A DNA stretch of 34,166 bases from Roseovarius sp. Its GTDB lineage: Bacteria; Pseudomonadota; Alphaproteobacteria; Rhodobacterales; Rhodobacteraceae. The stretch is from positions 1 through 34,166 of the forward strand of contig NZ_JAGPVV010000218.1 in NCBI RefSeq assembly GCF_018066915.1. The letters run 5' to 3'. The translations under genes and the position numbers were made by a program. Positions 1 through 34,166 of this stretch are shown here, one piece after another. The notes under the pieces are model-generated. The model was given only the letters and a program-made list of their open reading frames with translations. It was not told the origin of the DNA and made no database searches. Each line of letters begins with the position of its first letter. Position 1 is the first letter of the stretch.

Positions 1-882
1 AGATCCGGCGCGCGCGCCGCTCAAGCTATGGGTCAGTTCGAGATTGCGCCGAGTTGCAGCGTCGATCTGCATCACGCGCGTCTCGTTTTCCCGAACGGGC
101 GGGCGCAGCAGGGGCAATTTGCCCTTTTGCGTGATATCGAGCCAATCGACGATGGCCCCCATGGCGGCCATCTCGGGCCGGGTGAAGGCCCCGTAGGCGT
201 CGAGCGTCTCGACGCCGTAGAGCTGGCAAAGCCGCCGGGCGCCGGCCGTGCTGTCAAAGGCGGCTTGCCCCAGCCCCGTGAGGGACGCGCCCGATTCAGA
301 GACCAATTCACCCAAACTCGGGATATCGCCATCGGTCAGCAGCACCTCGCGGGGGGCGAGGCGGGCCAATTCGGGGCCAAGCCGCGCTGGCGTCAGCGGC
401 ATGACATGGAAGGCACCGGTGGAAATATCGACCCAAGCCAGCGCACCTTCGCCGCGCAGATTTGCAAAGCTGGCCAGGTAATTGTGACGGCGCGCGTCGA
501 GCAGGCTTTCTTCGGTCAGGGTGCCGGGGGTGACGAGGCGCACCACCTCGCGCCGGACCACGGATTTGGCCCCGCGTTTCTTGGCCTCGGCGGGGTCCTC
601 CATCTGTTCGCAGACCGCAACGCGAAAGCCTTTGCGAATGAGGGTCAAGAGATAGCCCTCGGCGGCATGGACGGGCACGCCGCACATGGGGATATCCTGA
701 TCGAGATGTTTGCCGCGTTTGGTGAGCGCGATATCCAGCGCCTCGGCAGCGGCGGCGGCATCGTCAAAGAAGAGTTCGTAGAAATCGCCCATGCGGTAGA
801 AGAGCAGCGCTTGCGGGTACTGCGCCTTGATCTCGAGATATTGCGCCATCATCGGCGTTACGGTTGATCCCGTGGTGTTCAC
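1..882 (-). CDS. mutS: DNA mismatch repair protein MutS, N-terminal part (cut by the window edge)
   Basis: MutS binds mismatched bases and starts methyl-directed mismatch repair with MutL. The frame is open from a GTG at 882 to base 1, giving 294 codons, about a third of a normal 850-900 residue MutS; the clamp and ATPase domains lie outside the window. The mismatch-reading motif GDFYELF is present, with the Phe and Glu that contact the mispair at about residues 34 and 36, followed by the domain I signatures [13 protein letters not shown] and [14 protein letters not shown]. An ATG pair at 852/849 is an alternative start; the GTG adds ten residues and is weakly supported. It is divergent from the ribokinase gene, with 138 bases between the two starts. 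Family assignment is firm. Confidence 0.95.
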
Positions 883-988
883 CTGCGTCCCCCTATTCCT
901 CGGGTGACCTTACAAATCCATGCTGCGGGGTGAAAGACCAAAGCGCGATTGCGGGCGGGCGCGAGGGTGTTATCCTTGGACGAGTAAG

Positions 989-1024
989 ATGAGTATTTGG
1001 GCCAAGAAGAAGCGGGCGGGATGA
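989..1024 (+). CDS. possible 11-codon leader ORF before the ribokinase gene
   Basis: An ATG at 989 opens a short frame ([11 protein letters not shown]) whose TGA at 1022-1024 overlaps the ribokinase ATG at 1021 in an ATGA arrangement. Such an overlap would allow translational coupling. The ribosome site in front of 989 is weak (GAG within CGAGTAAG). The block may instead be a conserved leader sequence that acts as RNA or DNA. No function is claimed. Confidence 0.25.
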   Translation: MSIWAKKKRAG

Positions 1025-1884
1025 TTTTCAATCTTGGGTCAATCAATGCCGATCACGTCTACCGCGTGGCGCATTTGCCGCGTGCGGGGGAAACCGTGGC
1101 GGCGCAGGGCTATGCGCGGTTACTGGGGGGCAAGGGGGCGAACCAGTCGATTGCCGGGGCGCGGGCCGGAGGGCAGGTGGTGCATATCGGCGCGGTGGGC
1201 GCGGATGGGGATTGGATGGTTGCCGCCTTGGCGGATGCGGGCGTGGATGTGCGGCACGTGCGTCAGGGGCCGGTCGTGTCGGGGCATGCGGTGGTCACGG
1301 TCGAGGAGGGCGGCGAGAATGCGATTGTGATCCATGCCGGGGCCAATCGGGCGCTGCGGTTGCAGGATGTTGAGGCGGCGTTGGCGGAGGCGGGGCCGGG
1401 CGATTGGCTCTTGATGCAGAACGAGACAAATTTGCACGTCGAGGCGGCGCGGATGGCGGAGGCCAAGGGGCTGCGCATTGCCTATTCTGCGGCGCCCTTT
1501 GATGTCGCGGCGGTGCGGGCGGTTTTGCCCCATGTCACGCTCTTGATGCTGAACGAGGGCGAGGCGGGGCAGATGGCGCGGGAGATGGGCGAGATTGCCG
1601 TGCCGATGCTCTGTGTCACGCGGGGGGCGCGGGGCGTGCTCTGGACCGAGGCGGGCGTGGGAGAAACAGTCACTATTCCAGCACCAAAGGTGGTTGCGGT
1701 CGATACAACCGGGGCCGGGGATACCTTTGCCGGGTATCTGGTCGCGGGGTTGGCGGCGGGGTTGGAGCCGCGTTCTGCGCTGCGCCGTGCGGTTTCCGCC
1801 GCCGCCATTTCGGTCACGCGCCCCGGTGCGTCGGGGGCGATTCCCATGGCGGCGGAGGTCGCGGCGTTTCTGGCTCAGGAGTGA
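1021..1884 (+). CDS. rbsK: ribokinase, PfkB family sugar kinase
   Basis: Transfers phosphate from ATP to ribose or a related sugar in the cytoplasm. The 287-residue length is normal for ribokinases (about 300). The N-terminal PfkB signature [18 protein letters not shown] is at residues 34-51, and the C-terminal signature [12 protein letters not shown] carries the catalytic base Asp near residue 234 and the anion hole. [12 protein letters not shown] at the N-terminus is the usual beta-strand and sugar-contact start. I chose the ATG at 1021 because it begins exactly at this strand; a TTG at 997 would add eight unrelated residues. No ribose transporter lies nearby, so the substrate is inferred from family. 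Its 3' end overlaps the convergent msrA by 10 bases. Confidence 0.88.
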
Positions 1885-2543
1885 CCGGCGAAGGGCGCAT
1901 CCTTGCCCCAAAGCTCTTTGACGCGCGCATCACGTCCGCAGGCGTCGCGGTAGAGTTTATAGGCGCTGGCCTTGGTCCGGGGGCCAAAGCGGGTGAGGAT
2001 AATCTCGCTGCTCTTGTAATAGTCCTGATGATAGGCCTCGGCAGGATAAAAGCGCTGGGCGTTCAAGATCGGCGTCACGATCTGTTTGCCCAAGGCGGAT
2101 TTTGCCTCGGCGATGGCGCTCTCGGCGATACGCTTTTCGGCCGCATCAGTGACGAAAATCGCGGTGCGGTAACTCTCGCCCCGGTCGCAGAATTGGCCGC
2201 CCGCGTCGGTCGGATCGACCGAGCGGAGGAAGAGGTGCAGGAGTTGCGCCCGCGTGACCTGCGTGGGGTCGAAGGTGATTTGCACCGCCTCGTAATGGCC
2301 GGTGCCGCCGGCAGTCACCTGTTTGTAGCTGGGGTTCTCGACGGTGCCGCCGGTAAATCCCGATTCGGCCGCAATCACGCCCCGGACCTGTTCAAAATCT
2401 GATTCGACACACCAGAAGCAGCCGCCTGCGACGATGAGCGTTTCCGTCTCTGCTGCATGCGCCCGGCCACCGTGGACGCAGAGGCCGATGAGGATCAGCG
2501 CGGCGAGCAGCGCCGCCTTGAGTTCGCGAAGATGTGTCAGCAT
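1875..2543 (-). CDS. msrA: exported peptide methionine sulfoxide reductase MsrA
   Basis: Reduces the S epimer of methionine sulfoxide in proteins. The nucleophile is the first Cys of GCFWCVE, about residue 42. Family motifs [29 protein letters not shown] and YHQDYY are all present in order. The first 30 residues are a basic segment, a hydrophobic stretch ([11 protein letters not shown]) and an AHA-A cleavage-like end, so the enzyme is probably periplasmic. The ATG at 2543 is preceded by GGAGGG at good distance; an upstream ATG at 2582 would spoil the signal peptide. It lies downstream of argG and tpm on the same strand, with a 128-base gap that may hold its own promoter. Confidence 0.92.
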
Positions 2544-2671
2544 GGTCTTTGCCCTCCTGCTTTGGTGGTCATCATGGCGCAAGTGGCGGGTGACGCCAAA
2601 CGACGACGCTGTGATGTCACGCGCAGTTGAGCAATGTTTCGCTTTTTCTGCGCCAATCGGCGAAAGAAGGC

Positions 2672-3310
2672 TCAGCGCGGGGCAAGGTGCAGCGCCAGTT
2701 CGCGTGCGGGGCAGACACCCTTGAGCCCGCCGGGCACGTCGAGATCGGCAAGCTGGGTGATCTGGTAGTGGGGGGCGTAATGGGTGCGCACCTCTGCCGC
2801 CGTCACGGAAAAGGGCGGGCCTGCCATGATCGCGGGATCGTATTCGAAGGTCACGAGCAATTGCGGGGCGGTGCCAGTCAGCACCCGCATATGAGCGGTA
2901 TAGCGTGCGCGCATGTCGTTGGGCAGGGCCACGAGAGCGGCGCGGTCATAGACCGCGTCTACCGGCCCGAGCAGATCGGGGGTGAGCGCGAAAATGTCGC
3001 CTGCGAAGATGGTGACACCGGGGGCGGCATAGGCGCGGAGCGGGCCATGCTCGGTGATGTCGGGTGTGACGCCCAGTTCCTTGAAAAGCTGACCCACGGC
3101 AATGTCGCTGAGTTCCGCGCCCGCCACCCGGTAACCTTGGGCCAAGAGCCAGGCGATATCGCGGGTCTTGCCACAGAGGGGCAGGAAAATCCGCGCGCCG
3201 GGATCAAGACCCAACGCGCCGATATGGGCCGAGAGCATGCGATTGACCGCGCCCTCGTGAAAGCCGATCTGCATGTTTTCCCAACGGGTATGCCAAAAAT
3301 CGGCCTCCAT
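2672..3310 (-). CDS. tpm: thiopurine S-methyltransferase family protein
   Basis: A SAM-dependent methyltransferase of the bacterial TPMT family, which methylates thiols and, in some bacteria, selenium or tellurium compounds. The 212-residue length fits. It starts with the family signature [16 protein letters not shown], then [19 protein letters not shown] (SAM-binding loop) and [11 protein letters not shown]. It starts five bases after the argG stop, with the ribosome site inside the end of argG, so the two are almost surely co-transcribed. The physiological substrate cannot be read from the sequence. The neighbouring msrA suggests a loose oxidative or chalcogen stress theme, but that is inference. 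Confidence 0.88.
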
Positions 3311-3315
3311 GATGG

Positions 3316-4542
3316 TTAGCCCTTGAGCCTGCGGTTGCGGGCGGCGAGGAGTTTCAGGCGCAGCGCATTGAGCTGGATGAAGCCTGCGGCGTCTTTTTGA
3401 TCATAGGCGCCGGCGTCATCCTCGAAGGTGACATGCGCCTCGGAATAGAGGCTGTGATCGGACCAGCGGCCAACACAGGACACCGAGCCTTTGTAGAGCT
3501 TGAGGCGCACGGTGCCGGTGACATGTTCCTGGCTTTTGTCGATGGCGGCCTGAAGCATATAGCGTTCGGGCGAGAACCAGAAGCCGTTATAGATCAGCTC
3601 GGCATAGCGCGGCATGAGCGAATCCTTGAGATGGCCTGAGCCGCTATCAAGGGTGATCTGTTCGATGCCGCGATGCGCCTCGAGCAGGATGGTGCCGCCC
3701 GGTGTTTCGTAGATGCCACGCGATTTCATTCCCACAAAGCGGTTTTCCACGAAATCGAGCCGCCCGATGCCATGTTTGCGGCCAAACTCGTTGAGATCGG
3801 TCAGGATCGTGGCGGGGCTGAGGGCGGCGCCATTGATGGCCACGGCATCGCCACGCTCGAAGCTGACTTCGATATATTCGGGCGTGTCGGGTGCATCCTC
3901 GGGGCTGACGGTGCGCTGATAGACGTAATCGGGGGCCATTTCGGCGGGGTCTTCGAGCACGCGGCCTTCTGATGAGGTGTGCAGCAGATTGGCATCGACC
4001 GAAAAGGGAGCCTCGCCACGCTTGTTCTTGGCGATCGGAATCTGGTTTTCCTCGGCGAAGGCGATGAGCTTGGTCCGACTGGTCAAATCCCAGAGCCGCC
4101 AGGGCGCGATCACCTTGATATCGGGGTTGAGCGCGTAGGCCGCAAGCTCGAACCGCACCTGATCGTTGCCCTTGCCGGTGGCGCCATGGGCCACGGCATC
4201 GGCGCCGGTCATGGCGGCAATCTCGACCAGACGTTTGGAGATCAGCGGGCGGGCGATGGAGGTGCCCAAGAGGTAGAGCCCTTCGTAGAGCGCATTGGCG
4301 CGGAACATCGGAAAGACGAAATCGCGCACGAATTCTTCGCGGACATCCTCGATATAGATATTCTCGGGCTTGATCCCCAGCAACTCGGCCTTTTGGCGCG
4401 CGGGGTCCAGTTCCTCGCCCTGACCGAGATCGGCGGTGAAGGTCACCACCTCGCAGCCATATTCGGTCTGGAGCCATTTCAGGATGATCGAGGTATCGAG
4501 GCCCCCGGAATAGGCCAGAACAACTTTTTTGGGCGCGGACAT
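3316..4542 (-). CDS. argG: argininosuccinate synthase
   Basis: Joins citrulline and aspartate with ATP to make argininosuccinate, the penultimate step of arginine synthesis, in the cytoplasm. At 408 residues it is the standard length. The ATP pyrophosphatase loop AYSGGLDTS is at residues 10-18, followed by [23 protein letters not shown] and [18 protein letters not shown], which are the ATP, citrulline and aspartate site motifs. The ATG at 4542 is the only sensible start. It heads a leftward unit with tpm. The 125-base gap to the divergent membrane-protein gene holds facing TTGAC-type -35 sequences around a palindromic GCTAGC. Confidence 0.98.
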
Positions 4543-4611
4543 GTCATTCCCCTTGCGTCAAATCTGGCTGGCGGAGTAGCGGCTTTTGCGATGATGGGCA
4601 AGTGGACGCGG

Positions 4612-4656
4612 TTGACTGCGCCTCTGGTTGTGCTAGCCACATCAGGCAATTGTCAA
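4612..4656. promoter_or_regulatory. candidate overlapping divergent promoters (argG / membrane protein)
   Basis: TTGACT at 4612-4617 on the plus strand and TTGACA on the minus strand (plus TGTCAA, 4651-4656) face each other around a palindromic GCTAGC at 4632-4637. Each -35 is 15-16 bases from a TAGC-type -10 (TAGCCA rightward, TAGCAC leftward). The rightward start would fall near 4646, 22 bases before the membrane protein ATG. The -10 elements are weak, so this is a candidate only. Confidence 0.35.
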
Positions 4657-4667
4657 AAGGTGCGATT

Positions 4668-5405
4668 ATGGCGGCGTGGCGTATTTTCATCCATTCGGTG
4701 CAGATGATTTTCAACAACCTGCCGCAGGTGGTGCGCATTGTCTTGGTGCCGATGGGGATCGGGATTGCGGTGATCGCCCTGTTTGCGGTTCTGGGTGTCT
4801 CGATGGACGGGACGGATGCCGAGGGTGCGACGGGGGGACAGATCGCGGGGCTGATCCTCTTGGCGCTTGTCCTGATCGGTCTGGCGCTCTGGGTCATTGT
4901 GGCGTGGCACCGCTTTATCCTCTTGGCGGAATATCCCCGAGGCTGGGTGCCGATGCTGCGCACGGATCGCATGCTGTCTTATATCGGACATTCGCTCTGG
5001 CTTGGCCTTGTGATGATGGGCCTGATGTTGCCCCTCTTTCTGCTGGTTGGGGTTATTGGCGGGCTGGCCCCTCTGATTGTCACCATTGTGAGTGTCGTGG
5101 TGATTGTGGCGGCCAATGTGGTGTTCTTTCGGCTCTCGACGATGCTGCCTGCGGCGGCGATTGGACAGCCGCTTACGCTGAAAGAGGCGTGGACCGCGAC
5201 CGAAGGCAGCAGCGTCACGATCCTGATCCTTGTTCTCATTCTGGGTGCGGCGCAATTCGCGCTGCAGCTTTTGCTGGGGCTGCTGCTCTTGGCGCCGGTG
5301 ATCGGGGCCGTGTTGATGGTGCTGGGCACGGTGGTGTCGGGTCTGGTCAATATCAGCGTTCTGACCACGCTTTACGGCTATTATATCGAAAAGCGCGCGC
5401 TCTGA
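4668..5405 (+). CDS. uncharacterised integral membrane protein, about six helices
   Basis: I do not recognise a functional family. The 245 residues contain about six hydrophobic segments, near residues 22-44, 58-80, 107-130, 133-155, 183-205 and 206-230, so the protein sits in the inner membrane. Between helices 2 and 3 is a charged loop (WHRFILLAEYPRGWVP), and between helices 4 and 5 is AIGQPLTLKEAWTAT. This layout resembles bacterial six-helix proteins of unknown function that are sometimes described as glycerophosphoryl-diester or YciC-like membrane domains, but I cannot confirm that. The ATG at 4668 follows AAAGGTG at a suitable distance. It is followed 39 bases later by ilvA on the same strand and may be co-transcribed with it. 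Confidence 0.75.
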   Translation: MAAWRIFIHSVQMIFNNLPQVVRIVLVPMGIGIAVIALFAVLGVSMDGTDAEGATGGQIAGLILLALVLIGLALWVIVAWHRFILLAEYPRGWVPMLRTDRMLSYIGHSLWLGLVMMGLMLPLFLLVGVIGGLAPLIVTIVSVVVIVAANVVFFRLSTMLPAAAIGQPLTLKEAWTATEGSSVTILILVLILGAAQFALQLLLGLLLLAPVIGAVLMVLGTVVSGLVNISVLTTLYGYYIEKRAL

Positions 5406-5444
5406 GCCTTGTCAGGGGGGCACGATTGCGGCACTGAGGCGGGC

Positions 5445-6683
5445 ATGACCGAGTTTCAGGAAAATGCCCGCGCCGCAGAGGCCGCGATGCGCGCCGTGTT
5501 CGAGCCGACACCGCTCCAACGCAATGATCACCTGTCCGAGCGCTATGGCGCCGAGATCCTGCTCAAGCGCGAGGATCTGAGCCCGGTGCGCTCCTACAAG
5601 CTGCGCGGGGCGTTCAATGCGATGCGCAAGGTGCTGGCGGCGCGGCCGGAAACCGCGACATTTGTCTGTGCCAGTGCGGGCAATCACGCGCAGGGCGTGG
5701 CCTATATGTGCCGGCACTTTGGTGTCAAGGGCGTGATTTTCATGCCGGTGACGACGCCGCAACAAAAGATTGGCAAGACCGAGAAATTTGGCGGCGATGC
5801 GGTGGCGATCCGGCTGACGGGCGACTATTTCGACGACACGCTGGCGGCGGCGCAGGCCTATTGTGCGCAGGTGGGTGGGCATTTCCTGTCGCCCTTCGAT
5901 GATGAGGATGTGATCGAGGGTCAGGCCAGCGTTGCGGTCGAGATCGAGGCACAGTTGGGCGGGATGCCCGATCACCTCATTTTGCCGGTGGGCGGTGGCG
6001 GGCTCTCGGCGGGCGTGCGTAGCTATGTTGGCGCGCGCGTGGCGCTGACGCTGGTGGAACCGGCGGGGGGCGCGTGCCTGGGTGCGGCGCTGGCGGCGGG
6101 GGCGCCTGTGCGCTTGCGGCATGTGAACACCTTTGCCGATGGGGCGGCGGTGGCGCAGATCGGCGCGCGCACATTCGCGCGGCTGGCGGATCTTGATCCT
6201 GCGCAGGCGATGGTGATCGAAGAGGACCGGCTCTGCACCACCATGCTGGAAATGCTGAATATCGAGGGGATCGTGCTCGAGCCTGCAGGGGCGCTGGCGG
6301 TCGATGCGCTTAAGGATATGGCAGAGGCGATCCGGGGCAAGACGGTGGTGTGTGTTACCTCGGGCGGGAATTTCGATTTCGAGCGGTTGCCCGAGGTCAA
6401 GGAGCGGGCGCAGCGGTTTTCGGGTGTGAAAAAGTATTTCATCCTGCGGATGCCGCAGCGGCCCGGCGCGCTGCGCGAGTTTCTGGAGATTTTGGGACCA
6501 GAGGACGATATCGCCCGGTTCGAATATCTCAAGAAATCGGCGCGCAACTTTGGCTCTGTGCTGATCGGGATCGAGACGACGCGGCCCGAGAATTTTGCGC
6601 CGATCCTGACGCGGCTGGATGCGGCGGGTTTCGAGTATCGTGACATCACGCGGGATGAGGTGTTGGCAGAGTTCCTGATCTGA
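5445..6683 (+). CDS. ilvA: threonine ammonia-lyase (threonine dehydratase)
   Basis: A PLP enzyme that converts threonine to 2-oxobutanoate and ammonia, the first step toward isoleucine. The Schiff-base lysine is Lys52 in SYKLRGAFN; SAGNHAQGVAY binds substrate and GGGGLSAGV binds PLP phosphate. The catalytic domain takes about 330 residues and is followed by one ACT-like regulatory domain beginning at KYFILRMPQRPGALREFLE. The 412-residue length matches the shorter, single-regulatory-domain form rather than the two-domain enzyme of about 510 residues. The ATG at 5445 was chosen over an upstream GTG or ATG because it gives the normal N-terminus. It ends three bases before the convergent HPt gene. 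Confidence 0.94.
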   Translation: MTEFQENARAAEAAMRAVFEPTPLQRNDHLSERYGAEILLKREDLSPVRSYKLRGAFNAMRKVLAARPETATFVCASAGNHAQGVAYMCRHFGVKGVIFMPVTTPQQKIGKTEKFGGDAVAIRLTGDYFDDTLAAAQAYCAQVGGHFLSPFDDEDVIEGQASVAVEIEAQLGGMPDHLILPVGGGGLSAGVRSYVGARVALTLVEPAGGACLGAALAAGAPVRLRHVNTFADGAAVAQIGARTFARLADLDPAQAMVIEEDRLCTTMLEMLNIEGIVLEPAGALAVDALKDMAEAIRGKTVVCVTSGGNFDFERLPEVKERAQRFSGVKKYFILRMPQRPGALREFLEILGPEDDIARFEYLKKSARNFGSVLIGIETTRPENFAPILTRLDAAGFEYRDITRDEVLAEFLI

Positions 6684-6686
6684 GGG

Positions 6687-7022
6687 TCAGGCGGCGATGA
6701 CCTGTGCCAGACCGGCGATGAATTCGGATTTCGAGCGCGTGTAGCACTCGAGCACAGCGTCGAGGTCGATGCCCGCATGCTGGCCGGTGGCGGCGGCGCG
6801 TTCGCCCCGGTGGCACAGATCGGCAAAGGCGGCAAAGCCGAGATTGAGCGCGCTGCCCTTGAGGAAATGCAACAGCGCCTCGAGGTTTGCGCCGGCATCC
6901 GGCAGGCGCAGTTTCCCGATCTCGGTATCCACCTCGTCAAGAAAAAGCTCTACCACCTCGGCAAAGGCGTCAGCCCCGATTTCATCGCGCAGGTCCTGCA
7001 CGCGGCCCCAGTCGATCATCAT
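6687..7022 (-). CDS. stand-alone HPt (histidine phosphotransfer) domain protein
   Basis: A 111-residue protein that is almost only an HPt four-helix domain. HFLKGSALNLGF places the phospho-accepting His at about residue 52, with the Lys-Gly-Ser that normally follow it. Such proteins shuttle phosphate between a hybrid kinase and a response regulator. There is no kinase nearby. The divergent neighbour at 7162 is a receiver-phosphatase, which makes it the natural partner; this pairing is inference from position. The ATG pair at 7022/7019 follows GGAGGG. Confidence 0.88.
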   Translation of the reverse strand: MMIDWGRVQDLRDEIGADAFAEVVELFLDEVDTEIGKLRLPDAGANLEALLHFLKGSALNLGFAAFADLCHRGERAAATGQHAGIDLDAVLECYTRSKSEFIAGLAQVIAA

Positions 7023-7101
7023 CTACCCTCCGATACCTGCACCCAAGATTGGGCGCAAAGGGCTGATAAAGGGTTAAGCCGCGCCGAAAAGCCGTGCGAA
7101 T

Positions 7102-7124
7102 TTTAACATTCACCTCCTGTTAAA
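7102..7124. promoter_or_regulatory. inverted repeat in the divergent HPt / receiver-phosphatase region
   Basis: TTTAACA (7102-7108) and TGTTAAA (7118-7124) form a perfect 7-base inverted repeat with a 9-base spacer in an AT-rich patch of an otherwise GC-rich intergenic region. It lies between two divergent genes, so it could be an operator for both. No known regulator is recognised. Confidence 0.35.
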
Positions 7125-7161
7125 TCCTGCGGGCCTAGGAAAGGGGGCGGACAGTGCAAAG

Positions 7162-8448
7162 GTGGCCCGAGTGCGATCACGAGTGGAACAGGCGGCAGAG
7201 GCGGATGCAGGCGGCGGGGTGATCCAGCGCGTTCTGGTGGTGGATGACAGCCGATTGCAGCGGCGGATTCTGACCGCCTCGTTGCAGCGCTGGGGATTCG
7301 AGGTGCAAGAGGCGGATTCGGGCGAGGAGGCGCTGCGGCTCTGTCGGGATCATCCGCCCGATCTGGTGATGAGCGACTGGATGATGCCGGGGCTGAGCGG
7401 GCTTGAATTCTGTCGGCGATTCAGAGAGATGCCGCGTGAGAGCTATGGCTATTTCATCCTCCTGACCTCGAAGAGCGACAAGGATGAGGTGGCGCTGGGC
7501 CTTGATGCCGGGGCGGATGATTTTCTGACCAAGCCGGTCAATGCCGCCGAATTGCGGGCGCGGATTTCGGCGGGGGCGCGTATCCTGCGGATGCAGCGCG
7601 AGCTGACCGAAAAGAACAGGCTGATCAAATCGACGCTGGATGAATTGCAGACGCTCTATGATTCGCTCGACAGCGATCTGATCGAGGCGAAGAAGCTGCA
7701 ACAATCGCTGGTGAGCGAGCGCTATCGCGATTTTGGCGCGGCAGAGGTGTCCTTGATGTTGCAATCGGCAGGGCACGTGGGCGGCGATCTGGTGGGGATG
7801 TTTCCGATTGGGGCCACGCGCATCGGACTCTATGGCATTGACGTGTCAGGGCATGGGATCAGTTCGGCGCTGATGACGGCGCGGTTGGCGGGGTATCTGT
7901 CGGCCTCTGTGCCCGAGCAGAACCTCGCCCTACGCAAGACGCGCGATGGTCGGTTCGTGGCGCGCCCGCCCGCGCAGGCGATTGCGATGCTGAATCGGTT
8001 GATCATGTCAGAGATGGAGACCGAGCATTATTTCACCCTCGTGCTGGCCGATGTCGATCTGGAAACCGGGCGGGTGATCCTGTCTCAGGCGGGGCATCCG
8101 CATCCGGCGTTGCAGCGGGCCGATGGCACGGTGGAATTTGTTGGCGCGGGCGGCTTGCCGGTGGGCCTTATTGACGGGGCCGAGTTTGAGCAATTCGAGG
8201 TGCAGATGGGGCCGGGCGACCGGCTCTTGATCCATTCCGACGGGGTGATCGAGTGTGCGGGCCAATCCGGCGCGCTGTTGCAGGAGGAGGGGCTGGCCGC
8301 GATCCTGCGCGATCTGCGGCAAACGCGTGGCATGGCGCTGCTCGAATCGCTGATCTGGAAACTGTCGGAATTTGCCGGGGATGCCGAGTTTACCGATGAT
8401 ATTTCCGGTGTTCTGCTCGAATTCAAAGGCAGCGGATTTCCCGGCTGA
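7162..8448 (+). CDS. response regulator with PP2C-type (RsbU/SpoIIE-like) phosphatase output
   Basis: The N-terminal receiver has acidic Asp28/Asp29 (VLVVDDS), phospho-acceptor Asp72 (VMSDWMMPG) and Lys124 (FLTKPVN). A coiled-coil linker follows (about residues 140-190). The C-terminal domain carries the PP2C metal-binding Asp motifs VGGDLVG, DVSGHGISSALM, HSDGVIE and FTDDIS. Proteins of this build usually dephosphorylate an anti-sigma antagonist, so phosphorylation of the receiver is coupled to a sigma switch. No anti-sigma or antagonist gene is visible here. The start is uncertain: GTG at 7162 gives 428 residues, while GTG at 7219 begins right at the receiver. A 22-codon frame from a GTG at 7154 with a strong AAGGGGG site ends in a GTGA overlap with 7219. 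The 3' end overlaps the convergent NUDIX gene by 26 bases. Confidence 0.9.
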   Translation: MARVRSRVEQAAEADAGGGVIQRVLVVDDSRLQRRILTASLQRWGFEVQEADSGEEALRLCRDHPPDLVMSDWMMPGLSGLEFCRRFREMPRESYGYFILLTSKSDKDEVALGLDAGADDFLTKPVNAAELRARISAGARILRMQRELTEKNRLIKSTLDELQTLYDSLDSDLIEAKKLQQSLVSERYRDFGAAEVSLMLQSAGHVGGDLVGMFPIGATRIGLYGIDVSGHGISSALMTARLAGYLSASVPEQNLALRKTRDGRFVARPPAQAIAMLNRLIMSEMETEHYFTLVLADVDLETGRVILSQAGHPHPALQRADGTVEFVGAGGLPVGLIDGAEFEQFEVQMGPGDRLLIHSDGVIECAGQSGALLQEEGLAAILRDLRQTRGMALLESLIWKLSEFAGDAEFTDDISGVLLEFKGSGFPG

Positions 8449-8866
8449 CGAAATGCCGGTCCCCGGCATTGCCCAGCTCCTGCGCCGCCTGATCGGGTGT
8501 GATCCAGACCGCGCGATGACCCGGCTCGCTGGGGGGGCCCAGCCGCCGAACCGGATGGGCGCGGTAGATGATGCAGAGCTTTTCCGCCCAGAACCCGTAT
8601 TCCGGCATATAGGTAAAGCGGCGAAACGCGCCCAACCGCCGGGGCCGGGCGATGAGCCAGCCGGTTTCCTCGAATACCTCGCGATAGAGCGCCTGCACCG
8701 GTGATTCGCCGGGATCAATGCCACCGCCGGGCAATTGCAGCTCTCGCAGCGGTTCCGCCTGATGGGTCACGAGCAGCCGGCCGCGATGCGGCAGGATGGC
8801 GTAGGCGCCGGGGCGCAGGCGATAGGCCACTTCGGGCCGCGGGCTATCTCCGAATCGTCTGATCAT
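8423..8866 (-). CDS. NUDIX hydrolase
   Basis: Nudix enzymes cleave nucleoside diphosphates linked to another group. The 23-residue Nudix box is complete, from GGIDPGE through the REVFEETGW end, near residues 59-82 of a 147-residue protein. The substrate cannot be read from the sequence. The ATG at 8866 has GAGAGG in front; a frame extending to 8944 would run through the promoter region and overlap the hslO start. It is divergent from hslO (76 bases between starts) and its 3' end overlaps the receiver-phosphatase gene. Confidence 0.87.
   Translation of the reverse strand: MIRRFGDSPRPEVAYRLRPGAYAILPHRGRLLVTHQAEPLRELQLPGGGIDPGESPVQALYREVFEETGWLIARPRRLGAFRRFTYMPEYGFWAEKLCIIYRAHPVRRLGPPSEPGHRAVWITPDQAAQELGNAGDRHFVSREIRCL
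8452..8470. other. perfect hairpin just after the receiver-phosphatase stop
   Basis: AATGCCGG (8452-8459) and CCGGCATT (8463-8470) form an 8-base perfect stem with a 3-base loop, three bases past the stop of the plus-strand gene and inside the end of the convergent NUDIX gene. There is no T run, so it is not a classic intrinsic terminator. It may protect the 3' end of the mRNA. Confidence 0.35.
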
Positions 8867-8942
8867 CTGGCACCTCTCTTGGGGTTGGCTTGTCCTGACG
8901 GTACAGGCGCGATATGCCAAGTCGAGACCCAAAGGAAAGCCC

Positions 8943-9941
8943 ATGACACTTGGACAGAAAATCGCTTGGGATGATACGATCCTGCCCTTTCAGCTTGACC
9001 GCGCCGATATTCGCGGGCGGGTCGTGCGCCTTGATGGGGTGCTGGACGGGATTCTGAAACAGCATGATTATCCACCGCAGGTCGAGGCGTTGATCGCGGA
9101 AATGGCTCTTTTGACCGCCTTGATCGGCCAGACGATCAAGCTGCGGTGGAAGCTGTCGTTGCAGGTGCAAACGCGCGGCGCGGTGCGGATGATCGCCACC
9201 GATTACTATGGCCCGACCGAGCCGGGAGAGCCTGCGCGCATGCGCGCCTATGCCAGTTTTGACCGGGAGCGGCTGACGCATGCGCGCCCGTTCGATCAGC
9301 TGGGCGGCGGATATTTCGCGGTCATGCTGGATCAGGGACAGGGCACGACGCCTTATCAAGGGATCACGCCCATCGCCGGTGAGGCGCTGCGCCACTGTGC
9401 CGAGGCGTATTTTGCCCAGTCCGAGCAATTGCCGACGCGCTTTGCGCTGAGTTTCGGGAAGTCCACCGAAGCGGGGGGCGTGGAGCATTGGCGCGCGGGC
9501 GGTGTCATGCTGCAACATATGCCCAAGGCTTCGCCCTTTGCCAATGATGGCGGGTCGGGCGATGGTGGGCTGCTGCAGGCCGAGGATATTCTGGAAGGCG
9601 ACGATGCCGAGAACTGGACTCGTGCCAATGTCCTGCTCGATACGGTCGAGGATCTGGAGCTGATCGGGCCATCGGTCGCGCCGACGGATCTGTTGGTCCG
9701 GCTGTTTCACGAAGAGGGGCCGCGGGTTTTCGACATGCAGGCGGTGCGGTTTGGCTGCACCTGTTCGGAGGAGCGGGTGCGCAACAGCCTGTCGATTTAT
9801 TCGGCGCGCGATATCGCGACCATGACGACGCAAGAGGGGCTTGTGACCGCCGATTGCCAGTTTTGCGGGGCGCATTACCGGCTTGACCCGGCGACGGTCG
9901 GGTTCGAGGCCAAGGATGACGGGGCCGGGGGCGGTGACTGA
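8943..9941 (+). CDS. hslO: Hsp33, redox-activated holdase chaperone
   Basis: A cytoplasmic chaperone that is turned on when oxidation and unfolding release zinc from four cysteines. The cysteine motifs are CTC (in FGCTCSEERV) and CQFC (in ADCQFCGAHY), in the C-terminal redox switch, as in all Hsp33. At 332 residues it is slightly longer than E. coli Hsp33 (about 290), with an extra Gly/Asp-rich tail. The ATG at 8943 follows AAAGGAAA. It begins a plus-strand run with the NUDIX, CCA-type and RNA methyltransferase genes; the next gene starts inside its last codons. Confidence 0.95.
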   Translation: MTLGQKIAWDDTILPFQLDRADIRGRVVRLDGVLDGILKQHDYPPQVEALIAEMALLTALIGQTIKLRWKLSLQVQTRGAVRMIATDYYGPTEPGEPARMRAYASFDRERLTHARPFDQLGGGYFAVMLDQGQGTTPYQGITPIAGEALRHCAEAYFAQSEQLPTRFALSFGKSTEAGGVEHWRAGGVMLQHMPKASPFANDGGSGDGGLLQAEDILEGDDAENWTRANVLLDTVEDLELIGPSVAPTDLLVRLFHEEGPRVFDMQAVRFGCTCSEERVRNSLSIYSARDIATMTTQEGLVTADCQFCGAHYRLDPATVGFEAKDDGAGGGD

Positions 9942-10521
9942 TCCGCTTGATCGGGTGCTGGGCGCGCTGCGGGCCGCGCGGACGCCCTCGTCGGATTATG
10001 ATCTCAATCCCGGTGTTGTCCTGCCCGAGGGGCGCAAATTGCGGGCGGCGGCGGTTTTGGTGCCGGTGCGCGAGGGGCGTGTGATTTTGACGAAGCGATC
10101 GTCAAAGCTCCGGCATCATCCGGGGCAGATTGCCTTTCCGGGGGGCAAGCAGGATGCGGGCGATCCTGACATCACCACCACGGCGCTGCGCGAAGCGGAG
10201 GAGGAAATCGGGCTCGACCGGCGCAGCGTTGAGGTGCTGGGGTTTCTGCCTCGGCATGAGACTGTGACCGGGTTTGACGTGACGCCGGTTCTGGCGCGGG
10301 TTCATGGGGCGTTTCAGCCCCGTGCCGAGCAGGGCGAGGTCGATGAGGTGTTCGATGTGCCGCTGGCGCATGTGCTCGAGTTGGGCCGATACAGGGTCGA
10401 AAAGCGGCGCTGGCGCGGGGACTGGCGGCGCTATTATGCGGTCCCCTATGGCCCCTATTACATCTGGGGGGCCACGGCGCGCATTTTGCGTAATCTGGCG
10501 GATCTGGCGGGGCCGGAATGA
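9916..10521 (+). CDS. NUDIX hydrolase of the CoA pyrophosphatase type
   Basis: Probably splits coenzyme A or its derivatives to phosphopantetheine and 3',5'-ADP. The protein has the CoA-type signature directly before the Nudix box: ILTKRSSKLRHHPGQIAFPG, which matches the LLTxRxxxLRxHxGQxxFPGG pattern of this subgroup. It continues into ALREAEEEIGL with the metal-binding glutamates. The start is uncertain between ATG 9916 and GTG 9934; both overlap the end of hslO. Its stop overlaps the following CCA-type gene (ATGA), so translation is coupled. Metal-dependent CoA hydrolysis is inferred from the motif. Confidence 0.88.
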   Translation: MTGPGAVTDPLDRVLGALRAARTPSSDYDLNPGVVLPEGRKLRAAAVLVPVREGRVILTKRSSKLRHHPGQIAFPGGKQDAGDPDITTTALREAEEEIGLDRRSVEVLGFLPRHETVTGFDVTPVLARVHGAFQPRAEQGEVDEVFDVPLAHVLELGRYRVEKRRWRGDWRRYYAVPYGPYYIWGATARILRNLADLAGPE

Positions 10522-11663
10522 AGGTTTCCGGCGCATGGATCGAGTCTAGGGCGACCCAAGCGGTCTGTGCGATGCTGACCGAGGGCGGGTATCAGGCGTT
10601 CTTTGTCGGCGGGTGCGTGCGCAATGCGCTCTTGGGCATGCCGGTGGGGGACGTGGATATCGCCACCGATGCGCGGCCCGACGTGGTGATGAAACTGGCC
10701 ACGGCGGCGGGGCTGAAGCCGGTGCCGACGGGCATCGAGCATGGCACGATTACAGTGGTTTCGAGCCATATCGGGCATGAGGTGACGACGTTTCGCGAGG
10801 ATGTGCAGACATTCGGTCGGCATGCGGTGGTGGCCTTTGGCACGGATATCGGCACCGATGCGCGGCGGCGGGATTTTACCATGAATGCGCTTTATGCCCG
10901 GCCTGACGGCAGCGTGGTCGATCCTCTGGGGGGGCTGGAAGACCTGCGCGCGCGGCGGGTGCGATTCATCGAGGATGCGGAGCAGAGGATTCGCGAGGAT
11001 TACCTGCGAATCCTGCGGTTTTTCCGGTTTCACGCCTGGTATGGCGATCCCGAAGGCGGGCTCGATGCAGAAGGGCTGGCGGCGGCTGCGGGCAATGTCG
11101 ACGGGTTGGCGCGCCTCTCGCGTGAGCGGGTGGGGGCGGAAATGCGCAAGCTCTTGGCGGCACCTGATCCGGCCCCTTCGGTTGCGGCGATGCAGGCGGC
11201 GGGGGTGTTGCACGGGGTTTTACCGGGCAGTGATGCGCGGGGTTTGACCCTGCTGGTGCATTTGGAATCAGAGACAAACACGGCCCCGGACGCAATTTTG
11301 CGGCTGGCTGCATTGGGTGGTGACGCGGTGGCAGAGCGGTTGCGCCTGTCGCGGGCAGAGGCGCGGCGGCTGGATCTTTTGCGCGCGGCGGCGGCGGAAA
11401 CGACGCAGGCGGCGGAATTGGGGTATCGCCACGGGGCCGAGGACGGCCGGGCGGTTCTATTGCTGCGCGCGGCGCTGTTGGAGATGCCGTGGCGTGCCCG
11501 CGATGCCGAAGATTTGGCCCAAGGGGCCGAGGCGCGGTTTCCGGTGACGGCAGCGGACCTTATGCCGGAGTATTCCGGCCAAGAGCTGGGCGCGCGGTTG
11601 CAGGAATTGGAGCAGGCTTGGATCGCGTCGGGATTTACGCTGACGCGCGATGACCTCCTCTGA
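10518..11663 (+). CDS. cca: CCA tRNA nucleotidyltransferase / poly(A) polymerase family protein
   Basis: Class II nucleotidyltransferase, most likely adding CCA to tRNA 3' ends. The head domain has FFVGGCVRNALLG and the metal-binding DVDIAT (both carboxylates), then RRRDFTMNALY and the neck motif EDYLRILRFFRFHAWYG. The 381-residue length suits the alphaproteobacterial enzymes that lack the HD domain of E. coli Cca. The encoded tRNA in this window carries its own CCA, so the enzyme would act mainly in repair. A poly(A) polymerase role cannot be excluded from the sequence alone. It overlaps the upstream NUDIX gene by four bases. Confidence 0.9.
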   Translation: MKVSGAWIESRATQAVCAMLTEGGYQAFFVGGCVRNALLGMPVGDVDIATDARPDVVMKLATAAGLKPVPTGIEHGTITVVSSHIGHEVTTFREDVQTFGRHAVVAFGTDIGTDARRRDFTMNALYARPDGSVVDPLGGLEDLRARRVRFIEDAEQRIREDYLRILRFFRFHAWYGDPEGGLDAEGLAAAAGNVDGLARLSRERVGAEMRKLLAAPDPAPSVAAMQAAGVLHGVLPGSDARGLTLLVHLESETNTAPDAILRLAALGGDAVAERLRLSRAEARRLDLLRAAAAETTQAAELGYRHGAEDGRAVLLLRAALLEMPWRARDAEDLAQGAEARFPVTAADLMPEYSGQELGARLQELEQAWIASGFTLTRDDLL

Positions 11664-11705
11664 GCGGGCTTTCATGGCGCGGCGATGCGAGTTAAAGGCG
11701 CAGGC

Positions 11706-12929
11706 ATGAGCGAGCATGACATCATACGGTTGGGGCATCAGGGCGACGGCATTGCCGAGGGGCCGGTTTACGCGCCCATAACCCTGCCCGGCGAGCGGGT
11801 TTCGGGCGCGCTGAACGGGAATACCCTGACCGATGTTCGGATCATCACGCCATCCTCGGACCGGGTGAGCGCGCCCTGTCGGCATTTTCGGACCTGCGGC
11901 GGCTGTCAGGTGCAACATGCCTCTGACGGATTTGTCGCCGGCTGGAAAGTGGAGGTGGTGCGTGCGGCGCTGACGGCGCATGGCATCACGGCAGAGTTTC
12001 TGCCGATCCACGTCTCGCCGCCGCGATCCCGGCGGCGGGCGTCCTTTGCTGCGAAACGCACGAAAAAGGGCGCAATGGCCGGGTTTTATGCCCGTGGCAG
12101 CGACGTGATCATCGAGGTGCCGGACTGTCATTTGCTGCATCCCGAGGTGATGCGCGGGCTGACTGTGGCCTCTGATCTGGCCGAGGTGGGGACCAGCCGC
12201 AAGGCGGCGCTGGCGGTCAGCGTCACGCGGTCCCTCGTAGGGTTGGATGTGGCGGTGGCCGAGGGCAAGCCGCTGGATGGGCCGCTGCGGATTGCCCTGG
12301 CGGCGCTGGCCGAGCGGCATGATCTGGCGCGGCTGGCCTGGGGCGACGAGGTGGTTGTGACACGGCGCGCGCCGGTGCAGGCGTTTGGCGCGGCGCGGGT
12401 GGTGCCGCCGCCGGGCGCGTTTTTGCAAGCGACGCCCGAGGGCGAGGCCGCACTTTTGGCGGAAACAGAGACTATTCTGGCGGGGGCGCGGCGAATTGTC
12501 GATCTCTTTGCCGGGTGCGGCACCTTTGCGCTGCCGCTGGCGCAGCGGGCACAAGTGCACGCGGTCGAAGGTGAGGCGGCGATGCTGGAGACGCTCGATA
12601 CCGGGCGGCGCGGCATTGCGGGGCTGCATCCGCTGAGCACCGAGGCGCGGGATCTCTTTCGTCGACCGCTCTTGCCTGATGAGTTGGCGCGGTTCGATTC
12701 GGCGGTGATTGATCCGCCGCGCGCCGGGGCTGAGGCGCAGATTGCGGAAATCGCGCGTTCGGGCCTGCCCCGGCTAGCCTATGTATCCTGTAACCCGGTG
12801 ACATTTGCCCGCGACGCCAAGCTGTTGATCGCGGCGGGTTATGCGATGGGGCCGGTGCGCGTTGTGGATCAATTCCGCTGGTCGGCGCATGTGGAATTGG
12901 TGGCCGGATTCACGCTGAACAAGGCGTGA
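11706..12929 (+). CDS. 23S rRNA (uracil-C5) methyltransferase, RumA/TrmA family
   Basis: Uses SAM to make 5-methyluridine in RNA, most likely at position 1939 of 23S rRNA (RlmD-type). The [4Fe-4S] cysteines are seen at Cys58, Cys64 and Cys67 (CRHFRTCGGCQ), plus a later one in VPDCHLL. The SAM site is VDLFAGCGTFALPLA, and the catalytic Cys lies in YVSCNPVTFARD with the preceding DPPRAG. The TRAM domain at the N-terminus is short, as usual in this group. The 407-residue length fits. The ATG at 11706 was chosen because GHQGDGIAEG begins right after it. It is 42 bases downstream of the CCA gene. Confidence 0.9.
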   Translation: MSEHDIIRLGHQGDGIAEGPVYAPITLPGERVSGALNGNTLTDVRIITPSSDRVSAPCRHFRTCGGCQVQHASDGFVAGWKVEVVRAALTAHGITAEFLPIHVSPPRSRRRASFAAKRTKKGAMAGFYARGSDVIIEVPDCHLLHPEVMRGLTVASDLAEVGTSRKAALAVSVTRSLVGLDVAVAEGKPLDGPLRIALAALAERHDLARLAWGDEVVVTRRAPVQAFGAARVVPPPGAFLQATPEGEAALLAETETILAGARRIVDLFAGCGTFALPLAQRAQVHAVEGEAAMLETLDTGRRGIAGLHPLSTEARDLFRRPLLPDELARFDSAVIDPPRAGAEAQIAEIARSGLPRLAYVSCNPVTFARDAKLLIAAGYAMGPVRVVDQFRWSAHVELVAGFTLNKA

Positions 12930-13003
12930 TCCTGACAAATCCCTCTACCAAGACGCCCCTGTTTTGAGGTATTAGAATCGCGAGCAGTGAGCGGATAAAA
13001 ACA

Positions 13004-13507
13004 ATGATATCTAACAGACGGTTCGTATTGCTGGCGGGGCTGAGCGCCCTAGCCGCATGTAGCAGGCAGGATTCAAAATTCCGCACCTATCGTGGCCCCG
13101 AGGTCACTCGGGTGATCGTGAACAAGGGCGAGCGTGAGATGTTTCTCTTGCATCACAATCGCCTGCTTGAGCGATACAAGGTTGATCTTGGCTTTGCGCC
13201 GCAGGGTCACAAGCAGTTCGAGGGGGATGGGCGCACGCCGGAGGGCGAGTATCACATCGACCGGCGCAATCCCAATAGCTCGTTCCACCTGTCGCTGGGC
13301 ATCTCTTATCCCAACGAGGCGGATATCGCCTATGCCAAGGCTCTTGGCAAATCGCCGGGGGGCGACATTTTCATCCATGGCGAGCCCAATGCGCTGGCCT
13401 TTCTCAGCCCGGATTGGACGGCGGGCTGTATCTCGGTCAAGAATCGCGAGATGGAGGATGTCTATGCCATGGTCCGCGACGGGACGCCGATCACGATAAC
13501 TGCGTGA
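13004..13507 (+). CDS. L,D-transpeptidase (YkuD domain) lipoprotein
   Basis: A YkuD-fold enzyme of 167 residues, acting on peptidoglycan in the periplasm. The N-terminus is basic (NRR), then hydrophobic, then a lipobox-like LAAC, so it is probably lipid-anchored. The catalytic motif is FIHGEP followed by DWTAGCISVKN, with the active Cys in AGC. The usual Arg after Cys-Ile is replaced by Ser, as in a subset of YkuD proteins. Crosslinking is the expected role, but a hydrolase or lipoprotein-attachment role is possible. It faces the CAP lipoprotein gene, and the two stops abut. Confidence 0.88.
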   Translation: MISNRRFVLLAGLSALAACSRQDSKFRTYRGPEVTRVIVNKGEREMFLLHHNRLLERYKVDLGFAPQGHKQFEGDGRTPEGEYHIDRRNPNSSFHLSLGISYPNEADIAYAKALGKSPGGDIFIHGEPNALAFLSPDWTAGCISVKNREMEDVYAMVRDGTPITITA

Positions 13508-14020
13508 TCAGGTCCCGAGAATCATCGTCCACCAGATCTTGCCGCCGGGTTCCTGAAGCCAGGAAAAGCCCATCTTGCGCGCCTCGGGAGCGAGAATCAC
13601 GCGGCGCGTGCCCTCTTCTTCCATCCAGGCGGCGAGGGTCTGAAGCTCTGTCTCGTAGGTTTCCGAGATGGTTTCGCCCACGAGCGTGCCGGAATAGCCA
13701 ACCCGACGCACCCGGTCGAGCGGCGAGGAGCCATCCGAGCCAAAGTGCCATGGGCGGTTTTGCACCGACATATCGCGCGAATGGGTCGCGGCGGCGGCGG
13801 TGAGGGCCGAATCGAGGGTGAGGGGCGGCTGACCGGCGGCTTGACGCAGGGAATTGACCGAATCGAGCATGCGGAACTGCACCTCAGAGGTCTGGCCTGC
13901 TGATATTCGGTAGACACGCGGCAGCGGCTTGCCATCCGAGCCTACTTGCGGTGGGGGCGGTGCGGCGCAGGCCGAAAGAGCCAAAAGAGCCGAGACCAGC
14001 AGGATGTAGAGACGCGCCAT
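13508..14020 (-). CDS. CAP-domain (SCP/PR1-like) lipoprotein
   Basis: A 170-residue exported protein with a CAP fold. The N-terminus MARLYILLVSALLALSAC is a lipoprotein signal with Cys18 as the lipid anchor, followed by a Pro-rich linker. CAP motifs are visible: MLDSVNSLRQAAGQPPL, ALTAAAATHSRDMS, HFGSDGSSPLDRVRRVGY and the C-terminal GGKIWWTMILG. Bacterial CAP proteins are usually envelope proteins of unclear activity; the two neighbouring L,D-transpeptidases suggest a cell-wall role. The ATG at 14020 is chosen because it starts the signal peptide. Confidence 0.82.
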   Translation of the reverse strand: MARLYILLVSALLALSACAAPPPPQVGSDGKPLPRVYRISAGQTSEVQFRMLDSVNSLRQAAGQPPLTLDSALTAAAATHSRDMSVQNRPWHFGSDGSSPLDRVRRVGYSGTLVGETISETYETELQTLAAWMEEEGTRRVILAPEARKMGFSWLQEPGGKIWWTMILGT

Positions 14021-14190
14021 GATGCAGAACCACCCGAATATTGTTTCGATATCTGCTTTAGCCCGGCTTGCGTTGCGATTCAAACCCACATGCGCAGAAC
14101 ATTGCACGCTGTGACTTTCTTGATTTGCGAGTGAAGGTTTGGCACCTTATATGTGCTGGATCATCGGCTTGGCTGACTGGAGTTTCTCAC

Positions 14191-14793
14191 ATGACCCATG
14201 ACTCTCGGATTTCGTGGAACAGACGCGCGTTTCTGACCGGAGCGGCGGCCTTGATGGGGGCACCGGCGCTGGCGCAGAGCGTGGATGGCGCGGACACCGT
14301 CGAGATGGAGCGCGGCTTGGAGGAAACGGTGCGGCGTAACATCTCCGGCTTCCGGATGCTGGATTGGCGCCCCTATTTCTCGAACCTGAACAACGGAGCG
14401 ATTCTGGTCGATATTGATTCGCGCGCGGTGCATTTCTGGAGCGCGGATCAGTCGGTCTACAAGCTCTACCCATCCTCTGTGCCATTGACCGAGGATCTGA
14501 CGCGGCGCGGGCGCACCTCTGTGGTGCAGAAGGTCGAGGGGCCGAGCTGGCGGCCGACGCCGTCGATGCTCAAGCGCAATCCGGAATGGCCGGCCTTTGT
14601 GCCGCCGGGGCCGGATAACCCGCTGGGCACCCACGCGCTTTACCTGAGTTGGACCTATTATCGCATCCATGGCACCCATGACACGCGCAAAATCGGGCGG
14701 CGGTCTTCGAATGGCTGTGTGGGTCTTTACAATGAGCATATCGCGGAATTGTTCTCTTTGACCAAGGTTGGCACGCAGGTGTTGCTAATTTGA
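14191..14793 (+). CDS. L,D-transpeptidase with Tat-type signal
   Basis: A 200-residue YkuD-family protein. The N-terminus has NRRAFLTGAAALMGAPALA, a twin-arginine-like motif and AxA cleavage site, so export folded through Tat is likely. The catalytic region is YRIHGTHDTR followed by SSNGCVGLYNEHI, with Cys as nucleophile. The Arg normally following Cys-Ile in SxGCIR is Gly here. Such enzymes form 3-3 crosslinks or attach proteins to the wall. The ATG at 14191 begins the signal. The 170-base divergent region between this gene and the CAP gene should hold both promoters. Confidence 0.88.
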   Translation: MTHDSRISWNRRAFLTGAAALMGAPALAQSVDGADTVEMERGLEETVRRNISGFRMLDWRPYFSNLNNGAILVDIDSRAVHFWSADQSVYKLYPSSVPLTEDLTRRGRTSVVQKVEGPSWRPTPSMLKRNPEWPAFVPPGPDNPLGTHALYLSWTYYRIHGTHDTRKIGRRSSNGCVGLYNEHIAELFSLTKVGTQVLLI

Positions 14794-14837
14794 CGAAAAA
14801 TTGGCGATTTGTGGTTAGGCGGACCCAAGATATAATT

Positions 14838-14855
14838 GCAATCGCTCTGGATTGC
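14838..14855. other. inverted repeat upstream of the small exported protein
   Basis: GCAATC (14838-14843) and GATTGC (14850-14855) form a perfect 6-base inverted repeat with a 6-base spacer in the AT-rich 144-base gap before the small exported protein. It could be an operator or a weak 3' hairpin of the upstream transpeptidase gene. Confidence 0.25.
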
Positions 14856-14937
14856 TGATTAGAAAAACTTACGAGGTTAAGTCTTGGGTGCTTGGAGTCG
14901 CATATTGCGGCGTCATGCCAATATCTGGAGGATAATC

Positions 14938-15126
14938 ATGAAGAAACTCGTTCTCGCTGCTGCCCTGAGCGCCGCCGCTTCGACCGCTTTCGCAGGCAAC
15001 CTGTCGGAGCCCGTCATGGAGGCACCGGTGGTTGTTGAAGAAACCGCCGCAAGCTCGTCCGCCGCAGGCGTTTGGGTTCCGCTGGTTCTGCTGGCAATCG
15101 TCGCAGCTGTTATCGCTGCTGACTAA
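14938..15126 (+). CDS. small exported membrane protein, 62 residues
   Basis: Function unknown. It begins with a signal peptide (MKKLVLAAALSAAASTAFAG), then an acidic Pro/Val/Glu stretch, a short Ala/Ser linker, and a C-terminal hydrophobic helix (VWVPLVLLAIVAAVIAA) ending in Asp. The mature form would be a tiny single-helix membrane protein with no basic residue. GGAGG sits at good distance in front of the ATG, and a strong terminator follows 22 bases after the stop, so it is a self-contained and probably well-expressed gene. I believe similar small proteins occur in other Rhodobacteraceae, but I cannot name a family. Confidence 0.85.
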   Translation: MKKLVLAAALSAAASTAFAGNLSEPVMEAPVVVEETAASSSAAGVWVPLVLLAIVAAVIAAD

Positions 15127-15147
15127 GTCCGGCAACGGCACCAACAG

Positions 15148-15178
15148 AAAAGGCAGTGGGAAACCACTGCCTTTTTTT
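15148..15178. terminator. strong intrinsic terminator, bidirectional
   Basis: AAAAGGCAGTGG pairs with CCACTGCCTTTT around a GAAA loop (15160-15163), followed by a run of seven T. On the other strand the same stem is followed by TTTT, so it also serves hemH, which ends at 15198. It is the clearest terminator in the window. Confidence 0.95.
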
Positions 15179-15197
15179 GTGCGTGCCGAGGTGTGAG

Positions 15198-16262
15198 TCA
15201 GTCAAGCCAGCCCTTGAGATTGTTTTCGACGATGGACGACAGCGCCGTGATATGGGCGTCATCGTCGTTGAGGCAGGGGATATAGGTAAAGTCTTCGCCG
15301 CCTGCTTCTTCAAAGCTCTCGCGGATTTCCTCGTTGATCTCTTCCAGCGTTTCGATGCAATCGGCGGAAAAGGCGGGGGCCATCACGGCGATGCGTTTCT
15401 TCCCGTCTTCGCGAGCCAGACGCGCGACCTCGTCCACGGTATAAGGCTTGAGCCATTCTTCGGGGCCAAAGACCGACTGGAAGGTGGTGGTGATTTCGGT
15501 ATCGGCCCAGCCCAGCCGCTCCTTGAGCAGACGGGTCGTTTTCTGGCACTGGCAATGATAGGGATCGCCCTGCATCAGATAGCGTTTCGGCATCCCGTGA
15601 TAGGACACGACAAGGATTTCAGGCCGCTTTTCGACAGCCGCATAGGCACGCTCGACCGATTGCGCGAGCGCCTCGATATAGAGCGGGTTCTGGAAATAGG
15701 GTTCGACCACGCGCGCGATGGGCTGCCATGTCTCGTCCATCAGGGCACGAAAGAACTGGTCATTCGCGGTGGCCGAGGTGGCCCCGGCGTAATGCGGATA
15801 GAGCGGGAAAAAGAGGATGCGGGTGCAGCCCGCCTCGACCATCTGGCGCACCTTGGATTTGGTTGAAGGATTGCCATAGCGCATGCAGAAATCGACCATC
15901 ACCTGATCGCCATAGCGGGCCTGCATCGCGGCGGCCATCTTGGTGGTCTGGTCGCGGGTGATGGTCATCAGGGGGCTTTCGCCCTTGTCCTCATTCCAGA
16001 TGGATTTATAGGCGTGCCCGCTGGTAAAGGGCCGTTTGGTCAGGATGATGAGCTGCAAGAGTGGTTGCCACTTCCACGGGCTATAGTCGATCACCCGGCG
16101 GTCTGACAGAAACTCGTTGAGATAGCGGCGCATCGGCCAATAGGTGTAGTGATCCGGCGTCCCGAGATTGGCCAAGAGCACGCCGGTTTTCGCGCGCGGC
16201 ACCTTGGGGTGATCGGCGGCAGCATGTTCGGGGCGGGCGGCATCATGGCTGGCATCAAGCAT
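15198..16262 (-). CDS. hemH: ferrochelatase
   Basis: Inserts iron into protoporphyrin IX, the last step of protoheme synthesis, at the inner face of the membrane. The 354 residues include KTGVLLANLGTPD, RRYLNEFLSDRRVID, FFPLYPHYAGATSAT, SYHGMPKRYLMQGDPYHCQC (catalytic His) and PAFSADCIETLEEI (catalytic Glu). The ATG at 16262 is used; a longer frame to 16325 would overlap the upstream methyltransferase gene. It reads downstream of the methyltransferase gene, with 59 bases between. Another heme gene, hemD, is 9 kb away. Confidence 0.96.
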   Translation of the reverse strand: MLDASHDAARPEHAAADHPKVPRAKTGVLLANLGTPDHYTYWPMRRYLNEFLSDRRVIDYSPWKWQPLLQLIILTKRPFTSGHAYKSIWNEDKGESPLMTITRDQTTKMAAAMQARYGDQVMVDFCMRYGNPSTKSKVRQMVEAGCTRILFFPLYPHYAGATSATANDQFFRALMDETWQPIARVVEPYFQNPLYIEALAQSVERAYAAVEKRPEILVVSYHGMPKRYLMQGDPYHCQCQKTTRLLKERLGWADTEITTTFQSVFGPEEWLKPYTVDEVARLAREDGKKRIAVMAPAFSADCIETLEEINEEIRESFEEAGGEDFTYIPCLNDDDAHITALSSIVENNLKGWLD

Positions 16263-16321
16263 GGCTTGGTCATTCCTGTGAGTTCCGGGACAGAGGTCAC
16301 ATATAGGCTGTGCCCGAAAGG

Positions 16322-17140
16322 TCAATCTTTGAGCGGGCTTTCCACCGCGCCCAGAGCATCGGCAAGCCGCGCGCTGGCTGATCCGGGGCGCAGCGGCTGG
16401 GGCTGGCTGGCGTCGGGGGACCAGCCGGTGAGGAAGATCATCTCGAACGTGGCGGGGACACGCCCGTCGTCGGTGCCAAAGGTTTGGGCATATATGTCGC
16501 AGGCGCGGCGAAGCAGGCGGGGCCGGGTCAGGGCGCGGGGGCGCGCCGCCATGGCGTTGGATTCGCCCATGGCGCGCAGGTCGCGCATGAGAGCCAGAGG
16601 ATCGGCATAGCTGGTGCGGAGCGGCAGAGTGTCGGCAACCGGCAGGGTGAGGCCCGCGCGCTGCATCAAACCGCCCAGATCGCGGATTTCGGCCATGGGA
16701 AGGACACGGGGCGAGAGGCCGCCGCTGATCTCTGCCTCGGCCTGCGCCAATGCGCTGCGCAATTCATGAAGCGTGCCGCCTCCAAAGAGGGCCGCAAGCA
16801 AGAGACCATCGGGGCGCAGCGCGCGGCGGGCCTGAATGAGTTGGCCCACGGGATCGTTGGCCCAATGCAGGCAGAGCGCGTGAACGACGAGATCGTGCGC
16901 GCCCGGCTCGAGCGTCAGCACCTCGTCATCCGCAACAATGCGCGCCTCAGGCAGGCGGGATTGCCAGAATTGTGGAAAACCCGTCACCACGGCGGGCGCG
17001 GTAAAGGATTTGTTAACCAGGCTCAGGCGATCTTCGACCTCATCTGCGGCGATTTCATGCAGGAAGAGGGCCGGCGCGCGCAGGGCGCGCTGGCGATTGC
17101 GACTGAGGGCGGCGCGGTCGGTGAGGGGCGTTTGGGTCAT
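16322..17140 (-). CDS. SAM-dependent methyltransferase, BioC / NDUFAF5-like
   Basis: A 272-residue class I methyltransferase-like protein. The N-terminus NRQRALRAPALFLHEIAADEVEDRL resembles the BioC/NDUFAF5 group, where NDUFAF5 modifies an arginine in a complex I subunit. The central VVHALCLHWANDPVGQLIQ is the family's post-I motif. The glycine-rich SAM loop is degenerate in this protein: no clear GxGxG is visible, so activity is uncertain. It starts 14 bases from the divergent comF. It is unlikely to be biotin BioC, since no bio genes are near. Confidence 0.75.
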   Translation of the reverse strand: MTQTPLTDRAALSRNRQRALRAPALFLHEIAADEVEDRLSLVNKSFTAPAVVTGFPQFWQSRLPEARIVADDEVLTLEPGAHDLVVHALCLHWANDPVGQLIQARRALRPDGLLLAALFGGGTLHELRSALAQAEAEISGGLSPRVLPMAEIRDLGGLMQRAGLTLPVADTLPLRTSYADPLALMRDLRAMGESNAMAARPRALTRPRLLRRACDIYAQTFGTDDGRVPATFEMIFLTGWSPDASQPQPLRPGSASARLADALGAVESPLKD

Positions 17141-17154
17141 GGGGCAAGAATAGA

Positions 17155-17886
17155 GTGCTGAGAGCGGCTTTTCAAACGACGGTTCGCATGGTCTATCCGG
17201 CGCGTTGCACGCTCTGTGGCGCGGTGGTGGACAGCGATTTTGGCCTCTGTGGCCCGTGCTGGCGCGATACGCCGTTCATCTCCGGGCTGGTTTGCGACAC
17301 CTGTGGCGTGCCCCTGCCCGGTGAGGCGCATGATGGGGCGGAGCATTGCGACGAGTGTTTGCGCATGGCGCGGCCTTGGTCGCAGGGGCGCGCGGCAATG
17401 CGCTATCATGATAACGGGCGCAAGTTGATCCTGATGCTCAAGCATGGCGACCGGCATGACGTGGTGCGCCCGGCGGCGAAATGGATGGCGCGGGCGGCGC
17501 AACCCTTGTTGCGGCCCGATACGCTCATTGCGCCCATTCCGCTGCATTGGGGGCGGATGCTGTCGCGGCGGTTCAATCAATCGGCGCTCTTGGCGCAGGC
17601 CTTGGCGCGTGAGACCGGATTGCCCTGTTGTCCTGACCTCTTGACGCGGCAGAAGCGCACGCAGAGCCTGAAGGGGATGAGTGTCGAGGCGCGCCACGCC
17701 ATGCTGATGGATGCGATTCGGGTCACGCCCCGGCACAGGGGTCTGATTGCCGGGCGCCCCATTCTGATCGTTGATGATGTGATGACCTCGGGTGCCACGC
17801 TCTCGGTGGCGGCGCAGGCATGTTTTTCGGCGGGTAGCGGGGATGTGAGCGTTGTGACACTGGCGCGCGCCGCAAAGGATGCCTAA
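17155..17886 (+). CDS. comF: ComF family phosphoribosyltransferase-like protein
   Basis: A 243-residue ComF/GntX-type protein. The N-terminal zinc-finger part has CTLCG, CGPC, CDTCG and CDEC pairs (residues about 18-74). The C-terminal type I PRTase loop is ILIVDDVMTSGATL, with the two Asp that bind PRPP. Homologues are needed for DNA uptake in competent bacteria, but many bacteria carry them without known competence. GTG at 17155 gives the full length; ATG at 17188 is an alternative. It heads a plus-strand run with grxC, the nitrilase and marR. Confidence 0.9.
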   Translation: MLRAAFQTTVRMVYPARCTLCGAVVDSDFGLCGPCWRDTPFISGLVCDTCGVPLPGEAHDGAEHCDECLRMARPWSQGRAAMRYHDNGRKLILMLKHGDRHDVVRPAAKWMARAAQPLLRPDTLIAPIPLHWGRMLSRRFNQSALLAQALARETGLPCCPDLLTRQKRTQSLKGMSVEARHAMLMDAIRVTPRHRGLIAGRPILIVDDVMTSGATLSVAAQACFSAGSGDVSVVTLARAAKDA

Positions 17887-17904
17887 GTTCGCGCCAGTGC
17901 GAAC
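17887..17904 (+). other. hairpin in the comF-grxC gap
   Basis: GTTCGC (17887-17892) and GCGAAC (17899-17904) form a perfect 6-base stem with a 6-base loop, directly after the comF stop and 14 bases before the grxC ATG. It could limit readthrough or protect an mRNA end. There is no T run. Confidence 0.3.
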
Positions 17905-17918
17905 CGGGGACCCCAATC

Positions 17919-18176
17919 ATGAAGCCAGTCGAAATCTATACATCGCCGCTCTGCGGATTTTGCCATTCGGCCAAGCGCCTGTTGCAGAAAAAGGGCGTCA
18001 ACTTTTCGGAAATCAACGTGCTGGCCCAGCCTGCGCGCAAAACCGAGATGATGAAGCGCGCCAATGGCCGCCACACGGTGCCGCAGATTTTCATCGGCAC
18101 CACCCATGTGGGCGGCTGTGACGACCTCTATGCGCTGGAACAGGCGGGCAAGCTTGACGCGCTGTTGCGCGGGTGA
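17919..18176 (+). CDS. grxC: glutaredoxin 3
   Basis: A small thiol-disulfide oxidoreductase that uses glutathione. The 85-residue length and the order of motifs (EIYTSPLCGFCHSAK, TVPQIFIG, VGGCDDLYALE) match GrxC. The active site is CGFC rather than the usual CPYC, with both cysteines kept. TVP is the cis-Pro loop, and GGCDD binds glutathione. The nitrilase gene overlaps its end by one base or four, depending on start, so the two are coupled. Confidence 0.93.
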   Translation: MKPVEIYTSPLCGFCHSAKRLLQKKGVNFSEINVLAQPARKTEMMKRANGRHTVPQIFIGTTHVGGCDDLYALEQAGKLDALLRG

Positions 18177-19012
18177 TGGCGATGCGCGCGGCGCTCTTGC
18201 AACTGAGCAGCAGCGATGACCCAGAGGCCAATCTGGCGGTCACGCTGGGCATGATGGATGCGGCGATTGCGCAGGGGGCGGAATTTATCCTGACGCCCGA
18301 GGTCACGAATTGTGTTTCAGGCAGCCGCGCGCATCAGAAATCGGTGCTGCACCCGGAAGAGAGCGATCCGACACTGGCGGGCCTGCGTGCCCGCGCGGCC
18401 GAGGCCGGTGTCTGGCTCTTGATCGGGTCGCTCGCGCTCAGGACCGACGATCCCGATGGGCGCTTTGCCAATCGGTCGTTTCTGATCGGGCCGGATGGCG
18501 GCATTGTCGCGCGCTATGACAAGATCCACATGTTCGATGTGGATGTCAGCCCCGAGGAAACCTATCGCGAATCGGATGGCTTTCGCCCCGGTGATCGGGC
18601 GGTTCTGGCCGATATGCCACTGGGCAAGCTGGGGATGACGGTGTGTTACGACATCCGTTTCCCGCATCTGCACCGCGCCTTGGCACAGGCGGGGGCCACG
18701 ATCCTGACCGTGCCGGCGGCGTTTTCCTATGTCACCGGGGCCGCGCATTGGGAGGTGCTGTTGCGCGCCCGCGCGATTGAAACCGGGTGTTTCGTGCTGG
18801 CTCCGGCACAGACCGGCACCCATGCCGCGACATCTGGACGCACCCGTCAAACCCATGGGCACAGTATGGTTGTGGCACCGTGGGGAGAGGTTCTGGCCGA
18901 TGGTGGCGTCGAGCCGGGTATCGTGATGGTTGATCTTGACCCCGATGCGGTGGCACAAGCGCGCAGGCGCGTGCCTTCGCTGCGCCATGACCGAGCGTTT
19001 GACGGGCCCTGA
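18176..19012 (+). CDS. carbon-nitrogen hydrolase (nitrilase family, NIT2 / omega-amidase-like)
   Basis: Cleaves C-N bonds of amides; the closest types are Nit1/Nit2, which remove the amide of deaminated glutathione or alpha-ketoglutaramate. The catalytic triad is visible: Glu in ILTPEVTN, Lys in YDKIHMFDVD and Cys in TVCYDIRFP. The length of 278 residues is normal. Its position right after glutaredoxin fits a repair role for deaminated glutathione, which is inference. ATG at 18176 overlaps the grxC stop; ATG 18182 or GTG 18173 are alternatives. Confidence 0.9.
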   Translation: MAMRAALLQLSSSDDPEANLAVTLGMMDAAIAQGAEFILTPEVTNCVSGSRAHQKSVLHPEESDPTLAGLRARAAEAGVWLLIGSLALRTDDPDGRFANRSFLIGPDGGIVARYDKIHMFDVDVSPEETYRESDGFRPGDRAVLADMPLGKLGMTVCYDIRFPHLHRALAQAGATILTVPAAFSYVTGAAHWEVLLRARAIETGCFVLAPAQTGTHAATSGRTRQTHGHSMVVAPWGEVLADGGVEPGIVMVDLDPDAVAQARRRVPSLRHDRAFDGP

Positions 19013-19459
19013 ATGACCGATACGACCAGCAATTCCCTTGCCGTGGCGCTCTTTAGCGAGATCCTCACGAATGAGCAGTTGATCCGCAGTCGGCTGACAC
19101 GGGTTTTGCCAAAAGGTATGGAAATCTCGCATTTCTCGGTGCTGAACCATCTGGCGCGGATCGGGGACGAACGCAGCCCGGCGCAATTGGCCAAAAGCTT
19201 TCACGTCACGCGCGGCGCGATGACCAATACGTTGAGCAAGCTGGAATGGGCGGGATATGTGCATATCCGCCCCGATTGGGACGATGCGCGGCGCAAGATG
19301 GTGGCGATCAGCCCCTCGGGCCGTCAGGCGCGCGATGCTGCGATGGCCGCGATCACGCCGATGGTGTCGGATCTGATCCGCGATCTCGGCGAGGACCGCG
19401 TGCGCGCCAGCCTGCCGGTGCTGCGCGAACTGCGGGCCAAGCTGGAGCCGGGGACGTGA
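19013..19459 (+). CDS. MarR family transcriptional regulator
   Basis: A 148-residue winged-helix regulator that probably binds DNA as a dimer. ISHFSVLNHLAR begins the helix region, SPAQLAKSFHVTRGAMTNTLSKLEWAGYV is the helix-turn-helix (given here as the span near residues 60-88), and RPDWDDARRKMVAISPSGR is the wing. The effector is unknown. It starts immediately after the nitrilase stop and may control this run of genes; no operator was identified. Confidence 0.88.
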   Translation: MTDTTSNSLAVALFSEILTNEQLIRSRLTRVLPKGMEISHFSVLNHLARIGDERSPAQLAKSFHVTRGAMTNTLSKLEWAGYVHIRPDWDDARRKMVAISPSGRQARDAAMAAITPMVSDLIRDLGEDRVRASLPVLRELRAKLEPGT

Positions 19460-19481
19460 GTTTGTTTGCTACCCGCGCCAT

Positions 19482-20225
19482 TCAGCGTTTCACGCTCGCC
19501 GTTACATAATTCACGCTCAGGTCCCGGTCTGACAGGCGCCAGCCCCAAGTGATCGGGTTGAATACGAATCCCTTGCGATCCACGGGATCGAGCCCGGCGT
19601 TGCGCAATAGATCGTATAGCTCGTCGGGCGTGATGAACTTGGACCACTCATGCGTGCCCTTGGGCAGCCAGCGCATGACATATTCCGCGCCCACGATGGC
19701 CATGGCATAGCTCTTGGGGTTGCGGTTGAGGGTCGAGCAGATATGTAGCCCGCCCGATTTCAAAAGCTGTTGGCACGCGGTGAGATAGGTCAGCGGATCG
19801 GCCACATGCTCGACCACTTCCATGTTGAGCACGACGTCGAATTCTTCGCCCGCCGCTGCCAGATCCTCGGCGGTGGTGTGGCGATAGTCGATGTCGAGCC
19901 CGGATTGCGCGGCATGGACCTGGGCCACGGGAATGTTGCGCGGGGCGGCATCGGCCCCGACCACGGTCGCGCCCAGACGCGCCATCGGTTCGCTCAAAAG
20001 GCCGCCACCGCAGCCGATATCGAGCAGGCGCAGCCCGGCAAAGGGCGATTGCGCGCTCAGGTCGCGGTCAAACTCTGCCGCGATCTGCGCGGTGATGTAA
20101 TCCAGCCGACAGGGGTTGAGCATGTGCAGGGGTTTGAATTTCCCGTTCGGGTCCCACCATTCCGCGGCCATCGCCTCGAACTTGGCGACTTCGGCGGGAT
20201 CAATCGTGCTCTGAGCGGCTTGCAT
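19482..20225 (-). CDS. ubiG: 3-demethylubiquinol / polyprenyl-dihydroxyphenol O-methyltransferase
   Basis: Makes both O-methylations of ubiquinone synthesis with SAM. The 247-residue frame has the family motifs [40 protein letters not shown] (SAM site), NMEVVEHV, and the UbiG-type amphipathic segment [19 protein letters not shown] that meets the membrane. The start at 20225 is preceded by GGAGAG at proper spacing; an ATG four codons further up (20237) is an alternative. It is convergent with marR and divergent from pip, with about 48 bases between the two starts. Confidence 0.95.
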
Positions 20226-20273
20226 TCTGCTCTCCATATGCTCTTTTGGTCTCGCGGCTTATATAGGACATTC

Positions 20274-21251
20274 ATGGACAAATTCTCAGGCCAAAAGAGC
20301 GCAGTGCAATATCTCCACCCCCCGGTCGAGCCTTTTGACCGGCAAATGCTGGATGTGGGCGATGGGCATAGCGTCTACATGGAGCAATCGGGCCGCCCCG
20401 ATGGCCTGCCGGTGATCGTGCTGCATGGCGGGCCGGGGGGCGGGTGCAGCCCGGCGATGCGGCGCTATTTCGATCCGGCGGTCTATCGCATCATCCTGTT
20501 TGATCAGCGCGGCTGTGGCCGCTCGCGCCCGCATGCCAGTGTCGAGGCGAATACGACATGGCATCTGGTGGCGGATATCGAGTTTATCCGTCGGACCTTG
20601 GGCATCGAGCGTTGGATCGTGTTTGGGGGCAGTTGGGGGGCGACGCTGGCGCTGATTTATGCGCAGGCACATCCCACGCCGGTGCAGCATCTGGTGCTGC
20701 GCGGCGTCTTCACTATGACCGAGGCGGAATTGCATTGGTTCTATGGGGGCGGTGCCGGGGCGTTCTGGCCGGAAACCTGGGCGCGATTCGTCGAATTGAT
20801 CCCCGAGGACGAGCGCGGCGATATGATCGCGGCCTATCACCGGCGCCTCTTTTCCGGCAACCTGAGCGAGGAAGTGACCCATGCCAAGGCATGGTCAGCC
20901 TGGGAAAATGCGCTGGCGACGGTGCATTCCACTGGGGTGGGTGGCGATAGCCCCGCCGATTACGCCCGCGCCTTTGCCCGGCTTGAGAATCACTATTTCA
21001 CTCATCGTGGATTTCTGGATCATGATGGTCAGATTCTGGATGACATGCCCCGGATTGCCCATATTCCCGGCACCATCGTGCAGGGGCGATATGACATGAT
21101 CTGCCCGCCGGTGACGGCGCATCGGCTGGCAGAGCGTTGGCCGGTGGCCGATCTGCGGATGATCCCCGTGGCGGGCCATGCCCTGTCAGAGCCGGGGATC
21201 AGCGCCGAATTGGTGGGCGTCATGCAAAAGCTGGCGCGCGGCAGTCGCTAG
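20274..21251 (+). CDS. pip: proline iminopeptidase, alpha/beta hydrolase
   Basis: Removes N-terminal proline from peptides (S33 family). The family signature VLHGGPGGGCSP forms the oxyanion hole. The nucleophile Ser is in GGSWGATLAL, the Asp in GRYDMICPP and the His in VAGHALSEPG. The 325-residue length is standard. The ATG at 20274 is the first in the normal position. A TATATA just upstream (20260-20265) is a possible -10, which would leave almost no leader. It is followed five bases later by zapE on the same strand. Confidence 0.94.
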   Translation: MDKFSGQKSAVQYLHPPVEPFDRQMLDVGDGHSVYMEQSGRPDGLPVIVLHGGPGGGCSPAMRRYFDPAVYRIILFDQRGCGRSRPHASVEANTTWHLVADIEFIRRTLGIERWIVFGGSWGATLALIYAQAHPTPVQHLVLRGVFTMTEAELHWFYGGGAGAFWPETWARFVELIPEDERGDMIAAYHRRLFSGNLSEEVTHAKAWSAWENALATVHSTGVGGDSPADYARAFARLENHYFTHRGFLDHDGQILDDMPRIAHIPGTIVQGRYDMICPPVTAHRLAERWPVADLRMIPVAGHALSEPGISAELVGVMQKLARGSR

Positions 21252-21255
21252 GCCG

Positions 21256-22317
21256 ATGGAAACCCTGCCCGATCTTTATGCCCGCCTTGTGGCCGATGGC
21301 AAATTGACCCGCGATCCGGCGCAAGAGGCCCTCTTGCCGGAATTCGAGCGGATTCGCTCAGGTCTGGACGAGACCCCGCGCAAGGGCTGGTTCCGCCGCG
21401 CGCCAGAGCCGCCCAAGGGTCTCTATATCTGGGGCGGGGTCGGGCGCGGCAAATCCATGCTGATGGATCTCTTTGTGAGCACGCTGGCGGTGCCCAACCG
21501 GCGGGTGCATTTCCATGCCTTCATGCAGGAAATCCATGCCGGGCTGCATGCCGCGCGGGCGCGCAACGAGGCGGATGCGCTGGCTCCGGTGGCGGCGGAA
21601 GTGGCGAAATCGGTGCGGCTTTTGGCCTTTGACGAGATGCAGATCAGCGACATCACCGATGCGATGATCGTGGGGCGGCTATTCGAGGCGCTCTTTGCGG
21701 CGGGGGTTGTGGTGGTCACGACCTCGAACCGGGTGCCGGATGATCTCTATAAAGACGGTCTCAACCGGCAGCTTTTCCTGCCGTTCATCGCGCTTTTGAA
21801 AGAGCGGATGGTCCTGCATGAAATGGTCAGCCCGACCGATTACCGACAGGATCGTCTAACCGGCAGCCCCAGCTATTTTACCCCGATCAATGGGCAGAGT
21901 CGTGCCGAAATAGAGACGATCTGGCAGGATTTGACCCAAGGACGCGGCGGGCCGCACCGGATCATCGTCAACAAGCGGGCGGTGGAAATTCCGGCGTTTC
22001 ATAATGGTGTGGCGCGGGCCACGTTCTATGACCTCTGCGGCAATCCCTTGGGTCCGGCGGATTATCTGGCCTTGGCCGAGGCGGCGCGGGTGCTGATCCT
22101 CGAAAACATCCCGCAGATGGGGCGCAGCAACTTTAACGAGGCCAAGCGCTTTGTGACGCTGATTGATGCGCTCTACGAGGCGCGGGTGCGGCTGATCTGT
22201 TCGGCGGCGGCGGTGCCGGAATATCTCTATATCGAAGGCGAGGGATCATTCGAGTTCGAGCGCACCGCCAGCAGGATGCGCGAAATGCAGTCCGAAGGCT
22301 GGGGAAAAGAGGCTTAG
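21256..22317 (+). CDS. zapE: cell division ATPase ZapE / AFG1 family
   Basis: An AAA-type ATPase related to mitochondrial AFG1. The Walker A loop is WGGVGRGKSMLMD, Walker B LLAFDEMQISD, and sensor 1 VVVTTSNRVPDDLYKDGLNR. HFHAFMQEIH follows Walker A as in this family. At 353 residues the length matches ZapE. In E. coli ZapE affects Z-ring constriction; in mitochondria AFG1 helps complex IV turnover. Its stop overlaps the stop of the convergent EVE gene. Confidence 0.93.
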   Translation: METLPDLYARLVADGKLTRDPAQEALLPEFERIRSGLDETPRKGWFRRAPEPPKGLYIWGGVGRGKSMLMDLFVSTLAVPNRRVHFHAFMQEIHAGLHAARARNEADALAPVAAEVAKSVRLLAFDEMQISDITDAMIVGRLFEALFAAGVVVVTTSNRVPDDLYKDGLNRQLFLPFIALLKERMVLHEMVSPTDYRQDRLTGSPSYFTPINGQSRAEIETIWQDLTQGRGGPHRIIVNKRAVEIPAFHNGVARATFYDLCGNPLGPADYLALAEAARVLILENIPQMGRSNFNEAKRFVTLIDALYEARVRLICSAAAVPEYLYIEGEGSFEFERTASRMREMQSEGWGKEA

Positions 22318-22733
22318 CCCGAAAGCCCCGCCATATCGCAGATCACGCGCCACTCCTCTGCCGTGACCGGCTGCACCGAGAGGCGGGAGTTTTTCACCAG
22401 CACCATATCGGTCAGACGCGGATCGGATTTGATGGTGTCGAGCGTCACGGGTGTCTTGGCGGTTTCAATCGCCTTGATGTCCACGCATTCCCAACGCGGA
22501 TCGTCGGATTTGCTGTCGGGATGGGCGGTGGCGATCACCTCGACCACGCCGACCACGGCCTTTTCGCTCTGGGAGTGATAGAAAAAGCCACGGTCGCCCA
22601 CGGCCATCTCGCGCATGAAATTGCGGGCCTGATAGTTGCGCACGCCGTCCCATTCTTCGCCCGCGTCGCCCTTGGCCAACTGGTCCTGCCAGCCCCAAGT
22701 TGAGGGTTCGGATTTGAACAGCCAGTAGCGCAT
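22314..22733 (-). CDS. EVE domain protein
   Basis: A 139-residue protein consisting of one EVE domain (a PUA-like fold). [39 protein letters not shown] and VGVVEV are the hallmark segments. EVE domains bind modified bases in DNA or RNA; the ligand here is unknown. The ATG at 22733 overlaps the stop of the upstream YciI gene (TGATG), so the two are coupled. Confidence 0.9.
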   Translation of the reverse strand: MRYWLFKSEPSTWGWQDQLAKGDAGEEWDGVRNYQARNFMREMAVGDRGFFYHSQSEKAVVGVVEVIATAHPDSKSDDPRWECVDIKAIETAKTPVTLDTIKSDPRLTDMVLVKNSRLSVQPVTAEEWRVICDMAGLSG

Positions 22734-23005
22734 CAGATGACCTTTTTCCACGGGATGAGGTCGACATTGGCAAAAAGCCCGGCCTTGGCATAGGGATCAC
22801 CCGCCGCCCAATCCTGTGCAGCCTGCATATCGGCCACGTCAAGGATCACGAGCGAGCCGATCATCTGGCCTGCATCATCAAGCAGGGGACCGGCCTGAGA
22901 GACAACGCCGGTCTCCTTGAGATAGGCGACATGCGCGTCGCGGGTGTCGAGTCGGGTTTGCAGGGCACCGGCTTTGTCGCGGGCAATCAGGGCAATGAGC
23001 ATCAT
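22733..23005 (-). CDS. YciI-like protein (YCII domain)
   Basis: A 90-residue protein with a ferredoxin-like YCII fold. Conserved parts are [14 protein letters not shown] with its His, AGPLLDD, and DPYAKAGLF with its Asp. Members are dehydrochlorinase-like or of unknown activity. It starts inside the gpsA stop (ATGA overlap) and ends inside the EVE start. An ATG at 23002 is an equally good start. Confidence 0.87.
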
Positions 23006-23958
23006 TCTTCCTTTAATGGGCGTGAGAGCAGCATATCCATCGCCTGCGCCACGCGCAATTCACCTGTGACAAGCGCGGTGACAGCATGGGTGATGGGCAT
23101 ATCAAGGCCAAGCGCCTGCGCGCGGGCCAGCACGGCGCGGGCGGTGGCGGCGCCCTCAACGGTAATGGTGGGGTCAAACGTGGCCCCTTGGCCGATGCTG
23201 AGACCATAGCGGTAATTGCGCGATTGGTCAGAGGTGCAGGTCAGCGCCAGATCACCAAAGCCCGAGAGGCCCGCGAGCGTCTGGGGCTGCGCGCCAAGAG
23301 TAGCCGCGAGGCGGTTCATTTCGGCAAAACCACGGGTCATCAGCGCGGCGCGCGCGCTCTCGCCCAGACCGGCACCGATGGCGGCACCGCAGGCGATGGC
23401 GATCACGTTCTTGAGCGCGCCGCCCAGTTCCGCGCCGATGGTGTCGGTCGAGCGGTAGAGGCGCAGGGTGGGGGAGGTCAGGACGCGTTGCAGCATCTGG
23501 CCGGTGGCCTCATCGGCACAGGCGAGCGTCAGAGCCGTGGGCAGGCCAAGGGCGATGTCGCGGGCAAAGCTGGGACCGGTGAGGATGGCAGGCGTCGCTG
23601 TCGGGCAGGACTGCGCGATGAGGCCGGTGGGGCCAAGGCCGGTGGTCAGGTCCATGCCCTTGCAACAGGCGACGAGCGTGCGACGGGCAAAGGTTTCGGC
23701 GTGTTCCGAGAGAAACCCGCGCAGCGTCTGCATCGGCATGGCAAGAAGGCAAGGCGTATCGCCCTTGGGCAATGGCCCGCTGAGGATGGTCACAGCGTCG
23801 GGCAGGTCGATGCCGGGCAGGCGGCGCGTGTTCTCGCGGGCGGCTTGCATCTCTGCCGCATGCGCCGCGTCGCGCGCCCAGAGGGTCACGGGGCCATTCT
23901 GCGCCAGCGTCACCGCAAGAGCGGTGCCGAATGCGCCTGCGCCACAAATGAGGATCAT
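23002..23958 (-). CDS. gpsA: glycerol-3-phosphate dehydrogenase [NAD(P)+]
   Basis: Makes sn-glycerol 3-phosphate from dihydroxyacetone phosphate, the backbone for phospholipids. The Rossmann loop is [15 protein letters not shown] at the N-terminus. CKGMDLTTG and [14 protein letters not shown] are family motifs, and the catalytic Lys is in [13 protein letters not shown]. The C-terminal [21 protein letters not shown] is complete. At 318 residues the length is typical. It is coupled to tsaD upstream (ATGA overlap) and YciI downstream. Confidence 0.96.
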
Positions 23959-25052
23959 GCCTTGGCCCCTTTCTTGCCGCTGCCCAGCATGGCGGGGCTG
24001 GTGTGATCCAAGGGCCAGCGCGGGCGGGCGGCAAGGGTCATGTCATCGCGGTGGCCAAGCGCAAGCAGCTCTGCCCCGGCATAGGCGATCATCGCGGCAT
24101 TGTCGGTGCAGAGCGCCAGCGGCGGCGCGATGAAGGCTGCACCCATTTCAGCGGCAACAGTCTCTAACCCGGTGCGAATGGTGGTATTGGCGGCAACCCC
24201 CCCGGCGACGGCGATGACCGCTTGGGCGGGATTCTCGGACAGATAGGCGGTCAGCGCGCGGCGGGTTTTCTCGGCCAGAACATCGCGCACAGCAGCCTGA
24301 AACCCGGCGCAGAGATCAGCGCGGTCCTGCCGCGTCAGGCCGGATTTCTCTGCCACGATTTCATCGCGGGCGCGCAGGAGGGCGGTCTTGAGACCGGAAA
24401 AGGACATATCGCAGCCGGGACGGTCGAGCAAAGGCCGGGGGAAGCGGAAGCGGGTGGGATCGCCCTGCAACGCCGCGCGTTCCACATTGGGACCGCCGGG
24501 TTGCGGCAGACCCAAGAGGCGCGCGGTCTTGTCGAACGCCTCGCCGGGGGCGTCGTCGATGGTGCCGCCAAGGCGCGTGAAATCATCCGCACCGCGCACG
24601 ATCAGGAACTGGCAATGCCCGCCCGACACCAGCAACATCAGATAGGGATAGGCCACGCCATGCGTGAGACGCGGGGTCAGCGCATGACCGGCAAGATGGT
24701 TGACGCCAATGAGCGGCAGCCCCGCGCCCGCGGCAATCCCCTTGGCGCACATGACACCGGCGATCACCCCGCCGATGAGGCCGGGACCAGAGGTGACGGC
24801 GACCGCCCCCACATCGCGCAGCGTAAGATGCGCCGCGCTCAGCGCCTCACGCACGCAAGAATCCAGCTTTTCGGCATGGGCGCGCGCCGCGATTTCCGGC
24901 ACGACCCCGCCGAAATCGGCATGGAGCGCGGTCTGGCCATGCACCACCGAAGACAGGATTTCCGGGGAGCCATCCGGGCCAATGCGCAGCAAAGCGGCGG
25001 CGGTATCGTCGCAGCTGCTCTCAAGTCCCAAGAGGATCAAAGGCTCTGTCAT
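23955..25052 (-). CDS. tsaD: tRNA N6-adenosine threonylcarbamoyltransferase TsaD
   Basis: Transfers threonylcarbamoyl to A37 of ANN-decoding tRNAs. The N-terminal [15 protein letters not shown] and the metal-binding [13 protein letters not shown] are as expected, then [13 protein letters not shown] and [22 protein letters not shown]. The 365-residue length is normal. The ATG at 25052 gives the family N-terminus; a frame up to 25148 would run into hemD. It starts the leftward tsaD-gpsA-YciI-EVE run and is divergent from hemD, 73 bases apart. Confidence 0.96.
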
Positions 25053-25125
25053 TGCGGCCATGCGTTGCGTGAAGGGTGCAAGGCAGGTAACACCGAATGA
25101 GGCAGGCAACAACTCTGGATGGGCC

Positions 25126-25857
25126 ATGACCGTTACGATCCTGATCACCCGGCCCGAACCTGAGGCGAGCCGTATGGCCGCCGAGCTGCAAGCGTGCTGT
25201 GCTGCGGTTGCTGTGGTGGTCTCGCCGGTGATGCAGATCGCCTATGGTGGGACGTTGCCCGATCTTGCCGGGGATGAGGTGTTGATCATTACCTCGCGCC
25301 ACGGGGTCGAGGGGTTTTGCCGCCTTAGTGCGCGGCGGGATTTCGCCTGTTACGCGGTGGGTGATGCCACGGCAGAGGCGGCAGAGGCGCACGGGATACG
25401 CGCCATTTCCGCCGGGGGCGATGCCGAGGCGCTCTTGGCGCGGATCGCTGCGGAGGGCGCGCGCGGCCCGTTCCTGCATCTGCGCGGGGCGCATGTGGCG
25501 GCGGATGTCGCCGGGGCGCTCAGGGCTATTGGTCATGCGGCGCGCGATACCGTGGTTTATGATCAGGTCGAGGCGGCGCTGAGCCCCGAGGTGCAGGCGC
25601 TCTTGCAAGGCGCGGAGCCGTTGATCCTGCCGTTGATGTCGCCGCGTTCGGCGCGGATTGTTTTGGCGCAGGCTACGGGTATCACCGCGCCGCTCTTTGT
25701 CGCAGCTATCAGCCGCAAAGTGGCGGATGAGGTGCCCGAAGGCGTGTCGCACCGCGTGGAAATCGCGGAAACGCCGGATTTGCCGGGGATGCTCGCGCTG
25801 GTGCAAGATCAGGTGAGGATGGCCAAGCGGCTTGAGGGTGGAAAACGACCGCAGTAA
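25126..25857 (+). CDS. hemD: uroporphyrinogen-III synthase
   Basis: Closes hydroxymethylbilane to uroporphyrinogen III in tetrapyrrole synthesis. HemD sequences vary greatly; support comes from [17 protein letters not shown] at the start, [39 protein letters not shown] and [11 protein letters not shown], which are the usual landmark positions, and from the neighbours. Length is 243 residues. It is followed by mic60- and hemY-like genes in the same direction, an order typical of this bacterial group. Confidence 0.88.
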
Positions 25858-25905
25858 GGTCAGATTGACAGGGACGTGTGGTGAGATTCGAAAGGATGGC
25901 ACAAG

Positions 25906-27123
25906 GTGGCTGACAAGAAGCAAGCTCCAAAGACGCCGGTTGAGGCAGAAACTCTGCCGGATACCCAAGAGCCGGGGACGGAGCAAGCATCTGTTGCAGA
26001 GCCTGAGGTGTCAGAGCCAGAGCGCCCAGAGAGCAAAGCGGCCGACGCCATAGAAGCCCCAGAGGACACAGCACAAAGCGCTGAGGCCGAGGCACCTGCG
26101 CAAGCGGAGGCTTCCGAAGATCACGCGCCGGAGGTGCCCGGCGCGCTCTATGTCGGCACCGATGCACCTGCGTCCGACTCTTCCGCCATGGTGAAAACCG
26201 AACAGGTGATCGTGCGCCAAGGCGGGTTCTGGCCGATGCTGCTCGGCGGTGTTGTAGCGGCGGGCGTGGGCGTGGCGGCGGCCCCCTATGTGCTGCCCCC
26301 GGCGTGGTTTGCGCCCGAAGAGAGCGGCGTTGAGGCGGCGCTTGCGGCGCAGGAGGCGCGGCTGACCGCGCTGCGCGCCGATCTGGATGGGATGCAGAGC
26401 CCCCCCGATCTGAGTGGCGAGCTAGAGGGTCTGAGCGAGACATTGACCGCCTTGACCGGCCAGATCACTGATCTCGAGGGCAGGATCGCGGCGCTCGAAT
26501 CCCGCCCGGCGGCGCAGGGCGGTGGCGTGCCTGCTGCCGATCTCGAGGAATTGCGCGCGTCGCTTGCGGCGCAGGCCGCCGAGGTCGAAGCACTGCGCGC
26601 GGCGGCGGATGCGCAAGAGGCAGCCGCCCGCGACAGCGCCGTGGCCACGCTGCGCCGGGCCGCTCTGACACAGGTGCGGACCGCGCTTGACACGGGCAGC
26701 GACTTTGCCCCGGCGCTGAGCGAGTTGCGCGACACCGGCGCCGAGGTGCCCGAAGTGCTGGCCGAACAGGCCGAAACCGGCGTGCCGACCGAGGCCGCGC
26801 TGATCGAGACATTTCCCGAGGCGGCGCGTGCCGCGCTTGCCGCTGCACGGGCCGAAAGCGGCGATGCGGTGGCCGGTGTGGGCGGCTTTCTCAAGAGCCA
26901 GCTTGGCATCCGCTCTCTCAGCCCGCAGGAGGGGGATGACCCTGACGCCGTGCTGTCACGCGCCGAGGCGGCCTTGGCCGAAGGACGCCTGAGCGAGGCG
27001 CTGACCGAGATCGAGACGCTGCCCGAGGCCGCGCGCGCGCCTCTTGAGGCTTGGGTCGCCCTGGCCACGCGCCGACAAGAGGCGCTTGCCGCCGCAGAGG
27101 CCTTGGCCGAAACAGTGAATTGA
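25906..27123 (+). CDS. alphaproteobacterial Mic60 (mitofilin)-like membrane protein
   Basis: A 405-residue inner-membrane protein related to the mitochondrial cristae organiser Mic60. The first 105 residues are low-complexity and rich in Glu, Pro and Ala. A single membrane helix lies at about 108-130 (FWPMLLGGVVAAGVGVAAA). A long coiled coil follows (about 140-230), then a C-terminal region ending in the mitofilin-like segment AEGRLSEALTEIETLPEAAR. Established work links alphaproteobacterial Mic60 to intracytoplasmic membrane and membrane-contact structure. GTG at 25906 is the start, with AAAGGA in front. It sits between hemD and the HemY-like gene. Confidence 0.85.
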   Translation: MADKKQAPKTPVEAETLPDTQEPGTEQASVAEPEVSEPERPESKAADAIEAPEDTAQSAEAEAPAQAEASEDHAPEVPGALYVGTDAPASDSSAMVKTEQVIVRQGGFWPMLLGGVVAAGVGVAAAPYVLPPAWFAPEESGVEAALAAQEARLTALRADLDGMQSPPDLSGELEGLSETLTALTGQITDLEGRIAALESRPAAQGGGVPAADLEELRASLAAQAAEVEALRAAADAQEAAARDSAVATLRRAALTQVRTALDTGSDFAPALSELRDTGAEVPEVLAEQAETGVPTEAALIETFPEAARAALAAARAESGDAVAGVGGFLKSQLGIRSLSPQEGDDPDAVLSRAEAALAEGRLSEALTEIETLPEAARAPLEAWVALATRRQEALAAAEALAETVN

Positions 27124-27142
27124 ACGAGAAAAGGCGAGCGCC

Positions 27143-28603
27143 ATGCTTTGGTCGATTATCAAGATAGCGGTTTTCATTGCCCTCGTGGCGGGCGTGACGC
27201 TGGGGGCGAGTTTCCTGCTCGAACTCGATGGTGGCGTGCGGATCGTGATGGCGGGGGTCGAGATCAACCTCACGCCGATCAAGGCAGTGATTGCACTCGG
27301 TGTGCTGGTCTTTGCCATCTGGCTCTTGATGAAGCTGACCGGGCTTTTGGTGGCCTCGCTGCGGTTCATCAACGGCGATGAAACCGCGCTCTCGCGCTAT
27401 TTCGACCGCAGCCGTCAGGACAAGGGCTATCGCGCGCTCTCCGAGGGGATGCTGGCGCTCGCCTCGGGCGAGGGGGATGTGGCGATGGCGCAGGCGGCCA
27501 AGGCCGAGAAATACCTGCGCAAGCCGGCGCTGACCAACCTCATCAGCGCGCAGGCCGCGGAAATGGCGGGCAACGGGCGCAAGGCCGAAGAGGTCTACAA
27601 GCAGCTTTTGACCAATGAGAAAACCCGCTTTGTCGGCGTGCGCGGCATCCTGCGGCAAAAGCTGGCGCAGGGCGATACCGAGACCGCGCTCAAGCTGGCC
27701 AAGACCGCCTTTGCGCTCAAGCCGCGTCATGCCGAGGTGCAGGATATGCTGCTCGATCTGCAGGCCAAGGCGTCGGACTGGAAAGGCGCGCGCGAGACGC
27801 TGAACGCCAAGCTGAAATACGGCACCCTGCCGCGCGATGTCCACAAGCGGCGCGATGCGGTGCTGGCGCTCTCGGAGGCGCGCGATGTGCTGGACGAGGG
27901 CAAGACCATCGAGGCGCGCGAGGCGGCGATCGAGGCCAATCGCCTCTCGCCCGATCTCATTCCGGCGGCGGTTCTGGCGGCGCGTGGCTATATTGACCAA
28001 GGCAATGCGCGCAATGCGCTGCGCGTGATCAACAAGGCCTGGCTCGTGCACCCGCACCCTGATCTGGCCGCAGCCTTTGCCGCGATCGAGCCGAACGAGA
28101 CACCGCGCCACCGGCTGAAACGCTTTGCCAAGCTCTTGAAGGTGCATCCCGATCACCGCGAAACCCGGCTTCTGGAGGCGGAGTTGAACCTCGCCGCCGA
28201 GGACTTTCCGGCCGCGCGCCGCGCGCTGGGCACCTTGGCAGAGGTCGAACCGGACGCGCGCTCTCTGACCATCATGGCCGCCATCGAGCGGGGTGAAGGG
28301 GCGCCTGATGCGGTGGTCAAGGGCTGGCTGGCGCGGGCACTCTCGTCACCGCGCGGGCCGCAATGGGTCTGCGACAAATGTCAGCATATCCACGCCGAAT
28401 GGGCGCCTGCGTGCGAGAATTGCCACTCCTTCGACACGTTGAGCTGGCGCTCGCCCCCCAACAGCCCGATCGCCACGCCCACCGGCCTCGAGATGCTGCC
28501 GCTGATCGTGGGGGCGCTGGACGAGCCCGTGAAACCCTCCGATGACATGGTCCCCGACGCCGAAATCGTGACTGAGGACGACCCAGACAAGGGCGAAAAA
28601 TAG
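27143..28603 (+). CDS. HemY-like TPR membrane protein with C-terminal metal knuckle
   Basis: A 486-residue protein usually named HemY in this group; its biochemical role in heme synthesis is not established. Two membrane helices lie at about residues 5-27 and 43-65. Residues 90-420 are helical repeats of the TPR kind (for example LAKTAFALKPRHAEVQDML and AALGTL-like repeats). The C-terminus has CDKC, ten residues, then CENC, in a W-C-x2-C-x10-C-x2-C-x3-DTLSW arrangement like a rubredoxin knuckle. This is not the protoporphyrinogen oxidase called HemY in Bacillus. It starts 19 bases after mic60 and ends 44 bases before the tRNA gene. Confidence 0.85.
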   Translation: MLWSIIKIAVFIALVAGVTLGASFLLELDGGVRIVMAGVEINLTPIKAVIALGVLVFAIWLLMKLTGLLVASLRFINGDETALSRYFDRSRQDKGYRALSEGMLALASGEGDVAMAQAAKAEKYLRKPALTNLISAQAAEMAGNGRKAEEVYKQLLTNEKTRFVGVRGILRQKLAQGDTETALKLAKTAFALKPRHAEVQDMLLDLQAKASDWKGARETLNAKLKYGTLPRDVHKRRDAVLALSEARDVLDEGKTIEAREAAIEANRLSPDLIPAAVLAARGYIDQGNARNALRVINKAWLVHPHPDLAAAFAAIEPNETPRHRLKRFAKLLKVHPDHRETRLLEAELNLAAEDFPAARRALGTLAEVEPDARSLTIMAAIERGEGAPDAVVKGWLARALSSPRGPQWVCDKCQHIHAEWAPACENCHSFDTLSWRSPPNSPIATPTGLEMLPLIVGALDEPVKPSDDMVPDAEIVTEDDPDKGEK

Positions 28604-28647
28604 GGCTTTTCCCCTGTCAGACGCGATGCTATAGCCCCGCCACCGGG

Positions 28648-28723
28648 GCCGCTGTAGCTCAGCTGGTAGAGCACGTCATTCGTAATGATGGGGTCGGGGG
28701 TTCGAGTCCCTTCAGCGGCACCA
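28648..28723 (+). tRNA. tRNA-Thr (anticodon CGT)
   Basis: A complete 76-base cloverleaf with encoded CCA. The acceptor stem GCCGCTG pairs with CAGCGGC, the D arm is GCTCAGCTGGTAGAGC, and the anticodon stem 28674-28678 pairs with 28686-28690 around loop TTCGTAA, with CGT at 28681-28683 reading ACG threonine codons. The T arm holds GGTTCGAGTCC. The integrase gene starts 100 bases downstream, so this tRNA is the probable integration site of the element. Confidence 0.97.
28700..28723 (+). other. candidate left attachment core within the tRNA 3' end
   Basis: P4-type integrases normally recombine within the T arm and acceptor end of a tRNA gene, leaving the tRNA whole. The likely core is the T-loop-to-CCA segment of tRNA-Thr. 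No second copy is in the window, so the exact limits cannot be seen. Confidence 0.5.
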
Positions 28724-28740
28724 CTTTCCTGTCCAAAATC

Positions 28741-28821
28741 ATCCGATGACATCCGAAAGCGCTTTGTTTATAAGTGTTTTTGCGATGCAGGTTGTCCTAT
28801 GCTGTGCAGCTGTATCCGATG
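28741..28821. repeat. ATCCGA repeats between tRNA and integrase, possible arm or operator sites
   Basis: ATCCGATG occurs at 28741-28748 and 28814-28821, and ATCCGAAAG at 28751-28759. The first two start ten bases apart, one helical turn, and the third is just before the integrase ATG. They could be integrase arm-type sites or operators for int. Confidence 0.4.
28747..28774 (+). promoter_or_regulatory. candidate integrase promoter
   Basis: TGACAT (28747-28752) and TATAAG (28769-28774) are separated by 16 bases, a fair match to the vegetative promoter, about 50 bases before the integrase ATG at 28824. The -35 overlaps the ATCCGA repeats, which would allow autoregulation. Confidence 0.4.
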
Positions 28822-28823
28822 GA

Positions 28824-30020
28824 ATGCCCCTGACTGACACCCAGATTCGAAACCTCAAGCCCAGAGACAAGGCCTACAAAGTCACTGACTTTCAGGGGCT
28901 CTATGTCACGGTCGCGCCTTCAGGCTCGCGGCTGTGGCACATGAAGTACCGGATTGATGGCCGGGAAAAGCGTCTGTCGTTTGGGGCTTACCCTGCGGTC
29001 TCGTTGGCGCAAGCCAGAAAGCTGCGCGACGAGGCTCGTTCACGGCTTGCAGCAGGTGAAGATCCCGGAGAGGTCAAGAAGGAAGACAAGCGCCATAAGC
29101 AGATCATTCGCGAGACCACGTTCAAGAAACTTGCCGAGGCTTACAAGGAGAAGGCAGAGAAGGAAGGCCGGGCCGAAGCAACCAAGGTAAAGACCGAGTG
29201 GCTCCTGGGGATGGCTATTGCGGCCTTTGGGGACAAACCGATTGAAGAGGTGACGTCTCCAATGGTTCTCGCCTGTCTTCGTAAGGTCGAGTCGAAGGGG
29301 AACCATGAGACGGCAAAACGTTTGCGGGCCAAGATCGGCGCGGTTTTCCGCTATGCTATCGCGTCCGGCGTCGCCGAGAACGATCCTACGTTCGCTCTAC
29401 GTGATGCCCTGATCCGACCCAAAGTCAAATCCCGCTCTGCAATCACAGACCCGGAAATCCTTGGCGGCCTGCTGCGTGCTATCGATGGATTTCAAGGCCA
29501 AGCCACAACGCGGATCGCTCTGCAGTTTCTCGCTTTCGTCGCCCAGAGGCCGGGAGAGGTGCGGCAGGCCACTTGGGCGGAGTTTGATCTTGAAAAGGCG
29601 ATCTGGATTATCCCTGCTGACAGAATGAAGATGCGCATGCCGCATTCTGTGCCCCTGTCCGCGCAGGCTATAGCTCTGCTGAAAGAGTTAATGCCTATCA
29701 CGGGTCATGGGAGTTTCTTGTTTCCATCCCTGCGCTCCACGCAGCGACCGATGAGCGAGAACACATTGAATGGCGCGCTCCGTCGTTTGGGTTACGATGG
29801 TGATGAGATGACAGCACATGGTTTCCGTGCAACATTCTCGACCTTGGCCAATGAAAGCGGCCTATGGAACCCGGACGCCATTGAGCGCGCGCTGGCCCAT
29901 GTCGATGGTAACAAGATCCGCCGCATCTATGCCCGAGGCGAGTACTGGGAAGAGCGTGTCAGATTGGCGAACTGGTGGGCTGGATATTTGGATGAGGTGA
30001 AGGCAGGATCCTCCAACTAG
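28824..30020 (+). CDS. tyrosine integrase, P4 type (DUF4102 arm-binding N-terminus)
   Basis: Site-specific recombinase that inserts and removes the element at the tRNA. The 398 residues have the N-terminal arm-binding domain (LTDTQIRNLKPRDKAYKVTD, LSFGAYPAVSLAQARKLRDE), a core-binding SAM-like region, and the catalytic domain with Arg242 (QRPGEVRQATW), His332 and Arg335 (AHGFRATF), His359 (LAHVDGNK) and Tyr369 (RRIYARGEY). All catalytic residues are present, so it looks active. The start is ATG 28824 at the canonical N-terminus; a frame to 28746 adds 26 unrelated residues through the promoter region. Confidence 0.96.
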   Translation: MPLTDTQIRNLKPRDKAYKVTDFQGLYVTVAPSGSRLWHMKYRIDGREKRLSFGAYPAVSLAQARKLRDEARSRLAAGEDPGEVKKEDKRHKQIIRETTFKKLAEAYKEKAEKEGRAEATKVKTEWLLGMAIAAFGDKPIEEVTSPMVLACLRKVESKGNHETAKRLRAKIGAVFRYAIASGVAENDPTFALRDALIRPKVKSRSAITDPEILGGLLRAIDGFQGQATTRIALQFLAFVAQRPGEVRQATWAEFDLEKAIWIIPADRMKMRMPHSVPLSAQAIALLKELMPITGHGSFLFPSLRSTQRPMSENTLNGALRRLGYDGDEMTAHGFRATFSTLANESGLWNPDAIERALAHVDGNKIRRIYARGEYWEERVRLANWWAGYLDEVKAGSSN

Positions 30021-30038
30021 CGTTAGAAGGATGGTCAC

Positions 30039-30977
30039 ATGTCAAACGAACCGTCGCGGGCGTATATCACGACGAAGATATTGCAACGTCGCTATGGCAG
30101 GCTTCTGAAATGGAAAAAACCTGTCATCCACGACATCAGAGGTCCGTACCATCCGGACGTATTTGATGGCTTTGCTTTTGATTTGGCTCTTTCAATCAAG
30201 GTCTGCAAGGAAACCTTGCAGGACATGACGGACGCGGAGTTTTTCGACCGCTTCGACCTCAGGGGAGAGGTCAGCAACCCAGCGAATACCATGGCAGAAC
30301 GCCTCACGCTCTCTGAGCTGAGAGCGGTGTTCAGGCAGGAACCGGTCTGGTTTGCGGGCGGTTTCGGCGTTGAAGGCCGCGAAGCAGATGTGCAGCACTG
30401 GGCAAGAATGCAAAGGTGGTCCTTAAACGAAGCTGCCGCTCTTTCCATTGGATTTGAACCCTGTGGCGACTTGCTGGAGGGGACCGACGGGATGCCGGTT
30501 CAAAGTGATGTTCTTGCCTTCTACTTCAAAAGACGCGCTTTGATCGAAGACAACTTTGATTGGGGCAATGTTGCTGACTCATGCAGAAATAGCGTGCCGG
30601 ACGTGGTGCGTTGGTTTGATCAGGTTAAGCTGGACGTGCCGGAACAGCTTTTGGCAGCTGCTGACAAATACCATGCTCTGGAAATTGGAAAGAAATTAAG
30701 GCTGGGCCGAGCCAGTACAGCTGATGATAAGCACGTGGACCCCAGAGAAAGGTCCACAATGCTGAAGCTGATTATCACCATGGCTGTGAGAGGATATGGA
30801 TACGATCCCAAGGCAGAACGCAGCACAATTCCTTCTGAAATCGAATCAGACATGAATCTTCTCGGCATCGGGATCACTCTTGAGACCGTCAGAAAGCATC
30901 TCAAGAGTGGGTCAGCGCTGCTTTGTGATGAGGTATTGGAAGATATTGGGACCTCTGGTCGGATTAAGAAGGATTAG
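30039..30977 (+). CDS. uncharacterised 312-residue island protein
   Basis: I do not recognise a function. The protein is soluble-looking, without signal or membrane helix. Two segments look familiar from uncharacterised proteins of prophages and islands: MQRWSLNEAAALSIGFEP (near residues 127-144) and the C-terminal RERSTMLKLIITMAVRGYGY followed by a segment on EIESDMNLLGIGITLETVRK, which reads like a small winged-helix module. This resemblance is from memory. It starts 18 bases after the integrase stop, so it is probably co-transcribed, and its last codons contain the first copies of the GGANTA repeat array. Confidence 0.8.
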   Translation: MSNEPSRAYITTKILQRRYGRLLKWKKPVIHDIRGPYHPDVFDGFAFDLALSIKVCKETLQDMTDAEFFDRFDLRGEVSNPANTMAERLTLSELRAVFRQEPVWFAGGFGVEGREADVQHWARMQRWSLNEAAALSIGFEPCGDLLEGTDGMPVQSDVLAFYFKRRALIEDNFDWGNVADSCRNSVPDVVRWFDQVKLDVPEQLLAAADKYHALEIGKKLRLGRASTADDKHVDPRERSTMLKLIITMAVRGYGYDPKAERSTIPSEIESDMNLLGIGITLETVRKHLKSGSALLCDEVLEDIGTSGRIKKD

Positions 30978-31061
30978 AACCCGCGTTAAGGCGGAATAAG
31001 TCGGACTAGATCCCTATTTGGTTAGTGAAAACACTGATCGCCCTCCTACTTGGTCGGACTT
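30958..31061. promoter_or_regulatory. helically phased GGANTA repeats upstream of the AlpA-type gene
   Basis: GGATTA at 30961 and 30971, GGAATA at 30993, GGACTA at 31003 and GGACTT at 31056. Three of them are extended to GTCGGAYTW (30958, 31000, 31053). Distances are 10, 22, 10 and 53 bases, close to whole helical turns, so bound proteins would sit on one face. A natural reading is an operator array for the AlpA-type regulator. Confidence 0.45.
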
Positions 31062-31103
31062 GGCAACATCACCTCAGACGCAATCGCTATGAGGTGCACC
31101 AAA

Positions 31104-31382
31104 ATGCCCAACATACCCTTTCCCCTGACAGGCTATGTCCGCTTGTCGTCCATTCTGGCCCCGAAAGGGCCGATCCCCGTTTCCAAATCGACTTGGTGGC
31201 AGGGCGTCAAGGATGGCCGCTTCCCCAAACCTCGCAAGCTGGGGCCCTGCACGACTGTCTGGACGGCAGAGCAAATTCGCGCTCTGTATGAGACTGAGAA
31301 TGCAGGCGTTGGTCACCGATGCTCAGTGTGCGGGACTGTACGCAACAACGCGACCCAAGATACGCGTGTGACCTCAAAATGA
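31104..31382 (+). CDS. AlpA-type excisionase / prophage regulator
   Basis: A 92-residue helix-turn-helix protein of the AlpA/MerR-like excisionase kind, which in satellites and prophages activates or directs excision. The core is GYVRLSSILAPKGPIPVSKS, then TWWQGVKDGRFPKPRKLGP and VWTAEQIRALYE, the usual order of recognition helix, wing with FPKP, and final helix. It has an unusual C-terminal tail with a CSVC pair. The ATG at 31104 follows GAGGTG, which decides the start; upstream ATGs lack such a site. Its stop overlaps the next ATG (ATGA). Confidence 0.85.
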   Translation: MPNIPFPLTGYVRLSSILAPKGPIPVSKSTWWQGVKDGRFPKPRKLGPCTTVWTAEQIRALYETENAGVGHRCSVCGTVRNNATQDTRVTSK

Positions 31383-32242
31383 GTATTCTTTACCTCAACA
31401 ATGCCTTCAACGCCATTGATCTGGCGCCAACCCCTCGCTTTGTTCTTTTGGCTCTGGCAGATCATGCTGATGCCGCTGGGCGCTGTTATCCCTCCATTGC
31501 TCGCCTAGCGCAGCGCACTGGTCTCAGCCCCCGATCTATTCAGGCAAGCATCAAGAAACTCCGGGCCAAGGGATATATTGACGTGGAGGTGAACGCGGGG
31601 AAGCGCGGCACAAATGTTTATGTCTTGCGTTCGACACCTGCAGGAACTGCACCCCCGAAAGAGATGCACCCCGCAGGAGATTCAACTCACCCCCGCAAAA
31701 GCTGCACCCCCTCCCCCGCAGGAGCTGCACCCGAACCATCATCCAATCGTCAAAAACCGTCAGAAGAAAACCCCCTTTCCCCCGTGGTCGATCCTGAGCG
31801 AGTGGATCAGTCCAAACTCACGCCTGAGCACCGGACGACAAGCGCAAAAGGAAACCATGCCACAAAAGTGAAGGGTGGTATCGCGGACGGCTATGTCGAC
31901 GTCGAGGCTGAGTTTGAAGCGGTCTACCGGCACTACCCGCGCAAAACCGCAAACGGGGCAGCGCGGAAAGCTTGGATAAAGGCGCGCCGCGTAGCGGCCT
32001 TCATCGAGATCACCGAGCCACTTTTCCAGTGGATTTCGTTGCAACGAGAAACCGAGATGAAGTTCATCCCATATTTCTCAACTTGGCTGAACGAAGAGCG
32101 CTGGAAGGACGACCAAGATCATGCGAGCGCCCGTGTTGCGACCACCTCCGATCGCCTGAACCGGCTGGGAGACTCGACCGAATTTAATCGCAGCATCCCT
32201 ATTCTTGGGCTCGACCTCTCAGCAATCGAGAGGAAGAGCTGA
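31379..32242 (+). CDS. winged-helix replication-type protein (phage O-like), with internal DNA repeats
   Basis: A 287-residue protein. The N-terminal 80 residues form a winged helix (RFVLLALADHADAAGRCYPS, then TGLSPRSIQASIKKLRAKGY and a wing), as in phage and plasmid replication starters. A Pro-rich disordered linker (about 88-150) is coded by a stretch with five DNA repeats. The C-terminal domain (about 175-250) has FEAVYRHYPRKTANGAARKA and FIPYFSTWLNEERW, a pattern common in phage replication O-like proteins. This resembles lambda O, whose gene contains the origin. The start at 31379 overlaps the AlpA stop; the stop overlaps the next ATG (TGATG). Confidence 0.75.
   Translation: MSILYLNNAFNAIDLAPTPRFVLLALADHADAAGRCYPSIARLAQRTGLSPRSIQASIKKLRAKGYIDVEVNAGKRGTNVYVLRSTPAGTAPPKEMHPAGDSTHPRKSCTPSPAGAAPEPSSNRQKPSEENPLSPVVDPERVDQSKLTPEHRTTSAKGNHATKVKGGIADGYVDVEAEFEAVYRHYPRKTANGAARKAWIKARRVAAFIEITEPLFQWISLQRETEMKFIPYFSTWLNEERWKDDQDHASARVATTSDRLNRLGDSTEFNRSIPILGLDLSAIERKS
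31640..31733. repeat. five direct DNA repeats inside the replication gene (candidate origin iterons)
   Basis: Copies begin at 31640, 31657, 31673, 31695 and 31718 around the motif GCAGGAGCTGCACCCCC. Spacings are 17, 16, 22 and 23 bases. The repeats fall in different reading frames, so they are kept as DNA and not as peptide. An A-rich patch (about 31746-31770) follows, as in lambda-type origins. Confidence 0.6.
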
Positions 32243-32829
32243 TGGAAGATCCGGTTTACGACAACATAACAAAGCAGGTGTTCGATTTTCTCTATGGTGA
32301 TCCGAATGGTGTTCTGAGGCGCTTCCGCGTGCACGAACACCTAGGTGATGATCAACTGAGAGCTGAGATCATCGACCTTGTAGAGGACATCAAACGTCAA
32401 ATTCCCGATGGCTTCTCCGCTCCGGAATTGCAGTTGCTCTTTCCGGAACTCAGCCGAGCACTCCGACGCCTCCACGCGGCCCAATACTGGCCGCCTGCCA
32501 AGACGTTCATCGCGGCTACGCAAGAGGCCGTGAGGAGAGTGAATGAACTTCGGGCAAAGGAGCGGGTCCTGCGAAATGAGGGAAAACCGAAAGCGGACGA
32601 GCTATCCATTTTGGAAACGAAAATGATGAAGAGGCAGCCCGTTCCGGAACCCGTGCTCTGGGGACCACAGGCGGCTGAACTGATGAAACGCGGTCGGATT
32701 GATAAGGCAGCATTCGAAAGTTACCGTAAAGATGCATATGAGGCGCGGGTTAGGCAGTATGGGCGCGAACAAGCGGAAAAGTGGCTTTCCGAGCGTGAGA
32801 CTTGGCACATCAAAGCGGCGCAGAGTTGA
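32242..32829 (+). CDS. uncharacterised 195-residue island protein
   Basis: I do not recognise a family. It is soluble, charged and mostly helical. The central segment APELQLLFPELSRALRRLHA is followed by a helix-rich basic region, and the C-terminal part (QAAELMKRGRIDKAAFESYR) is a small helical unit. Its ATG overlaps the replication gene stop (TGATG), so it belongs to the same operon and may be a replication partner such as a helicase loader; that is inference from position. There is no Walker motif. Confidence 0.75.
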   Translation: MEDPVYDNITKQVFDFLYGDPNGVLRRFRVHEHLGDDQLRAEIIDLVEDIKRQIPDGFSAPELQLLFPELSRALRRLHAAQYWPPAKTFIAATQEAVRRVNELRAKERVLRNEGKPKADELSILETKMMKRQPVPEPVLWGPQAAELMKRGRIDKAAFESYRKDAYEARVRQYGREQAEKWLSERETWHIKAAQS

Positions 32830-32871
32830 CGAAATGGTTCATGCTTGTCCGGCGCTCTTCACCCCCCTAAT

Positions 32872-32910
32872 GTCAATCACATTGACCGAAGAGGCATCGC
32901 TATCTATCGT
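32872..32910 (+). promoter_or_regulatory. inverted repeat with a candidate rightward promoter, facing the terminase gene
   Basis: GTCAAT (32872-32877) and ATTGAC (32881-32886) form a perfect inverted repeat. The right arm overlaps TTGACC (32882-32887), which is 17 bases from TATCGT (32905-32910). Transcription from here would run antisense into the 3' end of the terminase gene. Confidence 0.3.
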
Positions 32911-32982
32911 AAAACCAACGGGGCTGACTTCCAATTCCGGGCCGGGTCTCTGAACATCGTTCATCCCCGCCGTCGCTTACCC

Positions 32983-33003
32983 AAAGCGGGCCCCGTTGCT
33001 TTT
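32983..33003 (+). terminator. weak terminator-like hairpin between convergent genes
   Basis: AAAGCGG (32983-32989) can pair with TTGCTTT (32996-33002), including two G-U pairs, around a GCCCCG loop, with TTTT at the end. It is in the gap of 223 bases between the convergent operon and the terminase gene. No coding frame there is convincing. Confidence 0.3.
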
Positions 33004-33052
33004 GCGCTGCCGCCACATCCACAGACTTTTGTGTCGCACGCGCGCTGTCCTA

Positions 33053-34021
33053 TCAAGGCTCGGGATAGTCGCCACTTTCTCCGTCATCTCGAGAGAAATG
33101 CAAGTCTTCGATCTCAGAGACGTCCTCAATTGCGTTCAGGTAGTTTGGCGAAAGTTGTAAATCCTCGTCTGGAACGACAGGCACGGTGCCTGACTGAGCC
33201 ATTAGCCTGCGGGCAAGTTGCTCGAGCGGGTTCTCGATCTCATCCGTCAACCGACTAGCGAACATGCCGAAATATTTGGCGATGTTCTCGAGCGCTTTGA
33301 TTCGGTCTGCGAAAACCACTTCAATGCCATGAGGGGTCTTTTTAATCCCCTGTATGATTAGACGCGCCTCAGGACTCAAAAGGTCCGTGTCGGTGATCTC
33401 CAAAATCGGCGGCCCGCCACGGCCCCTGCATTCAGGGCACTCGGCTTTTGGGACACCTCGAATGTCAAAACCAAAGCCGCCATCGCAGTTGGGAAGGCTT
33501 GGGTCTGTTGTCTTACCATCGCTGATCGCGGTTGCCATATCGGAGCTGTCTCCGGCCGTGAGGCCAATGCAGAGTTCAGCAACGGCACGGTCATGCGCTT
33601 CGCGGAACTCGCGCTTGGTCGTCCACTGGAACGCATGGTTGATGCCGTGACAGTATCGGCAGGGCGGCACATGCAGCTTGACAACTTCGGTGATGGGCAT
33701 ATTGGCGATGGTCCACCACTTGCTCACGATCTCCTCCTGCGTGATGCGGGTGGCCAGCATGGTGCGGCGACCATGCAAGGTGATGATTTCCTGCATGATG
33801 GGCGATTTGATCAGAGCATGGGCGTTGCGGCGGTAGGTGTTGTAGCTCGATTTCGAAACGTCATAGGCGTGACGATACGCGCCGGTCACGTTCCTGTGTC
33901 GTAGGTAGTGGTGAATGAACGCCTGCTGCTTGACGGTGAGCGATCCGGTCAAGGCCTCGATCTGGTCGTCCAACGCCTGAGCAGCGCCGTCTTCTACCTC
34001 TGCCGAAAACTGCAGTGTCAT
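33053..34021 (-). CDS. phage terminase small subunit with zinc-binding insert
   Basis: Recognises the packaging site of phage DNA. The N-terminal helix-turn-helix region (about residues 25-90) has LTVKQQAFIHHYLRHRN and SYNTYRRNAHALIKSPIMQE, typical of this family. Residues 121-198 form a zinc-binding insert with CRYC at 121-124 and CPEC at 195-198, plus NCDGGFGF, a layout known in a subset of small terminases. The C-terminal part has KKTPHGIEVVFADRIKALENIAKYFGMFA. The ATG at 34021 follows GAGG; an ATG at 34084 lies within the promoter. Its downstream neighbour is the convergent island operon, so there is no large subunit gene after it. Confidence 0.88.
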   Translation of the reverse strand: MTLQFSAEVEDGAAQALDDQIEALTGSLTVKQQAFIHHYLRHRNVTGAYRHAYDVSKSSYNTYRRNAHALIKSPIMQEIITLHGRRTMLATRITQEEIVSKWWTIANMPITEVVKLHVPPCRYCHGINHAFQWTTKREFREAHDRAVAELCIGLTAGDSSDMATAISDGKTTDPSLPNCDGGFGFDIRGVPKAECPECRGRGGPPILEITDTDLLSPEARLIIQGIKKTPHGIEVVFADRIKALENIAKYFGMFASRLTDEIENPLEQLARRLMAQSGTVPVVPDEDLQLSPNYLNAIEDVSEIEDLHFSRDDGESGDYPEP

Positions 34022-34055
34022 TGTCAAATCCTCAGGTTTCGTGCGTTGATGCACA

Positions 34056-34084
34056 ATAACACCATTTCTGCGGATCGAGAACAA
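34056..34084 (-). promoter_or_regulatory. candidate promoter of the terminase small subunit gene
   Basis: On the minus strand TTGTTC (34079-34084) and TGTTAT (34056-34061) are separated by exactly 17 bases. Transcription would begin near 34049, about 28 bases before the ATG at 34021. This makes the terminase gene a separate unit. Confidence 0.5.
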
Positions 34085-34095
34085 CTATTCGCACA

Positions 34096-34112
34096 GTAGC
34101 TATTTTGTAGCT
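34096..34112. promoter_or_regulatory. direct repeat GTAGCT upstream of the terminase promoter
   Basis: GTAGCT occurs at 34096-34101 and 34107-34112, 11 bases apart, about one helical turn. It lies just upstream of the candidate -35, where an activator would bind. Confidence 0.3.
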
Positions 34113-34166
34113 GTGTGTGGGTGTTCTTTGTCAAAGTGAGCCAAGCTTAACAGGCGCAATCCATTG

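Follow-up and report, generated by a model that had tools for sequence, protein, structure and literature searches.

Excerpts from the literature, those of PMC6092414 and PMC10803314 among them, report phage satellites from enterics, vibrios and staphylococci and propose them for a few other groups. In the excerpted part of PMC6092414, the Gram-negative PICIs, such as EcCICFT073, all come from Gammaproteobacteria, and some PICIs carry a terS gene. The PICMI, according to the excerpt of PMC10803314, belong to the Vibrionaceae, and their model requires a DUF3987 or DUF5906 primase together with a fis site. A search of one literature collection found no phage satellites for Rhodobacter, Rhodobacterales or Rhodobacteraceae. 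The Rhodobacteraceae are known for gene transfer agents (GTAs). The region discussed here, judged from its sequence, fairly probably belongs to an integrated phage satellite, of which it forms the left part and which would hijack the packaging of a helper. The window, the whole stretch of DNA analysed, is one entire contig (C346, 34166 bp), and the right part of the element therefore lies outside it.

Starting from the tRNA-Thr(CGT) gene that serves as integration site (28648..28723, plus strand, called by ARAGORN), the gene order is int, orf312, an AlpA-like gene, rep and orf195, all rightward, and then terS, leftward. A HemY-like gene followed by tRNA-Thr is present in all seven scanned stretches from relatives, which were chosen for matching this region. 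The preliminary description had placed an integrase at a tRNA, an AlpA-type regulator and a replication-type gene here, and all three are recognisable. The tyrosine integrase (28746..30020, plus strand, conserved part from near 28824) matches phrog_1 and the Pfam domains Arm-DNA-bind_3, Phage_int_M and Phage_integrase, each above its cutoff. The AlpA-like regulator or excisionase (within 31050..31382, plus strand, likely start near 31104) scores just under the cutoff of 21 for PF05930 (20.6 bits, E 4e-4), and had no match in the PHROG search. The O-like replication initiator gene, rep (31379..32242, plus strand), is assigned by HTH_36 and by phrog_270 (E 2.5e-35, in a scan that used an upstream start at 31319); the Pfam and PHROG searches gave no match to a primase domain in the window genes. 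Inside rep, four iteron-like repeats of 23 nt (31634..31734, plus strand, 70-78% identical to the reference copy) possibly act as replication origin. The companion of rep, orf195 (32242..32829, plus strand), has relatives in 12 viral contigs, some of them duplicates of each other, and in all 12 a rep relative is the neighbour; a single-protein scan of viral contigs returned no orf195 relative, and a whole-genome search placed the gene in 9 of 394 family genomes, its own included. The alpA stop and the rep start overlap as ATGA, and the overlaps across alpA, rep and orf195 are operon-like. Between int and alpA, orf312 (30039..30977, plus strand) is without assigned function and without Pfam, PHROG or PADLOC match. 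No relatives were found in phages, a single viral-contig match being weak (51 residues, E 3e-4), and two plasmid records have distant relatives at the equivalent place, with int on one side and AlpA on the other.

The small terminase gene, terS (33053..34021, minus strand), has an intact reading frame that is open from 34084, with the contig end 82 bp beyond it. The ORF (34084-33053, minus strand) matches PF03592 with 60 bits and phrog_51 with 84 bits, which bears out the earlier assignment. The protein carries a zinc-finger-like CxxC..CxxC insert and retains 33 of the 40 columns conserved among 48 relatives. Its sequence profile matches the solved small terminase 3zqp over its first 86 positions (E 5e-19), and the predicted model (pLDDT 85) has the Itty13 TerS as its best viral fold match (E 1.5e-20); a Foldseek search of the model against the PDB gave no significant match. 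Single-protein scans of genome contigs and viral contigs found no TerS relative, and a single-protein search detected TerS in 2 of 60 genomes, its own included; the search of named bacterial genomes consisted of a single protein query. The terS stop (33053) and the orf195 stop (32829) are separated by 223 bp in which no gene could be called, so that terS is the last gene on its strand before the replication operon that converges on it. The absence of terL after the leftward terS was thus described correctly. The same description gave terS a promoter of its own; since a consensus scan of the upstream region (34022..34166, minus strand, reaching the contig end) detected no promoter-like site, this promoter is deduced only from the orientation of the gene and is not confirmed.

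That a large terminase gene normally follows the small one holds for the viral relatives. In the 80 viral contigs with the best of 501 TerS relatives, some of them near-identical, terL follows terS on the same strand in 78 (68 called by profile, 10 by eye), and the other two end too soon to show it. Relative to these 78, terS in the window is inverted. The nearest relative, with 45% identity, is encoded by a 61-kb viral contig from IMG/VR (L065) in a block of terS, a small gene, terL, portal and capsid, and the TerS tree pairs the two proteins with support of 100/99. In viral contigs, rep-orf195 accompanies a Nu1-type TerS and a gpA-type TerL, and the window TerS belongs to another phage type. 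Such a mixture would be expected in a decayed prophage or patchwork island, with TerS and rep as leftovers of different phages that are immobile as a unit. We consider this rather unlikely, because the window genes are all open, alpA, rep and orf195 overlap as in an operon, TerS keeps most of its conserved columns, and the inverted terS departs from the arrangement in the judged viral contigs.

The left attachment core comprises the tRNA 3' end and 13 bp (28704..28736, plus strand). A near-copy on a separate contig, C212 (10815-10846, minus strand, E 3.1e-6), has one base missing and a longest exact piece of 19 bp, and is likely the right attachment site (attR), the second site that the preliminary description expected further right. 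The GC content is 0.548 for the part of the element in the window and 0.524 for the C212 end, and 0.636 and 0.626 in the flanks. With 5.4 kb in the window and 0.65 kb on C212, the element has a size of at least about 6.1 kb, and its middle is an assembly gap. In the seven relatives, no C212 proteins are encoded within 20 kb to the right of tRNA-Thr, so the pairing of C346 and C212 is based on the repeat; at this position, other relatives have different genes, and G003, a genome from the same genus, carries a satellite-like element. The search for the gap covered 96 of 363 contigs (the window's own included), taking the first 20 kb of contigs longer than 20 kb. Eight of the contigs read, all shorter than 3 kb, consist of N; for this reason, and because the middle is unassembled, genes located there are invisible. 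One candidate gap filler, C221 (L311), has the last part of a UvrD-like gene at its start, but it could not be linked to C346 or C212.

The gap is real, and it could harbour the terL and structural genes of a complete prophage, all the more as the fetched contigs below 3 kb are N. A prophage requires tens of kb, however, so that some contigs of at least 3 kb should hold TerL or portal. In the assembled genome, the L065-type TerL had no match as a query, and the L065-type portal only a chance match (E 0.18). The phrog_2 profile gave one clear match, a GTA-like TerL on C259, and two further matches at E 0.02 and 0.1; phrog_9 matched only the C259 gene (E 0.02), and phrog_15 had no match. The sole clear large terminase found in the assembled genome thus looks like the gene-transfer-agent type. 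In the assembled ends of the element, no phage structural or lytic genes were recognised. The TerL and portal searches, and the convergence of terS with the rep operon at the place where terL stands in the 78 relatives, make a complete prophage very improbable. Of the refuting set of terL, portal, capsid and tail genes named in the preliminary description, the genome-wide searches covered terL and one portal, and apart from the GTA-like TerL neither clearly turned up in the assembled genome; the middle of the element falls in the gap.

The attR candidate adjoins the end of a UvrD-like helicase gene, with GajB as best PADLOC matches. This raises the alternative of an island, defensive or otherwise genomic, that does not transfer itself and uses TerS as a decoy to disturb how infecting phages package their DNA. 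It would also agree with the presence of TerS outside recognisable phages, amid apparent host genes (L252) and beside vgrG and PAAR genes on a plasmid (S2214). Nevertheless, this alternative is quite improbable, as the UvrD-like matches are unspecific and the integrase, AlpA and replication genes serve transfer.

TerS without recognisable TerL recurs in the family. A survey limited to 6 scored candidates per genome found at least 17 terS loci in at least 16 of 394 family genomes, 10 of the 17 without recognisable terL. The criteria for this were tblastn with known TerLs, inspection by eye and the phrog_2 profile; phrog_2 had no match on the TerS contig in 8 genomes, and of 6 positive loci it failed to detect the neighbouring TerL in 2 (G212, G361). 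One locus, G253, where the contig ends 2.2 kb on, was assigned to neither side. No TerL was recognised in two elements of G418 (int, AlpA-like, helicase, primase, TerS), in G382 (primase end, then TerS), in G085 (int, then TerS) or in G148, where a phrog_270 rep adjoins a phrog_51 TerS, with neither int nor AlpA in the 20 kb around. A search of chosen stretches for direct repeats of 15 bp or more on either side of the G148 and G418 elements found none. The 11.8-kb element of G003, at the same tRNA-Thr, encodes int, HTH_17, a DUF5906 primase, TerS, TerL and a methylase; none of its scanned ORFs was recognised as a portal, capsid or tail gene. Decay does occur at other TerS loci, including L252, the remnant-like G416 and the frame-broken G001, and it may also explain a 12.3-kb element at tRNA-Glu of Maritimibacter fusiformis (L026), which encodes rep, orf195, a neck protein, TerS of the Nu1 type and a partial head-protease-like protein. 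L026 was considered as a sister satellite, but with the head-protease fragment following its TerS, a prophage with an internal deletion is equally likely; both observations favour the decay explanation for the window. The exact gene order of the window is absent from every other locus examined. In the tree, the TerS proteins without TerL fall into more than one group. Together with the PICI- and PICMI-like order, this grouping looks like a recurrent design rather than a single lineage, and the suggestion of a new family was too strong.

The satellite reading gains from the anatomy, the missing terL, the likely attR and the recurrence in the family, and loses by the assembly gap and by the genome showing no helper prophage. 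It is the best reading, given that the only clear TerL is GTA-like, and the best label is a satellite of PICI/PICMI-like make that has taken up the TerS of a phage. With integration and replication genes, a TerS and no visible shell genes, the element probably relies on the particles of a different virus to travel. The integrase would use the 3' end of tRNA-Thr(CGT), orf312 and AlpA would probably act in excision and activation, and rep and orf195 would replicate the excised DNA from the repeats within rep. SaPIs with their own TerS use the TerL of the helper. Upon infection by a helper with a related packaging system, TerS would bind a putative packaging site on the satellite DNA and recruit the helper TerL, and helper particles would then be filled with DNA of the satellite. 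Cargo may occupy the right end, with a UvrD-like helicase of a kind also known from defence systems.

With slightly less than even confidence, we suggest that the Rhodobacteraceae harbour undescribed, polyphyletic satellites, in which TerS proteins captured separately from phages became combined with int-AlpA-replication cores that are unrelated (O-like initiator, toprim, DUF3987, DUF5906), the gain of TerS being the repeated step from integrative island to packaging parasite. The window element would then combine the initiator of a gpA-type phage with the TerS of the 61-kb phage type. If these are satellites, the Rhodobacteraceae also move genes via hijacked phage particles, and the cargo includes restriction and defence-like genes. 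Repeated TerS capture would make the transition from island to packaging parasite testable, and the L065 phage type is a concrete helper candidate.

Like the Gram-negative PICIs in the excerpt of PMC6092414, the element has int, AlpA and a replication module, and structural genes are unseen in its assembled part. The conserved PICI order of integrase, replication module and regulator is found here, with AlpA just under the Pfam cutoff. PICIs measure about 12-15 kb, as against a lower bound of about 6.1 kb for the element here, whose middle falls in the gap. Their attachment sites are never used by prophages; here, the same tRNA-Thr holds the satellite-like element in G003. Unlike the PICIs of that excerpt, the window has an O-like rep instead of Pri-Rep, a terS convergent with the rep operon and an alphaproteobacterial host. 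The order of int, extra gene, alpA and replication gene is shared with the PICMI as excerpted from PMC10803314, whereas the phrog_270/HTH_36 initiator, the lack of DUF3987 and DUF5906 matches in the window genes (the middle being unassembled), the insertion at tRNA-Thr after a HemY-like gene instead of fis, and the presence of TerS set it apart. Phages of the F116, Itty13 and BcepMigl type, and L065, have the same TerS family with the CxxC..CxxC insert, but unlike the window they have terL downstream of terS, and portal and capsid genes too where seen. SaPIs differ by their unrelated replication genes, and neither a Stl/Rpr-type repressor nor a capsid-size gene was seen in the assembled part of the window element. 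As in SaPIs with their own TerS, in the excerpt of PMC6092414, the satellite TerS is expected to direct the packaging of satellite DNA.

The window is a complete contig (C346) of a genome assembled in 363 contigs. Downstream of a gene that we take to be HemY-like, the tRNA-Thr(CGT) gene (28648-28723) is followed in rightward order by an integrase gene, orf312, an AlpA-like gene, an O-like rep gene and orf195. The small terminase gene terS is read leftward, from 34021 to 33053, with 223 bp between it and the orf195 stop, and the contig ends 82 bp past its open frame. The preliminary description had this gene list and the orientations right. It had also credited terS with a promoter of its own, but a consensus scan upstream of the gene gave none. 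The alpA and rep frames overlap in an ATGA, and rep and orf195 share one base. Because of these overlaps, the three genes probably form a single operon. The rep gene contains four imperfect 23-nt repeats, which invite comparison with the lambda-type origin, located within the O gene.

Contig C212 of the same genome repeats, short of one base (E 3.1e-6), a 33-bp stretch formed by the tRNA 3' end and the 13 bp that follow it; the copy is oriented as an attR would be. The GC content is 0.524 in the 649 bp inside this repeat and 0.548 in the window part of the element, versus 0.636 and 0.626 in the two flanks. The terminal part of a UvrD-like helicase is encoded in these 649 bp; its top PADLOC matches are GajB helicases, but the motif is general and not specific. 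Proteins of C212 were not found within 20 kb to the right of tRNA-Thr in 7 relatives, and thus the pairing of C346 with C212 rests on the repeat.

The genes of the element point to two sources. In all 12 viral contigs that encode a relative of orf195, some of them copies of one another, rep adjoins this gene and a Nu1-type TerS lies further down, followed by a gpA-type TerL in 11 contigs; the twelfth (L177) ends at the TerS match. The window TerS has a CxxC..CxxC insert in common with the TerS of Itty13, Parlo, BcepMigl and three plasmid records. Its nearest relative, 45% identical, is found in a 61-kb viral contig (L065), in the gene run terS, small gene, terL, portal and capsid gene. Among the best 80 of 501 viral relatives, terL is located downstream of terS in 68 cases by profile and in 10 by eye, the remaining 2 contigs being too short to judge. 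The same holds for the Itty13, Parlo, Aquitalea, Acinetobacter and BcepMigl records, in the last about 5 kb on. Of 40 alignment columns that are conserved across 48 relatives, the window TerS retains 33, and its predicted fold is confident (pLDDT 85), with the Itty13 TerS as the best viral match (E 1.5e-20) and nothing significant in the PDB. Since the replication module and the TerS come from different phage types, the window element is, as judged from these gene neighbourhoods, a combination of both.

Distant relatives of int, alpA, rep and orf195 occur in conserved order in Maritimibacter fusiformis (L026). The 12.3-kb element there (L026 / L171, 5971-18311 in L026) is located at tRNA-Glu and contains rep, orf195, a neck protein gene, a Nu1-type TerS and a head-protease-like fragment. 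It may be either a deleted prophage or a satellite with a scaffold-like gene.

The TerS profile, run on 394 genomes of the Rhodobacteraceae (the window's own included) drawn from a larger group, identified at least 17 loci in at least 16 genomes, at E 1e-8 or better and with at most 6 candidates scored per genome. TerL adjoins TerS in six loci (G177, G212, G222, G145, G361, G236), no TerL is recognisable in ten (the window, G148, G413, G447, G418 twice, G382, G085, G416, G415), and the seventeenth (G253), where the contig ends 2.2 kb on, falls in neither group. By the motif used, the zinc-finger-like insert is present among the loci without TerL in the window, G148, G413 and G447. G148 combines a rep of phrog_270 with a TerS of phrog_51, the same families as in the window, with a UvrD-type helicase and a PD-(D/E)XK protein as neighbours; neither int nor AlpA was seen at this locus. 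The two related G418 loci (L257, L258) each comprise int, an AlpA-like gene, helicase, toprim primase and near-identical TerS, as read from profile scans for L258 and from tblastn and by eye for L257, and one carries hsdM, a type I methylase, as cargo. TerS is preceded by the end of a primase in G382 (DUF5906 just under the cutoff) and by an integrase in G085, and stands more or less alone in G413 and G447; the G416 locus looks like a remnant. In G001, of the same genus as the window, toprim and DUF3987 genes are followed by a frame-broken TerS. An orphan TerS-family gene is also present on a plasmid of Rhodobacteraceae bacterium S2214 (L011, CP081164.1, 14219-15046), beside vgrG, PAAR and DUF4123 genes of type VI secretion, with no terL downstream within the 35 kb examined.

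In a TerS tree of 47 rows, the ten rows that lack TerL (the S2214 plasmid and nine TerL-less loci, G416 being left out) require 7 label changes, gains or losses. At least 3 of these are forced by well-supported branches in a tree with some long rows and 22 of 44 inner branches weak. The rows without TerL formed one group in 0 bootstrap trees.

Searches of the window's own genome were aimed at TerL and portal; the 8 examined contigs below 3 kb read N. The TerL of the nearest phage relative had no match at E 1 or better, and its portal only a chance match (E 0.18). The phrog_2 profile, which missed the adjoining TerL in 2 of the 6 positive loci, gave one clear match, on contig C259 (E 1e-21), and two weak ones (E 0.02 and 0.1). 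With phrog_9 only the C259 gene was found again (E 0.02), and with phrog_15 nothing at E 0.1. From its neighbour, we take the C259 gene (L146, 2345-3496) to be a GTA terminase. It is followed, in the place of the portal gene, by what is presumably a transposase-like gene, with a presumed thyX-like gene on the other strand, and the genome may have a split GTA cluster.

In a genome of the same genus (G003), an 11.8-kb element (L215, G003:C2:3777100-3797099, at 736-12529), closed by a 24-bp exact repeat, lies immediately after the same tRNA-Thr. It contains a C5 methylase, genes without assigned function, TerL, TerS (phrog_309), a DUF5906 primase, an HTH_17 gene and an integrase; no portal, capsid or tail genes were recognised among the ORFs scanned. 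This element has its own TerL; in the window element none was seen. The sequence to the right of tRNA-Thr in G010 (L188, L210; end of contig C67) resembles that of the window, and may therefore host a related integrase element; the contig ends soon after.

Among the open-licence papers searched, we found none on phage satellites in Rhodobacter (small terminase), Rhodobacterales or Rhodobacteraceae, nor on SatelliteFinder and satellites in Alphaproteobacteria. For phage-inducible chromosomal islands and satellites in Alphaproteobacteria together, only Streptomyces and Wolbachia papers came up, and for Roseobacter with prophages, satellites and terminases together none on phage satellites, judged by title or abstract start. 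The comparison with known satellites draws on PMC6092414, PMC10803314 and PMC11389934. In the mechanism that we consider most likely, a helper signal would lead the integrase and AlpA to excise the element, rep would multiply it, TerS would mark its DNA for the TerL of the helper, and helper particles would carry it. In PICMI115, a gene that overlaps int and precedes alpA is reported to be essential for excision (PMC10803314). Distant relatives of orf312 are likewise located between int and AlpA, and the position of the PICMI115 gene offers a lead that orf312 may have a role in excision.
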